Assembly: GCA_029762625.1 (NCBI GenBank)
Contig: JARVGI010000002.1
Location: 188,772-252,771 of the forward strand
DNA length: 64,000 nt
From: Methanomicrobiaceae archaeon
GTDB taxonomy: Archaea; Halobacteriota; Methanomicrobia; Methanomicrobiales; Methanomicrobiaceae
Reading direction: 5' to 3'
This document shows, piece by piece, positions 1 to 64,000 of this stretch (position 1 is its first letter; every line of letters starts with the position of its first letter). A model generated the notes under the pieces. That model did not search any database, was not told the origin of the DNA, and saw nothing but the letters and a program-made list of their open reading frames with translations. Made by a program: the position numbers and the translations under genes.

Positions 1-365
1 ATCGCCGAACTGGCCGCACCCGCCATGCCGGTGATGGTGGCGACCGCCACGATGAGCTGGGGAACCAGGATGATCCATATCCCCCAGTTCGCCGGGCCCG
101 GGAGGTTTTTGAACCCGTGCAGCAGCGATCCTCCGGTGACGACTGCATACCGGCCGATCTCGCGGGCGAGCAGCGCTTTGAGGAATATCGCGAGAACGAG
201 CGTCCAGAGGACGGTGTAGCCGTAGAGCGAGGCGATCCGCGGGGTGAAGAGGAGTTCGCCGGTGGCGATGGCCGAGATCATCCAGATGATCGCCGGCCCT
301 ATCCATTGCAGCACCTCACGGCCCCGGGGTGCGGGCGGAACGATGATCCGGTCATTCTGTGCCAT
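1..365 (-). CDS. Nramp-like divalent metal transporter, N-terminal part
   Basis: The gene starts at ATG 365 on the minus strand and runs off the left edge, so about 121 residues are visible. After a short polar N-terminus there is a GPAIIWMISAIATGELLF segment, a second hydrophobic stretch with LLAREIGRYAV, and a third with LPGPANWGIWIILVPQLIV. This pattern (helix 1 with the GxGELLF-type turn, then REIGRYAV) matches bacterial and archaeal Nramp-related transporters, which import divalent metals at the cytoplasmic membrane. The metal-binding residues of the later helices lie outside the window, so substrate cannot be judged. The gene is divergent from the cobalamin adenosyltransferase at 609. 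Family assignment comes from sequence memory, not a search. Confidence 0.72.
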   Translation of the reverse strand, partial: MAQNDRIIVPPAPRGREVLQWIGPAIIWMISAIATGELLFTPRIASLYGYTVLWTLVLAIFLKALLAREIGRYAVVTGGSLLHGFKNLPGPANWGIWIILVPQLIVAVATITGMAGAASSA

Positions 366-608
366 GGCAGGCATCCCCTCGCGTCCCGACGGACACGGCT
401 GCGCACGCCCCGGGCGGATACACCCGGAGATGCCGGCCGTCCGGTGCAACCTGCATCCGCATCTATTTAATGCTTCTCCGGGCTGGCCTCTCGGTCCCCG
501 TCCTGCCCCCCCTGCCTTCCGCCGGGTGCACCGGCGGCTCTTATGTGGTGCACCACCAACATCCTCTAGTACCGGTGTGTGGAATCGCACGGGGAGGAAT
601 TCCGGAGT

Positions 609-1124
609 ATGGACAAGGGATATATTCAGATGTACACGGGCAACGGCAAAGGAAAGACGACGGCGGCGCTGGGAATCTCGCTCCGGTGCGTCTGTGCCGG
701 CAAACGGGTCTTTTTCGGCCAGTTCATCAAGGACTGGGGATATAGCGAACTGAAAGCAGGCATCCTGCTCCCGCAATTCGAGATTGTCCAGTTCGGGCGC
801 GGCTGTTTCATCGACCGCGACCCTGATGAGATGGACGTTGTTGCCGCCCGCGAGGGCCTCGCACGCTGCGACCGGGCCCTGCAGTCTGGCGACTACGACC
901 TGGTGGTGCTCGACGAGGTCAACGTGGCGCTCCATTACGGTCTCTTCGGGGTGGACGAGGTCATTGCCGTGCTGGAGCGGAAGCATCCCCGGGTGGAGGT
1001 GGTGCTCACCGGCAGATATGCGCCGCAGGAGCTGATCGAGGTCGCCGACCTGGTGACCGAGATGCGGGAGGTCAAGCACTACTACCACGAGGGTGTCGGG
1101 GCGCGCGAAGGCATCGAACGCTGA
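609..1124 (+). CDS. cobO: cob(I)alamin adenosyltransferase, CobO/BtuR type
   Basis: The 171-residue protein has an N-terminal P-loop GNGKGKTT at residues 11-18 directly after a beta strand (YIQMYT), the hallmark of the CobO/BtuR/CobA corrinoid adenosyltransferases. It also shows a DLVVLDEVNVAL Walker-B-like segment and VVLTGRYAP near the C-terminus, in the usual order, and the length is normal. It transfers the adenosyl group of ATP to Co(I) corrinoid in the cytoplasm. I chose ATG 609 because the family begins a few residues before the P-loop; an in-frame ATG at 579 would add ten unconserved residues. It stands alone, without other cobalamin genes beside it. Confidence 0.9.
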   Translation: MDKGYIQMYTGNGKGKTTAALGISLRCVCAGKRVFFGQFIKDWGYSELKAGILLPQFEIVQFGRGCFIDRDPDEMDVVAAREGLARCDRALQSGDYDLVVLDEVNVALHYGLFGVDEVIAVLERKHPRVEVVLTGRYAPQELIEVADLVTEMREVKHYYHEGVGAREGIER

Positions 1125-1568
1125 AGGAGCGAGAAGGAGGTCGATGGCCTGTGTGGTGTTCATGGTGGCGCTGGTGTTCGTCGGTCCGCAGCGCACCCGC
1201 CCCCCCCCATTCTGCCCCTTTGCCTCTCCAGGGCGTAATACGGACGATCCGGCTGGCAGGAGCATTCCAATACCTTTTTGAAACCGGATGCCGATTTCTC
1301 TTCAGGAAGGGCCTCTCGGCACTATCTTCCCCCTCCCCCGAGGAAGATTCGAGTGTCGAACCATGTGCAACCTGATTTCAACACCACCCCCAACACAGGC
1401 CATTCATTAACTCTCTTGCCAGTATCTCTCCAGTGTGCCCTTCCTGCCCTATTATTGCGGCGTGTGTTTTGTTGTGCGGCACCCTGGGCCGGCCTCCGGG
1501 GCCCTGCGCAATATTCGGGATGCCGGGAGAGAATGGACCTGCGGGAGAGCGATCCCCCCTGCTCGCAG
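1125..1568. other. Intergenic, no gene recognised
   Basis: 444 bases between the convergent cobO and ABC-2 permease genes. It has a C-rich run near 1200 and frames open only for short distances with no recognisable protein. No tRNA, strong hairpin or repeat was seen. Confidence 0.5.
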
Positions 1569-2324
1569 CTACATTCTCCACGGTATGTTGCGGCGGTGCA
1601 GAACCATCGCTGCAACGGTGAACACAAGGGCGAATGCGGCGAGTGCTCCGATGTCGGCGAGCACCGGGAAATAGTGGGTGCCGGTAAACGAGTACCGGAC
1701 AATATCGACAAAGTAGGTGAGCGGTGAGAAGACCGCGAGCGCCATTCCCCATGCCGGCAGCTGCTCCAGCGGGACGAAGATACCTGAGATGAAGACGAGC
1801 GGGAACTTCAGTAGCGAGGAGAGCATCATGATGTTGGAGGGCACGTTCGTCGGGGGGACGGCGAGGAGTACCCCGAGGGCCGAGAAGCAGAATGCGGCGA
1901 GGAGAACGGCAAAGGCGAGCACGACGCCGTGCAGGAGCGGAAGGCCGAGTGCGAGGGCGATGAGCAGCGGCACCGTCGTGACGCCGATGCCGAAGAGGAC
2001 AGAGGCGATCATGTCCCCGAGGACGATCGCCTCGATGGTCACCGGGCAGGCGGCAAGGCGTTCGAGGGTCCGTGCCTGCCCCTCCCAGGGAAAGATCGCG
2101 GGGGACACGGCGGTCGAGGTGAAGAAAAGGGCCATGCCGGTGAGCCCGGAGAGGAGGAATGCGAGGGGGAGCTCGCGCCCCCCCAGATAGAAGGCCAGGA
2201 AGAGAAAGACCGGCATGAAGACGCCGAAGATGAGCACCGGGCCTTTCAGGTAATAGATGCGGATGTCCTTCTTCGCAATCGCCCATGCCCGGCGGAGCTG
2301 TTCGGGCGCTCCTCGCATGTTCAT
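1569..2324 (-). CDS. ABC-2 type transporter permease
   Basis: A 251-residue membrane protein with an N-terminal cytoplasmic stretch (AWAIAKKDIRIYYLKGPVL) and about six hydrophobic segments. It includes the family's STAVSPAIFPWEGQARTLE loop between helices 2 and 3 and a late LKFPLVFISGIFVPLEQLP segment. This is the ABC-2 exporter architecture, the membrane partner of a DrrA-like ATPase. Its start codon overlaps the stop of the ATPase gene by four bases (2321-2324), so the two are translationally coupled and form one exporter. The substrate (lipid, drug or polysaccharide) cannot be inferred. Confidence 0.87.
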   Translation of the reverse strand: MNMRGAPEQLRRAWAIAKKDIRIYYLKGPVLIFGVFMPVFLFLAFYLGGRELPLAFLLSGLTGMALFFTSTAVSPAIFPWEGQARTLERLAACPVTIEAIVLGDMIASVLFGIGVTTVPLLIALALGLPLLHGVVLAFAVLLAAFCFSALGVLLAVPPTNVPSNIMMLSSLLKFPLVFISGIFVPLEQLPAWGMALAVFSPLTYFVDIVRYSFTGTHYFPVLADIGALAAFALVFTVAAMVLHRRNIPWRM

Positions 2325-3250
2325 GGCCCCTTCTCCCGCGTCAGCTTCAGAAAGACGTCGTCGAGCGACGGGGCGAGGGTCTGCAGGGTGAGGATCGCTG
2401 CGCCGTGGCGGCCGCTGAAGCCCACCAGCGACCTGATGGCCTGATCGGGGTTATCTGCGGTGATCTGCCACTTATCTCCCGTGCGCTCAGCCCCGGCGAT
2501 GCCGTCCAGCGATGCGAGGTCGCCTGCAGGGATCTCGCCGTCGAAGCTCACCTCGATCCGGTGCAGGCGGTCGGTAGCGCTCTTCAGTTTTTCGGGTGCA
2601 TCGATGGCGACGATCCTGCCGCCCCGGATAATCCCGACCCGGTCGCAGAGCCGGTTCGCCTCCGCCATGTTGTGAGTGGTGAGAAAGATGGTGGTCCGGT
2701 CCATGTTCAGCGCACGCAGCATGGAGAGGATCATCCGGGTGCTCTGCACGTCGAGCCCGCTGGTCGGCTCGTCGAGAAAGAGGAGTTCCGGCTCGTGGAG
2801 GAGCGCCATCGCCAGGATGAGCCGTTGTTTCATGCCTTTCGAGTACTCCCGCACCTTCTGATCGCTCCTCCCGGCGAGCCCGAGCGTCTCGAGCAGGTCG
2901 TGCGAACGCCGCTCTGTTCGGGCACGGTCGACCCCGTAGAGCTCGCCCATGAGCATCAGGTTCTGCCATGCGGTGAGATCGACGTACGCATTCGAGGTCT
3001 CCGGCACGACGCCGAACCGCTGCTTTGCCGGGACGGGGTCTGTCCGCACATCATGCCCGAGGACCCTGACGCTCCCGCTGTCCATCGGGATGACGCCGGT
3101 GAGCATCCGGGTGGTGGTGGTCTTTCCCGCCCCGTTCGGCCCGAGGAACCCGAATATCTCCCCTTCCCGGACGTCGAACGAGATGTGGTCCACGGCGGTG
3201 ATGGTGCCGAAGACTTTTGTCAGACCCCTGACTTCGATCACATCACTCAT
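2321..3250 (-). CDS. ABC exporter ATP-binding protein, DrrA/CcmA-like
   Basis: A 309-residue ATPase with Walker A (GPNGAGKTTT, about residues 38-47), a Q-loop region near TSNAYVDL, the signature YSKGMKQRL, Walker B (LLFLDEPTSGLD) and an H-loop (TTHNM). A C-terminal domain of about 90 residues follows, as is usual for DrrA-like exporter ATPases. It energises the permease encoded immediately downstream. The start at 3250 follows a GGGGATG-type ribosome site. The gene is divergent from the HxlR regulator at 3630 and shares its upstream region, so regulation by that protein is plausible but unproven. Confidence 0.92.
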   Translation of the reverse strand: MSDVIEVRGLTKVFGTITAVDHISFDVREGEIFGFLGPNGAGKTTTTRMLTGVIPMDSGSVRVLGHDVRTDPVPAKQRFGVVPETSNAYVDLTAWQNLMLMGELYGVDRARTERRSHDLLETLGLAGRSDQKVREYSKGMKQRLILAMALLHEPELLFLDEPTSGLDVQSTRMILSMLRALNMDRTTIFLTTHNMAEANRLCDRVGIIRGGRIVAIDAPEKLKSATDRLHRIEVSFDGEIPAGDLASLDGIAGAERTGDKWQITADNPDQAIRSLVGFSGRHGAAILTLQTLAPSLDDVFLKLTREKGP

Positions 3251-3629
3251 CGGGTGGCATCCCCCTGCACGCCTTCCCGGATGCCGGTGAGGGACACCTG
3301 CACATACCTGCGGGTGGTGCGTCCTTCACGCGGTATCCTTTCACCGGAATGTGCGATGAGCATTCTTTCATGCCGAATCATCCATTGCAGATGCCTCATG
3401 GCCCAATGTTCCGTCCTTCTCTCGATTTCTGTCCTGTTCTTTCCCTACCAGCTCTCATCCCGGAACAGGAACGGATCGTCTCAGTCGATAAGGTCCCCGG
3501 CGTGCTGCGGCAGGAAAAGACTATTGTTTCTTTCTTGTGTGGGACACGCATTTGTTCGAGCCTCGCGAGAATAAACATTGATATGATAGTAATAGTATTA
3601 TAACTATGTTTATCATAGTATTGTCGTTC
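3251..3629. other. Divergent regulatory region between ABC exporter and hxlR-like gene
   Basis: 379 bases. The half next to the exporter is GC-rich and featureless. The last 60 bases before the regulator are strongly AT-rich (3575-3620), contain the likely promoter of the regulator and the palindrome listed separately. Confidence 0.5.
3603..3619. promoter_or_regulatory. Palindromic operator candidate upstream of hxlR-like gene
   Basis: A perfect inverted repeat ACTATG-N5-CATAGT sits 10 bases before the HxlR-type start at 3630, inside an AT-rich stretch. A second ATGATA motif lies at 3583-3588. Dimeric winged-helix proteins of this family bind such palindromes, so autoregulation is inferred. 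Confidence 0.45.
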
Positions 3630-4049
3630 ATGTGCAGGGATACCGAATCATGCTGCCCGTGTGCCGCAGGAGGCATTCTGGCCCGGGTAGCAAAAAAGTG
3701 GGCTCTCCTCATCATCAACAGGCTGGGCAGTTCCGGCAGGGTGCGCTTCACCGATCTGATGACCGGCGTGGAGGGGATCAATCCCCAGGCGCTCTCTGCA
3801 ACCCTGAGAGAACTCCTGGAAGAGGGATTGATCGGGCGGGAATCCTTTGCGGAAATACCGCCCCGAGTGGAATATTTCCTTACCCCGGAAGGGGATGCTC
3901 TTCGTGAAGCGATCCTTCCGCTGCTGCGCTGGGCATCCCTGCATGATGTCCGGGATCCGGACCGGTGTGCGGCGGTGTGCCGGAGGCGTAGCGGTAACCC
4001 TCGGGGATCGCCCTGTGCACAGAAGCAGCACTCCGATGATAAATCCTGA
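3630..4049 (+). CDS. HxlR-family winged-helix transcriptional regulator
   Basis: A 139-residue protein with the HxlR core: KKWALLIINRLG (helix 1), VRFTDLMTGVEGINPQALSATLRELLEEGLI (helix-turn-helix) and the wing PPRVEYFLTPEGDAL. The N-terminus carries a C-x6-CC-x-C cluster (Cys 2, 9, 10, 12) and the tail has further cysteines. Several HxlR/DUF24 proteins sense oxidants or electrophiles through an N-terminal cysteine, so redox or metal sensing is a reasonable inference here. I chose ATG 3630 because the hydrophobic residues upstream are not part of the family and the operator would otherwise lie inside the gene. The gene is divergent from the ABC exporter. Confidence 0.88.
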   Translation: MCRDTESCCPCAAGGILARVAKKWALLIINRLGSSGRVRFTDLMTGVEGINPQALSATLRELLEEGLIGRESFAEIPPRVEYFLTPEGDALREAILPLLRWASLHDVRDPDRCAAVCRRRSGNPRGSPCAQKQHSDDKS

Positions 4050-4264
4050 CCCCAGAAAAACTCCCGGTTGGCGGCATCCGGGTTTTCCCTCAGAGAATGT
4101 TTTACGGAATTACTCCATGGGGAAATGCCTGGAATATATAAAAACGGCAAGAATCTTTCATATTTAGTAATTTTAATTCTTATATTATTGTTACTTATTC
4201 TATCAAAATAATGGATCAATAACCTTATGTATGCTATTTACATTGTTTGGTATGTATGAATGTG

Positions 4265-5428
4265 ATGAATCGTTCTATTTATGTCACTCTCCTTGGCATG
4301 ATCCTCGTCGGGCTCCTTGCCGTCGCCGGGTGCGTCGACGATACCCGGCAGGGTCCCGATGCAACGCCGACCGTACCTGCAACGCCCTCAGAACTCACCC
4401 TGACCGACGGCTTCGGCCGGAGCGTCACCGTGCCGGTGCCGGTCGAGACGGTTCTCTGTTCGGGCTCGGGCTGTATCCGGTACCTGGTGTACCTGCAGGG
4501 TGAGGACCTGATCGCCGGTGTCGACAGCATCGAAAAGGAGGGGCGCTCGCCCGAAGGCCGCCCGTATGCGCTGGTTCACGGAGACTGGCTGAAGGATCTC
4601 CCGCTCTTCGGCGAGTTCCGGGGCAAGGATGATCCCGAGAAGGTCATTGGAATCGGGCCTGATCTTGTCTTCAAGACCGGCTCAACCGGAACGGCGTACG
4701 GGACAAGCGGGGCCGAGGCCGACACCCTCCATGATAAGACCGGCATCCCGGTCGTGGCCTTCCCGTACGGATCGCTCCGCAACGAAGCCGAGAAAGTAGA
4801 GATGTACGATGGTCTGCGAGTGATGGGCGAAGCCATCGGCAGGGAAGACCGGGCCGAAGAGGTGATCGCGTATATCGAGGCGACCATGGCGGACCTCGAG
4901 CGGCGCACCGGGGACATCCCTGCGGAAGAACGAAAGCGGGTGTATATCGGCGGCGTTTCCTCGGCGGGCGCGCACGGCATCATCTCAACCGAGCCCGCCT
5001 ACCCGCCCTTCCTCTGGGTGCATGCAGACAATATCGCGTCCGGCCTCGGCACCGCCCACGTCGATGTCGCCAAGGAGGCGCTCGTCGACTGGGATCCCGA
5101 GTACATCTTCATCGATGCGGGGACGCTCCAGATGGACAATGAAGGCGCCATCGGGCAGTTGAAGACGGATCCGGCACTGCGGGGTCTTTCAGCGGTGAAC
5201 GAGGGCAACGTCTACGGTGTGCTCCCCTACAACTTCTACAATGTCAATTATGAGACCGTGTTTGCGGATGCGTATTTCATCGGCAAGGTGCTCTACCCCG
5301 ACCGCTTCGAGGACATCGACCCGGAGGAGAAGGCCGACGAGATCTTTGCCTTCTTCGTGGGTGAGCCGGTCTTTGATGACATGAACAGCGGGTTTGGGGG
5401 TATCGGGTTTTCGCGCATCCCCGTCTGA
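4265..5428 (+). CDS. ABC transporter substrate-binding lipoprotein, FepB/BtuF-like
   Basis: A 387-residue exported protein. The signal peptide ends in a lipobox (LLAVAGC, Cys about 23), followed by a Thr/Pro linker and a periplasmic-binding fold of the helical-backbone class. Recognisable parts are LTLTDGFGRSVTVPVPVETVLC at the start of lobe 1, GIGPDLVFKTGS, and a second lobe with DWDPEYIFIDAG and AVNEGNVYGVLPYNF. A CSGSGCIRYL motif near the domain start resembles archaeal metal or metal-chelate binding proteins. It would hand its ligand to the permease at 5934. Upstream in-frame ATGs at 4247 and 4256 are possible starts; there is no clear ribosome site. Confidence 0.87.
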   Translation: MNRSIYVTLLGMILVGLLAVAGCVDDTRQGPDATPTVPATPSELTLTDGFGRSVTVPVPVETVLCSGSGCIRYLVYLQGEDLIAGVDSIEKEGRSPEGRPYALVHGDWLKDLPLFGEFRGKDDPEKVIGIGPDLVFKTGSTGTAYGTSGAEADTLHDKTGIPVVAFPYGSLRNEAEKVEMYDGLRVMGEAIGREDRAEEVIAYIEATMADLERRTGDIPAEERKRVYIGGVSSAGAHGIISTEPAYPPFLWVHADNIASGLGTAHVDVAKEALVDWDPEYIFIDAGTLQMDNEGAIGQLKTDPALRGLSAVNEGNVYGVLPYNFYNVNYETVFADAYFIGKVLYPDRFEDIDPEEKADEIFAFFVGEPVFDDMNSGFGGIGFSRIPV

Positions 5429-5933
5429 TTGGTTGCTGCCGGTTCGCACGGGATGGAGAAGGCACTCTCCTTCCCCTGTATACGCGTCGAAACCTGCGGA
5501 CAGGCCATGACCACCGGTCGTCCGGGCTCCCTTCCCGCCGCTGTCCGGTCGCGCGACAGCCGGGGCGAGTGAAAACGGCGGGGCGGTATGCTTTCCGCCT
5601 CATCCGTCCCGCGAACCACGACCGGATCAGGGGAGAGATGCACGCGATCCGCCGTTCGGCTGTATCACAGTGCGGGTCGCACGAACAGGGGATTGTGGCG
5701 CTCCGGTGCACACATCGTGGTGCGCAGTGGCGGGAATGCGCCGTTACGGCTCCGCTTCACGCGAAGATTCATAAGAGATTGGAAATACGTAGTCTTATGT
5801 ACTCGTTCATCTAAAATACATCAGATGAAGTATGATATATTTATATATTCGTAGTCGTACCCCTCCTCTCATGCGGAACCAGCAGCCTGAGGATTCTGTC
5901 ATGATGAACCGGAACGGGGGGGGGTGATCCCCG
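5429..5933. other. Intergenic between binding protein and permease genes
   Basis: 505 bases without a convincing gene. The first 350 bases are GC-rich with only short open frames. The last 130 become AT-rich and contain the TATA-like element listed separately, so permease, ATPase and FmdE genes probably have their own promoter. Confidence 0.5.
5836..5849 (+). promoter_or_regulatory. TATA-like promoter for permease-ATPase-fmdE transcript
   Basis: The run ATATATTTATATAT is the most TATA-like element in this intergenic region. Transcription would start near 5873 and give a leader of about 60 bases that includes the GGGGTGATC ribosome site just before GTG 5934. Confidence 0.45.
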
Positions 5934-7004
5934 GTGCACTTCGCCGACGGAGAACTCCCGCAGGATTATCTCGGCTACACCTACCGGAAGGTGCTCTTGA
6001 TCCTCGGGGGGGTCGTTGCCCTCTTCTTCCTGCTCATTATCTCGATCTCGGTCGGCGCGGTCTCAATTCCTCCGTATGAGGTCTTTATGACCCTTATCGG
6101 GCAGAACGTCACGGACAAATGGGACCGGATCATATGGAACATCCGCCTGCCGCAGGCGCTCACCGCGATCGCCGCCGGGGCCGGCCTCTCGGTCGCCGGC
6201 GTCGCCATGCAGTCGATCCTCAGGAACCCGCTCGCCTCACCGTTCACGCTCGGTATCTCGAACGCAGGTGCATTTGGTGCTGCGGTTGCGGTCATCATCT
6301 TCGGCACAGGCAGGATGACCTCGACGACTGCCGGTGCGGTCGTCATCAACAACCCGTACCTGACGACGATCGTCGCTTTCGCCTTCTGTATGCTTGCAAC
6401 GATAGCGATCCTCGGCATCGCAAAGATCAAGGCATCATCACCGGAGGTCGTGGTCCTTGCCGGCGTTGCCCTTTCGTCCCTGTTCACCGCCGGCGTGATG
6501 TTCCTCCAGTACTTTGCCGATGACACGCAGCTAGCGGCAGTGGTCCACTGGACATTCGGCGATGTCGGGAGGGCGGGATGGTCGGAGTTCTCCCTGATGG
6601 CGGTGATTACCATCGCCGCCTGCATCTACTTCATCGCAAACCGCTGGAACTATAATGCGATGGATGCGGGGGACGAAACCGCCAGAGGGCTCGGTGTCAA
6701 TGTGGAGCGGCTCAGAAACGCCGGGATGGTCGTCGCCGCACTCGTCACGTCGGTGCTCGTCTCATTTCTCGGGGTGATCGGTTTCGTGGGGCTCGTCTGC
6801 CCGCATATGGTGCGGCGGGTCATCGGGGACGAGCAGCGGTACCTGATCCCGGGCTCCATCGTGATGGGCGCCCTTCTGCTGCTCGCGTCCGATACGGTCG
6901 CCCGCCTGATCGTGGCGCCGTATGTCCTCCCGGTCGCCATCCTCACTGCATTCATGGGGGCGCCGATTTTCATCTACCTGCTTCTCAGGGGCTACCACCG
7001 ATGA
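5934..7004 (+). CDS. FecCD/BtuC-family ABC importer permease
   Basis: A 356-residue polytopic membrane protein with around ten hydrophobic segments. Family landmarks are RLPQALTAIAAGAGLSVAG, MQSILRNPLASPFTLGISNAGAFGA, LAGVALSSLF, WTFGDVGRAGW, DETARGLGVNVERLR and IGFVGLVCPHMVRRVIGD near the C-terminus. This is the type II importer permease fold used for siderophores, cobalamin, haem and molybdate/tungstate. It starts with GTG 5934, preceded by a strong GGGGTGATC ribosome site. It overlaps the ATPase gene by four bases. Confidence 0.94.
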   Translation: MHFADGELPQDYLGYTYRKVLLILGGVVALFFLLIISISVGAVSIPPYEVFMTLIGQNVTDKWDRIIWNIRLPQALTAIAAGAGLSVAGVAMQSILRNPLASPFTLGISNAGAFGAAVAVIIFGTGRMTSTTAGAVVINNPYLTTIVAFAFCMLATIAILGIAKIKASSPEVVVLAGVALSSLFTAGVMFLQYFADDTQLAAVVHWTFGDVGRAGWSEFSLMAVITIAACIYFIANRWNYNAMDAGDETARGLGVNVERLRNAGMVVAALVTSVLVSFLGVIGFVGLVCPHMVRRVIGDEQRYLIPGSIVMGALLLLASDTVARLIVAPYVLPVAILTAFMGAPIFIYLLLRGYHR

Positions 7005-7843
7005 TCCTCTCTGTCGACGAACTGAAGTTTCTGTACAGGAACACGAATATACTCGACGATATCGCGTTTTCCATCTCGGAAGGCGAGATCGTTGCGATTC
7101 TCGGGCCAAACGGGGTCGGAAAGACGACACTCCTGAAATGTCTGAACCGTATCCTGGTGCCGAAGGAGGGTGTCGTCACGGTGGGCGGCGATCCCATCGG
7201 CTCACTCGAGCTGATGGAGGTCGCTCGGCGGATCGGCTATGTCCCCCAGCGGGTCGAGACCGGCAGGCTGACCGGGTTCGATGCGGTGCTCCTTGGAAGG
7301 CGGCCGCATATCGGCTGGGATATCACCGAGAAAGACCTCCGGATCGTCGATGCTGCTTTTAAAAAATTCATGATCGACCACCTCCGCCTCCACTCTATCG
7401 ACGAGATGAGCGGGGGGGAGCTCCAGCTGATCGCAATTGCACGGGCCTTTGTGCAGGAGCCGAAGATCCTCCTCCTCGACGAACCGACGAGTGCGCTTGA
7501 CCTGAAAAACCAGGTTGAGATCCTGGACCGGATCCGGAATATCGTGACCGAGCACCAGATCGCAGTGGTGATGACCATGCACGACCTCAATACCGCGCTC
7601 CGGTATGCGGACCGGTTCATCTTCCTCAAGGACCAGTCTATCCATACCTACGGCGACAAGAGCGTCATCACTGCGGATGAGATCGAAGCGGTGTATGGCG
7701 TGCCGGTGATGATCGGTGAGCTCTGGGGGGTCCCCTGCGTCATCCCTGAGTGCCTCTGCAACGGAAATGGAAAAACCAAAAGAGAAGATAATCAGGAACA
7801 CTCATCTATGAGGGAAGGAAGTGCCTATGTGCGATACACATGA
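7001..7843 (+). CDS. FepC/BtuD-type ABC importer ATPase
   Basis: A 280-residue ATPase with Walker A (GPNGVGKTT, about residues 36-44), Q-loop (YVPQRVE), signature MSGGELQLIAIARAF, Walker B (ILLLDEPTSALD) and H-loop (TMHDLN). The last 40 residues are polar and vary in this family. The start overlaps the permease stop (ATGA). The stop lies inside the next gene, encoding an FmdE-family protein, so the three are one transcription unit. It powers import with the permease and, presumably, the lipoprotein at 4265. Confidence 0.94.
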   Translation: MILSVDELKFLYRNTNILDDIAFSISEGEIVAILGPNGVGKTTLLKCLNRILVPKEGVVTVGGDPIGSLELMEVARRIGYVPQRVETGRLTGFDAVLLGRRPHIGWDITEKDLRIVDAAFKKFMIDHLRLHSIDEMSGGELQLIAIARAFVQEPKILLLDEPTSALDLKNQVEILDRIRNIVTEHQIAVVMTMHDLNTALRYADRFIFLKDQSIHTYGDKSVITADEIEAVYGVPVMIGELWGVPCVIPECLCNGNGKTKREDNQEHSSMREGSAYVRYT

Positions 7844-8483
7844 ACAGACAGGAGCCACCGGAGCCGGGGGGTATCCCTCCTTTGAAGAATGCGTCACGTT
7901 TCACGGGCATGTCTGCCCAGGGCTCGCCACCGGCTACCGCGCTGCTGTTGCTGCGATGCAGGCACTGGGCGTGGCCCGGCCGTACGATGAAGAGCTGGTG
8001 GCGATCGCGGAGACCGATGCCTGCGGTCTGGATGCCATCCAGATGGTGACCGGCTGCACCGCCGGGAAGGGCAACCTCGTGGTAAAGGATCACGGGAAGC
8101 ACGTGTTCACGTTCATCTCCCGGGAGAATGAAAAAGCCGTCCGGGTGCTGGTCCGCCACCGCGATACGCCGGAATATTCGGAGATGAATGAACTCCGCAA
8201 GAAAATTGTTACCGGGCGGGCGGACGCTGCGGACCACGAGCGGTTCCACGAGCTGATGCATGCGGCGGCGGAGCGTATCCTGACGGCGCCCTCTGACGAG
8301 GTAATAGAAATCCGCGACGTCGATGCCGAGCCTCCGGCCAAGGCGCGGATCTTTGCATCGGTCGTCTGCGCCTGCTGCGGCGAGCAGGTCGCCGATGCGA
8401 AGACGCGCCTCCTCGACGGCAGGCAGGTCTGTATTCCCTGCTACGAGGCGGTCCGTTCCCCCGGCCGCCCAGAGGCGGGATGA
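7827..8483 (+). CDS. FmdE-family protein with C-terminal zinc ribbon
   Basis: A 218-residue protein. The N-terminal FmdE domain shows FHGHVCPGLATGYRAA (about residues 26-41) and ETDACGLDAIQMVTGCTAGKGNL, with the conserved His and Cys residues likely to bind metal. The C-terminus has a four-cysteine ribbon (CACCGE ... CIPCYE). FmdE was named from formylmethanofuran dehydrogenase operons but its role there is unsettled. Here it overlaps the importer ATPase by 17 bases, which suggests a link with metal or oxyanion supply. ATG 7827 is preferred to GTG 7821 because an AAGGAAG ribosome site lies eight bases upstream. Confidence 0.9.
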   Translation: MCDTHEQTGATGAGGYPSFEECVTFHGHVCPGLATGYRAAVAAMQALGVARPYDEELVAIAETDACGLDAIQMVTGCTAGKGNLVVKDHGKHVFTFISRENEKAVRVLVRHRDTPEYSEMNELRKKIVTGRADAADHERFHELMHAAAERILTAPSDEVIEIRDVDAEPPAKARIFASVVCACCGEQVADAKTRLLDGRQVCIPCYEAVRSPGRPEAG

Positions 8484-8551
8484 AGAAACTCTCCTCTTGT
8501 GTCCCGGGTCAAAAAAGCCCTCACCGGTTCTCGGCTGATCCGGCATACGCG

Positions 8552-8558
8552 TTTTTTT
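8552..8558 (+). terminator. T-run terminator after the fmdE gene
   Basis: A run of seven T about 70 bases after the stop codon on the plus strand, typical of archaeal oligo-T termination. It lies in the gap to the convergent antiporter operon. Confidence 0.5.
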
Positions 8559-8624
8559 GAATCACCGATACCGTGGTGATTCCAGATACACGATACCCCG
8601 GATCCCGCCGGTTACGTCCCCCGC

Positions 8625-10421
8625 TCACCACAGGAGATCGAAGATGAAGTACAGGAAGGCGACGATGCTGACGAAGACGAGGCCGTATCCCCCGCCCCAG
8701 ATACCGATCTGTTCGTCCGGGTACCTGCGCCTCATCCCTGCAAGCGACTCTTCATACGCTTCTGCCGCCTCTCGATTGGCGAACGCCCTGACTACGGGCA
8801 GCCCAAGCGTCATCCCTGCGATCCGGAAGGCGACGGGCGGGTTGGCCGACACCCGTTTGAGAAACCCGATGATAATATCCAGAATCCGCCCGATCGCATC
8901 GGCAGCCTGAACCATTGGACCGGCGGAGAACCAGGCGACGCCTCTTCCCGCCGCGATGTAGAGGTGGTCGACATCTGCCTCCCATCCCCGCCCCGGGGAC
9001 CGCAACGGCCGCAGGAGGAGGATCAGGACGCCTGCTGCGAGAAAGATTGCGGCCGATTCGGCAAGGTGCGCGGGGGAGAACGGATGGGCATGCGTCCCGC
9101 CCGGCAGGAGATCTGTCAGGAGATCGGGAACGAGCCCTATTGCAATGCAGAGGATGGCGGCAAGTGCCATTCCCGCAAGCATCGGGGCCGGCGGATCACG
9201 CGGGACGAGTTTTGTTTCCGTCTGCGGGGCGGGGCGGAAGAAGACCAGATAGAGGAGACGGCTGACATAGATGACGGTGATCACGGCGGCGAGCAGGAGC
9301 GCTTCTGAGATGTACGGCACTCCTGCTGTCGCCTCGATCACCATGCCCTTGCTCACCGCCCCGTTCAGGCCCGGCAGCCCCGCAAGCGCAAATCCGCCGA
9401 TAACGGCACAGGTGGCGGTGAGGGGCATGGACCGGCCAAGGCCGCCGAGTTCGGAGAGGCGGGACGATCCGGTCCGGTAGATGACCGCGCCCGCCGCCAT
9501 GAAGAGGAGGGACTTGAAGAGGATGTCGTTGACCATATGCGCAAGGCCGGCATCGATCCCGGCGGCCGTTCCCGCGCCCATGGCCGCGACCATATAGCCA
9601 ACCTGGCTGATGATCGAGTAGGAGAGCAGGCGGCGAATATCGTCCTGCAGGAGGGCGAAGATCGCCCCGTAGATCGCCATCGCCGCCCCCATGTACGCAA
9701 CTGCGGCGCCCCACCCGCCGACGGCGGCGAGCAGGAAGACCGCCGCCTTGGTGGTGAAGATGCAGAGCGCGACCGATCCTGCGACCGACGCCCTCGGGTA
9801 GGCATCCGGCACCCATGTATGGAGCGGGACGAACGCGGCGTTCACCCCGATCCCGACCAGCATGAGGAGGAGCCCACCCCCTTCTGCCGCGGGGCCGATG
9901 GCAGCGCTCCCCGATGCGATCACCGTCCACGCGATCCCGCCCAGCAGGCAGGCCCCCCCGAAGATGTGGAAGAGGAGGTACCGGTACCCCGCACCGGCGG
10001 CGCCGGGCGCCCCTGACGACCAGATGATGCAGAGCGATGCAAGGGCGAGAAGTTCCCAGAAGACAAAGACGGTGATGAAATCACCGGCGTAGACGATCCC
10101 GAGGGTGGCGCCGATCGACGCCAGTATCCCGATCGTCTCGACCGCCGGGATCTCGCTGTATGCTGCATAGATGATCGCGATGAGGCCTGCCAGCGCGAAG
10201 ATGCACCCTGTAAGGGATCGCATCGGGTCGACCAGCAGGAGGACCGTTTCGACCCCGGGCAGGATCGAAATGGACAGCGACGAGGAGGGTGCGAGGGCGA
10301 GGGCTGCACCGAGGCCGGCGGCCCCGACGATGACGGCCCACGCGTTCCGCACCCTCCCCGGGAGGAACACTGCGGGGAGGAGCCCGACAAGGCAGATGAG
10401 TCCGGGCGGGATCGCGATCAT
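8625..10421 (-). CDS. Mrp/Mbh antiporter subunit, MrpD/NuoL-like (third copy)
   Basis: A 598-residue membrane protein, last gene of the antiporter operon. It contains the proton-pumping-Nqo family core: FVFWELLALASLCIIW, ITVFV, LHTWVPDAYPRASVAGSVAL, LLQDDIRRLLSYSIISQVGYMV and a KSLLFMAAGAVIYRTG segment. Conserved charged residues of the antiporter channel (Glu in FWELL, Lys in TTKAAVFLLA) are present. About 120 extra C-terminal residues include a soluble stretch and a final helix. ATG 10421 overlaps the preceding stop by four bases; the open frame upstream of it is not coding in character. Confidence 0.9.
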   Translation of the reverse strand: MIAIPPGLICLVGLLPAVFLPGRVRNAWAVIVGAAGLGAALALAPSSSLSISILPGVETVLLLVDPMRSLTGCIFALAGLIAIIYAAYSEIPAVETIGILASIGATLGIVYAGDFITVFVFWELLALASLCIIWSSGAPGAAGAGYRYLLFHIFGGACLLGGIAWTVIASGSAAIGPAAEGGGLLLMLVGIGVNAAFVPLHTWVPDAYPRASVAGSVALCIFTTKAAVFLLAAVGGWGAAVAYMGAAMAIYGAIFALLQDDIRRLLSYSIISQVGYMVAAMGAGTAAGIDAGLAHMVNDILFKSLLFMAAGAVIYRTGSSRLSELGGLGRSMPLTATCAVIGGFALAGLPGLNGAVSKGMVIEATAGVPYISEALLLAAVITVIYVSRLLYLVFFRPAPQTETKLVPRDPPAPMLAGMALAAILCIAIGLVPDLLTDLLPGGTHAHPFSPAHLAESAAIFLAAGVLILLLRPLRSPGRGWEADVDHLYIAAGRGVAWFSAGPMVQAADAIGRILDIIIGFLKRVSANPPVAFRIAGMTLGLPVVRAFANREAAEAYEESLAGMRRRYPDEQIGIWGGGYGLVFVSIVAFLYFIFDLLW

Positions 10422-11908
10422 GGCACCACTCCTGTCGTGATCTCGCCGATGGCGATCCGGACCAGGTCCATGAATGGCACCGAAGGGAAGAAGAATATCA
10501 GCATGGAAATCACCGCAGTCAGGACGATCGGGACGAGCATCGTCAGGGGAGGCTCGGAGACGGCATCGAGTGCGTGCGGGTCGGCGGGCCGGTCGACCAG
10601 CATCGTGTAGATGATCGGGAAGAAGTACGCGGCATTCAGGACCGCGCTTATGATCAGGACGACGAGGAGGATAGGCATCCCGCCCTCGACCGCCCCGATC
10701 GCAAGATAGATCTTGCTGATGATGCCGCAGAGCGGGGGCAGGCCGCAGATCCCGACGGCCGCCACCGCAAACATCAGGGCGGTCACCGGCATCTTTTGCC
10801 CGAGGCCTTTCATATCGGAGATGCGCTCTCTGCCTGCAGCGACAATGACCGCGCCTGCGACAAAGAAGAGGGTGATCTTCATGAAGGCATGGAAGGGAAT
10901 ATGCGCCATCGCCCCGGTCATCCCGGCGACGGAGAGCATCGAGACGCCGAGGAGGATGTAGGAGAGCTGGCTCACCGTCGAGTAGGCGAGCCGCCGTTTC
11001 AGGTTGTCCTCGCAGAGCGCGAAGAGGGACGCCGTGACGATGGTGAACGATGCGATCACGGCGAGCACCACGCCGAGGCCGAGCGATGCCATCAGGGTCA
11101 TGCCAAAGACCCACCCGGCCACCCTGACGATCCCGAACACACCGGCGGTCACCACGGCGACGGCGTGGAGGAAGGCGCTCACCGGTGTCGGGGCGATCAT
11201 CGCCGCCGGAAGCCAGGCGTGGAGGGGCATCCATGCCGCCTTCACGAACCCGACCATGAAGAGGCCGAAGAGGATCTGCAGGGTGAGCGCCGCCCCCGAT
11301 CCCGCAAGGAACCCTCCCGGCACGAACGCCGTCGTCCCGGTCAGGATATAGGTCAGGACGGTTGCGGCAAGCAGGAATATCCCCCCGACCAGGAGGTAGG
11401 TGAGGTACTTTCTTCCCGCCTTCATCGCTTCAGGCGTCTCGATATGGACGACGAGCGGGTAGGTGATGACGGTCAGGATCTCGTAGAACACGAACAGCGT
11501 CACGAGGTTTGCCGAGAACGCAATCCCGATGGCCGCGGCGATTGCGACCGCGAGGCAGAAGAAAAACCGCGTCTGGGCGTGCTCTTTCAGCGCCCGCATG
11601 TACCCGATCGCATAGAAGGAGTTGAGGAGCCAGAGGGCTGCTGCGGTGAGGGCGAAGACCATCCCGAAGGCGTCGACCCTGAGGGCGAGATCGCCGCCCG
11701 GCACCATGGGCAGGAGCACGAGGGTGAGCCTGCCGCCGTCGAGGATCGACGGCAGCATCGCAAGGACTGATCCGAGCATTGCCATCGCGGCGGCGATGGT
11801 GACACTCTCCCGCAGGTTCTCGTGCCGGCCCGTGATCAGGATCAGCACCGCCGCAAGGAGCGGGATGGCGATGGTGACCGCCGGGAGAAGTCCGGAGACA
11901 TCCGGCAT
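10418..11908 (-). CDS. Mrp antiporter subunit, MrpD/NuoM-like (second copy)
   Basis: A 496-residue polytopic protein with the MrpD/NuoM/NuoN core: LVTLFVFYEILTVITYPLV, MPLHAWLPAAMIAPTPVSAFLHAVAVV, CEDNLKRRLAYSTVSQLSYIL and HAFMKITLFFVAGAVI. It belongs to the cation/proton antiporter modules that also drive complex I and membrane-bound hydrogenases. The start at 11908 was chosen because it lies one base after the preceding gene and begins directly with the first membrane helix. Confidence 0.92.
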   Translation of the reverse strand: MPDVSGLLPAVTIAIPLLAAVLILITGRHENLRESVTIAAAMAMLGSVLAMLPSILDGGRLTLVLLPMVPGGDLALRVDAFGMVFALTAAALWLLNSFYAIGYMRALKEHAQTRFFFCLAVAIAAAIGIAFSANLVTLFVFYEILTVITYPLVVHIETPEAMKAGRKYLTYLLVGGIFLLAATVLTYILTGTTAFVPGGFLAGSGAALTLQILFGLFMVGFVKAAWMPLHAWLPAAMIAPTPVSAFLHAVAVVTAGVFGIVRVAGWVFGMTLMASLGLGVVLAVIASFTIVTASLFALCEDNLKRRLAYSTVSQLSYILLGVSMLSVAGMTGAMAHIPFHAFMKITLFFVAGAVIVAAGRERISDMKGLGQKMPVTALMFAVAAVGICGLPPLCGIISKIYLAIGAVEGGMPILLVVLIISAVLNAAYFFPIIYTMLVDRPADPHALDAVSEPPLTMLVPIVLTAVISMLIFFFPSVPFMDLVRIAIGEITTGVVP

Positions 11909-11909
11909 C

Positions 11910-13403
11910 TCAGGTACCCCCGAGGAGCTGGGCCACTGCAAGGCCGATGGTTTCCAGCGGGGCCGCCACGAAGATGCCGAGGAGGAGGCAGAGGAGGGAG
12001 AGGCCTATTGTGGGGGCGAGCATGGAGGCCGGGCCTTCACGGCCCCCGGTCCGGTGGTGTTCGTCATGGTGGCCCCCGAAATAGGCGATCTCGATGAACC
12101 GCCAGATATACGCGGCCGCAAGCAGGCTTCCGACGAGGAGCACCGCGGCATACGGCCAGAGTCCTGCCTCGAATGCCCCGAGGACGAGGTAGTACTTGCT
12201 CATAAAGCCGATCGTGGGCGGGATCCCGATCATCGATGCGCCGGCGAGCGCAAACGCGGCACAGGTCAGGGGCATTTCCCGTGCGATGCCCCCGAGCTCG
12301 CTCAACTGTGCGGTCCCCGTCCGGTAGATGATCAGGCCGGCAACCATGAAGAGGCAGCCTTTCATCACTGCATGGCCGAGGATATGCAAAAGGCCGCCTT
12401 CGAGGGCGATCCGGTTTGCCACGCCGATGGCGAACATGATGTACCCGATCTGGCTGACGCTCGAGTACGCGAGCAGCCGTTTGAGATCGTCCTGCGCGAT
12501 CGCAAGGATGGCCCCGGCGACGATCGCGATCGTGGCGATGAGCAGGACGACCCCGGTCACCGGGTAGCTCTCGGTGATGTATGCCATGGTAAAGACCGAG
12601 AAGAGGAATCGGAAGAGCGCGTACACGCTCACCTTCGCCATTACGGTGGCGATCAGCACCGTCACTGCGGACGGGGACTCGGTATAGGCATCGGGGAGCC
12701 AGAGGTGGAGCGGGAAGAATGCCGCTTTGATGGAGAAGCCGATGATCAGGAAGAGAAAGGCCGCGTGCACGGTCGCAAGATCGTATGATGCGGGAAGCAT
12801 CACGGCGAGCTCCGCCATATTGAGCGTTCCGGTGGCGACGTAGAGGTTCCCGATCCCGAGGAGGATGAACCCTGCGGCGATTGATCCGAGGACGAGGTAG
12901 TTGTAGCTCGCTACATACGAATGGGGTTTCCTCGTTGCCGAGATCAGGGTGTAGGCGGCGATCGACGAGATTTCGAGGAAGACGTAGAGATTGAAGACGT
13001 CTCCCGTGATCGTCATGCCGATGAGGCCGGCCAGGAGGATCTGGAATATGACATAGAAGGAGACCGTCTTTTCAGCCGGGACCTCCTTCTTGACGCTCCG
13101 GAAGGCATACAATGCGGTCATCAGGGCGAGAAGCATGATTGTGGCCAGGATGAACCCGCCGAAGGTGTCGATGACGAGTTCTATCCCCATGGGCGGTGCC
13201 CAGCCCCCCACATAGTACCGGACGGTTCCGCCGTCCATCACCTGCCGGAAGATGACGATCGCGGCTGCGAACTCCCCGAGGACTGCCGCAAGCGTGATCG
13301 GGTAGCAGAGCCTGCGGTCGTGCCAGCCCGCGACAAGGGTCAGCAGGGATGCGACAATCGGGCCCGCGACCAGGAGGACCGGGAGGTGGTCGATCAGGGT
13401 CAT
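11910..13403 (-). CDS. mnhD: Mrp antiporter subunit D (MrpD/MnhD-like)
   Basis: A 497-residue polytopic protein that follows MrpC, the usual place for MrpD. Motifs are NLYVFLEISSIAAYTLIS, FPLHLWLPDAYTESPSAVTVLIATVMAKVSVYAL, AQDDLKRLLAYSSVSQIGYIM and HAVMKGCLFMVAGLIIYRTG. It is expected to exchange Na+ and H+ across the cytoplasmic membrane as part of the Mrp complex. Its start and the MrpC stop share one base. Confidence 0.93.
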   Translation of the reverse strand: MTLIDHLPVLLVAGPIVASLLTLVAGWHDRRLCYPITLAAVLGEFAAAIVIFRQVMDGGTVRYYVGGWAPPMGIELVIDTFGGFILATIMLLALMTALYAFRSVKKEVPAEKTVSFYVIFQILLAGLIGMTITGDVFNLYVFLEISSIAAYTLISATRKPHSYVASYNYLVLGSIAAGFILLGIGNLYVATGTLNMAELAVMLPASYDLATVHAAFLFLIIGFSIKAAFFPLHLWLPDAYTESPSAVTVLIATVMAKVSVYALFRFLFSVFTMAYITESYPVTGVVLLIATIAIVAGAILAIAQDDLKRLLAYSSVSQIGYIMFAIGVANRIALEGGLLHILGHAVMKGCLFMVAGLIIYRTGTAQLSELGGIAREMPLTCAAFALAGASMIGIPPTIGFMSKYYLVLGAFEAGLWPYAAVLLVGSLLAAAYIWRFIEIAYFGGHHDEHHRTGGREGPASMLAPTIGLSLLCLLLGIFVAAPLETIGLAVAQLLGGT

Positions 13404-13777
13404 CAGCCCCTCACCGCCTCTTTGAGCTCGTCCTCATCGATGACGCCGTACTCCTCGTAGATCCTGACGACGAGGGAGAGGGCGACGGCGGTGATGCTCA
13501 CCCCGACGACGATCGCCGTGAGGATCAGGACATGCGGCAGCGGATTGACGTAGACGGCGGATGCCCCGTCCGGGAGATAGATGGGTGCGGTGCCCCCCTC
13601 CACACTCGCGACCGAGATGTAGAAGAGGAAGATTGCCGTCTGGAAGATGTTGAGCCCGATAATCTTCTTCACCAGGTTCTGCTTTGCGATCAAGGCGTAC
13701 AGCCCGATCAGCATCAGGATGATCGCCATCCAGTAGTTGTACCGGGCGAAGAAGAGTTCGGAGAACGCCTCAATCAT
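13403..13777 (-). CDS. mnhC: Mrp antiporter subunit C (NuoK-like)
   Basis: A 124-residue protein with three membrane helices, homologous to NuoK: YNYWMAIILMLIGLYALIAKQNLVKKIIGLNIFQTAIFLFYIS and a final PHVLILTAIVVGVSITAVALSLVVRIYEEYG. Length and order after MrpB and before MrpD are as in bacterial mrp operons. It overlaps MrpB by four bases. Confidence 0.93.
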   Translation of the reverse strand: MIEAFSELFFARYNYWMAIILMLIGLYALIAKQNLVKKIIGLNIFQTAIFLFYISVASVEGGTAPIYLPDGASAVYVNPLPHVLILTAIVVGVSITAVALSLVVRIYEEYGVIDEDELKEAVRG

Positions 13778-14205
13778 GCGGATCTGCCCCCCCGATTGGC
13801 CATATCGTAGATGATCGAGGTCATCACCGCCATCACGGTGATCCCGATCCCGGCTTCGACGAGGTCGATGAGGTATCCGTGGAGGTGGGGGATGCCGAGT
13901 GCTGCCTCGATCACCCCGTACTCCAGGAAATTGCCTGTGTAGAGAATGCAGAGAATGCCGACCCCGGCAAAGATCGCGATCCCCAGCGCCGAGCAGATCA
14001 TGGTCCCCCTGCTGCCGATCCTCCGCCGTGTGTAGGCGAGGTCGAATGCGATCGTCATCAGGATAAATGACGAGGCGAAGACGACCCCTCCCTGGAATCC
14101 CCCCCCGGCTCCGGATGCGCCGTGCACGATGACATAGAGGGCGAAGATCTGGATGAACGGAACCGCCAGGCGAACGACCGTCCTGATGACGACATTCTCT
14201 CTCAT
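13774..14205 (-). CDS. mnhB: Mrp antiporter subunit B
   Basis: A 143-residue protein with four membrane segments and the MnhB signature HGASGAGGGFQGGVV near residues 29-43, followed by helices ending in DLVEAGIGITVMAVMTS. MrpB is a structural and channel-lining subunit of the Mrp complex. It overlaps both neighbours by four bases (14202-14205 and 13774-13777). Confidence 0.92.
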   Translation of the reverse strand: MRENVVIRTVVRLAVPFIQIFALYVIVHGASGAGGGFQGGVVFASSFILMTIAFDLAYTRRRIGSRGTMICSALGIAIFAGVGILCILYTGNFLEYGVIEAALGIPHLHGYLIDLVEAGIGITVMAVMTSIIYDMANRGGRSA

Positions 14206-14477
14206 AGCCGGCCTCCCCGGCGGAGGAGGAGGATCACCGACATGCCGGCGGTGAAGATGACCACCACCTCCCCGAACGTGTCAAACCCGCGGTAACTTGC
14301 CAGTATTGCGGTGACGATATTATCGATCCCGACATCGGCATAAGACCGTTCGATGTACATCGCGCCGGTGTGCCGGGTTGCCGGGCTCTCGGGGTCGCCG
14401 AATGCCGGCATGTCCTCGACCGCCCAGAAGAGGATGATGCCGATGAAGATAACTGCAATAAGTGCTTTTTTCCTCAA
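14202..14477 (-). CDS. MbhE-like small antiporter subunit
   Basis: A 91-residue protein with an N-terminal helix (ALIAVIFIGIILFWAVED), a short outside loop, the segment DNIVTAILASYRGFDTFGEVVVIFTAGMSVILLLRR and a basic end. The GFDTFGE motif is shared by MbhE of archaeal membrane-bound hydrogenases and by the C-terminal region of bacterial MrpA. It is therefore a split-off MrpA C-terminal module. Confidence 0.85.
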   Translation of the reverse strand: MRKKALIAVIFIGIILFWAVEDMPAFGDPESPATRHTGAMYIERSYADVGIDNIVTAILASYRGFDTFGEVVVIFTAGMSVILLLRRGGRL

Positions 14478-14719
14478 TCTGATGAACTCCTGGTGGTTCG
14501 TGCAATGGCGGCGATGAAGAGGACGGTGGTAATCCCGGCACCCACCGTCGCTTCGGTGAAGGCGACATCGACGGCATTCATCAATGCCCAGAGTACTGTC
14601 ATGATCAGCGAGTATCCGGCGAGAATGATCGTGGCATGGACAAGATCCCGCACGGTGATCGCCGCAATGGCGCAGCAGATCATGAACAGGAGGAGCGCAA
14701 AGTCAAGTTCCCAGATCAT
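14474..14719 (-). CDS. MbhD-like small antiporter subunit (DUF4040)
   Basis: An 81-residue protein with three helices: WELDFALLLFMICCAIAAITV, DLVHATIILAGYSLIMTVLWALM and AFTEATVGAGITTVLFIAAI. The DLVHA and AFTEA.VGAG motifs are those of the DUF4040/MbhD family, equivalent to another part of the bacterial MrpA C-terminus. The start at 14719 overlaps the MrpG stop (ATGA). The stop overlaps the next gene. Confidence 0.87.
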   Translation of the reverse strand: MIWELDFALLLFMICCAIAAITVRDLVHATIILAGYSLIMTVLWALMNAVDVAFTEATVGAGITTVLFIAAIARTTRSSSD

Positions 14720-15024
14720 TGCCTCTCCTCTCCTTTTTTCCAGGGTGCAATGTTGCGCGAATGGGCGACATTGACCAGCGAATGGACTGCGGTCGGCGAG
14801 GTGATGAAGATGAAGATCACGAGGAGCAAAAGCTTGACCGCGATCAGGGTCATCCCTTCGAAGAGGATGAACCCGACGAGCATCATCCCCTCGCCGAGCG
14901 TATCGCACTTGCCGCTTGCATGGGCGCGGGTATAGAAATCGGGAAGCCGGATCAGGCCCACCGCCCCGACGACCATGAAGAACAGGCCTATCGCGATGAA
15001 GATGAGTGCGAGCGTGTTCAGCAT
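14716..15024 (-). CDS. mnhG: Mrp antiporter subunit G
   Basis: A 102-residue protein with the MnhG/PhaG pattern: a first helix, then GLIRLPDFYTRAHASGKCDTLGEGMMLVGFILF, a third helix and SPTAVHSLVNVAH at the C-terminal end. The motif spacing is exactly that of bacterial MrpG, which is needed for complex assembly. The gene overlaps MrpF by seven bases. Confidence 0.93.
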   Translation of the reverse strand: MLNTLALIFIAIGLFFMVVGAVGLIRLPDFYTRAHASGKCDTLGEGMMLVGFILFEGMTLIAVKLLLLVIFIFITSPTAVHSLVNVAHSRNIAPWKKGEERQ

Positions 15025-15281
15025 ATGCAGCCCCTCCTGAGGTATTTTGCGATTGCGAGCGTGGCGATGAAGTTGATCATCGCATAGACGATCGAGATGT
15101 CCATGAAGATCGGGCGTTCGTAGAGGAATCCGATGATGACGAGGAGGATGATCGTCTTGGTCCCGACGGTGTTCACCGCGATCAGGCGGTTCTCAACGCC
15201 GGGGCCATAGAGCACCCGGTAGAGGCAGAGGAAGATCGTCAGGATCAGGATGATCGCGCTTGCCAGAAAGATATCGTTCAT
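15018..15281 (-). CDS. mnhF: Mrp antiporter subunit F
   Basis: An 87-residue protein with three helices and the MnhF core YRVLYGPGVENRLIAVNTVGTKT followed by RPIFMDISIVYAMINFIATLAIAKYL. It overlaps MrpE by four bases and MrpG by seven. MrpF is a small membrane subunit of the antiporter. Confidence 0.93.
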   Translation of the reverse strand: MNDIFLASAIILILTIFLCLYRVLYGPGVENRLIAVNTVGTKTIILLVIIGFLYERPIFMDISIVYAMINFIATLAIAKYLRRGCIC

Positions 15282-15796
15282 GCGGCCTCATCGAATATCT
15301 TTGCCAGGTGGTTCTGGATATCCCGTGTTTCCATCAGTTCTTTTTGTGACGTCTCGAGGACGAGCGCATGCACCGTAAAGGTCCCCCCGGAGACGTCGAC
15401 GGTGACGGTCCCGGGAGTGAGGGTCATCGAATTGGCGAACGCGGTCCGGAGGACGTCACCGGTAAACTCCGTCTCGATGGTAATGAGTCCAGGATCGATG
15501 GGCATCGCCGGGTGGAGGATCCGGTAGGCGACATCGATATTGGCATAGAGGATTTCCAGCAGCAATTGCGGGATATAGAGGACGAACCGGATGAAAATCC
15601 GTGCCGAGTCAAAGAGACTTCGTTTCGATCGGAAGATGAGATCCCCCGAGATGAGGGTCACGATCGCGCAGCAGAGGGCCCCTGCCCCGAGATGAAAGGG
15701 ATCCAGAAATCCCGAGAGGGTGTACCAGAAGATCATCAGAATCCCGAAGAGCGCGATGCGTCTGGCAACCGGCGATCCGTTTCCTTTCAGCGACAA
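15278..15796 (-). CDS. mnhE: Mrp antiporter subunit E, first gene of the operon
   Basis: A 172-residue protein with two or three N-terminal helices and a soluble C-terminal domain. MnhE features are PQLLLEILYANIDVAYRILHP, TGDVLRTAFANSMTLTPGT and VHALVLETSQKELMETRDI. The first codon appears to be TTG at 15796; no in-frame ATG precedes it, so the start is less sure than the family. Upstream (minus strand) the sequence turns AT-rich near 15835-15870, which should hold the operon promoter. Confidence 0.9.
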   Translation of the reverse strand: MSLKGNGSPVARRIALFGILMIFWYTLSGFLDPFHLGAGALCCAIVTLISGDLIFRSKRSLFDSARIFIRFVLYIPQLLLEILYANIDVAYRILHPAMPIDPGLITIETEFTGDVLRTAFANSMTLTPGTVTVDVSGGTFTVHALVLETSQKELMETRDIQNHLAKIFDEAA

Positions 15797-16152
15797 TGCA
15801 TACGCCCCCGTCGTAATGATATTCTCTACCTAAATTGGATGGTGACTGACATAAATCTATATTCTTGATCGCCGGGTCTGTCTCGGAACAGATCCTGCAA
15901 TCGCAGGAAAAAAGACGCCGGAGGGTTGCATGGTTCGTTGTTTCCGGCAGCGTCCGGGGCCTGCAGGCGACGGTGCGGCTCCTCCCGGCGCATCGCAGGG
16001 ATCCGGGCCGTAACCGGCCCCGGGAGACGAATTTGCGCGCCGGCACCCGAACCGGCGCTGACATCCTCCCGCGATGCAGGCACGCGGAACGATCGCGGCT
16101 CCCTGTGGCCGTGTTGGAGACGGGTCCGGCCCGACCCGGGAAAAAGAGGATA
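15797..16152. other. Intergenic between antiporter operon and serpin gene
   Basis: 356 bases. The part next to mnhE is AT-rich (about 15830-15870) and is the likely promoter of the antiporter operon on the minus strand. The remainder is GC-rich without a recognisable gene. A T5 run on the minus strand at 16140-16144, just after the serpin stop, may end serpin transcription. Confidence 0.45.
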
Positions 16153-17436
16153 TTAAGCCGCACCAGGGTCTGCGACCCTGCCCATGAAGAGCACGGTATC
16201 GTGTTCGCCGTCGACAATCATGAAGACGAAGGGGTGGTCGGCTAAAAAGACCGGGACGGGCTCTTCTTCCACGGCTGCGCTCTTTCCGAACACCACCGCG
16301 GTCGCCGCGGCGGCCTCGGTCCCCTCCTCGTTGACCTCCACGAAGGCCTTGTGGATCACGTCGCTGATAAAGAGCTCACGCGTCCCGTCCAGCCCGGAGA
16401 AGTCGGCACCGGGGCCGAAGGCGGTCGGCATGCCCATCGCCGGGAGGGTGTCGGTCAGCATATAGTCGCACTCGAGGCTAAATTTCGGGAAGTATACATC
16501 CACCCGCGTCGCTTCCATTTCCGCAATCGCATCGGCGAGCTCCTGTGTCCCGAGGGCCTCTTCCGCCGCCGTGATGTCGTTTTCGTTCGGGAGGAGGACG
16601 AGCATGGAGAGCGACCCGGTACCCTCGTGCTCGTAGGGCATCTTGAGGATCTGGAGCGTTTCGGTTTCCGTGTAGGTATAGCGGGCATCTTCGCCTGTCC
16701 GCTGCATCATCTCGATGGTGACCGTCTCTCCCTGGAGGGTCGTGAAATCCGCCTCGGCGGTCAGACTCTCATCGAACTGGAGCGCCCAGGTGCCCTTGAA
16801 GTAGACCGCGTTCGTGATCACGAGGCGCGTGAGGGAGGTGATGGCCCCCGCGGGGATCAGGTTCTTGATCAGATCCTCCGTCCGCTCCTCCACCCAGCGG
16901 TTGATGGTCAGTCTCGACGCATCGGGAGCATGGATGAAGTCCAGGTTCTCCACCTCCGAACCGTAGGAATCCTCGGCGACAGAGATATAGCCGGGCAGGA
17001 ACGGATGGGTCTTTTCGGCCCAGAGCGCGTTTGCGGTGCGGAGCGTATAGGCGCCATCGCCGCGGTTGATATCATCGATCAGGGCCCGGTACCCCTCCCG
17101 GAGCGCGGTGTTGTTTTCGGGGAAGTGCAGGACCGAGCGGATCTCATCTGCCGTGTCGCCCCGGGCCCCCTCGCAGGTCAGGGCGAGGGCGGTGGAGATG
17201 CTGTGGGGCGAGAAGAAGAGACTCTGGCCCGCGTTGCTGTCTTCAGCCTCGAGTGCATGGTAGAGATCCCGGGCAAAGCGGTTGTTCGCCTCGACCACGT
17301 CTGCGGTGTCTGCAATATCTGCAGGGGAGGGATCTTCCTCCACGGTCGGCAGGGAGGTCGTCGTGCACCCGCAGGCGAGGATGCAGAGGAGGACAAGTGC
17401 CGCCAGTGAACCTCTCATGATCATCTGTGTATCCAT
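16153..17436 (-). CDS. Secreted lipoprotein serpin (serine protease inhibitor)
   Basis: A 427-residue protein. The signal peptide ends at a lipobox (CILACGC, Cys about 24), then a short linker and a complete serpin domain. Landmarks are NAGQSLFFSPHSISTALALT, ITNAVYFKGTWALQF, DYMLTDTLPAMGMPTAF, DVIHKAFVEVNEEGTEAAAAT and the C-terminal HPFVFMIVD...FMGRVADP. The hinge reads EEGTEAAAATAV, with small residues at P12-P9, which is what inhibitory serpins need to insert the loop. By alignment with alpha-1-antitrypsin the cleaved bond lies close to GKS-A. It should trap serine or cysteine proteases at the cell surface. It is monocistronic. Confidence 0.93.
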   Translation of the reverse strand: MDTQMIMRGSLAALVLLCILACGCTTTSLPTVEEDPSPADIADTADVVEANNRFARDLYHALEAEDSNAGQSLFFSPHSISTALALTCEGARGDTADEIRSVLHFPENNTALREGYRALIDDINRGDGAYTLRTANALWAEKTHPFLPGYISVAEDSYGSEVENLDFIHAPDASRLTINRWVEERTEDLIKNLIPAGAITSLTRLVITNAVYFKGTWALQFDESLTAEADFTTLQGETVTIEMMQRTGEDARYTYTETETLQILKMPYEHEGTGSLSMLVLLPNENDITAAEEALGTQELADAIAEMEATRVDVYFPKFSLECDYMLTDTLPAMGMPTAFGPGADFSGLDGTRELFISDVIHKAFVEVNEEGTEAAAATAVVFGKSAAVEEEPVPVFLADHPFVFMIVDGEHDTVLFMGRVADPGAA

Positions 17437-17965
17437 GAGATGTTGTTTTGTACGGCATTACATAATTCTGGCGTAAATTACGAATTTTTTTGAAGTTATC
17501 CGGAAGAAGACGGCTGTGTATTTCACCTCTTCTTTGTATGATGCAGGCCCGGTAGGGGGGAGACGAGGCGTCGGACCTCGCCCCGGGGTGGTGAGGAAGC
17601 CTCTTTTTTTCAGGCTGGCGCAGCCTGACGATGTTCCGAAGCGATCCAGAGCCCGATCCACTGTATAGTGAACCCCGCTGCAGTAGGGTATTTCCATGTG
17701 CAGGACGGTAATCGGACGGATCGCATGCTGAAGCTGAATATCCGTCAGTTTTTCGATATATTCGAAATTATCACTCATTTTCTGATGGTGGATTCATACT
17801 GTTCAAACATGTGTGTGAGCAGATATCTGCGTTGGAGTGAGAATGTCTTACAGGCGGGGCTAAACAAGGCGCTTATGGGCCATGGAGCATCATTCAGATG
17901 TATCGAGAGAAAAAAATATATAGAATGATCTTCCTTGAACTGCCTGATGGCGGGGATGAGCGGAT
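17437..17965. other. Intergenic with one perfect hairpin
   Basis: 529 bases between divergent genes. It holds a perfect 7-bp inverted repeat, CAGGCTG-GCG-CAGCCTG, at 17611-17627, preceded by T7 on the plus strand. The region after 17740 is AT-rich and probably contains the promoter for the gene at 17966. No gene was recognised. Confidence 0.5.
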
Positions 17966-18670
17966 ATGCCGGGATTCCGTGACCCAGTCTCCGAACGACC
18001 GGCCATCCAGCTTAAGCGGTCAATCAAACCGCCTCGCTCTGCTGCGGTCGCCGGCATCCTGTTTGCCGTCCTGTATGGCTCGGCCCTGGTGCTCATGGTT
18101 CTCTCGATACCTCCCTACACTATCGCCGATTATGAATGGGTGCAGACGCACGCACGGATGGTCGACTTTGCGCTGATCCTGGTCCCGTTCGCCGGGATCG
18201 CCTTTCTCTGGTTCATCGGCGTAATCCGGGATCAGCTCGGCGATGCCGAGGATCGGTTCTTCTCCACGATATTCTTTGGCGGCGGCCTTCTCTTCCTGGC
18301 TCTCACGTTTGTTGCGGCGGCATTGGTTGGGGGGCTTCTGAGCAGCTATGCCATCATATCGAGCACTCTGATAGAGAGCGGCGTCTTCCTCTACAGCAGG
18401 TCGGTGTTCTATCAGCTTCTCAACCTCTACACGATCCGCATGGCGGGCGTATTCATGATATCCTTGGCGACGATCTGGCTCCGCACCGGGATGATGCACC
18501 GTGCCTGGGTTATCGTAACCTATGCGCTGGCGCTGGTGCTGCTCTTAAGTATCGGCTTTTCGCTGTGGGTGCTCCTGATATTCCCGGCATGGGTGCTGGC
18601 GGTCAGCGTTCACCTGCTCGTCCTGAACCTCCGCAATCCGCCCGATGCGGTAACCGGCGAGGTGCAATAA
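17966..18670 (+). CDS. Unknown multi-pass membrane protein
   Basis: A 234-residue protein I do not recognise. About 28 polar, basic residues precede six likely membrane segments (near residues 29-50, 67-88, 102-128, 155-173, 180-203 and 205-222). A cytoplasmic loop RDQLGDAEDRFFSTIFF lies between segments 2 and 3, and the end is hydrophilic. The first gene of a three-gene run with a DUF2254 protein (13 bases downstream) and an MscS channel, so a role in the envelope or osmotic response is a guess from context only. A GGGGATGA site lies before ATG 17966. Confidence 0.75.
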   Translation: MPGFRDPVSERPAIQLKRSIKPPRSAAVAGILFAVLYGSALVLMVLSIPPYTIADYEWVQTHARMVDFALILVPFAGIAFLWFIGVIRDQLGDAEDRFFSTIFFGGGLLFLALTFVAAALVGGLLSSYAIISSTLIESGVFLYSRSVFYQLLNLYTIRMAGVFMISLATIWLRTGMMHRAWVIVTYALALVLLLSIGFSLWVLLIFPAWVLAVSVHLLVLNLRNPPDAVTGEVQ

Positions 18671-18683
18671 ACGCTGGTGCCGC

Positions 18684-20069
18684 ATGAGCAGCTTGAGGAT
18701 ACAGCGGGCCCGGATCCGGTACGCTCGGGATCGGATGCGGGTGAACTTCTGGTTCACTCCCCTGCTGATGTCATTGGGCGCGATCATCCTCGCCTGGGTA
18801 CTGCTCTGGGTGGATGCCCGTATCCCCTACGATATTACGCTGATCAGCCGCCTCGTCCTGATGGGCGGCGTTGCTGAGACACGCATGTTCCTGATCAACA
18901 TGGGTACGACCATTCTCCTCACCGCGGGTGTGGTCTTCACGCTGCTCACCCTGCCACTCTCCACGATGGCGTCCCAGTACGGTTCCCGATTGATCCGGCT
19001 CTTCATGGGCGATCGCACGACGCAGTTCGTCCTGGGCATGTTCGTGAGCACGGTCGTCTACAACTGGACCGTGGCCGAGTCCCTTCCTCTGGCGGAGGAA
19101 GGCTGGAGGATACCGCAGCTCACCCTGACTGCAGGGGTGCTCCTGCTGCTCGCATCCTTCGCCTCGCTGATCCTGCTCACCCAGCACCTGAGCACCATGA
19201 TTCAGGCCCCCACGATCGTGGCGAAGGCGGGAGCGGAGCTGCAGGACGCGATCCGATCTCTGGCTCCGGAAGAGCGTCGGAGCGGGTCGGGCGGGGAACC
19301 CTCCGTGACACCGCCGGGCTCCCAGGCGGAGACCGGTAGTCACCCGGTACGGGCGATGAAGGCGGGCTACATCCAGTACATCGATCACTACCACCTTCTG
19401 GCGGTGGCGAACAGGAAGGACGCCGTCATAGAGGTGCGGAGAAAGACCGGCGATTTCGTCGGCTCCGGGGTCGACATCGTCCATGTCAGGCGGTCCGATC
19501 GGGTGGACGTCGGGATCGAGGGAGAGGTGCGGCAGGCCATCCACATCGGAGACCGGCGTTCGCCTGCCCAGGACATCGTCTATGCCGTCACCCTGCTCAC
19601 GGAGACGGCGTTGCGGGCGATGTCGGAGAATGATTCTAACACGCCGGTGATCTGCCTGGAGTATCTCGGCGAAGGCCTGGCGCTGTTCCTCCGGCAGGGC
19701 GAACCCGCCTCCCACTACTACGACCGTCACGGTCAGCTTCGCCTCGTAACCGAGCCGGTGACCTTCGACGAGCTCGTCAGCGAATCCTTCGATACCCTCC
19801 GCCATGCAGGACGGGACAGCGTCCCGGTTCTCCGCCACATGCTCGACATAATCGCGGCGATCGGCATGGAGGTTACCTCCCCCGGGCCCCGCCAGACCCT
19901 GCTCCGCCAGATATCTCTCATCCGGGAGGAAGTCCGGGCGAGCGGCCTGATCGACGAGGACCGGTGCTCAATCTGCCGGAGCGCGGATCTCCTGGAGGCG
20001 GCACTGCCATGTGCGAGTCGGAAACAGCCCCCCGGTGCCACGGTTGGGAACGAACCGGGGGGCGACTGA
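18684..20069 (+). CDS. DUF2254 domain membrane protein
   Basis: A 461-residue protein matching the DUF2254 family: an N-terminal membrane half with four helices (first at about 20-43) and the segment LLTLPLSTMASQYGSRLIRLFMGDRTTQFVLGMFVSTVVYN. A soluble C-terminal half follows with GYIQYIDHYHLLAVA, GDFVGSG, DIVYAVTLLTETALRAMSE and PVLRHMLDIIAAIGME. Function is unknown in the family. A Ser/Gly/Pro-rich linker lies near residue 200. It ends one base before the MscS gene starts, so the two are likely co-expressed. Confidence 0.87.
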   Translation: MSSLRIQRARIRYARDRMRVNFWFTPLLMSLGAIILAWVLLWVDARIPYDITLISRLVLMGGVAETRMFLINMGTTILLTAGVVFTLLTLPLSTMASQYGSRLIRLFMGDRTTQFVLGMFVSTVVYNWTVAESLPLAEEGWRIPQLTLTAGVLLLLASFASLILLTQHLSTMIQAPTIVAKAGAELQDAIRSLAPEERRSGSGGEPSVTPPGSQAETGSHPVRAMKAGYIQYIDHYHLLAVANRKDAVIEVRRKTGDFVGSGVDIVHVRRSDRVDVGIEGEVRQAIHIGDRRSPAQDIVYAVTLLTETALRAMSENDSNTPVICLEYLGEGLALFLRQGEPASHYYDRHGQLRLVTEPVTFDELVSESFDTLRHAGRDSVPVLRHMLDIIAAIGMEVTSPGPRQTLLRQISLIREEVRASGLIDEDRCSICRSADLLEAALPCASRKQPPGATVGNEPGGD

Positions 20070-20070
20070 G

Positions 20071-21151
20071 ATGAACGCGACTCCGGACTCTATCACGGAT
20101 CTCGGTGCCCAGTTTGCGCAAGCCCTTATCATTCTTGTTGTGACCGCCCTCGCCCTCATCGCCGCCCGAATCGTGATGCGTCGGTGGCTCTGGCCGGCGC
20201 TCAGAAAATCGCGTCTCACACCGAGCCGAGAGATACTCTCGCTCGTCGAACTATTCGTCTACCTGTCTCTCATCATATTCGGCCTCCACCAGGCCATACG
20301 GGTCTTCGCACCGGGTGTTCTCCCCTTCGAATATATCTTCTTCCTCTTCTACTGGCTCATAGGGATATACTTCGCGGTACGCCTGGTCTCCGCCACTGCC
20401 GATTGGTACCTGGGCGCGCTCGCCCCCCGGTTCGATGGAACTACCAACGAAAAGGTCGTGTCTCCGATAAAGTACATCCTGTACATCGTCATCTTCGCAC
20501 TGGCCACCATCATCCTCATGGACTTCTTCGGAATCACCGGCACAGTCCTCACTACGGGTCTCGCTGCACTCGGCGTGACGACGCTGGTCGTGGGACTGGC
20601 CGCCGAGAACATCATCAACGATGTCATCACCGGGCTCGTAATCAGGGTCGATCAGCCCTTTCGGCCGGGCGACCGTATCGAGATCCTGGAGCTGAACACT
20701 TGGGGGCGATGTCCAGGAGGTAGGCTGGCGGTCGACCCGCATCCTCACCCGGGATAAACGTATGGTCACGATCCCGAACTCTCTCATCGGCAAGAACCTC
20801 GTCACGAACTACTCGATCCCTGATAAGTTCTTTCGGGTCGAGACCGACGTGGCCGTGGCGTATGGAGCGGATATCGAAGCTGTCCGGCAGCTGATACAGG
20901 AGGCCGTGGAGGAGCAGGACTGGGTGGTGAGGGACAGGCCGATCCAGGTGCTGCTGTGGGAGTTCCGGGATACCGGGGTGCTGATCCGGGCCAGGTGCTG
21001 GATCGAGGATTACGTCGATACCCGAATCGTGGTGGACCAGTTGAACACGACGATTTACAGGCGGCTCTTCGAGAAAGGCGTCGTATTGGGGCCGGTATCG
21101 GATGTCGTCCTCCATACGGCAGAAGGCGAAGAGAATCGCGAGGGTGCGTGA
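20071..21151 (+). pseudogene. MscS-family mechanosensitive channel, interrupted by a +1 frameshift
   Basis: The first part (20071-20757 frame) has helices near residues 13-34, 50-71, 80-108 and 128-150, then the pore helix TVLTTGLAALGVTTLVVGLAAENIINDVITGLVI and the start of the beta domain (FRPGDRIEILELNTWG). The rest of the beta domain and the C-terminal alpha/beta domain continue in another frame, from GDVQEVGWRSTRILTRDKRM through VTIPNSLIGKNLVTNYS to 21151. The two frames join exactly at the G5 tract 20702-20706: with four G the gene reads through as about 359 residues. So this is a nearly intact MscS with one extra G, a recent mutation, a slippage site or a sequencing error. Confidence 0.9.
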
Positions 21152-21331
21152 TTGCCCCCTTCCTCCGGGTACGATCGCATGGCTCCAGAGCTGACGCGCA
21201 GTCGAAGGAGCTCGGTCACAGAGTATACGTCCGGCGACCAGCAACCGGAAGACGGACGCACGTTTTCTTCTTCCCGTATCCGGACGTGCGGGACGTTCCG
21301 GTCGCATCGAAAAGAGATGGGGTCAATGGAG

Positions 21332-22813
21332 TTAACTGCTCCCCGCCTCCTCGAGCTGTCGCATGACGGCGTCCAGGTTGAATGCTGCCGGCTTCTGGCG
21401 CGGGGGGAACTTCGTGAACGCCTCGATCTCCGCTGCGACGAGCGCCTGCATGCCGTAGACCAGGTATGCATGGGAGATCATCCAATCGTAGTAGGTGTTC
21501 GAGCTCTCGTCGGCCCGCTCGAACGGATCTCGCCGCAGGTTGAACATCTTCGGGATCCGGAGCGGCACGAACGGTTCCATCCAGGTTGCGAGCTGCCGTG
21601 CTCGTTGTTCCATCAGCACGACCTTCCAGTCCTTGTGCCGGATGGCGAGGATATCGCCGTCGTCGCTGATGTAGAAGAAGGTCTGCCGCGGGCTCTCCGC
21701 GACCTCTCCCGTCAGGTACGGGAGCATGTTGTACCCGTCGATATGCACCCTGAAGGTCTTCGACCCGGCACGGTGTCCCTCGAGGAGCTTCTCCTTGATC
21801 GCCGGCTCGCCGGCGGCGGTAAGGAGCGTCGGTAGCCAGTCCTGGTGGGCGACTATCCCGTTGAGTACGGTTCCGGGTTTTATCTTCCCGGGCCAGCGCA
21901 CGAACGCCGGGACGCGCCATCCGCCCTCCCAATTCGTGTTCTTCTCAGACCTGAACGGGGTGATCGCGGCGTCCGGCCAACTGTTGAAGTGCGGCCCGTT
22001 GTCGGTCGAGTACATCACGATCGTGGTCTCCGCGATACCGAGCTCATCCAGCTTGTCGAGCATCCGCCCGATATTCTCGTCGTGGGCCACCATCACGTCG
22101 TTGTAGAACCCCTGGCCGCTCTTGCCCCTGTGCTTTTCCGCGCAGTGGGTTCGGAAATGCATGGCCGTGGTATTGTACCAGATGAAGAACGGTTCCCCGT
22201 TTCTGTGCGCTTTCTCTATGAACTCGAGAGCCCGGGCGGTCACCTCCTCGTCGATGGTCTCCATACGCTCTTTCGTGAGTGGGCCCGTGTCCTCGACCGT
22301 CTGCCCGCCCCGGCCGTCCGACACGGCGTGAAGGACGCCTCTCGGTCCGAATCTCTCCCTGAAGGCCGGGTCCTTCGGGTAGTCCGGGTCTTCGGGCTCC
22401 TCCTCGGCGTTCAGGTGATAGAGGTTGCCGAAGAACTCGTCGAACCCGTGCATTGTCGGCAGGAACTCATCCTTGTCGCCGAGGTGGTTCTTTCCGAACT
22501 GACCTGTCACGTACCCGAGCGGTTTGAGGAGATCCGCGATGGTCGGGTCCTCCGCCTGAAGGCCGATATCGGCGCCGGGCATCCCGACCTTGGTCAGCCC
22601 CGTCCGGATCGGGTTCTGGCCGGTGATGAAGGCGGCACGCCCCGCCGTGCAGCTCTGCTGGCCGTAGTAGTCGGTGAAGGCGACGCCCTCGTTGGCGATG
22701 CGATCGATATTGGGTGTTCGGTAGCCCATCTGGCCCCGGTTGTTGTAACTGATGTTCCACCAGCCGATATCATCCCCCCATAGAATGAGGATATTTGGGT
22801 GCTCTTTTGCCAT
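21332..22813 (-). CDS. Arylsulfatase-type sulfatase
   Basis: A 493-residue alkaline-phosphatase-fold sulfatase. The metal-binding DD lies at residues 14-15 (WGDDIGWWN). The FGly site is SCTAGRAA with Cys55 and Arg59, followed by FGKNHLGDKDE, TAMHFRTHC, a second metal site TDNGPH, and NWEGGWRVP. The active-site motif is C-x-A-x-R, an accepted variant of C-x-P-x-R. No signal peptide is seen, so it is probably cytoplasmic. It hydrolyses sulfate esters after conversion of Cys55 to formylglycine, most likely by the maturase encoded just downstream. Sulfatases are uncommon in methanogens, so transfer from bacteria is plausible. Confidence 0.93.
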   Translation of the reverse strand: MAKEHPNILILWGDDIGWWNISYNNRGQMGYRTPNIDRIANEGVAFTDYYGQQSCTAGRAAFITGQNPIRTGLTKVGMPGADIGLQAEDPTIADLLKPLGYVTGQFGKNHLGDKDEFLPTMHGFDEFFGNLYHLNAEEEPEDPDYPKDPAFRERFGPRGVLHAVSDGRGGQTVEDTGPLTKERMETIDEEVTARALEFIEKAHRNGEPFFIWYNTTAMHFRTHCAEKHRGKSGQGFYNDVMVAHDENIGRMLDKLDELGIAETTIVMYSTDNGPHFNSWPDAAITPFRSEKNTNWEGGWRVPAFVRWPGKIKPGTVLNGIVAHQDWLPTLLTAAGEPAIKEKLLEGHRAGSKTFRVHIDGYNMLPYLTGEVAESPRQTFFYISDDGDILAIRHKDWKVVLMEQRARQLATWMEPFVPLRIPKMFNLRRDPFERADESSNTYYDWMISHAYLVYGMQALVAAEIEAFTKFPPRQKPAAFNLDAVMRQLEEAGSS

Positions 22814-22954
22814 ATGGTCCTCCTTGAGGATTTGGTTGCTATCATTGTTGGAATATATATACTTTCAGTCAAATATCCCCGGTTCCGGACTGCTGTGGTA
22901 TCGCGGTAATTTTTACCCATTTCCACAGAAATGCTGGCCATGCTCCCCCCTGCT

Positions 22955-24169
22955 TCATGGGTGCTTTCGTGTCGTTGCTTTGCCCCTTCTCATCACCCTC
23001 ATAATGTCCCCTGCTGCTCTGCCGTTCCGGATCAGGTCGGCCATGATCTTCATAGGCCGGTCCGCATGCGAAAAGAAAGCCCGGTATCCCTCGCAGAGAT
23101 AGTTCAGCCCGGCCTCTCCACCAGGCGCTTTTACGAAACGGTTCTTGGGGCACTCGCCGTTGCAGATGCACAGGTAATCGCATTCGAGACAGTAACGCGG
23201 CAGGGTGTCCCGCTTGTCACTTCCGAACTTCCGCTGTTTATCAGAGTGTACGAGTTCAACCAGGGGCGTCTCGAGGATATTTCCCAGATAGTATTTCGGT
23301 TCGACGAAGTGGTCACAGGAGTAGAGGTCCCCGTTGTGCTCGAGGGCCATCCCCAGCCCGCACGTGGGGCTGAAGATGCAGACTGTCCCCGCCATTCCGA
23401 GCCAGCCTGCGAGCGCCCCGTCGAAGTTGAGGACGAACATCCGCCCAACGTCATACTGCACCCACTCGTCGAAGATCTCGATCAGGAAGGAGCCCCACTG
23501 GTCCGGACGTACGGATCTATCCGTGACCTGGTCTCCCTCCTGGTACCCGGTATCGTTATCCCGCTCTACGATCGGGATGAACTGGATGTAGTGCGCTCCG
23601 AGTTCGTCACGGAGGAACCGGTAGACGTCCAGGGGGCGATCGGCGTTCTTCGAGTTGACAGTGCAGAGAATGTTGAATTCAACGTTGTGTTGCTGGAGCA
23701 GCCGGGCGGCCCGGAGGACACGATCGAACGTTCCGCGTCCCGCGGTGTCCTTCCGGTAGATGTCGTGCAGCTCTTTCGGTCCGTCCATGCTCAGGCCGAC
23801 AAGGAAACCGTTTTCGTGAAAAAACCGGCACCATTCGTCGTCGAGAAGGAGACCGTTTGTCTGGAACGTGTTCTCGATCCGGGTGCCGGGTTTCGCACAG
23901 TTCAACTGGTACTCCACCGAGCGCCGGAAGAAATCCAGTCCCATCAGGGTCGGCTCCCCGCCCTGCCAGGCGACGGTCACGCGGGGGACCTGGTGGGCAT
24001 CGAAGAGCTGCTCGATGTAGGTCCGGTGCACGTTGTCGGGCATGTGGAGGGTGCTGTCGGGATATAATCGCTCTTTGGACAGGTAAAAACAATAGTCACA
24101 AGCACAGTTGCAACGGGACCCCGTGGGTTTGGCCATCAGATGGAATGCAGGAACTCTACTGCAGGGCAT
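22955..24169 (-). CDS. Anaerobic sulfatase-maturating radical SAM enzyme (anSME)
   Basis: A 404-residue radical SAM protein. The SAM cluster motif is C20-x3-C24-x2-C27 within AKPTGSRCNCACDYCFYL (an extra Cys sits at 22). Typical anSME segments follow: VTVAWQGGEPTLMGLDFF, TFQTNGLLLDDEWC, VGLSMDGPKELHD, then a SPASM region with two auxiliary clusters (CIFSPTCGLGMALEHNGDLYSCDHF and CLECDYLCICNGECPKNRF). It oxidises the active-site Cys (or Ser) of sulfatases to formylglycine without oxygen. It lies 141 bases downstream of the sulfatase on the same strand. ATG 24169 is preferred; 24217 would add unconserved residues. Confidence 0.93.
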   Translation of the reverse strand: MPCSRVPAFHLMAKPTGSRCNCACDYCFYLSKERLYPDSTLHMPDNVHRTYIEQLFDAHQVPRVTVAWQGGEPTLMGLDFFRRSVEYQLNCAKPGTRIENTFQTNGLLLDDEWCRFFHENGFLVGLSMDGPKELHDIYRKDTAGRGTFDRVLRAARLLQQHNVEFNILCTVNSKNADRPLDVYRFLRDELGAHYIQFIPIVERDNDTGYQEGDQVTDRSVRPDQWGSFLIEIFDEWVQYDVGRMFVLNFDGALAGWLGMAGTVCIFSPTCGLGMALEHNGDLYSCDHFVEPKYYLGNILETPLVELVHSDKQRKFGSDKRDTLPRYCLECDYLCICNGECPKNRFVKAPGGEAGLNYLCEGYRAFFSHADRPMKIMADLIRNGRAAGDIMRVMRRGKATTRKHP

Positions 24170-24503
24170 GATTGAGACAATCTGTAACTCTGCTTTGTAT
24201 AAAAAGAAGAAGGTCATCTATATTCCGTACCTGAATGGCACCCACCTCCTCGTGCTCGAGAATCAGACGGCCTACCAACGCCTGGGTGGCTGCGACACAT
24301 CCAAAACGTATCGGCGGCCGATGTGGTCCGGGCGGCCGGGGATGCGCAGCACTGTGCTTGTCCCGCAGGGACAAGGATGGTGTGAGAAAACATTTGATTA
24401 TCGAACGGGCGGCGGACCTCCTGCTCGGTGCGGAGGGATGACCCCTTCCCCGGTTTTTCCAATCTGTCAAGCTTGCTTGCTCGCTGCGGAAGGCCTCCGC
24501 TCG

Positions 24504-24532
24504 CTTCGCATGAACAGAGTTCATGCTCGAAG
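24504..24532. repeat. Inverted repeat (12-bp stem with a 2-nt bulge)
   Basis: The arms CTTCGCATGAAC and GTTCATGCTCGAAG flank an AGA loop; the right arm carries two unpaired bases (CT). No T-run follows, so it is not a typical terminator. Confidence 0.55.
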
Positions 24533-24746
24533 CCGGAACCCAAGGGTGGATTCAGGTATTTCACAACACTCCCTTGTTTTTGCCCGGTTGCTGGTCGTCG
24601 GCAACGCCCTCACGCGTCGCATCTCCGCTTCGCTCCGGTGCTCTGCGTAACGGCTCCCCGTGCCCGCCGCTTTCGCAGACTGCTGGCGCAGACTGCTCGG
24701 CGGCTGTGTACTGGTACGGTGCGAACGCCGCCAGGAATATCAGGTC

Positions 24747-24764
24747 TGCCGCCCTTCGGCGGCA
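24747..24764. repeat. Perfect 7-bp hairpin with CTTC loop
   Basis: TGCCGCC-CTTC-GGCGGCA forms a strong stem-loop within the same GC-rich non-coding block. Confidence 0.6.
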
Positions 24765-24998
24765 CCGCTCCCTCCGGTCGCTGACCAGATAATCCGGGCG
24801 GCTGGCCCGGAAGCAAGTGCACGCCCTTTACCACGAATGTCGAAAAAAAACGCAGAATTAGGCGAAATACAAAAATTATAGCCGATAAAAACGGTAAATA
24901 TACTCAAGAGAGTTATTGCGGACTAAATACAAATGCGAAGAATACGAAATTTTTTATCACTCCCCAATAACTGTTCTACTTAGCGTAGTGGTGCATGT

Positions 24999-25249
24999 AT
25001 GATCCGCCTTCTGATCGTCGATGATGAACCCATCTTCCTCCCCTGACCAAAACATTTCTTGAAAAAGATAACGCCGATATTGAATGCGATACCTGTGACT
25101 CTGCACAAGAAGCCCTTGAGATACTGGCCGAATCGCCCTACGATGCCATCGTCTCCGATTACGACATGCCGGTGATGGACAGCATTGCCCTGCTCAAGGC
25201 AGTGCGTGCTCAATACCTCGATCTCCCCTTCATTCTGCTGACCGGGCGC
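24999..25249 (+). pseudogene. Truncated, frameshifted response-regulator receiver domain
   Basis: ATG 24999 opens with IRLLIVDDEPIFLP, the acidic pocket of a receiver domain, but meets TGA at 25044 after a C4 tract (25040-25043). With one more C the frame continues as LTKTFLEKDNADIE, then ALEILAESPYDAIVSDYDMPVMD (phospho-acceptor Asp in SDYDMP) and LPFILLTGRG. Homology stops at about 25249, before the conserved Lys and the last helix. The gene is therefore broken twice, by a 1-nt deletion and by loss of its 3' end at the junction described under findings. Confidence 0.83.
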
Positions 25250-25336
25250 GGCCACGAAGGTGGCCACGTCCGCAATCGGGGCGGCGAGTTCACGCACGGC
25301 GGTCTTGGTGTTGCTGGTCTGTATGAAATCAGCCAT
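25250..25336 (-). pseudogene. N-terminal fragment of an unknown gene, possibly viral
   Basis: On the minus strand ATG 25336 begins a frame that reads MADFIQTSNTKTAVRELAAP and a further ten residues rich in Ala/Val/Asp, preceded by a GGCAGGAGCG ribosome site. Beyond about 25250 the frame enters the antisense of the receiver fragment and stops being plausible. It looks like the start of a real gene cut off at the palindrome 25250-25265. The origin (virus structural gene or other) is a guess. Confidence 0.4.
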
Positions 25337-25474
25337 TGTTGGCACGCTCCTGCCTGCCGGCCCGCAGGATGAGCCGGCATTTCCCCAGTTTCCGACAGGC
25401 ACTCTTCTGTTCGATCATAAGCAATTTTAATCTGCCTTAACATTGAGGTATTTTCGAGAATCAGGGGGCAGAAT

Positions 25475-25741
25475 ATGGCAGACGAGAAGACCACCCGCGA
25501 GATGATCTGCGAGACCAGCCGGGACGTGAAGTGGATCGTCCACACCCTCGAGCGGATGGAGGTGCGGCACGCCGACTTCGAGGGCCGGCTGCGGGGGCTG
25601 GAAGGCTGGAAGCAGGCCAAGGTCGGCGAGGAGCAGAAGGCCCGACGGATCAGCGCAGGCGCCGGCGGGATCATGGGCGGCGTGATGGCGGTGCCTTCCC
25701 GGGTGCTGTCCGTGTGTCAGGGCCAGGTCTGCGCGCTCTGA
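25475..25741 (+). CDS. Small coiled-coil protein, possible virus-derived (XhlA-like)
   Basis: An 88-residue frame. Residues 5-50 are charged and helical with heptad character (SRDVKWIVHTLERMEVRHADFEGRLRGLEGWKQ), followed by KARRISAGAGGIMGGVMAV, which resembles the start of a membrane helix. This layout is similar to small holin-associated XhlA-type proteins. The last 15 residues do not continue the helix and may come from a truncation. No strong ribosome site. It lies among other gene remnants, so it may not be functional. Confidence 0.45.
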   Translation: MADEKTTREMICETSRDVKWIVHTLERMEVRHADFEGRLRGLEGWKQAKVGEEQKARRISAGAGGIMGGVMAVPSRVLSVCQGQVCAL

Positions 25742-26246
25742 ATACCGGACGTTTTGAGTGGGAAAAAATGATGGGATGTGTGTTGCTTCCCGACCACGTC
25801 CGGCATGCTTCCTCATCTTACGGAGCGTGCATTTTTTGGCAGTTTTCCCCGGCAATGGAGCCAAAAAAACCCTGACTCCGGGAGGTAGATATCACTCTGG
25901 ATATTTAGCGCTTTCCCCCATCGTGGAGCACATCGTTCGTTGTGCAACCTATAGAGAATCAGCTACTGCTATAGAGGCCCCTGTTTTCCGTCGATCAGGT
26001 TCATTATCTGTGCAGGAAACCTCTCCTCAAGCAGGGAGGAACAGGTCACCTTCACCAGAGTTTTCCTAACCCTCTCGCACGAGTACACCGCACTCAAATA
26101 TCATCCGGCCGAATACGCACCGAATATCATACAATATCGGCCCCGGAAATTTTCAGGAAAAAGCATGCATGTGCCTCCCTGCGCCCCACGTCTTCTGGCG
26201 ATACATACCTGAACCGGTTATCCCGGCCGTTGTAAAAATTCCCGGT
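25742..26246. other. Intergenic, no gene recognised
   Basis: 505 bases of mixed composition with only short open frames and no recognisable RNA gene. Several A/T runs occur but no convincing promoter or terminator. Confidence 0.45.
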
Positions 26247-26462
26247 ATGGATGCGATCGGCAAGCCAATCGGGCTCGTGCTCATCCTGGCGGCAGCCTGC
26301 GTGGTGTTCATGCTGCTGCTGGTGATCGTATGGCCGAGGCCACTCCACGGCACCACCACAATCACTCGAGGAAATCGCGCAGCAGCTTCTTGCCACCGGG
26401 GGAAGGAATATTGCGCCCCTCTTTCCTGGCGGTGTCCAGCCAGAGCTCGACGGCCACCTTGA
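26247..26462 (+). CDS. Possible small membrane protein fragment
   Basis: A 71-residue frame starting DAIGKPIGLVLILAAACV and continuing hydrophobic to about residue 30, after which it becomes basic and low in complexity. The second half overlaps the hicB-like gene on the other strand and is unlikely to be real. It may be the start of a small membrane protein truncated by rearrangement, or chance. Confidence 0.22.
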   Translation: MDAIGKPIGLVLILAAACVVFMLLLVIVWPRPLHGTTTITRGNRAAASCHRGKEYCAPLSWRCPARARRPP

Positions 26463-26583
26463 CTTCCCGCAGGGCCTCCTCCTCGGTCTCACCGAACGCC
26501 GAACAGCCGGGGAGCTCGGGCACCACGGCGATGAAACCCTCGTCCTCTTCGCTGAAGATGATCACGATTCCATAGTGCTGCAT
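26362..26583 (-). CDS. HicB-family antitoxin-like protein
   Basis: A 73-residue protein with the short HicB/UPF0150 fold: YGIVIIFSEEDEGFIAVVPELPGCSAFGETEEEALREVKVAVELWLDTARKEG. The DEGFIAVVPELPGC and GET.EEAL motifs are diagnostic. No DNA-binding extension is present, and no HicA-like mRNA interferase is found on either side. It may be a lone regulator or what remains of a toxin-antitoxin pair in the decayed stretch 25-26.6 kb. Confidence 0.85.
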   Translation of the reverse strand: MQHYGIVIIFSEEDEGFIAVVPELPGCSAFGETEEEALREVKVAVELWLDTARKEGRNIPSPGGKKLLRDFLE

Positions 26584-26696
26584 CATCATCGTTTCCCAGG
26601 GCAGTAAAGTTCGCGATCACCTGAAATCCCATGCCCCAATCTGCCGGAAAAAACGAGAAAAAAACGCAGGCCCCGACCTGCACCCTGCGAAACCGA

Positions 26697-26769
26697 CGCC
26701 CCCAACAGGACTCGAACCTGTGACATTCTGGTTAACAGCCAGACACTCTACCAACTGAGTTATGGAGGC
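26697..26769 (-). tRNA. tRNA-Asn (anticodon GTT)
   Basis: The minus strand folds as a cloverleaf. The acceptor stem is GCCTCCA with TGGGGGC (one G-T pair). The D arm is ACTC-AGTTGGTA-GAGT. The anticodon stem is TCTGG/CCAGA around CTGTTAA, giving anticodon GTT for Asn. The T arm is ACAGG-TTCGAGT-CCTGT, and the discriminator is G. CCA is not encoded. No intron is seen. Its 3' end faces the remnant-rich region, the usual side for provirus integration. Confidence 0.95.
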
Positions 26770-26817
26770 AAATTGCCTTCAAATATTGTTTTTTGGGTGT
26801 ATTAAAGATTGTGCATC

Positions 26818-27111
26818 TCATTGCGTGTGCTCGCTCTTCATCGCCTCCAGGGCGGCGATGAGGGTATCGATGTTTTCGTCGAGGTGCACGAGCATCTCCT
26901 CCGCACGCGGCGTCGCCACCGCGCCTGCGGGCGAGGCGCGGATGTAGCCCCCCTGTTCGAGGACGCGCAGGGAGTAGCGGACGCGGTGGTAGGGGAGGTC
27001 CAGCAGGTCGGCGAGCTTCATGATGCCGATGGGCTGGTGGGCCACGACCACGCGTATCACCTCAAGATGCCGCCCGATGAGGTCGATCTCCTGCTGGAGT
27101 TTGTCAAGCAT
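26818..27111 (-). CDS. Winged-helix transcriptional regulator, small
   Basis: A 97-residue protein. Residues 18-60 form a winged helix (VAHQPIGIMKLADLLDLPYHRVRYSLRVLEQGGYI), followed by a short wing (ASPAGAVATPRAEE) and a C-terminal helix likely for dimerisation. This looks like the small predicted regulators common in Methanomicrobiales. The start at 27111 was chosen because a G6 ribosome site lies nine bases upstream; 27120 and 27135 are in-frame alternatives. The target is unknown. Confidence 0.75.
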   Translation of the reverse strand: MLDKLQQEIDLIGRHLEVIRVVVAHQPIGIMKLADLLDLPYHRVRYSLRVLEQGGYIRASPAGAVATPRAEEMLVHLDENIDTLIAALEAMKSEHTQ

Positions 27112-27337
27112 GGAAAGCATTCCCCCCTGCCCCACTCACCCGTGCCGCCAGCATGACGTCCATTCTCGCGTGCCCCCGCTATCCCTGCTTTCCCGCACCT
27201 GATAGGCGGGCGGATCTCGCTGCCCTGACCGGCCTTGCCGCCGTCTTCGCCCTGCCTGCTTTCTGCGCCCGCATCGAACTTGCGTGTTTCATCGAACCGC
27301 CCCTGCCCGGCACTTCGCCACTACGTTCTGTAGTATC

Positions 27338-27586
27338 TCATTCGGTTTCTCCTTTCTCCTTTCGCGCCTCGAGCCAGGCCTTGTCCCGCCGGTATGCCTT
27401 CCAGAAATACGCACCGAGTATGATTGCCAGAATGGCGAGGAGTGCGGATACGATGAGGTTCAGCTCCGGCCCGAGCAGGAAAAAGGCGATGACCGCAAAT
27501 GCTATCAGCAGTATGACGACGTCGAGCAGAACGGTGAGTATGGCAAATTTAACTTTGAATTCCTGCTTGCTTGCCTCGTCCATCAC
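27338..27586 (-). CDS. Small two-helix membrane protein
   Basis: An 82-residue protein with two membrane helices (about residues 14-37 and 42-62), a charged N-terminus (MMDEASKQEFKVK) and a charged tail (KAYRRDKAWLEARKEKG). I do not recognise a family. It is divergent from the M24 peptidase gene and ends 226 bases from the regulator. Composition and helix spacing make it look like a real gene. Confidence 0.65.
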   Translation of the reverse strand: MMDEASKQEFKVKFAILTVLLDVVILLIAFAVIAFFLLGPELNLIVSALLAILAIILGAYFWKAYRRDKAWLEARKEKGETE

Positions 27587-27644
27587 TCTTTCTTTAGCTG
27601 CCAGATAAAAGTACTTGTGGTTGTATCCACATACGGGTACGATA

Positions 27645-28772
27645 ATGGAGGCGCTGGACAGAGCAATCGGGCAGGCAGGTGCCGCGGGGTTCGTGATGTA
27701 CGCATCATCGCAGGACGCGGATATGCGCTATCTCACGCGGTTTCGGGTGGGCGATCCGGTGATATTTTTCAAAAAACCGGGCCTCCCGGGCACGATCGTC
27801 GTCCCCCAGATGGAGTACGACCGGGCGGTCGCCGAATGTTCGTGTGCGGTGATGAGCCGCGGGGATGCCGGGTATTTTGACATCCTCGAAGAGGAGCCCG
27901 ACCCCCGAGCAGCCCTCGCCCGTATGATCGCACGCCAGGTGGGCGGCGATATGCTCGTGCCCCCCACTTTCCCTCTGTCCCTGGCGAGGAAGCTGGAGGA
28001 GCACGGCGCGGTCCGCATCGATACCGGGACCGTTGCCGGCCTGCGGGCGGTGAAGACCTCTGCGGAGCTCGCTGCCATCAGGGAGACACAGCGGGTCAAT
28101 GAAGCGGCACTGGACCTCGCCCTCACCATGATCCGAAAAGCCCGGGTCCGGAACGGGATGCTGGTGATGGAGGGAACCCCGCTGACCTCCGAGATCCTGC
28201 GCCGCAAACTGCACGTTTTTTTCATAGAGCGCGGGTATACCGCCGCCGATACTATCATCTCCTGCGGTGCGGAGACGGCGATGCCCCATCGCACGGGCTC
28301 GGGCCCCCTCATGGCAAACGAGCCTATCGTCATCGACATCTTCCCCCGACACGAGGAGAGCGGCTACCATGCGGACATGACCCGCACCGTGGTGAAGGGC
28401 GAGGCGGACCCTGCCGTCTCGGACCTCTACGAGGCCGTGGCGGAGGGCCAGGCACTGGGAAAACACCTTATCCGTGCCGGTATTGCCGGAAAGGACGTGC
28501 ACCAGGCCGTTGTCGATTACTTCGACGACCGGGGCTATGCGACCGACAAGGAGGGGTTCATCCACAGCCTCGGCCACGGGGTCGGCCTCGAGATCCACGA
28601 AAAGCCCTCCCTCGGACCTGCCGGCGAAGCGCTCGCCGCGGGCCATGTGGTCACCGTGGAGCCGGGCCTCTACTATGCCGGCACCGGCGGTGTCCGCCTC
28701 GAGGACATGGGCGTTGTAACGCAACAGGGATTTGACTGCTTCACCAGATATCCACAGGAGCTGGAGATTTGA
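27645..28772 (+). CDS. M24-family metallopeptidase, Xaa-Pro aminopeptidase-like
   Basis: A 375-residue protein with a creatinase-like N-terminal domain (to about 125) and a pita-bread catalytic domain. Metal ligands are visible in order: PIVIDIFPRHEESGYHADMTRT (two Asp), HSLGHGVGLEIHE (His), VVTVEPGLY (Glu) and GGVRLEDMG (Glu). Such enzymes remove N-terminal residues preceding proline in the cytoplasm. ATG 27645 precedes EALDRAIGQAG, the normal start of the domain; a GTG/ATG further up adds unconserved residues. It overlaps the methionine aminopeptidase gene by four bases (TTGA). Confidence 0.9.
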   Translation: MEALDRAIGQAGAAGFVMYASSQDADMRYLTRFRVGDPVIFFKKPGLPGTIVVPQMEYDRAVAECSCAVMSRGDAGYFDILEEEPDPRAALARMIARQVGGDMLVPPTFPLSLARKLEEHGAVRIDTGTVAGLRAVKTSAELAAIRETQRVNEAALDLALTMIRKARVRNGMLVMEGTPLTSEILRRKLHVFFIERGYTAADTIISCGAETAMPHRTGSGPLMANEPIVIDIFPRHEESGYHADMTRTVVKGEADPAVSDLYEAVAEGQALGKHLIRAGIAGKDVHQAVVDYFDDRGYATDKEGFIHSLGHGVGLEIHEKPSLGPAGEALAAGHVVTVEPGLYYAGTGGVRLEDMGVVTQQGFDCFTRYPQELEI

Positions 28773-29644
28773 ACGACGATATTTTCACACACTATACGCA
28801 CGCAGGAGTCATTGCCAATAAAATCCTGCACCAGGCAGCAGGCATGGTCAGAGAAGGCGTCCTGATCGCCGAGGTCGTGGAGACGGCCGAGAACGCCATC
28901 ATCGAGGAAGGGGCGGGCATCGCATTCCCCCTCAACATCTCCCGCAACGAGGCTGCCGCCCACGATACGGCGCGCTACGAGGACGACCGCACCTTTGCCG
29001 CCAGCGACCTGGTCAAGGTGGATCTCGGGGTCCACGTCGAGGGCTACATCGCCGACACGGCACTCACCGTCGACCTCGGCAAAAACGACCTCCTCGTGGA
29101 GGCCTCACGGGCGGCACTCGACCGCGCCATCGCCATGGTCCGGCCCGGAGTGACGGTGGGCGAGATCGGGGCCTCCATCCAGGAGGAGATCGAGAGCCGC
29201 GGCTACCGCCCGGTGGCAAACCTGACCGGCCACGGCCTCGGCCGGTTCCTGCTCCACGAAAAACCCACCATCCCCAACATCGGCATCCAGGGGGGGCCGG
29301 CGATCGAGGAGGGGATGGTCTTCGCGATCGAGCCCTTCGCCACTACCGGCAGCGGGTACGTGAGCGAAAGCCCCCGGGTGGAGATCTTCCAGCAGACGTC
29401 GATGAAGCCCGTCCGCCTCCGTGCGGCCAAAAAAGTGCTCAACGCCATCCGGTCGAACAACGGTCTGCCGTTTGCAAAGCGGATGCTGCCCCAGAATAAG
29501 GTGGACCTCGCGCTGAGCACCCTGCGCCGCCAGCAGATCCTGCACGCCTACCCCGTCCTCCACGACGTCCCGGGCTCGCTTGTCTCCCAGGCGGAACATA
29601 CCCTGATCGTCACGGAGGACGGCTGCGTAGTCACCACGGCCTGA
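28769..29644 (+). CDS. map: Methionine aminopeptidase, type II
   Basis: A 291-residue archaeal type II enzyme. Ligands appear as LVKVDLGVHVEGYIADTALT (two Asp), LTGHGLGRF (His), EEGMVFAIEPFATTG (Glu) and the terminal LIVTEDGCVVTT (Glu). The type II insertion (about residues 185-250, NNGLPFAKRMLPQ) is present. It removes the initiator Met from new proteins. The start is TTG 28769, which overlaps the stop of the upstream M24 gene, so the two peptidases are translationally coupled. Confidence 0.95.
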   Translation: MNDDIFTHYTHAGVIANKILHQAAGMVREGVLIAEVVETAENAIIEEGAGIAFPLNISRNEAAAHDTARYEDDRTFAASDLVKVDLGVHVEGYIADTALTVDLGKNDLLVEASRAALDRAIAMVRPGVTVGEIGASIQEEIESRGYRPVANLTGHGLGRFLLHEKPTIPNIGIQGGPAIEEGMVFAIEPFATTGSGYVSESPRVEIFQQTSMKPVRLRAAKKVLNAIRSNNGLPFAKRMLPQNKVDLALSTLRRQQILHAYPVLHDVPGSLVSQAEHTLIVTEDGCVVTTA

Positions 29645-29701
29645 TGAGGGCCCGTGGGATACCATTATCGATCTTCGGGAGAAACATATCAGGTTAGCAC
29701 C

Positions 29702-30985
29702 ATGTCCGGCGCGGAGAGTACACCCGAAATACTAGATATCATGGAGATCCTCCTCACCGCCGAGGTGATCAACCAGTATCCGGTCCTGGAAAAGAATGAT
29801 CTCAGCCCTAGGTTTAGAAAACTCTTCTCGGTGAACGGCACCGATGAAGACCTCAACCGCCCTTTTCTGGTGAGCGAAAGCCTCATATCCAGGAATTTCG
29901 GGATCGAGGGTGCCTATGAGCTGGTCAAACACAACCCCTTTGTGGGGTTTGAGGAATTCGGAAAACGCCTCAATATCACCTCGCTCGAACCGGCAGTGCG
30001 GTGGTTCCTGAAACAGGGCGGGGCGCAGAGAATCAGCAAAAACCCTGCACTGGCCTATTATGTCCAATCCGCCGGACTGGCGGAGGTTTCGTACCGGGAC
30101 GTGCGGGCAGCCAACCCCCGCTACGAGGACACCCGCGGGTATATCGAGGCAAAGCTTTCCGCCATCCTCGCCAGAGACGAGGAGATGCGGCCCGCCCGCG
30201 ACCTCATCATCATCAGTGCACCCGAGGAGATCGAGTTCTTTCGGGAAAATCTCGTCTATACGCCCCGGCAGGAGGAGATCCTGCAAAAGATCGATGTTGC
30301 CCTGAAAAACCGCGACTTCCTCAAAGACAAGCGTATCTACGAATTCGGCAAACTCCTCTTCGTGGGTCCCCCCGGCACCGGGAAGACCTCGCTCGCCCTC
30401 TCCATGAGCCGCGAGCTGCACATGCCCCTCCTCGAGGTCAGGCTGGCCATGGTCACCTCGCAGTACCTCGGGGAGACCTCCAAGAACATCGATCGCATCT
30501 TCGATCTCGCGCGCCGGCTCGCCCCCTGCATCCTCTTCATCGACGAGTTCGACTTCGTGGGGAAAAGCCGGGTCACCGACGACAATGCCGCCATGAAACG
30601 GGCGGTGAACATGCTCCTGAAAAACATCGACGCCATCAGTTTCATCCGCAACGGCGTCCTCCTCATCGGTGCCACCAACCACCCCAGGATCCTGGACGAA
30701 GCTGCCTGGAGGCGCTTCGATGAGGTGGTGGAGTTCCCGCTGCCCGATGAGGCCATGCGGCGCGAGATCATGGAAAAGATCACCGCCCCTCTCGACTGCA
30801 CCTGCGATTTCGACGCCCTCGCTGCACGGACCGAGGGATTTTCCGGCGCCGACCTGCGCATCATGTTCAAAGAGGCGCTCCTTTCTGCGCTCATCCGCGG
30901 GCACACCCGGGTTGAGGAGGCGGATATTGAAAAGGGGATGGAGGCCGTCAGGGACCGGGATACGATCCGGCACACGGTCTGGTGA
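29702..30985 (+). CDS. AAA-family ATPase with unknown N-terminal domain
   Basis: A 427-residue protein. The first 190 residues are an unrecognised, mostly helical domain. The AAA module follows: Walker A GPPGTGKTSLA (about 222-232), Walker B ILFIDEFDFVG, sensor 1 (LIGATNHP), arginine-finger region (AAWRRFDEVVEFPLPD) and sensor 2 (GFSGADLRIMFKEAL). This is the classical AAA clade of proteasome-activating and Cdc48-like ATPases, but only one module is present. It lies between map and an MBL-fold gene on the same strand. A role in protein remodelling is likely; the substrate is unknown. Confidence 0.87.
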   Translation: MSGAESTPEILDIMEILLTAEVINQYPVLEKNDLSPRFRKLFSVNGTDEDLNRPFLVSESLISRNFGIEGAYELVKHNPFVGFEEFGKRLNITSLEPAVRWFLKQGGAQRISKNPALAYYVQSAGLAEVSYRDVRAANPRYEDTRGYIEAKLSAILARDEEMRPARDLIIISAPEEIEFFRENLVYTPRQEEILQKIDVALKNRDFLKDKRIYEFGKLLFVGPPGTGKTSLALSMSRELHMPLLEVRLAMVTSQYLGETSKNIDRIFDLARRLAPCILFIDEFDFVGKSRVTDDNAAMKRAVNMLLKNIDAISFIRNGVLLIGATNHPRILDEAAWRRFDEVVEFPLPDEAMRREIMEKITAPLDCTCDFDALAARTEGFSGADLRIMFKEALLSALIRGHTRVEEADIEKGMEAVRDRDTIRHTVW

Positions 30986-30989
30986 TCCG

Positions 30990-31709
30990 GTGCACCTCAC
31001 CCTCCTCGGGACGGGCGATGCGATCGGCACCCCCAAGGTGGGGTGCGCCTGCGAGACCTGCACCCGGGCGCGTTCCGAGGGCAGGCAGCGGCTCCGCACC
31101 TCTCTGTTACTCGAGCACGAGGGAAAGCACCTCCTGATCGATACCTCCCCCGACCTGCGCGCGCAGCTGCTCGGCGCCGGCTCGCCGCACATCGACGCCG
31201 TGATCTGGACGCACGGGCATTATGACCATTTCGTGGGCTACAACGAGTTTTACCGGGTGCAGTCGATGCCGCCGGTGTACGCCGCCCCTCCCGTCCTCGC
31301 CTACTGCCGCACGCACTTTCACTTTTTGCGCTACGACGAGCACCCCACCCCCGTAGCAGAGCCTTTCGATCTCTTCGGGCTGCGCTTCACCCTCTTCGAG
31401 GTCACCCATCCCCCCATCTACGCGTGCGGGGTGGCCATCGAGTACAATGGTGCGAAAATCGTCCACACGGGGGATACCAACCTGCACATCCCCGAAAGAA
31501 GTCTCGGCATCATGCAGGAACCCGATCTCCTGCTCGTCGACGCCATCGTGCCCGGGGGCATCACCATCGGCAAGCACATGAACGCCAGCGATGCCCGTGC
31601 ACTTGCCAGGCAGCTGGACGCGGCAGAGTACCGGTGCGTGCACATGAGCCATCTCATCCCGTGGGACTGCCCGCACGCCGGATTGGACGGCGAGATATTC
31701 CTGTTCTGA
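30990..31709 (+). CDS. MBL-fold metal-dependent hydrolase, PhnP-like
   Basis: A 239-residue metallo-beta-lactamase-fold protein. It begins HLTLLGTGDAIGTPKVGCACETC, where Cys residues form the zinc site typical of the PhnP group. It then has the metal motif THGHYDHFVGYNEF, HTGDTNL and HMSHLIPWD. PhnP-type enzymes are cyclic phosphodiesterases, but the substrate of archaeal members is unknown. GTG 30990 is preceded by GGTGATCC, an excellent ribosome site that overlaps the end of the AAA gene, so the two are likely coupled. Confidence 0.88.
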   Translation: MHLTLLGTGDAIGTPKVGCACETCTRARSEGRQRLRTSLLLEHEGKHLLIDTSPDLRAQLLGAGSPHIDAVIWTHGHYDHFVGYNEFYRVQSMPPVYAAPPVLAYCRTHFHFLRYDEHPTPVAEPFDLFGLRFTLFEVTHPPIYACGVAIEYNGAKIVHTGDTNLHIPERSLGIMQEPDLLLVDAIVPGGITIGKHMNASDARALARQLDAAEYRCVHMSHLIPWDCPHAGLDGEIFLF

Positions 31710-31757
31710 CCGTCACCAATACTTTAATACCTCTTCGACCACCACCAGATGATGCAT

Positions 31758-32036
31758 ATGGAAATCAAGATCATCGATCTGGAACCAAAGAAAGCGAGAT
31801 TGCTCTTCGTCGGGGAGGATCACACGTTTATGAACGCCCTGACCGACGAATTGCTCCGCGATCCGGGAGTCGATGTCGCCAGGTACATAATGGAATTCCA
31901 TTTCTCCGACCCCGAGCTTCTGGTCACCACCGTGGGCGACCGCGATCCCCTCGGGGCGATCATCGATGCGTCGCGCCGGCTCGCCGGCCATTGCGACGAT
32001 CTTCTGGAGCAGATTGCCGGAGCCGCATCACGGTAG
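31758..32036 (+). CDS. rpoL: DNA-directed RNA polymerase subunit L
   Basis: A 92-residue protein of the Rpb11/AC19 family: IKIIDLEPKKARLLFVGEDHTFMNALTDELL, then a VARYIMEFHFSDPELLVTT segment and a C-terminal helix. It dimerises with RpoD to assemble RNA polymerase. The core motif usually reads GE.HT..N.L...L, which is visible. ATG 31758 starts directly at the first strand; 31749 is an alternative. Confidence 0.93.
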   Translation: MEIKIIDLEPKKARLLFVGEDHTFMNALTDELLRDPGVDVARYIMEFHFSDPELLVTTVGDRDPLGAIIDASRRLAGHCDDLLEQIAGAASR

Positions 32037-32186
32037 TCTCTTATCCAGCGATCCTTTTTGTGGTTGCGCACAGGTGCGGCCCGGTCTTATTCTGGCTGCA
32101 AAAATGAGGAATATAGTTCGTCAAGAGTGATGAAGGGGGTGGAAAGCCGCCCCCTACGACCCGTGTCGTGCGCCCGGGGGCGCGGG

Positions 32187-32798
32187 TCAGGCCCGCTCGG
32201 TGAACCCGATGGAGCCGGACACTCTGGTGATACGCACCTTCACCTTCTGGCCCGGCTTGCTATTGGCAACATAGATCGTGTATTTCCCTACCTTCGCCAC
32301 GCCGTCTCCCCGCCGGGAGAGGTGTTCAATATCCACGTCGAGCACCTGCCCCTCCTCGATCCGCGAGCCCACCGGCTCGGAGCGGGGCCGGCGTTTCCTG
32401 ACGGGGCGGTGTCCGCCGCAGGCATCGCAGCGGAGCATGAGCACGCGGCCGTCCTTGACAAGTCTCGTGTCGGGTTTGCCGCACTCGGAGCAGATAACGT
32501 AGTCCTCGGTATAGTTCTTGATGGCGTTCTCGATCACCGTCTGCTCGAACTTGCCGTTGAAGATGGCCCGGTTTCCGTCGATCTTTCCGGCTGTCCCCAG
32601 CTCGCCGAGGAGGTATTTCATCAGGTGATCCTGGTCCCGGCGCAGGGTCGAGGCGATCTCCGCGAAGTTCTCGAGCAGCGTGGTCTTTCCCTCGATGTAC
32701 ACCCTTGCCTCGGGAACGGAGAATCTCCCATCGTCGCCCGATGTCTCCGTTATCTGGCTGTACGCCCGGGTTAACATTTGTTCATACGGGTCGGTCAT
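32187..32798 (-). CDS. Translation initiation factor aIF2 beta subunit with C-terminal TRAM domain
   Basis: A 203-residue protein. The N-terminal part ([12 protein letters not shown]) binds aIF2 gamma; the central domain ([45 protein letters not shown]) is aIF2 beta; a C4 zinc ribbon follows (CSECGKPDT ... CDACGG). After a basic linker the last 65 residues ([31 protein letters not shown]) form a TRAM RNA-binding domain. Classical aIF2 beta ends at the zinc ribbon (about 135-140 residues), so this is a fusion. It is divergent from purL. Confidence 0.93.
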
Positions 32799-32900
32799 GG
32801 TAGTATATGGGCGGGCGTGGGTAATAAGACTGCATCACGAGGTAACGGGGGCATTCCGGCGAGCAGGTATTATGTGGTTGCGCACACACATTTCTGTACC

Positions 32901-34973
32901 ATGGTATCTGCGCAGGATCGGGGATTTCTGGAAACGACGTTGGGACGACCTCTTACCGCTCTTGAACTCGCCTGTTTCGAAAATCTCTGGAGCGAGCACT
33001 GCAGCTACCGCTCCACCCGGGCGCTGTTAAAGACGCTCCCAACCACCGGGGAGAACGTGATCCTCGGGCCGGGGGACGATGCGGCGATCGTCCGGTTCTC
33101 CGATACGTGCGCCCTTGCGATCGGCATGGAAAGCCACAACCACCCGAGCTACGTCGACCCCTACGACGGTGCTGCCACCGGCGTGGGCGGCATCGTCCGC
33201 GACGTGATCTCCATGGGGGCGCGGCCCATCGCCCTGATGGACCCGCTCTATTTCGGGCCCCCTGACCAGGAGAAGAACCGGTACCTCTTCGAGCACGTGG
33301 TCAGCGGCATCGGCGACTACGGCAACTGCATCGGAGTGCCGGTGGTGCGCGGCGAACTGGTCTTCGACGACAGTTACAGCGGCAACCCGCTGGTAAATGT
33401 CGTGTGCGTCGGTGTGGTGCACCCGGAGAACTACCTCTCCGCGCGGGTCAAACAGCCCGGCAACCGGCTGGTGCTCGTCGGGGCGTCGACGGGTCGCGAT
33501 GGACTGGGAGGCGCCTCCTTTGCCTCGCGAGACCTTGCCGAAGACGCGGAAGCGGAGGACCGCCCGAGCGTGCAGATCGGGGACCCCTTCGCGGAGAAAC
33601 TGCTCATCGAGGCCACCCTTGCAATGGCGGAGACCGGGAAGGTGCGTTCGTGCCGCGATCTCGGGGCGGCGGGGCTTGCCGGGGCATCGAGCGAGATGGC
33701 CAGCACCTTCGGCGCACGCATCGAGGCGGACCGCGTGCACCTGCGCGAGCGGGGCATGAACGAGGTGGAGATCATGCTCGCCGAGTCGCAGGAACGCATG
33801 CTGCTCGAGGTGGCGCCCGAAGACGTCCCCCTCATGGGGGCCATTGCGGAGAAGTACGATCTGGTCTGGAGCGACATCGGCGAGGTCATCGCAGCGCGGC
33901 GCTATGTCGTGACCTTCAGGGGCGACGTGGTCTGCGATCTCCCCATCGACCTTCTGGTGGGCGGCGCGCCGGAAGAGCCGTGGCCCGGGGAGCCCTCCCA
34001 CCATGAAACGGCATTTGCCGCGCCGCCGGGCGATCTCAGGGATCTCTGCCTTGCGGTGCTTTCCCATCCGGATGTGGCGGACACCACCTGGGTTTCCCGG
34101 CAGTACGACCATCACGTGCAGATACGGACGCTCTCCACCGACCACGATGCCGCAGTGCTGCGGCTGGGAAACGACGCTCTCGTCCTCTCCTGCGGGTGCA
34201 ATCCCCGGCATATCTACTTGAAACCCTATGAGGGAGCAGCCAACGCGGTGCTCGAGAACGCGAGCAACCTGGCCTGCCGGGGGGCCGATCCCCTCTGCAT
34301 CGTCAACTGCCTCAATTTCGCCAGCCCCGTGCACCCGGAGGTCTACTGGCAGCTTTCGCAAAGCGTCGCCGGTATGGGGGACATGGCCCGGACCCTCGGC
34401 ATTCCGGTGGTGGGCGGCAACGTCTCCCTCTACAACGAGAGCGACGAATGGGACACCCGTATCAAACCAACCCCCTCCATCGGCATGGCGGGCAGAGGGC
34501 CGCAGATCGGGTACTCCCCTCCCCGTGAAGGCTGCGTCCTCGCCCTCGTCGGCGAGACCCGTCCCGAGTTCGGGGGATCGGTGCTCGATGCGGTCACCGG
34601 GTGCGGCGGCTCCGCCCCTACCGTGGGAGACCCGAGTCTTCTCGGCCCCATACGCGACCTGATCCGGACCGGTGCGGTGGAAGCGGTCTGCGATCTCTCG
34701 CACGGCGGGCTTATCGTCGCCCTCGCAAAAATGGCCCCGGCGGCATCCGTGCACCTCCCCGGCAACCCGCTCGAGCAGCTCTTCTCGGAGAGCTACGGGC
34801 GGTTCCTGGTGGCGTGCCGCGATCCGGGGGTGCTCAAAGGCATACCGTGTGAGGTCATCGGAGAGGTGGGCAGCGGGCCGCTCTCCATCCGCTGCGGCAG
34901 CCAGTCGTTGTCCCTCGGCGCCGCGGAGATCGAGAAAGCCAGGGCCACCCTCACCCGGCTGATGAGCTACTGA
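32901..34973 (+). CDS. purL: Phosphoribosylformylglycinamidine synthase subunit PurL
   Basis: A 690-residue small-type PurL. It has the N-terminal FENLWSEHCSYRST helix, ATP/metal site ILGPGDDAAIV with GMESHNHPSYVDPYDGAATGVGGIVRD, the repeat of that fold in the second half (ALVLSCGCNPRHIYLKPYEGA) and GGNVSLYNES. It makes FGAM from FGAR with PurS and PurQ, which are not in this window. ATG 32901 was chosen as the family begins about here; frames upstream are not conserved. It overlaps the convergent flavodoxin gene by seven bases. Confidence 0.95.
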   Translation: MVSAQDRGFLETTLGRPLTALELACFENLWSEHCSYRSTRALLKTLPTTGENVILGPGDDAAIVRFSDTCALAIGMESHNHPSYVDPYDGAATGVGGIVRDVISMGARPIALMDPLYFGPPDQEKNRYLFEHVVSGIGDYGNCIGVPVVRGELVFDDSYSGNPLVNVVCVGVVHPENYLSARVKQPGNRLVLVGASTGRDGLGGASFASRDLAEDAEAEDRPSVQIGDPFAEKLLIEATLAMAETGKVRSCRDLGAAGLAGASSEMASTFGARIEADRVHLRERGMNEVEIMLAESQERMLLEVAPEDVPLMGAIAEKYDLVWSDIGEVIAARRYVVTFRGDVVCDLPIDLLVGGAPEEPWPGEPSHHETAFAAPPGDLRDLCLAVLSHPDVADTTWVSRQYDHHVQIRTLSTDHDAAVLRLGNDALVLSCGCNPRHIYLKPYEGAANAVLENASNLACRGADPLCIVNCLNFASPVHPEVYWQLSQSVAGMGDMARTLGIPVVGGNVSLYNESDEWDTRIKPTPSIGMAGRGPQIGYSPPREGCVLALVGETRPEFGGSVLDAVTGCGGSAPTVGDPSLLGPIRDLIRTGAVEAVCDLSHGGLIVALAKMAPAASVHLPGNPLEQLFSESYGRFLVACRDPGVLKGIPCEVIGEVGSGPLSIRCGSQSLSLGAAEIEKARATLTRLMSY

Positions 34974-35449
34974 GCGCAGGAATCGCCCAGCAAACTCACC
35001 AGTTCCTTTCGTTTCTCTTCGCTCTGGAGTTCATGCTGGGCAAACACCACCCCGCCCACAACCCGCACCCCCTTCTGCTCCAGCGCCGATTGCAGCAGCG
35101 CAAGCGTGTCCCCCGCTGCAGCGCCGCAGGTTGCATAGATGGCGGCTTCCTTCCCCTCGCACCCCCGCAGTGCGTCGACCGCCGCATTGATCGCCGGGGT
35201 GGGATGGCGCGCCCAGACGGGGGTGCCGACAATGATCCGCTCGAAGTCGGCAACATCGATCATTGCCGGATCGATCTCGTCCTTCTCGCCGCTCAATGCC
35301 CGTTTCCCGCCGACGACATAGCGGGTGACGATATTGTAGGGGATCCGGCAGACGATCTCGATGAGCATGCCGTCGCAGGTATCGGCAAGATACTCCGCTA
35401 CCTGTCGGGTATGCCCGCTCACGCTGTGATAGAGAATGGCAACAGTCAT
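34967..35449 (-). CDS. Flavodoxin family protein
   Basis: A 160-residue protein with the FMN-binding start AILYHSVSGHTRQVAEYL (phosphate loop at residues 9-14), the 50s/60s region IIVGTPVWARHPTPAIN and IYATCGAAAGDTL. Short-chain type, similar to the flavodoxins of methanogens that carry electrons or act as oxygen-stress reductases. It ends inside the convergent purL 3' end. Confidence 0.9.
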   Translation of the reverse strand: MTVAILYHSVSGHTRQVAEYLADTCDGMLIEIVCRIPYNIVTRYVVGGKRALSGEKDEIDPAMIDVADFERIIVGTPVWARHPTPAINAAVDALRGCEGKEAAIYATCGAAAGDTLALLQSALEQKGVRVVGGVVFAQHELQSEEKRKELVSLLGDSCAQ

Positions 35450-35510
35450 ACGGTTGAGGGTGGTTTGCGATATGAAAAAGATTTCACTTTATTCCTGCGT
35501 TTCCGGGATG

Positions 35511-35516
35511 AAAAAA
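35511..35516 (-). terminator. Oligo-T terminator after ilvC
   Basis: A run of six T on the minus strand (A6 on the plus) 12 bases after the ilvC stop codon, typical of archaeal termination. Confidence 0.5.
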
Positions 35517-35527
35517 GAACAGGGGGC

Positions 35528-36529
35528 CTAATCCTTCGGCAGTTCACGGAACTGCGGCATCATGTCCCTGACTTCTCTTCCCACCTTCTCGATGAGGTGC
35601 TCCTCGTCCGCTCTTGTCAGTGCGTTGAAACGCGGCCTGTTGACCATGTTTTCCAGCATCCATTCTCTGGCAAACTCCCCGCTCTGGATCTCCTCGAGGA
35701 TCTCCTGCATGGCCAGGTAGGTTTCCGCGCCGATCACCCGCGGTCCGCGGGTCAGGTCGCCGTATTGTGCGGTATTGGAGATGGAGTTGCGCATTTTCGT
35801 CAACCCGCCCTCGTAGATGAGGTCCACGATGAGCTTGACCTCGTGAAGTACCTCAAGGTAGGCCATCTCGGGAGCGTAGCCTGCATCGACCAGCGTTTCA
35901 AATCCGGCCTTGATGAGCGAGGTGAGCCCTCCGCAGAGTACCACCTGTTCCCCGAAAAGATCGGTTTCCGTCTCCTCGGCGAAGGTGGTCTCCAGCACCA
36001 CTGCGCGCGTGCCGCCGATCCCCTTGGCGTAGGCGAGGGCGATATCCTTGGCCTTGCCGGTATAGTTCTGGTGCACGGCGATGAGGGCAGGCACACCCTT
36101 GCCCTCCTCGTACATCCGCCGCACCATATGGCCCGGCCCCTTCGGGGCTACCATGATCACGTCGATGTTCGGCGGGGGGACGATCTGGTCGAAATGGATG
36201 TTAAACCCGTGCGAGAACATCAGGCAGTTGTTTTCCACGATATAGGGGTGAATTTCGCGTTCATAGACCGCCCGCTGGTTCTCGTCGGGAAGCAGGACCA
36301 TCACCACATCGGCCATCTTTACCGCGTCGGCGACATGATTGACCTCGAACCCGTCCTCGGAGGCACGCATCCAGCTGCTGCCGGGGCGCAGGCCGATAAT
36401 GACATTGAGACCGCTGTCGCGCAGGTTGAGTGCCTGCCCCCTGCCCTGTGAACCGTAGCCGATTACTGCAATCACGTTTTCGTCCAGATTCGCCAGATCA
36501 GCATCCGATTCGTAGTATTTTTTGATCAT
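35528..36529 (-). CDS. ilvC: Ketol-acid reductoisomerase
   Basis: A 333-residue class I enzyme. The NADPH-binding motif is [13 protein letters not shown] (about residues 24-36). The knotted C-terminal domain has the Mg2+ ligands in [12 protein letters not shown] and the [17 protein letters not shown] helix. It converts acetolactate or acetohydroxybutyrate in branched-chain amino acid synthesis. It is monocistronic and divergent from mptA; no other ilv or leu genes are next to it. Confidence 0.96.
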
Positions 36530-36651
36530 GGTCTGTTACCCTCAATTATTCGTCAACTTCATAACTATTATATTGACTAATTTAAAACCTTCATTCAATC
36601 TTTTACCATCGAATTTTCGACGGTGAACGTGGTATGATCTGAGGTTTCTCA

Positions 36652-37590
36652 ATGGAATTACCCGATACACAGGCTACCATGCCCGAAGTGCGCATCAACC
36701 TTACCCGGGTCGGTGTGAAAAATGTCAAAAAGCTCGTGGAAGTCGCGCGTCCCGGCAAGCGGCCCATCATCCTGATCTCGAATTTCAATGTCTTTGTGGA
36801 TCTGCCCAGCAGCCTGAAGGGGGCGAACCTCTCCAGGAATTTCGAGGTCATCGATATGGTGCTCCAGCAGGCCATCGGGGGCGAGGTCAAGGGCATCGAG
36901 GAGGTATGCAACGCCGTCGCCCGCATACTCCTCGACTATCACGAATACGCGGATAGAACAGAGGTGAACATGAAGAGTCTCTACATGCTGCGCAGAAAAA
37001 CGCCGGTCTCGGAGACTGAATGCCACGAAGTGGTCAAGGTCGTCGCCAGCGCCATCGCACAGCGCAACGATGTCAACCCGATCGTGAGAAAGAGCATCGG
37101 CGCCGAGGTAACCGGCATGACCGCCTGTCCCTGTGCGCAGAACATTATGAAAGAGCTCGCGGCAGCCAAGCTGCAGGCGCTTGACGTGGATCAGGATACG
37201 ATAGCGGCGTTCCTCGAGGAGATGCCCATGGCCACCCACAACCAGCGGGGCAGGGGCTACCTCAGCATCGAGACCGATGACGATCAACGGGTGGAGCTCG
37301 ATACGATTATTGCCATCGTCAAGCAGTCCATGAGTGCGCAGATTTTCGAACTCCTCAAGCGCGGCGACGAGAGCCATGTGGTATTTTCCGCCCACCGCAA
37401 CGCGAGGTTTGTGGAGGACTGCGTCCGTGAGATGGCGAAGCGCGTGGTGAATGAATTCCCCGATCTGCCGGGCGACTCTCTGGTCACCATCCGGCAGACC
37501 AACGAGGAGAGCATCCACCAGCACGATGCATACGCCGAACGAAAGGCGACGATGGCCGAGCTGAAGGCAGAGATACGTTTATATATCTGA
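36652..37590 (+). CDS. mptA: GTP cyclohydrolase MptA
   Basis: A 312-residue enzyme of the FolE2/MptA family. Visible family features are the N-terminal DTQATMPEVRINLTRVGVKNV, the metal-binding Cys in EVTGMTACPCAQNIM, MATHNQRGRG and HVVFSAHRNARFVEDCVRE. In methanogens it converts GTP to the cyclic phosphate intermediate that leads to tetrahydromethanopterin, and it needs Fe(II). It lies alone between ilvC and the frh operon. The short CT-rich tail after the stop may end transcription. Confidence 0.95.
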   Translation: MELPDTQATMPEVRINLTRVGVKNVKKLVEVARPGKRPIILISNFNVFVDLPSSLKGANLSRNFEVIDMVLQQAIGGEVKGIEEVCNAVARILLDYHEYADRTEVNMKSLYMLRRKTPVSETECHEVVKVVASAIAQRNDVNPIVRKSIGAEVTGMTACPCAQNIMKELAAAKLQALDVDQDTIAAFLEEMPMATHNQRGRGYLSIETDDDQRVELDTIIAIVKQSMSAQIFELLKRGDESHVVFSAHRNARFVEDCVREMAKRVVNEFPDLPGDSLVTIRQTNEESIHQHDAYAERKATMAELKAEIRLYI

Positions 37591-37762
37591 ACCCTCTCTC
37601 TCTCTCACCCATCCCATGTTTTCTATTCACGCCCTGCGGCGTACTCCACATACTGCGTGCTACTGCCGCGGCCATTCGTATAATAAGCCTTGTGCAATAG
37701 CAAAAGAATTTTTAACCCCTTAACTGCCATTTAATCTTAACGTACTCGTGTTTACGGTACGT

Positions 37763-37791
37763 GTGTTGCAACACTCACGCAACGTGTGTGA
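37763..37791. promoter_or_regulatory. Palindromic elements in the frh leader
   Basis: A perfect 12-bp palindrome GTGTTGCAACAC (37763-37774) is followed at once by an imperfect palindrome TCAC...GTGA (37775-37791). They lie 50-78 bases before the frhA start, downstream of the AT-rich stretch near 37705-37740 that is the probable promoter. They could be operators or leader structure. Confidence 0.42.
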
Positions 37792-37840
37792 ACACTTCCT
37801 GTATAGCTGTTCGAACAGAAACTATGGTAAGGCGATAATA

Positions 37841-39211
37841 GTGTCGAAAGTAGTAGAGATTTCCCCAACAACAAGGCATGAAGGCCACACCAAGCTGGTG
37901 CTCAAGGTCAATGATGACGGCATCATCGAGCGCGGTGATTGGCTCAGCCTTACGCCTGTCAGGGGCATTGAGAAGCTCGCCATCGGAAAGTCGATGCACC
38001 AGGTTCCCAAGATTTCTTCGCGTGTTTGTGGCATCTGTCCGGTTGCGCACACCCTCGCAGGCATTGAAGCGATGGAGGCCTCCATCTGCTGTGAGATCCC
38101 CGAGGATGCATATCTGCTCCGCGTGATCCTGCAGTGCGCAAACAGGCTGCACAGCCACGCCCTGCACAACATCCTCACGCTCCCCGACATGTACCTCCCC
38201 GGAACGGACACGCACATCAACCCGTTCACCCCCGAGGAGCCGGTCAGGTCGGTGGCAAAGCGGATCCAGAAACTCCGTGAGATCGGCCAGACGGTCGGCG
38301 AGATCGCCGGCGGAGAGCCCATTCACCCGAGCAACCCCCGCGTTGGTGGCATGTACAAGAATATCACCCCGCGTGCCAAGGCAAAGCTCTATGACCTGGC
38401 AAAAGAGGCATCCGTGCTCGCCCGCGAGCACATGGAATTCATGATCACGGTCCTGAAGGACTGGGAGAACCGTGAGGCCGCATCCGTGGCAAACGGCCCC
38501 GAGGTGGAAAAGAATGATAAATTCGGTTTCCACGACCAGGGCTACATGGCCGTCGATCCCCTCTATGGAAACTCCAGCCTCGATGTCGACCAGCGCTGGT
38601 TCCCCGAACGCTGGACCGAGGTCCGCCCCTGGGACTGGTACATGGGCGAGATGGAGATCACCATGGACGACCCCGACTACCCCATCGGCGGAACCACGCC
38701 CGCAGGTGCAAAGGCATGGCCCCAGATGGAGGCATGCACCGGTGTGCCGCTCTATGACGGTGTGCCCGTTGAGGTCGGTCCCCGCGCCCGCCTGGCCATC
38801 TTCCGGAACTATGACCGCAAGGGTGCCATGGGCCTGCAGATCGCACGCCAGATGGAATACCCCGACTGTCTGTACTCCATGATCGAGGCGATCGATGCCC
38901 TGGATACCTCCGGCAGCGTGCTTGCGGACGAGATTCCCCAGGGAGACGGCTCGCTCGGATGGTGCGCCAACGAGGCGCCACGCGGGACCGACGTCCACCT
39001 GGCGAAGGTCAAGGACGGCAAGGTTGCGTGGTACTCCCTGCTCGTGCCGACCACCTGGAACTTCCCCACGTGCAGCCGTGCGCTTGAGGGTGCACCCTGG
39101 CAGCTCGCCGAGGTCATCGTCCGTGCATACGACCCGTGTGTGTCCTGTGCAACCCACATGCTCGTCGTCGACGAATCAAAGAAGGTAGTGGCCCAGAAAC
39201 TTGTTCAGTGA
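37841..39211 (+). CDS. frhA: F420-reducing hydrogenase subunit alpha
   Basis: The 456-residue large subunit of the group 3a [NiFe] hydrogenase. The four Ni ligands are in RVCGICPVAHT (Cys63, Cys66) and DPCVSCATH (Cys433, Cys436). Seventeen residues follow His439 and would be removed by the FrhD protease during maturation. All Ni ligands are encoded by Cys codons, so there is no selenocysteine. GTG 37841 fits the family start (SKVVEISPTTRHEGH) and follows a GGCGAT site. The enzyme couples H2 oxidation to F420 reduction for methanogenesis. It is first in frhADGB. Confidence 0.97.
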   Translation: MSKVVEISPTTRHEGHTKLVLKVNDDGIIERGDWLSLTPVRGIEKLAIGKSMHQVPKISSRVCGICPVAHTLAGIEAMEASICCEIPEDAYLLRVILQCANRLHSHALHNILTLPDMYLPGTDTHINPFTPEEPVRSVAKRIQKLREIGQTVGEIAGGEPIHPSNPRVGGMYKNITPRAKAKLYDLAKEASVLAREHMEFMITVLKDWENREAASVANGPEVEKNDKFGFHDQGYMAVDPLYGNSSLDVDQRWFPERWTEVRPWDWYMGEMEITMDDPDYPIGGTTPAGAKAWPQMEACTGVPLYDGVPVEVGPRARLAIFRNYDRKGAMGLQIARQMEYPDCLYSMIEAIDALDTSGSVLADEIPQGDGSLGWCANEAPRGTDVHLAKVKDGKVAWYSLLVPTTWNFPTCSRALEGAPWQLAEVIVRAYDPCVSCATHMLVVDESKKVVAQKLVQ

Positions 39212-39221
39212 GTGTTCCGGT

Positions 39222-39791
39222 ATGTCCGACTGGTATGCAGAGTTCATGATCATCGGGTGCGGCAACCCCCTGCAGACCGATGACGGGTTCGGCCCGGCGG
39301 TGATCGCGGATATGAAAAAGCTCACGCTCCCGGAGAATGTGAAGCTGATCGATGCGGGTCTTGCGGGTCCGCATTACCTGTTCACCCTGATGGCGCAGTC
39401 GAATGCGCCGGTCAAAAGGGTGGTGATCCTTGACATTCTCGATTTCGGAGGGGATCCTGGCCAGATAACCCGGATTACGCCGGACCTGTTGCCGCCAGGG
39501 AGCTATACCGATCCGCATTCGTGGGGCCTGAAGGAACCGCTCCAGGTGTTAAAACACCGCATGGACATCGTGATATTCGGATGCCAGCCGCAAAATACCG
39601 AAATATCCCAGATCACCAATGAATCCCAGGATTCGGATTATTGGGTCACTGAACCGGTAAAAAAGGCCATTCCTAGAGCAGTACATCTCGTACTCGATGA
39701 AATAGGAGTGGATTATGGGACTACTGTCGGCTCTCAAGAAACTCATTACGGGCGAAGGGCGGGAGACACCGAAGTCACCACCGAAACCTGA
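39222..39791 (+). CDS. frhD: Hydrogenase maturation protease FrhD
   Basis: A 189-residue endopeptidase of the HycI/HoxM family. It begins IIGCGNPLQTDDGFGPAV with the conserved metal-binding Asp, then LIDAGLAGPHYL and VVILDILDFGGDPGQ with a second acidic ligand, and a late His-containing segment (DPHSWGLKEPLQVL). It clips the FrhA C-terminus after nickel insertion. Homology ends near GVDYG, but the frame runs on for about 25 residues across the frhG start, an overlap of 77 bases. ATG 39222 is 10 bases after the frhA stop. Confidence 0.93.
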   Translation: MSDWYAEFMIIGCGNPLQTDDGFGPAVIADMKKLTLPENVKLIDAGLAGPHYLFTLMAQSNAPVKRVVILDILDFGGDPGQITRITPDLLPPGSYTDPHSWGLKEPLQVLKHRMDIVIFGCQPQNTEISQITNESQDSDYWVTEPVKKAIPRAVHLVLDEIGVDYGTTVGSQETHYGRRAGDTEVTTET

Positions 39792-40674
39792 AGCAAAGCC
39801 GGTGGAGAAACCGGTGGCCGAAGTGGTGGAAAAACCTGCTGAAAAACCTGGCGATGTGAAAATAGAACAAAAGGTGGAAGTTACAAAGGAGGAAAAGCCT
39901 GTGGCAGAAAAGATTACAGCGGGACACGTGCACCTGAGCGGATGTACCGGGTGTCTCGTGTCGCTCGCAGACAACTATGAAGGATTATTCAAGCTCCTCG
40001 ATGACTACGTGGACTGGGTCTACGACCTGACCCTTGCCGACGTGCGCCACGTCCCCGAGATGGACGTTGCGTTCGTGGAGGGTTCTGTCTGTCTGAACCA
40101 GGACCTTGCCGTTGAAGAGCTTCGGGAAACGAGAAAGAAATCGAAAGTCGTGGTCGCCCTCGGCGGTTGCGCATGCTATGGGAACGTCACGCGGTTCGGG
40201 CGCGGTGGCCAGTGGAACCAGCCCGCCCACGAGGCATATGTGCCCATCGGCGATGTCATCGATGTCGACCTGTACATCCCCGGATGTGCCCCGACACCGC
40301 AACAGATCCTGCACGTGGCGGTGATGGCCTACCTGCTGCTGAAAGGCACCGATGAGCAGAAGGAGCTGGCAACGAGCTACTTGAAGCCGCTCATGGACCT
40401 TGCAAAGCGCGGCACCGAGGCATGCGGATGCGACCTGATGTATGATGTCATCAACCAGAGCCTCTGCATGGGATGCGGTCTCTGTGCGGCAAGCTGCCCT
40501 GTTCGGGCCATCGAAATGGTCTATGGCAAGCCCCAGATCGACACCAGCCTGTGCATCAAATGCGGTGCATGCTACGCCCAGTGCCCGCGCAGTTTCCTGA
40601 ACCTCGATGTGATCAACGAATTCGAGGGCATCGGCGAACTGGTTGCGGCAGCGATGGCGACAGGAGGTGAGTAA
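39715..40674 (+). CDS. frhG: F420-reducing hydrogenase subunit gamma, with Lys/Pro/Glu-rich N-terminal extension
   Basis: The 319-residue small subunit. The proximal cluster motif LSGCTGCL lies at about residues 74-81, followed by GGCACYGN, PGCAPTP and two ferredoxin-type sites (CMGCGLCAASCP and CIKCGACYAQCP) that pass electrons to FrhB. The first 65 residues are an unusual extension: an amphipathic start (GLLSALKKLITGEG) and a Lys/Pro/Glu/Val linker. ATG 39715 has AGGAG upstream; an internal GTG 39901 with AGGAGG gives a normal-length 257-residue protein. Which start is used decides whether the extension exists. Confidence 0.94.
   Translation: MGLLSALKKLITGEGRETPKSPPKPEAKPVEKPVAEVVEKPAEKPGDVKIEQKVEVTKEEKPVAEKITAGHVHLSGCTGCLVSLADNYEGLFKLLDDYVDWVYDLTLADVRHVPEMDVAFVEGSVCLNQDLAVEELRETRKKSKVVVALGGCACYGNVTRFGRGGQWNQPAHEAYVPIGDVIDVDLYIPGCAPTPQQILHVAVMAYLLLKGTDEQKELATSYLKPLMDLAKRGTEACGCDLMYDVINQSLCMGCGLCAASCPVRAIEMVYGKPQIDTSLCIKCGACYAQCPRSFLNLDVINEFEGIGELVAAAMATGGE
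39887..39903 (+). promoter_or_regulatory. Internal ribosome site and alternative frhG start
   Basis: AGGAGG (39887-39892) stands eight bases before an in-frame GTG (39901) inside the frhG extension. Starting here gives AEKITAGHVHLSGCTGC, close to the start of FrhG in other methanogens. The same bases encode Lys-Glu-Glu in the long form, so the match could be fortuitous. Confidence 0.5.
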
Positions 40675-40675
40675 C

Positions 40676-41554
40676 ATGGTACTCGGTAACTACAAAGAGT
40701 GCGTTTCCGCACGTGCGACGGACAGATCGATCCTGGCGCGTGCGCAGGACGGCGGCATCGTCACCCAGCTCTTCGCATTCGCCCTCGATGAAGGCATCAT
40801 CGACGGTGCGATCGTTGCGGGGCAGGGCCCGGAACCATGGCAGCCCGAGCCCATTGTGGCGATGACGAAGCAGGAACTCCTTGACGCCCAGGGTACCCGC
40901 TACAACATCTGCCCCAACATGGCCCTGATCAAGGAGGCGACCCGCTCCTACGGCCTTGACAGGGTCGGTGTGGTGGGAACGCCGTGCCAGATGCAGGCGG
41001 TGCGCAAAGCCCAGCTCTACCCGGTCGGCATGCGGTATGTCGGCGACAAGATCGCCCTCGCCCTCGGTATCTTCTGTATGGAGAACTTCTCCTACCAGGG
41101 ATTCGAGGCGATGACCGAGGACTTCTGCAACGTCAAGCTGGAGTCCGCCGTCAAGATGGACATCGGGAAGGGCAAGTACTCGGTGTACAACTCGAGCGGC
41201 GAGGTGAAGCAGATGCCTCTCAAGCACACGCTGAAGTTCGTGCAGCCCGGCTGCCATGTCTGCCTCGACTACGTGGCAAACCTCGCCGACGTCTCCACCG
41301 GATCCGTCGGCAGCCCCGACGGATGGAGCACGGTCTTTGTCCGCACGAAGAAGGGAGACGACATCTGGGCAAAGGCAATGGCCGCCGGATGTTTCGAGAC
41401 CAAGCCCATCGAAGAGGTCAAACCCGGTCTCGAGCTGGTCACCAAGCTGGCAACCGACAAGATCACCAAGAACCAGAAGCATGTCGATGAGCGTGCCACC
41501 TTCGGTGTGAAGGCGGACGGGTCCGCCAAGGCGTTGCGCAACCCGTATCTCTAA
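40676..41554 (+). CDS. frhB: F420-reducing hydrogenase subunit beta
   Basis: A 292-residue iron-sulfur flavoprotein that holds FAD and the F420 site. FrhB family segments are SARATDRSILARAQDGGIVTQL, AQGTRYNICPNMALIKEATR, VGVVGTPCQMQAVRK, FCMENFSYQGF and FVQPGCHVCLDYVANLADVSTGSVGSPDGW, with cluster-binding Cys residues. ATG 40676 follows AGGAGGTGA at a good distance and overlaps nothing but lies one base after frhG. Last gene of the operon. Confidence 0.97.
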   Translation: MVLGNYKECVSARATDRSILARAQDGGIVTQLFAFALDEGIIDGAIVAGQGPEPWQPEPIVAMTKQELLDAQGTRYNICPNMALIKEATRSYGLDRVGVVGTPCQMQAVRKAQLYPVGMRYVGDKIALALGIFCMENFSYQGFEAMTEDFCNVKLESAVKMDIGKGKYSVYNSSGEVKQMPLKHTLKFVQPGCHVCLDYVANLADVSTGSVGSPDGWSTVFVRTKKGDDIWAKAMAAGCFETKPIEEVKPGLELVTKLATDKITKNQKHVDERATFGVKADGSAKALRNPYL

Positions 41555-41561
41555 ACCTCTC

Positions 41562-41568
41562 TTTTTTT
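41562..41568 (+). terminator. T7 terminator after frhB
   Basis: Seven T on the plus strand, preceded by CCTCTC, begin eight bases after the frhB stop; a typical archaeal oligo-T terminator for the frh operon. Confidence 0.6.
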
Positions 41569-41724
41569 CGTGCCGGTCCGGCAGGAATACCCGCCGCTTG
41601 ATTGGCCCTGCAGATCCCTCATTTGTGGGCATTTTAAGCACATCGAGGCGACCTTTATGCATGAAATATGATTACAATCATTTTTTGGCTATTTATAAAT
41701 ATACGGAGGTATATCAACCTTTTG

Positions 41725-44700
41725 ATGCAGCCTGAGCATGACCCCACCATGAGATTGCTCAATCTTCTCAGGTTTAAAGCCCGGGGGATGACCATCACGG
41801 AGATCTCCCGCGCAACAAAGATGAACCGGAACTCGGTGGCAAAATACCTCCAGATGCTGCTGGCAACCGGCCAGGTTGCGGTGGAGAATGTGGGAAATGC
41901 GAAGATGTACTCGTTGTCTCGCCGCATTCCCCTTTCGGCAATCCTCAGCTACTCCTCCGATCTGATTGCGGTGATCGATCAGAGGGGGACCATTGTTCAG
42001 GTAAATGATCCATTTATACGGTGTATGGACCTGAATCGTGAGCACGTCCTCGGCGCTCAATTCGATGACGGCACCATTCCGATCTTCCGCAACCCTGTTC
42101 TCCTCGCCTCGATTGAACGGGGGATGGAGGGTGAGGAAACCACGGTCGACATCGCGTACGAGGATGTCGCGGGCCTGGCTGATTTCCATGTCAAGTGCAT
42201 TCCCACCACCCTTGAGGGGGGTGAAGGGGGTCTCAGCGTCTTTCTGGAAGACATCACGGAGCGAAAACATACAGAGCACGCGCTTGTGGAGAGTGAGGAG
42301 CGGTTCCGTCGTCTTGCCGAACATTCGCCCTTCCCTATCTCCATCATCGACGCTTCGGGCCGCTACCTGTTTCTCAGCAAAATGTTCGTGGAAACCTTCG
42401 GCTATACGCTTGAAGACATCCCTTCGGGGAGCGCATGGTTCTCCCGCGCCTATCCGGATCCCGATATCCGGCATGCGGCCATCCAGACATGGAAGGAGGA
42501 TATCGCAAAGAGCGGGGTGGGCATGCCGCGCCCCCGGACCTTCCCTGTCACCTGCAAGGACGGAAACGTTCGGTACATCCTGTTTCGGCCTATTACCATG
42601 CAGGACGGAAACCAGTTTATATTTTATCAGGATATTTCCCAATCGCACCGCCTTGAGGAGATGCAGTCGTTGCTCGCGGCGATTGTCGAGTCCTCGGAAG
42701 ATGCCATCATCGGTATCGACCTCGAGGGAATGATCGTCTCCTGGAATAAGGGTGCGGTATCTCTCTATGGCTATTCGATTGACGATGTCGTCGGCAAACC
42801 GAGATCCACGCTCATCCCGCCAGAAAAACACGATGAGATTGGGCTGGTGCTGGAGCGCGTAAAGCAGGGTCTCTCTGTCGATCGGTTTGAGACGCGGCGC
42901 CGGAGAAAGGACGGCAAGATCATCGATGTGTCTGTCACCGTTTCGCCCATCATCGATGACCATGGCGTGGTGCGCGGGGCCTCGACGATTTCACGGAATA
43001 TTACGGAGAGAAAACGCGCCGAGCGTGAATTGAAGGCATCGCACCAGAAACTTCTGGAGATCATCGATTTTCTCCCTGATGCCACATTTGTCACCGATAC
43101 GGAGGGGACCGTGATCGCCTGGAATGCAGCGATCGAGGATCTTACCGGAATGAAAAAAGAGGAGATACTGGGAAAGGGAAGACAGGAATACGCAATTCCG
43201 TTTTATGGGACGAAAAGGCCGTGTCTTCTCGATCTGCTCTTTGTCCCGGAAGAGGAACTCACGCGGCACTATTCTGCGGTACAAAGAGAGGGAGATTCGC
43301 TTCAGTGCGAGGTGTTCTCGCAGCACCTTTTCGAGAGACGGGGTGCGCATCTCTGTGTCAAAGCCTGCCCCCTCTATGACGCCGAAGGGTCAGTCGTCGG
43401 TGCAGTCGAGAGCATCCGGGATATCACCGCTCTGAAAAATGTCGAGGAAGCGCTGGAAAACAGCAGGGAGTATTACCGGACTATCGTGGAGGATCAGACC
43501 GAGCTGATCTTCCGCTTCGGGCGCGACCACACCATCACTTTTGCAAATCGGGCGTTTTTGGACTATTTCGGGGTCCAGCTGGACGCCGGGCGGATAATGG
43601 TCATCGAATCATTCGTACAGGAAGAAGATGCCGCCGCAGTGCAGGAAGCAGTCGGTGCGATCACGCCCGATGCGCCCCTCGTGCACATCGAGATACGTGC
43701 GGCAGATCCGGGGTCGCAGAGGGATCCTGGGGAATCACAGGAACCCCGGTGGCAGCGATGGGCCGTCCGGGGAATCTTCACCGGCGGGGATCTGCCCGAC
43801 GGGTATCAGGTGGTGGGAACGGATATCTCACTCGAGAAGAAGCAGGAGGAGGCAGCCCGTCATTATCTCCGCGACATGGCATTTCTCGCAGAAACTTCCA
43901 TGGATTTCGCCAATATGGGGGCTGATGATGATATACTGGAGTATATCGGCCAAAAAATAGCATCTCTCCTTCCCGGACACCTATCTCTCTATATCGGCCT
44001 CTTCGATCCGGCCACCGATATCGGCCATATCGTGTATGCGCATGACATCAAGTGGATCGGGGAGACATTCACTGAAATGACCGGAAAAACACTCCTGGAC
44101 ACGCAAATAATGAATTCCGATGAAATTCGTGAGGGGCTTAAAACAGGGATAATTTTCAAAATTTCCGATAATTTTTCACAATTCTTCCGGGGCTCGTTTC
44201 CCCAAGAAGTATGTGAACGCCTGGACAGTCTTCAGGATCGCGTGGATCTGTATGCAATCGGCCTCTCCCCTTCCGGAGATAGTATCGGATGGTGTGCGTT
44301 TACGCTGGAAAAGGGAGCGGTCGATAAAAAGGAAAAAATCATCGAAACATTTGTCAAACAGGCGGCAATCGCCCTGGAAAAACAACAGGCGGAGCAGCGC
44401 CTGCGCTGGAATGAGGCAAAGTACCGCGAACTGGTGGAGAATGCGAACTCCATCATCCTCAAACTGGATAAAAGCGGGCGGATCACCTTTTTCAATGAAT
44501 TTGCACAGCGATTTTTCGGGTTTTCGGAGGATGAAATGCTGGGCAAGCATGCGGTGGGAACCATCGTTCCGGAGACGGAGAGCTCGGGGAGGGACCTTCG
44601 AAGAATGATCGATGAGATATGCGCCGATCCAGACCGCTTCGACTACAATGAAAATGAAACCATCACCAGAGAAGGGCGCCGTGTCTGGACGCAATGGACA

Positions 44701-46254
44701 AACCGGGCCATCCGGGATGATGAAGGTGATGTCACCGGTGTCCTCTGCATTGGTGTGGATTTCACCGAAAAAAAGCAAATTGAGGGGGATCTGAAGGAGA
44801 GTGAGCTGCGCTTCCGCAGGATGGCCGAGTACTCTCCGTTCCCGATCGTCATCATCGATCCCGACGACAGCATACGCTATATGAATGATCGCTTCACCGA
44901 ACTCTTCGGGTATACTCCGGACATCATGGGGTCCCTTGAGGAATGGCTGGCGGCAGTATTTCCTGATGAGAAGTACCGTGCATGGGCCGGCCGCATCTGG
45001 CGCGAGGAATTGCGAGCCTCGCTTGGGTATCTCAATACCGGACCAATCTTTTCCATTCGCACCCTGAACGGCGAGCAGCGATCCGTGATCATCCATCCGG
45101 TCACCCTTGACGACCGCAGTTCCTTCGTGACGTTTCAGGACATCACCGAAAAGAAGCGATTGCATGACAAAGAACAGGAGTATACCAGAAACCTGGAACT
45201 GCTATCGAAGACTGCGATGGACCTCGCCCATCTCCGGTCCAGTGGGGAGCTCTATGACTACGTCTGCGAGCAGCTCGGCCCCCTCGTGCCGGAAGCACTG
45301 GTGGTGGTATTTTCGTGTGCAAACCGCGGTACCCGCGTTCGCATTCAATCTGTCAGTGCATCGCGTGAAATCCTGGATGCCATCGAATCTGCCGTGGATC
45401 GACCGCTGCAGCAGGTGGAGATATTCCTCGCGAAGGACGCAGTGCAGTATCTCAGGCTCGGCAGAACGCATCGTGTTCGCGGCAGGGCTGAAGGGCTCCT
45501 CGAGGCCCTCCTGCCCGAAGCGGCAGCATCAAAGGTCGCCGCTACGCTCGGGAGAGGCGAGTGTTATGTGAGGGGATTTATCAAAGAGGAGGATCTGCTC
45601 GGAGGCATTGTAGTGTGTCTGCCGGAAGGGGCGGCACTTCAGAATGAGAATGTCATCAGCATACTCGCCAACCAGGCATCCGTCGCGCTCTTTCGGTGCC
45701 ACGCCGAGGAACACCTGGTCTCTGCCCATCGGGATCTCGAGAAACAGCTCATCGAACACAGCCGCGCCCTCAGCAACGCCAACGAGATCCTCAACCTTGA
45801 GAGCTTTGAACGAAAATACATCATGAGGTCGTTGAAGAAGCAGAGCGCCTTGATGTTCTCTCTTCTCGATTTCCTGAATATTGTCATTGTGGGTACCGAC
45901 AAACAGGGGAGGATCACCCTGATCAATGAACGGGCACGCGCACTGTTTCAGTGCACGGTTGCCGATGCGGCCGGCACACCATGGTATGATCTGTTGGCGT
46001 CCGCATCTTTTCGCAAGGAAGCGCAGGCTCTCCACACAAGACTCTTCGAGGGAGGAACCCGGGGCGAAATCCTGTTGCGGAAGCTCGTCACCGGGCAGGG
46101 TGAGGATATCGATCTCGTACTCCATCTCAAAGGTGCGTGTGATGAGCAGGGGGTGCTTACTGCGATGTATCTCTTCGGGGAAGAGCCTCCGGGGAGGAAT
46201 GTGCTTCTGCTCTCGAAGTACCTCGCCGGGGAATTGATCCTCCTCCATTCCTGA
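41725..46254 (+). CDS. Giant sensory protein: winged helix, eight PAS and two GAF domains, no kinase
   Basis: A 1,509-residue cytoplasmic protein. Approximate layout: winged-helix DNA-binding domain 1-65 (MTITEISRATKMNRNSVAKYL); PAS 70-180, 190-305, 317-428, 439-568 and 580-703; GAF 717-890; PAS 896-1015 and 1026-1140; GAF 1154-1325; coiled coil; PAS 1373-1490. Repeated DITERK-type PAS ends mark the boundaries. No histidine kinase, receiver or cyclase domain is present. The direct reading is a one-component regulator whose DNA binding is tuned by several ligands, redox or light inputs. TTG 41722 or ATG 41725 could be the start; GGAGGT lies at 41705-41710. Confidence 0.88.
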   Translation: MQPEHDPTMRLLNLLRFKARGMTITEISRATKMNRNSVAKYLQMLLATGQVAVENVGNAKMYSLSRRIPLSAILSYSSDLIAVIDQRGTIVQVNDPFIRCMDLNREHVLGAQFDDGTIPIFRNPVLLASIERGMEGEETTVDIAYEDVAGLADFHVKCIPTTLEGGEGGLSVFLEDITERKHTEHALVESEERFRRLAEHSPFPISIIDASGRYLFLSKMFVETFGYTLEDIPSGSAWFSRAYPDPDIRHAAIQTWKEDIAKSGVGMPRPRTFPVTCKDGNVRYILFRPITMQDGNQFIFYQDISQSHRLEEMQSLLAAIVESSEDAIIGIDLEGMIVSWNKGAVSLYGYSIDDVVGKPRSTLIPPEKHDEIGLVLERVKQGLSVDRFETRRRRKDGKIIDVSVTVSPIIDDHGVVRGASTISRNITERKRAERELKASHQKLLEIIDFLPDATFVTDTEGTVIAWNAAIEDLTGMKKEEILGKGRQEYAIPFYGTKRPCLLDLLFVPEEELTRHYSAVQREGDSLQCEVFSQHLFERRGAHLCVKACPLYDAEGSVVGAVESIRDITALKNVEEALENSREYYRTIVEDQTELIFRFGRDHTITFANRAFLDYFGVQLDAGRIMVIESFVQEEDAAAVQEAVGAITPDAPLVHIEIRAADPGSQRDPGESQEPRWQRWAVRGIFTGGDLPDGYQVVGTDISLEKKQEEAARHYLRDMAFLAETSMDFANMGADDDILEYIGQKIASLLPGHLSLYIGLFDPATDIGHIVYAHDIKWIGETFTEMTGKTLLDTQIMNSDEIREGLKTGIIFKISDNFSQFFRGSFPQEVCERLDSLQDRVDLYAIGLSPSGDSIGWCAFTLEKGAVDKKEKIIETFVKQAAIALEKQQAEQRLRWNEAKYRELVENANSIILKLDKSGRITFFNEFAQRFFGFSEDEMLGKHAVGTIVPETESSGRDLRRMIDEICADPDRFDYNENETITREGRRVWTQWTNRAIRDDEGDVTGVLCIGVDFTEKKQIEGDLKESELRFRRMAEYSPFPIVIIDPDDSIRYMNDRFTELFGYTPDIMGSLEEWLAAVFPDEKYRAWAGRIWREELRASLGYLNTGPIFSIRTLNGEQRSVIIHPVTLDDRSSFVTFQDITEKKRLHDKEQEYTRNLELLSKTAMDLAHLRSSGELYDYVCEQLGPLVPEALVVVFSCANRGTRVRIQSVSASREILDAIESAVDRPLQQVEIFLAKDAVQYLRLGRTHRVRGRAEGLLEALLPEAAASKVAATLGRGECYVRGFIKEEDLLGGIVVCLPEGAALQNENVISILANQASVALFRCHAEEHLVSAHRDLEKQLIEHSRALSNANEILNLESFERKYIMRSLKKQSALMFSLLDFLNIVIVGTDKQGRITLINERARALFQCTVADAAGTPWYDLLASASFRKEAQALHTRLFEGGTRGEILLRKLVTGQGEDIDLVLHLKGACDEQGVLTAMYLFGEEPPGRNVLLLSKYLAGELILLHS

Positions 46255-46378
46255 GATCGGGGGCAGTGGCCATCACTGCCATTGCATATCGGTAGTGCCG
46301 TGCATTGGTTCGGTGATCCGGACGATGCGAGGTGCTCTCTGGTGGATAGAGGTGGGTTCGCGGCGTTCTCTGCCATGA

Positions 46379-48331
46379 TCAGCCGGTTTTCGGGCCTTCA
46401 TGAGCGTCAGGTTCGATGTGTGCGGTGCTGAGGGTGAAGATAACCGTCATACCCTCGCTCGGTTGGCCTTGTATCCGCTCTTCAGTCCGGATGGTCCCCC
46501 CATACCGCGCCACCAGAAGCCGGGCGATTGAGGAGCCCAATGCCCTCCCTGAAAGGTGCATGTGCCCGGTACCGAAATGGTGATGCGGATGTTCTTGCAT
46601 GAATTCCGGTAGGTAAGGCCCGTTTTCAGAAATGGACACCTCGCACCATCCGTCCTTCTCCCTGCTCGTGATTTCGATCGCCACTTCCCTGCCAGCATGC
46701 TTCGCGATCAGCTCGATGATGGCGTTAAACACTTCAATGAGGAGGTCGTCTGCAAGGACAATCGCACCGCCAGGAGTTGCGTGCATCTGCAGATCCGGGT
46801 GGCGATGGACACTCCTCTCAATGACATCATCCAGGAGCACCGGAAGCAGGATGCTTTCTTCTGCGAAAATGCTCCTGATGAGATCCACATTGTGGATAAC
46901 ATCGATACAACTCTCCAATTCTTTGAGTGCATGGTCGGCTACATGCTCGTCTTTCCCGGAGAGAGACTTCTTCAGCAATGCAAGGTAGGACGCGGTTATC
47001 GTCTGAGAAACGCGGACATCGTGGGAGAGAATGTTGAGATAGAGGTTCATTTCTTCATTCGATTTCTGCAGGTCTGCGGTCCTCTCTGCCACCATGTCCT
47101 CGAGGTGTCCGGTGTATTCCTTGATCCGGTCCTCGGATTCCTTCAGTCTGTGGACAGTGTCCTTCAGGCGCGCCACCATGGTGTTGATGCCCCGTTCGAG
47201 TTTTTCGAACTCCAGCCCTTTCGTAGGCCGTATGGAATGATCGAGGTCTCCTTCCGCAATGATGGTGGTGTCCTCCACGATCTCGTTGATCGGCCGTGAA
47301 ATGTACCGCGAGGAGCCGAAGGCGACAAAGATGCCTGTTACGATGGCGAGCATGGTGATCATGAGATGGGAGACGAAGATCTGGTTAATCTCTGCATGCT
47401 GCAGGCCCATATCATAGACGAGCTGGGCCACGAGGCTCATCTGGGATGAGGATACATAGTCTCCCCCCGAGAGATCGATGTAGAGGTAGCGCACAAGGAT
47501 CTCATGTTCCTCATCCTGCACCTCCAGGGAGGTTTTATTTTCATACACGTCCACGACGTGCTCGCGCACTGCAGGATCCCATTGATACCCTTTTTCCCCC
47601 TTTTTTTGTGAGACGTGGGTCGTCTTGCCCGTGGAATCATAGAATACGATAGAGAGGAGATTTGGATTCAGGTCCACGAGATCTTCAGAGATCTGTGCGA
47701 AGGAAATCGCTAATCGCTCTGGCTCGAACGAATCGGAGGTAAGGCTCAGTTCGAGGAGATACCGATGGTCGCCCGTGGGCATGTAGGCAAATTTCCGGAG
47801 TTCTCCCGCGGGGTTGAATCCGTAGACGATCCGGTCGGCGGAAAATGCATCCCCCTCACGCAGCGCGGTGATCGATTGGTACACCTCCGGCCACTGCTTG
47901 AAGTCCAGGCCGCGATCATGTGCGCAGGTGGTGTACTCAACGACCCCTTCGGCATTGATGATGTAGAGGTCGAAGGATCCCTCATTCTTCGCCTCAAGCT
48001 GCTGCTTCAGTCTCTCAAGGTTCATCCCCTCCGGATTCCCCTGGCAACGTTCGTATTCGGCAATGAAGTCATCGAACCCTCGTTCCATCTTCGCGTCGAA
48101 CGTGGCGTCAAAGAGCTGCATTCCCCTGTCCGCAAGGATCACCGACTGGACAATGCTCTTTTCGGTCTCCTGCTGAAGGGCCTGGTTTTTCGAAACCAAA
48201 TTTTCTTTTGCCCCAAAATACGAAAATGCAGAGAATACACTGATGATAATGATAATGATCGCGAGGATGGAGACCATCAGATAGCGGGAGACCGAGAAGT
48301 ACCTGCTGAGATTTTTCGAAGGTTGTTTCAT
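46379..48331 (-). CDS. Membrane sensor histidine kinase with degenerate ATPase domain
   Basis: A 650-residue protein: first membrane helix about 18-39, a large outside sensor domain (40-315, with YIINAEGVVEYTTC resembling a Cache fold), second helix about 318-341, HAMP 342-395, coiled coil, and an H-box ILSHDVRVS with His about 436. The catalytic domain (about 520-640) is recognisable but weak: the N-box reads FNAIIELIAKHAG with only one of the two Asn, and the G1 box reads ENGPYLP. ATG 48331 is preferred to 48343. It converges on the PAS/GAF gene. No response regulator adjoins. Confidence 0.83.
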   Translation of the reverse strand: MKQPSKNLSRYFSVSRYLMVSILAIIIIIISVFSAFSYFGAKENLVSKNQALQQETEKSIVQSVILADRGMQLFDATFDAKMERGFDDFIAEYERCQGNPEGMNLERLKQQLEAKNEGSFDLYIINAEGVVEYTTCAHDRGLDFKQWPEVYQSITALREGDAFSADRIVYGFNPAGELRKFAYMPTGDHRYLLELSLTSDSFEPERLAISFAQISEDLVDLNPNLLSIVFYDSTGKTTHVSQKKGEKGYQWDPAVREHVVDVYENKTSLEVQDEEHEILVRYLYIDLSGGDYVSSSQMSLVAQLVYDMGLQHAEINQIFVSHLMITMLAIVTGIFVAFGSSRYISRPINEIVEDTTIIAEGDLDHSIRPTKGLEFEKLERGINTMVARLKDTVHRLKESEDRIKEYTGHLEDMVAERTADLQKSNEEMNLYLNILSHDVRVSQTITASYLALLKKSLSGKDEHVADHALKELESCIDVIHNVDLIRSIFAEESILLPVLLDDVIERSVHRHPDLQMHATPGGAIVLADDLLIEVFNAIIELIAKHAGREVAIEITSREKDGWCEVSISENGPYLPEFMQEHPHHHFGTGHMHLSGRALGSSIARLLVARYGGTIRTEERIQGQPSEGMTVIFTLSTAHIEPDAHEGPKTG

Positions 48332-48513
48332 TGGACACGCCAATGGACTTCGTTATGGGGGTTTTACCACATGAATGGAAATATTTTTACATTTATTCTT
48401 TTCAGTAATGTTGTATACAGGAAATGCCAGCGTGTCTAATGCCGCTCCCGGGCGCAAATGAAAGGTGAAATTCCGGCGAATGCATGGCAAGAACGCCGTG
48501 CGCTTCTATTTTG

Positions 48514-48527
48514 CATATATATATTTA
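48514..48527 (+). promoter_or_regulatory. TATA-box promoter of the HEAT-repeat gene
   Basis: CATATATATATTTA is a strong archaeal TATA element. Transcription would start near 48550, just before the AAGGAGGTGA ribosome site that precedes ATG 48569. Confidence 0.55.
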
Positions 48528-48568
48528 ACAACAGAATAAATGCGATTCTGTCAAGGAGGTGACCGACA

Positions 48569-49090
48569 ATGCCAGAACTTGCACAGGAGAAAAGAGAAAT
48601 ACGCGCACGAAAGTTGGAAGTGAATGAGGGAAACGTTGAAGTCGACCAGCTCCTGGAAGCGATGATCCGGGGGAGCGCCTACAAGAAAGTCGAGGCTTCC
48701 AGGAAACTTGGAAAGATCGGTTCTCCGGCAGTTCCCATGCTCATCAAATTCCTGAATGATGAGGATCGGCAGGTCCGGTGGCGGGCCGCCATTGCGCTGG
48801 GTGCCGTGGGCGAGGCCGCTGTGGACCCCCTGATCGGCGTGCTTGAGGCAATGTCCTCGGGTGCACGGATCCCTGCAGCATGGGCTGCGGCGGAGATCGG
48901 GAATGCAAAGGTGGTGGATCCCCTCGTCAACATTATGTGCAGCGACCCCTCAGAATGCTGCCAGGTGATGGCGGCGGCGGCACTGCTCAGGCTCGGGGAC
49001 TCCAGGGGCATCGATTCAGTCAGGGAAGAGTGCGGGAAAAGGGGGGAGGATTTCACCGGGCAGGTGCTCGAAGCGTACTGGGGGACATGA
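48569..49090 (+). CDS. HEAT-repeat protein
   Basis: A 173-residue alpha-solenoid protein. After a charged N-terminal helix, three to four HEAT/PBS-lyase-type repeats are seen (VEASRKLGKIGSPAVPMLIKFLNDEDRQVRWRAAIALGAVGEAAVDPLIGVL and on). The repeats are protein-binding surfaces, so it is likely a scaffold. A near-perfect ribosome site (AAGGAGGTGA) lies upstream, implying strong translation. Partners are not suggested by the neighbours. Confidence 0.88.
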   Translation: MPELAQEKREIRARKLEVNEGNVEVDQLLEAMIRGSAYKKVEASRKLGKIGSPAVPMLIKFLNDEDRQVRWRAAIALGAVGEAAVDPLIGVLEAMSSGARIPAAWAAAEIGNAKVVDPLVNIMCSDPSECCQVMAAAALLRLGDSRGIDSVREECGKRGEDFTGQVLEAYWGT

Positions 49091-49117
49091 GGCCTCCCGG
49101 CATTCCCCCCTTTCTCA

Positions 49118-49597
49118 TCATGCCCAGACGCTGACCGGATCGATGGTGGCGTCGATGAGCAGGTCAAACGCGATTTTTTCAGACCATCCGGCTTTTTTGA
49201 ACATCTCCATGAAACTCACGCCGACAATCTTTGCCTCGTAGCCGGAGATGACGTCCTTGGCCATTTCGGCAGAAACCGGCATATTCGGCATCGAGAGGCC
49301 GCCCATGAGCACGACCACCTTCGGGTCCAGCGCCGGTGCCTCATCGGATACCTGCATTCCCACATCAGGCACCGGCCGGATGATCTTTGCCTTCGATTCA
49401 TCGATGAACGGGACGAACACCAGCTCGAAGGGAAGGTCGCGGACGGCGAACCCGAGAAGCTCGATAAACGGTGTGCAGGTTCCCGGGCAGCCGTAGAAGA
49501 CCACCTGGTCCCCGTCGTTCAATCCGGATTCCATGAGATACTTCTTGAAAGGCCTGAGCATGCCAGGCACACTGGTCAGTTGTTCCTTCAGCTCCAT
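49118..49597 (-). CDS. DUF2124-family protein
   Basis: A 159-residue protein similar to the DUF2124 group found in methanogens. It has a Rossmann-like pattern: DGDQVVFYGCPGTCTPFIELLGFAVRD, ELVFVPFID, PDVGMQVSDEAPALDPKVVVLMGGLSMP and a C-terminal GVSFMEMFKKAGW. The CPGTC motif may bind metal or a redox centre. Function is unknown. I used ATG 49597; an upstream ATG at 49639 would add a hydrophobic start with no family support. It converges on the HEAT gene. Confidence 0.72.
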   Translation of the reverse strand: MELKEQLTSVPGMLRPFKKYLMESGLNDGDQVVFYGCPGTCTPFIELLGFAVRDLPFELVFVPFIDESKAKIIRPVPDVGMQVSDEAPALDPKVVVLMGGLSMPNMPVSAEMAKDVISGYEAKIVGVSFMEMFKKAGWSEKIAFDLLIDATIDPVSVWA

Positions 49598-49747
49598 AGG
49601 GGAAAAGACGATGTACCGAAGAATAAAAGTATTCATCAATGGAGCCCGGTTTCCGGACCCCCGTTGTCTGCCTGTGCGCCGCGCAAAAAGTATTCAACGC
49701 ATGGCGACCAGGACTGCCTGTCCGCTTGCATAGGAGGTGATGCTCCT

Positions 49748-50301
49748 ATGAACCTCAGAATTGCCGGATATGCCGTCCTGCTGTTCCTGCTTGCGGGCTC
49801 TGCCGCCGCGGAGATCACACTCTCGCCGGAGGATGGGGCTGTTGTCGGGGACGTGATCACCATTTCGGGCACCACGAGTTTCTCGCCCCAAAACCGCGTG
49901 CACGTCGAGGTGCAATCGCTCTCCTTTGCGCCCACCAGCACGACGGAACAGGGCGTGGTCGCAGGGTATGCAACGACCACTGCAATCGTGGAGGAAGGGG
50001 GGGGTTGCGATGGTCTGTGGTGGTGGACACCTCGTCCCTCGCACCGGGCGAATATCTCGTGACCGCCGGGGTGGTGGGCACGGATGTGACCGATACGGCG
50101 CGTATGACCCTCATTACCGGCCCGGTCGGGATGACCGAACCGGCTGTCCCTCCCTTCCCTGAAGCAACGCCGTCTCCGGCGCAGAGCGCGACCGCGGTTC
50201 CGGAAGAGACCGCGGTGCCGGGTGTGGGCAGGGATCCTGTTGCATGCGTCGCCGGGCTCATCGCAGCAGTGGCGATCGTGGGCCTGCGCCTGAAGAAATG
50301 A
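49748..50301 (+). pseudogene. Exported C-terminally anchored protein, frameshifted at a G8 tract
   Basis: ATG 49748 has AGGAGGTGAT upstream and encodes a signal peptide (IAGYAVLLFLLAGSAAA), then an Ig-like beta domain (ITLSPEDGAVVGDVITISGTTSF). The frame breaks at G8 (49997-50004). The rest continues in the next frame: WSVVVDTSSLAPGEYLVTAGVV, a Pro/Thr/Glu linker and a final helix (ACVAGLIAAVAIVGL) with a KK end, closing at 50301. The two halves fit one protein of about 184 residues. The product would be anchored to the outer face of the membrane. Cause: slippage-based switching, mutation or sequencing error. Confidence 0.82.
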
Positions 50302-50326
50302 TGGTGCGGGACACGGGTTCCGGAGG

Positions 50327-50692
50327 TCAGGGGTAGCCCCGCCACCTGTCGTGCCCGCCCCGCAGGCCCTCGAGTGCGTCCATCGCCACGCCGGCATACA
50401 TCAGCGAGGGGGCGCCTCCCATGAGCACCGCCATCCATGCGGCCTGCATGACCTCCCCGTCGGTGGCGCCCGCGGCGAGCGCTTCCCTGACATGGTAGGC
50501 GATGCACCAATTGCAGTGGGAGGAGACGGCAAGAGCGACCGCAATCAGCTGCTTGGTTTTTTTGTCCAGTGTCCCCTCTTTGCCAAGGGTGATGAGCAGG
50601 GTGTGGAAGGCTGCCATGTTTTCCGGGTCATGCTCGCCCATCGCCCGGATCATCTCCCGCATCTCCGTGAGCGTGTGGTGTGTTGTGTCCAT
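50327..50692 (-). CDS. Carboxymuconolactone decarboxylase (AhpD-like) family protein
   Basis: A 121-residue helical protein with the CMD/AhpD active-site motif SSHCNWCIAYHVREAL (C-x2-C, His seven residues after the first Cys), followed by AAGATDGEVMQAAWMAVLMGG. Members act as peroxidase-type or thiol-disulfide enzymes. The start at 50692 matches the family; a longer frame upstream lacks coding character. A Cys-rich small gene lies 76 bases upstream on the same strand and may be co-transcribed. Confidence 0.92.
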   Translation of the reverse strand: MDTTHHTLTEMREMIRAMGEHDPENMAAFHTLLITLGKEGTLDKKTKQLIAVALAVSSHCNWCIAYHVREALAAGATDGEVMQAAWMAVLMGGAPSLMYAGVAMDALEGLRGGHDRWRGYP

Positions 50693-50768
50693 CGGTTCCT
50701 GTGCTCCTGCAGTGATTTCAGTGTCGGCAGGCCGTCGGGTTGGCTCGAAGTCCCGCCGGCACCGCCGG

Positions 50769-51014
50769 CTACTCTTCCTCCAGCCAGCCGGGGTTCTCCT
50801 CCAGAAACTTCTTTTCTTTCTCGATGAGCTCCTCTTCGCTGAAGTGGGCGGGCATGCAGATGCATCGGTGCTCCACGAACCGCCCGCGTGCAAAGTGCCC
50901 CTGCCGCTGCTCCGGTCTGCATGCCCCGTAGCTGCCACGGTCAAAATCGTGGTATACCTGTTCGCACTGCGCGTTTTCGGCTTCGGATTTTGCTTCTTTC
51001 CATGACTGAGCCAT
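50769..51014 (-). CDS. Small cysteine-containing hypothetical protein
   Basis: An 81-residue protein, not recognised. It has a basic/acidic N-terminus (MAQSWKEAKSEAENAQC), a central part with CRPEQRQGHFARGRFVEHRCICMPAHF, and a C-terminal helix EEELIEKEKKFLEEN. Four Cys and two His could bind a metal. A good ribosome site (GAGAGGAGAG) precedes ATG 51014. Its place upstream of the AhpD-like gene suggests a shared redox role. Confidence 0.68.
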   Translation of the reverse strand: MAQSWKEAKSEAENAQCEQVYHDFDRGSYGACRPEQRQGHFARGRFVEHRCICMPAHFSEEELIEKEKKFLEENPGWLEEE

Positions 51015-52095
51015 AGACTCTCCTCTCTCCTCGTCTCCGTTACCCATTCCTGTGCCGCGAGAAAATAAAACACTGCGGTCAGAGCGATGGCGATGGGCTT
51101 TCTGGAGGGGTGTCCGCCCAAATACCATTGTCCGGTGAAATGGCTGTCACTCCGGTGGTGGAGGGCGCCGGGGGTGTGCCTGCCTGCATCTGCCATGTCC
51201 GTTCACCGGACGGGATGGGGCGACCACGCATGGAGGAACACCTCCTGTTCCTCCGGGAGGATCGGGATGCCCGGGAACTGCATCTTCGGGTGCGGAGGAT
51301 TATTGCGTTCGAACGCTACAGGCACCGGGGACGACCGCGGGAGAGAAGAGGACGAGTTCGCCGCCTGTTAGAATCATCTGCTCGAAATGGAATGCGTTGA
51401 CCATCTATTGCGGCACATCCGCAGTTAAACGGCGTTCTGGTGCATCGGACGGAAGAACGGAAAAAATGGTATGGAACCGGGTGTGCCGGGCCAGTGGTCT
51501 GCGATTGTGGCGATTCCTCGGTTTTTTGAGAGTGCGAACTGTTTGGCTGCAGAGGCCAGGTACAGGCGACCACATGCCTCGATGGATGGAGCAGTAGCGT
51601 GGTATGAGGTTCCCGGTACGCGCCTTCTTCCACGGGTTGTTGCGCCCGGGTTCCCTGCATGATGCCACGCGGCGAGGCGATCCCCAGTGCGTCTCCCGCA
51701 ATGCGTCAGGGTCCCGGGCTGTTTCCGTGAATATCCAGCCCCGCTCCTTCCGGATGCTGATCAGATTATTGTGCATGACAGTATCGGAACAGGGATCAGT
51801 CCCCGTGCGGAGAATGTTCCCCCGAACGACCTTCTCCGCTGTTTTCCTGCCCCATTTCTGGAGCACCCGACATTTCACGAATCGACTTACTCCACCACCT
51901 CCCGACAAAAACTGTATTTGCAAACGCTCATATATAATATTTTTGTTTATTGATTACCTTTATTGATTATCCATCATACGGGGTGGTCGTATTCTGCCCT
52001 GCGTATGCGATGGAGTAATGGGCCGGGCGGGGACGCATGATCGTCCCTGTTCCGGTGGAGCCGCACGAAGGCCGCTGACGATCCCTGCGCACCCC
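51015..52095. other. Long intergenic region, no gene recognised
   Basis: 1,081 bases. Several open frames on both strands reach 90-170 codons but their translations are low in complexity and rich in Arg/Pro/Ser, so none is listed as a gene. A strongly AT-rich island (51925-51975) looks like a promoter but has no clear gene downstream. It may hold an unannotated RNA or a decayed gene. Confidence 0.45.
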
Positions 52096-52299
52096 TCAGA
52101 AATACCGGTTCACGCCGAACAGGTGCTCTTCCTCGGCGATCGTGTTCATTTTCCGGGCATGTGCAACGACCGGGATTTCAGGGCCATGCACAAATCGCTC
52201 TTTCATTTCTTCGATTGCCCTGCTGACTGCCTCCTCGCGCGAACCTGCGTCATCGACATTGACTTTGACGGTCAGGATCACTTCCCATCGTCCTGTCAC
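52096..52299 (-). CDS. Small hypothetical protein
   Basis: A 67-residue protein starting at GTG 52299 behind a GAGGTGAGG ribosome site. The sequence begins TGRWEVILTVKVNVDDAG and continues with an amphipathic helix SREEAVSRAIEEMKERF and a polar end. A beta-hairpin plus helix fold is likely. I do not recognise the family. It is divergent from the NERD gene. The longer frame upstream has no coding character. Confidence 0.5.
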   Translation of the reverse strand: MTGRWEVILTVKVNVDDAGSREEAVSRAIEEMKERFVHGPEIPVVAHARKMNTIAEEEHLFGVNRYF

Positions 52300-52407
52300 T
52301 CCCTCACCTCGCCATCTGCATGCAGGGTGCGTGTAATGCACCCGAGAAGATAAAGACAGCTCCTGTTCACAACAAAGAAAGGGATCGAACGCCAATATCG
52401 ATGGTAT

Positions 52408-53109
52408 ATGGCCAGAATGTACGGGGGGAAACGAAGGTATCTCCGCCGGATGGCGCTCCGGTATACCGTTCTCGCCCTTGTTTCCTGCGGATTCGTCGCC
52501 GCGCTTGGGGGCGTCTGCCTCCTCGCAATCATGGCGCACGACCTCCCTCCCGCTCTTCTGGCGGCGCCGGTGCTCATGGCAGCGGTGCCGGGATATTTTT
52601 TCCGGCGGCGCGGGGGATATCGGTACGGTATCAGGGGGGAGGAGGCGGTCGCGCGCGCGCTCTCGGCCCTCGACGACCGCCACCGGGTGTTCAGCTCCCT
52701 CGTACTGCCGGGTGCTCGGGGGGATATCGACCACGTGGTGGTGGGCCCTGGAGGTGTGTGTGTGCTCGAAACCAAGAATTATGCCGGCGAAATCACCTGC
52801 ACCGGGGACCGGTGGGCCCGCCGCAGGGACGGGGCGTGGAAGGCGATGGAACGCAGTCCCGGCAGGCAGGCGATCGACAACGCCCGGCGTCTTGCATCGG
52901 TTCTTGAGGGGTGCTCCGTCGCCGTACCCGTGGATCCCGTGGTCGTGCTCGCCAGCAGCAATGCACGCGTCCGGTGTGAGGATCCAGCGGTGCCGGTCGT
53001 CATGAGGGGTGAGCTGGCCTCGTTTTTCTCGTCACGGAAAAGCCGTCTTACTGCGAAGGATATACGGCTCATTGCTGATTTTATCCGGAGATCAGCCCGT
53101 CTCGAATGA
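52408..53109 (+). CDS. NERD-domain protein, membrane-anchored
   Basis: A 233-residue protein with two N-terminal membrane helices (about residues 18-42 and 48-64), then a NERD (nuclease-related) domain: GIRGEEAVARAL, VFSSLVLPGARGDIDHVVVGPGGVCVLETKNY and DPVVVLASSNARV. The catalytic D...ExK of the PD-(D/E)xK-like fold is visible (GDIDHVV ... ETKNYAG). It may be a nuclease but NERD function is not settled. The next gene encodes a surface PKD protein, with its own promoter. Confidence 0.88.
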   Translation: MARMYGGKRRYLRRMALRYTVLALVSCGFVAALGGVCLLAIMAHDLPPALLAAPVLMAAVPGYFFRRRGGYRYGIRGEEAVARALSALDDRHRVFSSLVLPGARGDIDHVVVGPGGVCVLETKNYAGEITCTGDRWARRRDGAWKAMERSPGRQAIDNARRLASVLEGCSVAVPVDPVVVLASSNARVRCEDPAVPVVMRGELASFFSSRKSRLTAKDIRLIADFIRRSARLE

Positions 53110-53163
53110 TTCTGCGGTGCAGATCGCCTGCGCGGGAGGCCGCTGAAATATTATTATAATAGG

Positions 53164-53175
53164 ATATTTATATTA
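53164..53175 (+). promoter_or_regulatory. TATA-box promoter of the PKD-protein gene
   Basis: ATATTTATATTA is a strong TATA element about 30-40 bases before ATG 53205, implying a leader of about ten bases. Confidence 0.5.
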
Positions 53176-53204
53176 ACCGTCTGCCGCGTTTGAGGGATAG
53201 GAGC

Positions 53205-54524
53205 ATGTGGTCGAGCAGGCGAGCAGTATTGGGTGTCGCATTCATCGTTGGGATCCTCCTCCTGGGGGTAGCGATCCTGATTCCCGGCATCGTTGGTGGG
53301 GGGCAACTCTATGCCCAAAAAGAGATGCCCGGGCCGGAGGGAATGCTTGCCTCCGTCAGCGCCGGGGATGGGTGCAGGGCATACGTCGGAGAAGGGGTGA
53401 GGTTTGCCGGACGGTGTCTTGCGGATGCGGAGACTGCAGACACCCTCCTGTATACGTGGGACTTCGGAGACGGAACCGTGGAACAGGGCAACCTGACCCC
53501 GTACCACCGGTACGCACGCGAGGGGACGTACACGGTGACCCTCACCGTCACCGATACGAACGGTAACACCCGCAGCGACACGGCCGATGTCATCGTGGAA
53601 CCTGTGCCGGAGCAGGAGGACCCGGGCAAAGACCCGGAGGTTACGCCGTCCCCGGCGGCCACGGCCGGCGCCACGCCAACCCCGGGCCCGACCCCCACCG
53701 CAACCGCGACCCGGACGCCTGCACCGACCCGAAGCACCTCCTCCGGCGATGATGAAACCGATATGCTCTGCGATTTTCGTGCCAGCGTACGGGAAGGATC
53801 CGCTCCCCTGACCGTGCAGTTCAGCGACACATCCCCGGCAGTCGCCGACACATGGTCCTGGGGGTTCGGTGACGGGGCCACATCGACCGAGCAGAACCCG
53901 ACCCACGTGTATGCGATCCCGGGTTCCTATTCGGTGTACCTGCATATCGAGGATGAGGGTGGTGAAAGATATGGGGAGATTAAAAACGGCTACATCACGG
54001 TGACCGAACCGCCGGCACCTCCGCAGACGGAATTTTCTGCCGATACCACCGCCGGTGAAGCGCCGCTGACCGTTTCGTTTACCGACCTCTCGGGCGGCAG
54101 TCCCACCTCGTGGGCGTGGGAGTTCGGCGACGGCGGGGCTTCGGCGGACCGGAATCCAACGCACGAATATATAATGTCCGGCACCTACACGGTGACCCTG
54201 ACCGCCGGAAACGAGTTCGGCAGCATCGCCCAGACCAGGGAGGGCTACATCACGGTGACAGCACCTGCACCACCGCCCACAGAGCCGACCGCACCGCCAA
54301 CTGAGGAGCCCACCGTAGAACCGACCGAGGAGCCGACCGTAGAACCGACTGAGGAGCCGACCGTAGAACCGACCGAGGAGCCGAATGATGACGACGATGA
54401 CGACGATGGCGATGATGATGATGATGACGATGACGACCGCTGGCGCGACGATGACGATGAAGATGATGATGACGACGATGACCGCTGGCGCGACGACCGA
54501 CGGCGGGATGACCGGAGGCGGTAA
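53205..54524 (+). CDS. Surface protein with three PKD domains and an Asp/Arg-rich tail
   Basis: A 439-residue protein. An N-terminal membrane helix (about 8-28) anchors it. PKD 1 lies about 45-135 (YTWDFGDGTVEQGN). A Thr/Pro linker (150-180) follows. PKD 2 is about 183-270 (WSWGFGDGATSTEQNPTH) and PKD 3 about 272-358 (WAWEFGDGGASADRNPTHEY). Then come EEPTVEPT repeats and a tail of Asp runs broken by RWRDD, ending in Arg/Asp pairs. PKD domains mediate surface contacts. The acidic tail may bind Ca2+ or act as a polyanion. No C-terminal anchor is seen. ATG 53205 is preferred. Confidence 0.9.
   Translation: MWSSRRAVLGVAFIVGILLLGVAILIPGIVGGGQLYAQKEMPGPEGMLASVSAGDGCRAYVGEGVRFAGRCLADAETADTLLYTWDFGDGTVEQGNLTPYHRYAREGTYTVTLTVTDTNGNTRSDTADVIVEPVPEQEDPGKDPEVTPSPAATAGATPTPGPTPTATATRTPAPTRSTSSGDDETDMLCDFRASVREGSAPLTVQFSDTSPAVADTWSWGFGDGATSTEQNPTHVYAIPGSYSVYLHIEDEGGERYGEIKNGYITVTEPPAPPQTEFSADTTAGEAPLTVSFTDLSGGSPTSWAWEFGDGGASADRNPTHEYIMSGTYTVTLTAGNEFGSIAQTREGYITVTAPAPPPTEPTAPPTEEPTVEPTEEPTVEPTEEPTVEPTEEPNDDDDDDDGDDDDDDDDDRWRDDDDEDDDDDDDRWRDDRRRDDRRR
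54303..54383 (+). repeat. Three 24-bp tandem repeats plus partial copy encoding EEPTVEPT
   Basis: The unit GAGGAGCCGACCGTAGAACC plus GACC or GACT occurs three times (54303-54374), then a partial fourth. Variation is at third positions only (CCC/CCG and ACC/ACT). The repeat lies in frame, between PKD 3 and the acidic tail, and is followed by a GAT/GAC-rich stretch (54384-54524). Confidence 0.85.
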
Positions 54525-54724
54525 TCCTCACCTCCTCCCTTCTTGCCACCCTCCCCCGCTTCCCGGAAAGCTTTTTTTGAAATCGTGCTGCAGTGAGCAC
54601 CGTATTGTGCCGGCGAGCATGGGTGCCGCTGGCCGCAGGCGGTGTGCGAGAGCGTGATGGGGGGGGGGCGGTCGGCAGGGAAGTATCACGATCTTTTTCG
54701 GGCGGTCGGGAGTAACTATGGTGA

Positions 54725-55408
54725 ATGAAGGGCACTGAACACCTCTCGCTTTCCCTCGGCACGATGCTTGTCCTGCTGGCGCCCTGGCTGCCGGAGAATG
54801 CACTGCAGATCGCCGTGCTCTGCGGCGGCGTCGCCATCGGTGCACTCCTGCCCGACACCGACGCGAAGGATTCGAAGATCCATCATATGAACGGCGTCTC
54901 CCGTATCTTCGGGGCTGTCATGCGCCCCCTGATCATCCCCCTTATGCGGGTGATCTACGGCGCACTGGGGTATTCCTTCAACCCCGCCCACCGCAAATCG
55001 CTCCATACGCTCTTCGGCGTGGGCGTGTACTCCGTGCTGCTCTCGCTCCTTATCTGGGTCGCGCTCTCGCTGCTCGACCGGTGGGACCCGGTGGCGCTCC
55101 TCTTCATGGGGGGGCTTGTGGCGGGAGGGGTGCTGCATATCGTCGAAGACTGCTGCACCGTTGCAGGGTGCAGTCCATGCGCCCCGTTCAGAAACACAAA
55201 AATCGCTGGGGGGATCTCCACCGGAAAACGATCCGAACAACGGCCGGTGCATTTCATCGCGTTCCTGGTTGCCGGCGCAGCACTCGCGCTCGGCCTTCGC
55301 CTTCACTACGGCATGCACCCCGAAGCCATCCTGGTCTATGCCGCGCCCGCCCTCCTCCTCTCGTGGGGGCTGTTCTTTTATATCGCGCAGTTCGGGGTAA
55401 AATCGTGA
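54725..55408 (+). CDS. YdjM-like metal-dependent hydrolase, membrane protein
   Basis: A 227-residue membrane protein. It starts with TEHLSLSLGTMLVLLAPW, a typical YdjM/LexA-regulated helix with His, followed by GALLPDTDAKDSKIHH, then NPAHRKSLHTLFGVGV and GGVLHIVEDCCTVAGC. The D-x-D, HRK-x-LHT and H-x3-D residues are the likely metal ligands of the DUF457/YdjM family. The enzyme's substrate is unknown. ATG 54725 is close to the GGTGA site. Confidence 0.85.
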   Translation: MKGTEHLSLSLGTMLVLLAPWLPENALQIAVLCGGVAIGALLPDTDAKDSKIHHMNGVSRIFGAVMRPLIIPLMRVIYGALGYSFNPAHRKSLHTLFGVGVYSVLLSLLIWVALSLLDRWDPVALLFMGGLVAGGVLHIVEDCCTVAGCSPCAPFRNTKIAGGISTGKRSEQRPVHFIAFLVAGAALALGLRLHYGMHPEAILVYAAPALLLSWGLFFYIAQFGVKS

Positions 55409-55455
55409 AAAGAGGGCATACGGGGTTCAGGGCCACAATCCGGCAACTGCCCCGG

Positions 55456-55773
55456 TTATTTCATCTCGGCGCCCCAGATGGTATGCTCGTACCGCTGCGC
55501 TTTTTCGGAGCCCCGGGTGCAGAAGAACATGTTGTTGAGACCCAGCTCCGTGGCGACCGGGCACTGCGGGCAGAGGCACTCCTTCTCGAAGTTGATGCAC
55601 ATGAAGCTCTTCCCGGTCGCACAGAACAACCGCTCGTTTGCATCCTTTGCGCAATTGGTGTATGTGGGACATGTCGGGCAGATACACTTTGATTTGAGGT
55701 TTTCCAGCGCCGCCGCCCGCTCTTCATCGGACATCTTCCTCATCGCTTCCAATTTTTCCTTGAACTTTGTCAT
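55456..55773 (-). CDS. DUF2769 cysteine-rich protein
   Basis: A 105-residue protein. After an N-terminal helix (KFKEKLEAMRKMSDEERAAALENLKS) there are two C-x-C-x2-CP units (CICPTCPTYTNC ... CLCPQCPV) and further Cys residues (FCATGKSFMC, FFCTRG). This matches the DUF2769 family found mainly in methanogens; metal binding is likely and function unknown. ATG 55773 was chosen because the helix starts there. It is convergent with the YdjM-like gene. Confidence 0.85.
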   Translation of the reverse strand: MTKFKEKLEAMRKMSDEERAAALENLKSKCICPTCPTYTNCAKDANERLFCATGKSFMCINFEKECLCPQCPVATELGLNNMFFCTRGSEKAQRYEHTIWGAEMK

Positions 55774-55865
55774 ACGCATCCTCCATGCAGGTATGTGGGT
55801 GCCCATATAGCTAACGATATATATAATTCTCGCTATCGCTGAAACCGGTACTTGCGGGAAGTCCG

Positions 55866-55891
55866 AAAAAACGATGCTGCCCGTCCGGGCA
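55866..55891 (-). terminator. Hairpin plus T6 terminator after EF-2
   Basis: On the minus strand a TGCCCG-GA-CGGGCA hairpin (55878-55891) is followed by a T6 run (55866-55871). It ends the rps12-rps7-EF-2 transcript 28 bases after the stop. Confidence 0.65.
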
Positions 55892-55918
55892 GGAAAAATG
55901 AGGGCGGGTGGGAAACGG

Positions 55919-58111
55919 TCAGGCCAGATAATCGTCCGGCCTGGGGATCTGATCTTTCAGACCTTTTCGTTTGCGGATCTCGCGCACGACATCGTTGAGG
56001 GCGTTCTGCGGGACGGTCTCGAACCCGGCGAACTCGGTGCTCCACATGGCGCGTCCCTCGGTTGCCGAGCGCACGTCACCTGCAAACCCGAAGAGCTCCG
56101 CCACCGGCGCCTTGCCGACGACAGTGACGGTGTCGCCCTCGGACTGCATGTCATAGACCTGCCCGCGGCGGCCCTGGATCTGGCCGGTGGCGCTGCCCAT
56201 GTGCTCCTGCGGGACGGTGATCTGGATGTTCTGCATGGGCTCGAGCAGCGAGTCGCCTGCCATGAGCATGCCTGCCTTGACTGCTGCGCGCACGGCAGGG
56301 ATGACCTGCGCAGGACCGCGGTGGATGGCGTCCTCATGCAGCTTGACATCGACAAGGCGGATCTTGACGTTCTGCACCAGCTCGTCGGCGAGCGGTCCGC
56401 CCGCAAGGGCCTCGCGCCAGCCTTCGAGCACCAGCTCCATGGTCTCGTTGAGGTACTGGATACCCTTGGTCATGTCGATGAACATGTTGGTGCCTTCGAT
56501 GGCCTTGATGCTCTTGGCTTCATCCTTGTCCATACCTGCAGCGACGAGGGCGTCCCTGCGCTCGAGCTGGGGCATGTTCATCGAGACCTCACCGTTCTTC
56601 ATGAGCTCCACGATCTTCGGGTCCATGGGCTCCAGTTCGATATAGAACCGGTTGTGGCGGTTGGGCGACTTGCCCTCCACCGGGCCCGCGGTGCCGGTGA
56701 TCGTCTCGCGGTAGACCACGATCGGCGTCGACGTGACGATCTCCACGCCCTTGTCGCGCTTGATACGGCCCGTGATGATCTCCAGGTGCAGCTCGCCCAT
56801 GCCCGAGATCAGGTGCTCGCCGGTCTCCTCGTTGATGGTGACCGCAACCGTCGGGTCCTCCTTCGCCACCTGGCGGAGCACCGTGACCAGTTTGGGCAGG
56901 TCCTTCATGTTCTTCGCCTCGACGGCGACGGTCATCACCGGCTCGCTGTAGTGCTTGAGGGACTCGAACGGGGTCGTCTCCATTAGGGTGGTGACCGTCG
57001 ATCCGACGATGGCGTCCTTGAGGCCGGTGACCGCGGCAATGTTGCCTGCCGGCAGCTCCTCGACCTCGATACGCTCGGCGCCCATGAAGATGCCCACCTG
57101 GGTGAGGCGGTTGGCCTTCTTGGCGGAGCCCATCACGTACACCTCAGTGCCGCGGCGCAGCCTTCCGGAGAAGAGACGGCCGGTGGCGACTTCGCCTGCG
57201 TGGGGGTCGAAGGAGATGTCGGTGATCATGAGGCCGACCGGACCGTTCGGGTCGCAGTTCAGCATGGCCCTGCCCTCTTTCGTCTCCTTGTCCCCGTGCC
57301 AGATGATGTTGATACGCCGCTTCTGCGCATCGTAGGGGTTGGGCAGGTGCCTGACCACCATGTCGAGCACGACCGCGCTCAGCGGGCTGTTCTTGGCGAG
57401 GTACTTCATGTCCCCGGCTGTACACTTTTCATAGACATCCTTGAACGAGATCCCGCTCTTCTTCATGAAGGGGACCGATACCGCCCAGTTATACAGGGCC
57501 GACCCGAATGCCACCGTTCCCTCGACGGCATCCAGTTTCCAGCCGGCCTTGTAGGCCTCCTCGTTCATGCCCTTGATGAGCTTGTTGACCTTGTCGATCA
57601 CCTTGCCCAGGCGGATCTGCATCTCCATCTCGTCGACCTTGAGCTCGTTGATGAGCCGGTCCACTTTGTTGATGAAGAGCACGGGGCGGACGCCCTCCTT
57701 GAGCGCCTGGCGGAGCACCGTCTCGGTCTGGGGCATGGTTCCTTCCACGGCATCCACGAGCACCACCGCACCGTCGACGGCGCGCATGGCGCGGGTCACG
57801 TCCCCGCCGAAGTCGACGTGGCCGGGGGTGTCGATCATGTTGATGAGGTACTCCTCTCCCCCGTACTCGTGCACCATCGAGACGTTGCTCGAATCGATGG
57901 TGATGCCGCGGGCCTGCTCCTCCTCGTCCGAGTCCATGAAGAGCTGGCGCCCGGCGAGCTCCTCGCTGATCATGCCCGCTCCTGCGAGCAGGTTGTCCGA
58001 AAGGGTTGTCTTTCCGTGATCAATGTGAGCGACGATGCCGATGTTGCGGATATGCTCCGGCTTGTCCATCAGCGTGGTGACTCGCTCAACCATCTTTTTC
58101 CGTCTTGTCAT
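55919..58111 (-). CDS. fusA: Translation elongation factor EF-2
   Basis: A 730-residue archaeal EF-2. GTPase motifs are AHIDHGKTT (G1), GITI (G2), DTPGH (G3) and NKVD (G4). Domain IV carries the diphthamide region [12 protein letters not shown], in which the second His is the modified residue. The C-terminal end is DDYLA. It drives ribosomal translocation. ATG 58111 is favoured over 58120. It follows rps7 by 32 bases in the classical archaeal str order. Confidence 0.97.
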
Positions 58112-58143
58112 TGAAACCACCAGAAAAAAAGTGTTATTATCGC

Positions 58144-58758
58144 CTATCTGGCTGATTTGGCCACGCGTTCTCGTTCTTCTTTCTTGCTCACCGAGAAGCA
58201 GCGCGTGTCGCCGTTCGCCGCAGCGATGAGTTCATCCGCAAGGCATGCGCTGACCGATTTTTTCGACTTGTGGGAGGCGTTGCGCACCCCGCGGCTGATG
58301 AAGGTGAGGGCCGAGTCGACCCTGCGCTGGGGTGCCGTGTCCACCGATTTGGGCACATTGATGCCGCCGTACTTCAGGCGCACGGTCTCTTCCCGGGGGC
58401 CCGCGTTGGAGATGGCGTCCACCAGCACCTCGATCGGGTTCTTCTTGGTCTTTTTGTGGATGATCTCGAATGCATCCTTCACGATGCGGATGGTAAGCTC
58501 CTTTTTGCCGGTGTTATGCTCCGTCTGCATCAGCTTGTTGATGAGGCGTTCGACGATGAGCATCTCGCTCTTGGCAAACTGGGTTCCCGCAAGCTTGCCA
58601 CAGGAGTGCGGAACGATCATCGACTGGAGGTTGACATACCTGACCAGCCCGGGGTCCTTGATCTGCACCTCGTTGATATCCCAGCGGTTGAAGAGCAGGT
58701 TCTGCGGCAGCGTTTCCTGCTGTTCTCCGGCATCTACAGTCTGTTCTGCGTCTGTCAT
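58144..58758 (-). CDS. rps7: 30S ribosomal protein S7
   Basis: A 204-residue archaeal-type S7. Typical segments are [66 protein letters not shown] and [24 protein letters not shown]. It nucleates assembly of the 30S head. ATG 58758 follows an AGGTGATG ribosome site. It lies five bases after rps12. Confidence 0.97.
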
Positions 58759-58763
58759 GAACA

Positions 58764-59192
58764 TCACCTGCGCGGCTTCTCCTTGCGTCCGAGCACCATT
58801 TCCTGGAGCGACACGTTGTTGACCGCGGTCACCTGGAAACGCACTCCGGGAATGTCTCCCTTTGAACGGCCCAGCCTGCCGCCGATGCCCTCGATAGTCA
58901 CTTCATCGTGCTCGTCGATGAAATTGATTGCGCCGTCACCGACAGCAAACGCAGTAACCTGGCGCCCGTTTTTGATCAGCTGCACGCGCACGCACTTGCG
59001 GATCGCGGAGTTCGGCTGCTTTGCTTCCACACCCACCTTTTCAAGCACAATCCCACGTGCCTGCGGTGCTCCCTCGAGCGGGTCCGACTTAATATCCAGG
59101 CCAAGCTGGCGGCGCGAGTAGTTCACGTCTCGCCATCTGCGCTTTTTTGCGTCACGCTTGCAGGCTCTGGCTGCAAATTTTCCTTTTCCCAT
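58764..59192 (-). CDS. rps12: 30S ribosomal protein S12
   Basis: A 142-residue archaeal S12 with [15 protein letters not shown] and [10 protein letters not shown], the decoding-site segments. First gene of the minus-strand rps12-rps7-EF-2 unit. In many archaea nusA and rpl30 genes precede it, but here the next gene upstream is divergent (queD), so this operon starts at rps12. Confidence 0.97.
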
Positions 59193-59267
59193 TATATACC
59201 CTCAAAATTCTATTTCACAATGAGATGGGCTGACCTCTTTGAGGTAATAATTTTCGTTCGGGAATGA

Positions 59268-59277
59268 TTTATATATT
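59268..59277 (-). promoter_or_regulatory. TATA-box promoter of the rps12 operon
   Basis: Minus-strand AATATATAAA fits an archaeal TATA box. Transcription would start near 59243 and give a leader of about 50 bases to rps12. Confidence 0.5.
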
Positions 59278-59413
59278 GTGGCCTTCCCCTGCGATCGGTG
59301 CACCGGCGCCGCGCCCGAAAGGCGCGGATGTCGCGGGGAGCATCATCAATTTCTGCCCGAATGCGGTCCCAGCAGACTCATGTCTTATATGGGCGGCTGG
59401 CGAACATTGTACA

Positions 59414-59827
59414 ATGATTTCCCGAATATATAAGGAAGCGTATTTTGAAGCCAGTCACCGTCTCCTCCACTATGCTGGCAAATGCTTCCGGCTCCACGGC
59501 CACCAGTGGCGGGTTGAGGTCTGGGTGGAGGGCCGGGTGGATGAAAGGACCAGTATTCTCGTCGATTACAACTGCATCAAGGAGGTCGTCGGGACATTCG
59601 ATCACCAGGTGATCCTCAACGTCGACGACCCCATGGTCGAGTGCCTCTCCCGCTTCCAGGAGGTCGTCACGACGGACGGGGACCCGACCAGCGAGCTCCT
59701 TGCCGCAGTGATCGCGCAGGCGATCAACGACGCGTGCCGCACGCAGAACCTCGATGCACGCGTGACCCGGATCCGGGTCTGGGAATCCACGAGCTGTTAT
59801 GCAGAGTGTTCCTATGAAGATCAGTGA
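59414..59827 (+). CDS. queD: 6-carboxy-tetrahydropterin synthase QueD
   Basis: A 137-residue protein of the PTPS/QueD family. Zinc ligands are His in EASHRL and HGH in LHGHQW; the catalytic Cys is in GKCFRLHGH. FDHQVILN and [13 protein letters not shown] are also family features. It makes carboxy-tetrahydropterin, the first precursor of the preQ0 used for archaeosine in tRNA. ATG 59414 begins at the conserved strand; a longer frame upstream is not conserved. It overlaps queE by 14 bases. Confidence 0.93.
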   Translation: MISRIYKEAYFEASHRLLHYAGKCFRLHGHQWRVEVWVEGRVDERTSILVDYNCIKEVVGTFDHQVILNVDDPMVECLSRFQEVVTTDGDPTSELLAAVIAQAINDACRTQNLDARVTRIRVWESTSCYAECSYEDQ

Positions 59828-60422
59828 ACTGTTCAGGAGCATTCAGGGCGAGGGGCGCAATCAGGGGTGCATCAGCGTGTTTGTCCGTCTTGCCGGCTGC
59901 AACCTCGACTGCACATGGTGCGATACCCGGTACGCACGCGAGGAGGGGGCCGATATGGCGCCAGAGGAGGTTGCCGCGCAGGTAGGCCGGCTCGGCGGGC
60001 GGCGGGTCTGCATCACCGGAGGAGAACCGCTGCTCCAGGCCGACGAGCTCCTCCTCCTGCTCGACCGGCTCAGGGCGGATCGCTACATTGTGGAAATCGA
60101 GACGAACGGGACGCTCGACTTCCGGCCGTTCCGGGAGTACGCCGCCATTTGCATGGATGTAAAATGCCCCTCATCCGGGGAGACGAGCGATACCTCGCTG
60201 CTCGCGTACCTGACGGCCCGGGACTGCGTGAAATTCGTGGTGGGCGGGCATGCAGACCTGGAGTATGCACGAAGCCTCATCGGCTGCGTCCCTACCGGCC
60301 CCGAGATCCTCGTGACCCCTGTTGAGGGAAGCGACCTTGCCGAGATAGCCGGATACATTCTCGCACACAACCTGCCGGTGCGCCTTCAGGTGCAGCTGCA
60401 CAAAATTATCGGGGTGAAATGA
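59814..60422 (+). CDS. queE: 7-carboxy-7-deazaguanine synthase QueE
   Basis: A 202-residue radical SAM enzyme with the cluster motif C-x3-C-x2-C in [12 protein letters not shown], an N-terminal [11 protein letters not shown], and [10 protein letters not shown]. It rearranges carboxytetrahydropterin to carboxydeazaguanine. ATG 59814 is the start matching the family. The gene overlaps queD (14 bases) and queC (four bases, ATGA), so the three are translationally coupled. Confidence 0.95.
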
Positions 60423-61093
60423 TGAAGGCGGTCTGCCTGCTCTCGGGAGGGATGGATTCCTCTACCCTCGCGTACGTTGCGCGGGACATGGGCTACGCAG
60501 TCTACGCCCTCCATATGACCTACGGACAGCGCACCGAGAACCGAGAACGCGAATGCGCCAAAAAAGTGGCGCAATTGCTCGGCGCACGGGAATTTCTCGG
60601 GATCAATCTAGATTATTTTGCCCGCATCGGGGGCAGCAGCCTCACGGACCGCAGCATGGAGATCACCGACCACGAGGAGGGGCAGGAGGGCATCCCCTCG
60701 ACGTACGTACCATTCCGCAATGCGAACCTGCTCTCCATCGCCACCTCGTACGCCGAGGCGCGCGGTGCGGATGCCATTTTCATCGGCGTGCAGACATCGG
60801 ACTATGCGGGGTACCCGGACTGCCGGCCTGAGTTCATCGATGCCTTCCAGCGCGTGATCGATCTGGGGACCGCCGACGAAACTCATATACGGCTCGTCAC
60901 GCCCTTCGTCCGCCTGAAAAAGGCCGATATCCTGCGCACCGGGATCGATCTCGGGGTGCCCTACGAGCACACCTGGTCGTGCTACCGCAGCGAGGGCCCG
61001 GCCTGCGGGCGGTGCGATTCGTGCCACTACCGTCTGGAGGCGTTCCGGCAGGTGGGGGCCCGGGACCCGATCGCGTACGCGGAGGAGCGGTAA
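60419..61093 (+). CDS. queC: 7-cyano-7-deazaguanine synthase QueC
   Basis: A 224-residue ATP-dependent enzyme with the PP-loop [12 protein letters not shown] near residues 7-18 and a four-Cys zinc site ([15 protein letters not shown]) near the C-terminus. [10 protein letters not shown] and [12 protein letters not shown] are typical. It makes preQ0, used by archaeal tRNA-guanine transglycosylase for archaeosine. It ends on the same base where the NUDIX gene begins (TAATG). Confidence 0.96.
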
Positions 61094-61590
61094 TGGAGAT
61101 TTACCGGGGAACGAGGCTGCGCATCGAGAAGCACGATGTTGCGCTCCCCGGGGGGAGGAAAAAAGAGCGGGTGGTGGTGCGGCCGGGCGGGGCGGTCGCC
61201 ATCCTCCCCGTCGAGGAGGACTGCTGCCACCTCATCCGCCAGTACCGCCACGCCATCGACCGCACCATCCTCGAGGCGCCCGCGGGAACGATGGACGAGG
61301 GCGAGACGCCAGAGGAGACCGCCCGCCGGGAACTGATCGAGGAGACGGGGATGGCCGCAGAAACGCTGACCCCGCGGGGCTATATCTACACCACGCCGGG
61401 ATTTACCGACGAGGTCATCCACCTGTTTGAGGCGCGCGGGCTCTCCCGCTCGGGCGCGTATGCCATGGATGAGGACGAGGTGATTGAGCCGGTACGCGTG
61501 GCGCGTGACGCCCTGCCCGGGATGATCCGCGACGGTACAATCGTCGATGCAAAGACCATCTGCCTTATCTGCCGCTGTTTCGGGTGGTAG
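61093..61590 (+). CDS. NUDIX hydrolase, ADP-ribose pyrophosphatase-like
   Basis: A 165-residue enzyme. The Nudix box G-x5-E-x7-REL-x-EE-x-G is complete (GTMDEGETPEETARRELIEE and on). Upstream RQYRHAIDRTILEAPAG is typical of ADP-ribose pyrophosphatases. It begins one base into the queC stop and overlaps the downstream hydrolase by seven bases. A housecleaning role is likely, and the overlap suggests a shared transcript with queDEC. Confidence 0.92.
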   Translation: MEIYRGTRLRIEKHDVALPGGRKKERVVVRPGGAVAILPVEEDCCHLIRQYRHAIDRTILEAPAGTMDEGETPEETARRELIEETGMAAETLTPRGYIYTTPGFTDEVIHLFEARGLSRSGAYAMDEDEVIEPVRVARDALPGMIRDGTIVDAKTICLICRCFGW

Positions 61591-62465
61591 CATTGCATCG
61601 CGGGTTTGTATTCCTCATCAGCATCCTGCTGGCCGCCCCCCTCTGTGCAGGTTGCACGGCGCCCGGGGATTCGGGTGCCTACCGCGTCGCCGAAAACGGC
61701 ACGCTCACGATCACGGCCCCCTCCCCGGACTTCTCGGCAACGGTCATCGAGGCGCATGACGGCGTTTCTCTCAGCCGCGTGGTCTTTGAAAACCCGGGAG
61801 GGCGCGTCTATGCCCTGCTTGCCGCCCCCGACACCCCCTCGGCGGCGATCGTGTATGCGCCGGGCGCCGGAATGGGGGCAGAAGCGCACCACGACCGCGC
61901 GTTCCGCTATGCAACGAAGGGCATCGCGTTCATGGTCGTCGATATCCGCGGGCACGGGGGCGAAACCTCCGGCTATTCCATGAACCTCGAAAGGGATTAC
62001 GGGTTCTTTGAAAAAGGACGGTGGCCGCAGTACTACCGGATCGTGCAGGATCTGATGATCGCCCGCGCCATGCTCGGGGATCGCTATGGTGTTCCCGTGT
62101 ACGCTGCAGGATCGAGTGACGGCGGGCGGTATGCGGCGATTGCTGCAGCCACCGATGAAGATTTCGCAGGATATTTCGGCGTCTCGACCTCGGGGTTCAG
62201 TCGTGCGGGCGAGCAGTACACCGGAGCGCTTCGCACCTTCCTGCTCTCCATCGACCCCGAATGCACCATCGGTGCGATCTCCCCACGCCCCGTGCGCATC
62301 TTCCACGCTCCCCTTGACCGGGTCATCGCCTACGATCAGGGGATGGCGCTCTTCAACCGCGCCCGTGAACCGAAGGATTTCATCGCCTTCAACGGCACCC
62401 ACGGCATCTGCGATGAGGTCGATGACCGGGTGATTGCAGACGTCCTCACCTTTAAAGCACCCTGA
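61584..62465 (+). CDS. Alpha/beta-hydrolase-fold lipoprotein
   Basis: A 293-residue exported protein. The signal peptide ends at a lipobox (APLCAGC, Cys about 24). The hydrolase fold shows IVYAPGAGMGAEA (oxyanion loop), VVDIRGHGGETSG, a nucleophile-elbow-like GSSDGGRYAA (Ser or Asp) and a late HGICDEVDD with His. It is probably an esterase or peptidase on the outer side of the membrane; the catalytic triad is tentative. The start is GTG 61584 or TTG 61593. It lies at the end of the que-nudix gene run. Confidence 0.82.
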   Translation: MVALHRGFVFLISILLAAPLCAGCTAPGDSGAYRVAENGTLTITAPSPDFSATVIEAHDGVSLSRVVFENPGGRVYALLAAPDTPSAAIVYAPGAGMGAEAHHDRAFRYATKGIAFMVVDIRGHGGETSGYSMNLERDYGFFEKGRWPQYYRIVQDLMIARAMLGDRYGVPVYAAGSSDGGRYAAIAAATDEDFAGYFGVSTSGFSRAGEQYTGALRTFLLSIDPECTIGAISPRPVRIFHAPLDRVIAYDQGMALFNRAREPKDFIAFNGTHGICDEVDDRVIADVLTFKAP

Positions 62466-62503
62466 ACGTGAAGAATATATGATTCTTTACTGGAGAAGGG
62501 AGA

Positions 62504-63775
62504 ATGGCTGAAGATACCGGACTGGATACCGCACGAAAACAATACGAGTTCAAAAAGACGCTTGAGAAACTGGCAGAAAAGGAGGGGAGCGGGACCGAGC
62601 TGATCACCATCTACATCCCGCCCGACAAGCAGATCTCCGATGTCACCTCACAGCTGCGCGACGAATTCGGCCAGTGCTCCAACATCAAAAGCAAACAGAC
62701 GCGCACCAACGTCCAGAGCGCCATCTCTTCCATCCTCTCCCGCCTGAAATACTATGGCCGCCCGCCCGAGCATGGCATGGCTGTCTTCTGCGGCACCATC
62801 AAGCTCGGCGGGGACCGCACCACCCTTGACTGCACCATCATCGAGCCGCCCGAGCCTATCGGGCTCTACATGTACCGCTGCAGCTCCCACTTCGAGCTCG
62901 AACCCCTCATGGCGATGCTCGAGGAGAAGGTGGTCTACGGGCTGATCGTGATCGACCGGCGGGAGGCGTATATCGGGTTTTTGCGCGGCAACCGCATCGA
63001 GCCCATGTCCGGGGTGACCTCCACCGTGCCGGGCAAGCAGCGCAAGGGCGGCCAGTCGGCGATGCGGTTCCAGCGCCTTCGCCTCATCGCCATCAACGAA
63101 TTCTACAAGAAAGTCGGCGACCGGGCGAGCGAGATATTCATGGCGGAAAAGGACTTCTTCGAACGGTTCAAGGGGGTACTGATCGGGGGGCCCACGCCGA
63201 CCAAGGAGGAGTTTGCGGACGGCGATTATCTTCACCACGAGCTGCAGAAACGCATCGTCGGCCTCTTCGACGTCTCCTACACCAACGAGAGTGGGCTTGC
63301 CGAGCTGGTGGACGCCGCGCAGGACGCCCTGCGCGGCGTGGAGGTCATGAAGGAGAAGCTGGTGATGGACCGCTTCTTCAAGGAGCTCGTCAAGGACGAC
63401 GGGGTTGCCGCCTACGGCGAGGAGAGCGTGCGCAAGAACCTCGAGCTGGGCGCGGTGGACACCCTGCTGCTCTCTTCGGTCCTGCGCAAGGCGCGGGTCA
63501 GGATCGAGTGCCAGAACTGCGACTATGCGGAGGAGCGAACGGTTCAGCTTGAGCCCGGAAAGAGCCTCCGGGACATGGAACTGGGCAACTGCGAGAAGTG
63601 CAGCGCTCCGCTGTTTATGGCGGATGAGGCCGACATCATCGACGAGCTGACCGACCTGGCGGATGCGAGCAGCACGGGGGTGAGGATCATCTCCGACGAT
63701 TTTGAGGAGGGCGCCATGCTCTACAACGCATTCGGAGGGATTGCGGCAATCCTTCGCTACAGGACGGGGTACTGA
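62504..63775 (+). CDS. prf1: Peptide chain release factor aRF1
   Basis: A 423-residue class-I factor. The stop-codon-reading NIKS motif is at residues 60-63 and the GGQ motif at 182-184 (RKGGQSAMRF). The C-terminal domain has two CxxC-type zinc pairs (CQNC ... CEKC). It terminates translation at all three stop codons, with aEF-1-like factors. The next gene, argS, starts inside its stop codon. Confidence 0.97.
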   Translation: MAEDTGLDTARKQYEFKKTLEKLAEKEGSGTELITIYIPPDKQISDVTSQLRDEFGQCSNIKSKQTRTNVQSAISSILSRLKYYGRPPEHGMAVFCGTIKLGGDRTTLDCTIIEPPEPIGLYMYRCSSHFELEPLMAMLEEKVVYGLIVIDRREAYIGFLRGNRIEPMSGVTSTVPGKQRKGGQSAMRFQRLRLIAINEFYKKVGDRASEIFMAEKDFFERFKGVLIGGPTPTKEEFADGDYLHHELQKRIVGLFDVSYTNESGLAELVDAAQDALRGVEVMKEKLVMDRFFKELVKDDGVAAYGEESVRKNLELGAVDTLLLSSVLRKARVRIECQNCDYAEERTVQLEPGKSLRDMELGNCEKCSAPLFMADEADIIDELTDLADASSTGVRIISDDFEEGAMLYNAFGGIAAILRYRTGY

Positions 63776-64000
63776 TGTTTCTTGCGACCTACCATGCAAT
63801 CGAGGAAGCCCTCCGGGCGAGCGCAGGCGAAGAGGATGTGCAGCTCATCGACGGCGGCGAGCATGCCGACCTCGCCTCCACGGTGGCGTTCAGGCTTGCG
63901 AAAGTGCGGAAAAAAGCTCCTGCCGCGATCGCGCAGGAGATCGCGTCGGAGATTGCCGGCACGCTGGACGATCGTGACGTGCAGGTCGAGGTGATCGGCC
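63775..64000 (+). CDS. argS: Arginyl-tRNA synthetase, N-terminal part
   Basis: The first 75 residues are visible before the right edge. FLATYHAIEEALRASAG, then DLASTVAFRLAKVRKKAPAAIAQEIASEIAG, match the N-terminal additional domain (Add-1) of class I arginyl-tRNA synthetase, which recognises the tRNA D-loop. The catalytic domain with its HIGH motif lies outside. ATG 63775 overlaps the prf1 stop by one base. Confidence 0.85.
   Translation, partial: MFLATYHAIEEALRASAGEEDVQLIDGGEHADLASTVAFRLAKVRKKAPAAIAQEIASEIAGTLDDRDVQVEVIG

Follow-up and report, generated by a model that had tools for sequence, protein, structure and literature searches.

Described relatives of the importer and of FmdE

Methanogens depend heavily on nickel, and in the archaeon studied here the metal would go to methyl-coenzyme M reductase, hydrogenases and CO dehydrogenase. 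According to a 2011 genome review of Methanothermobacter, its nickel ABC transporter was still to be identified, with one CbiMNOQ set as a proposal (PMC3087415). In a 2025 proteome study, two transporters whose levels rise when nickel is limiting are put forward as possible nickel transporters (PMC12350162). NiuBDE of H. pylori (FecD/FecE/CeuE) is a FecCD-class importer of nickel and cobalt with a separate binding protein; unlike the locus described here, it comes with no mention of an FmdE partner in the portion of the paper available (PMC5140060). The molybdate/tungstate importer MolBCA of H. influenzae (HI1470-1472) is also of the FecCD class, and it matches our locus at 4.7e-40 for the permease and at 7.8e-21 for MolA (HI1472) in the lipoprotein profile search. 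The hemin permeases score better than the former, and five other distinct binding-protein sequences better than the latter. The closest solved relative of the lipoprotein is 2ETV (9.2e-74), which we take to be a TM0189-type protein of T. maritima. The T. maritima control genome gave no FmdE match, in contrast to the DNA studied here, so an importer of the 2ETV type can do without FmdE. A literature search on TM0189 and 9HRJ found no paper.

The link of the FmdE family (PF02663) to transporters was published in 2010; the division of the family by metal site and genomic context, and the connection to nickel, are new here. According to the structural report, the His-His-Cys-Cys site of the one-domain protein 2GLZ (Desulfitobacterium) held zinc and nickel. 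In 2GVI (Thermoplasma) the metal was zinc, and an unknown adduct was seen close to Cys61. A 30 A cleft of 2GVI also holds density without explanation, at 1.8 A from the cysteine that binds the metal, into which an unknown ligand was modelled; the authors list regulation and metal sensing among the possible roles (PMC2954224).

An importer genetically coupled to FmdE

The window, a 64,000-nucleotide stretch of DNA from a Methanomicrobiaceae archaeon, holds the following features.

4265 to 5428, plus strand: substrate-binding lipoprotein of the FecB/BtuF class (Pfam Peripla_BP_2, 2.4e-17)
5770 to 5799, no strand: perfect inverted repeat CATAAGA-N16-TCTTATG, candidate operator 5' of the permease gene
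5836 to 5849, plus strand: TATA-like promoter stretch 5' of the permease gene, assigned by sequence and largely conserved in a three-genome alignment
5934 to 7004, plus strand: FecCD-type permease with a GTG start (Pfam FecCD, 9.3e-88)
7001 to 7843, plus strand: importer ATPase (Pfam ABC_tran, 6.7e-31)
7827 to 8483, plus strand: FmdE-family protein (Pfam FmdE, 6.2e-46; zf-dskA_traR zinc finger, 5e-08)

The reading frames of the genes are open and their placement is correct. Permease, ATPase and Peripla_BP_2 protein all score above their Pfam cut-offs and are encoded together, as in importers of the FecCD/BtuCD type (type II). The permease and ATPase genes share 4 nt (ATGA), and the ATPase and FmdE genes share 17 nt if FmdE starts at the ATG at 7827, and 23 nt if it starts at an alternative GTG at 7821, in agreement with the overlaps of 4 and 17 bases given in an earlier note on this DNA. 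The coupling of importer and FmdE claimed there holds for permease, ATPase and FmdE only, as the lipoprotein gene stands outside the overlaps and ends (5428) 505 nt before the permease gene, the gap containing the inverted repeat and the TATA-like stretch.

We give about an even chance to the locus being a dedicated FecCD-class nickel importer, with cobalt a close second as cargo, that works with FmdE as a cytosolic metal acceptor. The proposal builds on the gene order and overlaps, the conservation of four metal ligands in FmdE, an importer clade that spans two domains of life and the linkage of this FmdE subclass to nickel and cobalt genes elsewhere, and from these we infer the metal cargo, the order of events and the hand-over to enzymes. 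The lipoprotein would capture the metal outside the cell, probably as a complex, and permease and ATPase would carry it into the cytosol. There the FmdE dimer would take the freed ion at its open His26-His28-Cys30-Cys66 site and pass it on to the assembly of nickel or cobalt enzymes, with the zinc finger as a putative structural or docking module. Such a coupled importer and cytosolic acceptor would add a concrete candidate to the nickel transporters of methanogens.

FmdE is a member of PF02663 at 156 bits against a gathering cut-off of 22.9, and it belongs to the subclass with the complete metal site. Its N-terminal metal domain carries His26, His28 and Cys30 (7902-7916) and Cys66 (8022-8024), all four of which are invariant in 10/10 aligned sequences, the window's included, and align with the zinc/nickel ligands of 2GLZ and 2GVI; the suggestion that FmdE is a metal-binding partner of the importer therefore fits, as judged from the alignment. 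The AF2 model (pLDDT 80.7) matches 2GVI (Foldseek, 7.4e-14), 2GLZ and 3D00 (Syntrophus), all of the same fold, with an alpha+beta core. The HxHxC motif and the further Cys ligand are common to the window's protein, 2GVI and 2GLZ, whereas the N-terminal domain of 3D00 has no metal and lacks two of the ligands. A C-terminal zinc finger is found in the window's FmdE, 2GVI and 3D00, formed by four cysteines in the window's protein (Cys181/184/202/205, from 8367) and by three cysteines and an aspartate in 2GVI.

The lipobox of the binding protein reads LLAVAGC (Cys at 4331-4333). The CSGSGC motif to which attention had been drawn is really present (4457-4474) and distinct from the lipobox, but the position reads CSGSGG in one homologue (L011), AIGPGA in both Desulfosporosinus homologues and AVGPGA in 2ETV, which makes it a variable loop that carries no weight for a metal cargo; CSGSGC as a conserved metal motif is thus ruled out. 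The aligned homologues have invariant Arg, Tyr and Asn residues, which suggest that the ligand is chelated or anionic, and we count this against the nickel reading. With a pLDDT of 48.5, the AlphaFold prediction for the lipoprotein was set aside.

Metal-site classes of FmdE and their gene neighbourhoods

The neighbourhood is conserved in relatives. On the permease tree, 40 permeases have a complete-site FmdE encoded within 3 kb, and 37 of these group with three other permeases in a single clade (support 100/99); this clade holds archaea and Bacillota, and the window's permease is a member. Linkage to FmdE required 7 label changes on the tree, against 22.7 after shuffling (0/500 shuffles as low), with the 20 unlinked regions chosen by the author, fragments below 220 residues left out and one permease present twice through overlapping loci (L063, L095). 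The L044 permease falls outside the main clade, although its placement is unsure, since long-branch warnings apply to L044, L050, L141, L150 and L157 among others.

For the gene contexts we compared 157 FmdE domains, 129 with a complete His-His-Cys-Cys site and 28 with an incomplete one. They are a chosen sample from the matches listed: chiefly the top FmdE match from each relative, with some paralogues, one FecCD locus, high-scoring matches, low-scoring ones from those listed and loci read earlier. The incomplete class comes mostly from archaea of the host's own phylum, low-scoring Bacillota FmdE being left out, and one locus (L004) was dropped because it lies on the same contig as another (L048). 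The gene caller and most context profiles were home-made, and some loci stop at contig ends, which may hide neighbours.

Within 6 kb, a molybdopterin oxidoreductase is encoded near 23/28 incomplete-site domains but only 2/129 complete-site ones, and FwdA near 8/28 and 0/129, respectively; MoeA is likewise near 0/129 complete-site domains. Nearly all sampled FmdE in clusters of formylmethanofuran dehydrogenase or formate dehydrogenase-like enzymes are without the complete site. An example is the FmdE of a formylmethanofuran-dehydrogenase operon (L162), which shares the Pfam family and the zinc-finger motif with the window's protein and adjoins polyferredoxin, amidohydrolase, GXGXG and molybdopterin genes, but reads H-F-T-C and so lacks the complete site. 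In the window, the 16 neighbouring proteins (579-18670) include none of such an operon besides FmdE, and no FwdA or molybdopterin profile matched within 6 kb. The earlier view of FmdE as recipient of molybdenum or tungsten, which rests on the family name, is not supported by this split between site and context, and we reject it as a deduction from the name: in the sampled loci, complete-site FmdE is rarely near the family's namesake enzymes.

FecCD, NikA-like, CbiM, CobN or CooT genes stand beside 68/129 complete-site domains, and 51/129 have none of the six importer or nickel gene types sought within 6 kb. In loci of the host's order, a survey called for in the earlier note found a FecCD permease within 6 kb of 28/58 complete-site domains, where about 1.6 would be expected from FecCD density with relatedness ignored, and 30/58 without one. 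Between the two site classes, however, the FecCD contrast fades from p = 0.017 to 0.3 as clustering goes from 75% to 60%, the pooled nickel/cobalt contrast gives p = 0.04 at 75% and 0.14 at 60%, and single nickel/cobalt contrasts (129 against 28 domains) are not significant. The hydrogenase profile (HydL) had its NiFe motifs checked in two loci only, and 7 of its 14 loci belong to one genus.

Among the matches listed for 199 Bacillota genomes, 11 have CooT and FmdE genes no more than 5 kb apart, against 0.32 expected, a chance figure that ignores relatedness and assumes 2.8 Mb for genomes without an entered size; 54 genomes have both genes, 22 FmdE only, 10 CooT only and 113 neither. CooT is a nickel-binding protein of CODH maturation with a Kd of 9 nM, according to the part of the source available (PMC6006190). 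Also in Bacillota, home-made profiles found FecCD near 11, an SBP_bac_5-like protein near 11 and CbiM near 7 of 41 complete-site domains within 6 kb; these importers are unrelated but have nickel or cobalt as a possible cargo in common. In an NCBIfam scan of five of the SBP_bac_5 proteins, NikA or CntA came out on top each time, always far below cut-off. L044 has the order SBP-permease-ATPase-CobN-FmdE, and in M. marburgensis a CobN homologue is at high levels only under nickel limitation, as reported in the accessible part of that study (PMC12350162). The window's FmdE has no CbiM, CooT, CobN or hydrogenase gene within 6 kb, and in the host's order CbiM is near one and CooT near none of the 58 complete-site domains at that distance. 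CbiM does lie at 6-9 kb in three loci (L073, L081, L088), the L073 protein passing the cobalt CbiM models, and at 2.6 kb in a further locus of the same order that was counted with the phylum set (L143).

Taken more widely, complete-site FmdE may be a general cytosolic nickel/cobalt acceptor of anaerobes, ancient enough for archaea and Bacillota to have it in common, that serves importers of no fewer than three unrelated types (FecCD, NikA-like Opp and CbiM/ECF), while its incomplete-site sister would have turned to Mo/W enzymes; we hold this tentatively, at somewhat less than an even chance. If true, the FmdE-linked FecCD clade would be an undescribed subfamily of nickel/cobalt importers that is easily taken for an iron importer.

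Competing cargoes and roles

Import of a siderophore- or haem-like iron complex, with FmdE binding the iron or helping to release it, is in our judgement unlikely, although the best solved permease matches are the hemin permeases 5b57 and HmuU (4g1u), 2ETV was deposited as an iron(III) binding protein, and the conserved Arg and Tyr of the lipoprotein would suit an anionic complex. The HHCC site has been seen with zinc and nickel (PMC2954224), and among the neighbour families of a 119-protein set (picked from 167, with archaeal and near-duplicate loci left out) the 25 commonest include CooT and CbiM, the FecCD importer being the sole iron-specific one. The NCBIfam tally of the same set names no cargo, its top 25 rows all being ABC ATPase models. 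We think it quite unlikely that FmdE is an enzyme, with the imported chelate as substrate of its Cys66 metal centre, or a regulator whose zinc finger senses metal status, rather than an acceptor. Such a role would agree with the density beside the metal cysteine of 2GVI and the sensing role listed by its authors, with the C4 finger and with the many complete-site domains that have no sought importer or nickel gene nearby. Invariant metal ligands are, however, equally compatible with binding, and we know of no catalytic assay or DNA-binding evidence for FmdE.

Supply of molybdate or tungstate to a Mo/W enzyme through FmdE appears very unlikely. The family name, the match to MolA and the FmdE paralogues that adjoin Mo/W-type enzymes, one of them in the host genome, speak for it, as do the two complete-site domains near a molybdopterin oxidoreductase, one of them also beside FecCD (L065). 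Against it stand the concentration of Mo/W neighbours in the incomplete class, the rank of HI1472 in the profile search and two WtpC (tungstate) ATPases above the NCBIfam cut-off that are encoded elsewhere in the host genome. Import of cobalamin or another corrinoid is the most improbable of these readings. An ATP:corrinoid adenosyltransferase gene lies in the window (579-1124), but among the relatives' loci examined it recurs in L074 only. BtuC is the top NCBIfam model for the permease, far below cut-off: the permease scores 187 against 461 and 204 against 334, and the ATPase 190 against 537. Another permease/ATPase pair of the genome is much nearer, at 334 and 341 bits, to the archaeal BtuC and to the corrinoid ATPase than the window's pair with its 187 and 190 bits. 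Since this other pair also falls below the BtuFCD cut-offs, that test is not sharp.

The repeat upstream of the permease gene occurs in three genomes of the group and is absent from the sampled loci outside it. A search of the window with three mismatches returned this site alone, 0.96 matches being expected by chance at that tolerance. NikR-type regulation was considered: the host genome encodes one NikR and the 16-nt spacer is like that of E. coli NikR sites, but there is no second exact copy of the repeat in the host genome. The stretch at 5836-5849 is TATA-like by what we take to be the archaeal consensus, and GGTGATC before the permease GTG start is presumably a ribosome-binding site. In the ATPase, a Cys-rich tail, PECLCNG, is confined to one sub-branch.

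Layout of the importer-FmdE locus and its metal site

The genes of a FecCD-type ABC importer and an FmdE-family (PF02663) protein lie together in one order on one strand, in a host genome of 2.2 Mb whose nearest named relatives found are Methanoculleus.

Features of the locus (window coordinates; genes all above the Pfam cut-off)
4265-5428, + strand, FecB-class lipoprotein gene
5770-5799, 5' of the permease, perfect inverted repeat (7-nt arms, 16-nt spacer)
5934-7004, + strand, FecCD permease gene
7001-7843, + strand, importer ATPase gene
7827-8483, + strand, FmdE-family gene; second domain a C4 zinc finger

The overlaps described in the earlier note, 4 nt between permease and ATPase and 17 nt between ATPase and FmdE, are present in the sequence, and 505 nt separate the end of the lipoprotein gene from the permease gene. 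The inverted repeat, a possible operator, occurs just once in exact form in the host genome; aligning three related genomes shows that both it and a TATA-like stretch before the permease are conserved. A Cys-containing tail at the ATPase C-terminus (VPCVIPECLCNG, window 7730-7765) is confined to one sub-branch of relatives.

In PF02663 structures, the metal ligands of the N-terminal domain are reportedly those of a His-x-His-x-Cys motif plus a distal Cys; zinc and nickel occupy the site in the Desulfitobacterium protein and zinc in the Thermoplasma protein, and there is no metal in this domain of the Syntrophus protein, where two ligands are absent (PMC2954224). These three structures are the top matches of the model of the window's FmdE (pLDDT 80.7), which has all four ligands (His26, His28, Cys30 and Cys66); these and the four zinc-finger Cys are invariant across 10 aligned sequences, its own included. 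A general link between FmdE and transporters is already known, since most PF02663 genes, according to that paper, adjoin metal-ion transporter genes; it also suggests a role in metal-ion transport.

Conservation of the pairing

PF02663 is found in 53 and FecCD in 55 of 60 genomes of the host and its kin; the control methanogen M. jannaschii gave no PF02663 match. The neighborhood survey called for in the earlier note bore the pairing out: in loci from the host's order, a permease lies within 6 kb of 28 of 58 FmdE domains with all four ligands (complete-site domains), against about 1.6 expected by chance with relatedness ignored. A tree was built from 70 permeases: 40 lie no more than 3 kb from a complete-site FmdE, and the other 30, some of them from further FecCD systems in the host's order, do not. 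A single clade (40 rows, support 100/99) holds 37 of the 40 linked permeases, ten Bacillota permeases among its members, with several long branches of the tree flagged by the tool as unsure in placement. Three linked permeases fall outside (loci L050, L095 and L096), and three members have no complete-site FmdE within 3 kb (L090, L174 and L196). We read this clade as a putative dedicated importer subfamily.

A further FmdE form, IHGH[YF]CPGSALGV, occurs in L095, L096, L098 and L101. It lies near a FecCD importer from another clade in L095 and L096, and in these two and L101 it adjoins a protein of about 1,360 amino acids (BcrAD_BadFG and DUF2229 by Pfam in L096).

Two forms of FmdE

Ligand positions were read in 158 aligned FmdE domains from 148 loci (157 in 147 once a duplicate was dropped), a sample outside which lies the FmdE of Methanothermobacter, whose fmdECB operon carries the name; 129 of the 157 domains are complete-site and 28 lack one or more ligands. 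Within 6 kb, FecCD accompanies 47/129 complete-site versus 2/28 incomplete-site domains, whereas the proportions are 2/129 versus 23/28 for molybdopterin oxidoreductase, 0/129 versus 8/28 for FwdA and 0/129 versus 7/28 for MoeA. The molybdopterin contrast persists in clusters at 75% identity (2/87 versus 17/20) and 60% identity (2/42 versus 9/12; p = 2e-06), while that for FecCD gives p = 0.017 at 75% (33/87 versus 2/20) and p = 0.3 at 60% (16/42 versus 2/12). By Pfam, FmdE in L162 is followed by polyferredoxin, amidohydrolase, GXGXG (below cut-off) and molybdopterin proteins, and the host's own paralogue on contig C28 adjoins molybdopterin oxidoreductase, an FrhB/FdhB protein, a TrmO-FmdE fusion and MoeA. 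A study of archaeal gene fusions describes a fusion of FmdE with a tRNA methyltransferase domain, FmdE not being observed in the solved complex (PMC11237513).

The earlier note had taken the name FmdE to point to molybdenum or tungsten. Given this split in site and context, that argument applies to the other, incomplete-site form, and we regard a molybdenum or tungsten cargo here as improbable.

The probable cargo

In the likeliest working of the locus, the lipoprotein would capture a metal outside the cell, the importer would bring it in, and FmdE, whose synthesis the overlapping genes would tie to that of the importer, would accept the ion. The gene order, the ligands and the clustering are observed, while we infer both cargo and hand-over. 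We give nickel or cobalt import with FmdE as acceptor about an even chance.

Neighbors point this way. Among 119 proteins beside FmdE, taken from Bacillota plus a handful of other genomes (the 25 most frequent of 120 families), FecCD and Peripla_BP_2 each occur 8 times, and SBP_bac_5, CbiM, CbiQ, PDGLE, CooT and DUF4198 5 times each, the last two domains sharing one protein in L007. DUF3842, of unknown function, equals FecCD at 8 (L109, L102 and six more members of alignment A1) and is a candidate FmdE partner. CooT is reported to bind nickel and to have a link with the maturation of CO dehydrogenase (PMC6006190). Of 199 Bacillota genomes, 76 carry FmdE, 64 carry CooT and 54 carry both; the two lie within 5 kb of each other in 11, against 0.32 pairs expected by chance with relatedness ignored. 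CobN, whose M. marburgensis homologue reportedly reaches high levels only under nickel limitation (PMC12350162), is within 6 kb of 5/129 complete-site domains and in one locus only, L044, sits between importer and FmdE. FecCD-class importers able to carry nickel and cobalt are described in H. pylori (NiuBDE; PMC5140060). FecCD, CbiM, SBP_bac_5, CooT or CobN lies within 6 kb of 68/129 complete-site domains; adding a hydrogenase profile raises this to 78, leaving 51 with none. In one genus (L070, L072, L075, L080, L082, L083 and L086), a complete-site FmdE adjoins an Ech-like hydrogenase operon, and L082 has both NiFe cysteine motifs and a Pfam NiFeSe_Hases match.

Several results count against nickel, however. 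Neither CbiM, CooT, CobN nor hydrogenase was found within 6 kb of the window's FmdE; the one archaeal CbiM scanned near such a cluster (L073) passes cobalt CbiM models; and the pooled nickel/cobalt genes minus FecCD reach only p = 0.04 in 75% clusters and 0.14 in 60% clusters. 

No proposal of a nickel role for FmdE was found in the titles and abstract openings of the open-access papers listed, or in the FmdE passages of some of them; the structure paper does report a mixed Zn/Ni site (PMC2954224). Iron or haem is an unlikely cargo, and behind it comes the doubtful reading of FmdE as enzymatic or regulatory. Corrinoids might be suggested by an ATP:corrinoid adenosyltransferase gene at 579-1124, over the NCBIfam cut-off, but this gene is not a conserved importer neighbor among the compared loci, and we consider such a cargo very improbable.

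Elsewhere in the window, the minus strand at 8625-15796 encodes membrane subunits of Mrp/Mnh-type antiporter or membrane-bound-hydrogenase-like kind (Proton_antipo_M three times, Oxidored_q2, MnhB, MbhE and MNHE by Pfam), and 16153-17343 encodes a full-length serpin, a serine protease inhibitor (Pfam 1e-113), in this methanogen genome.
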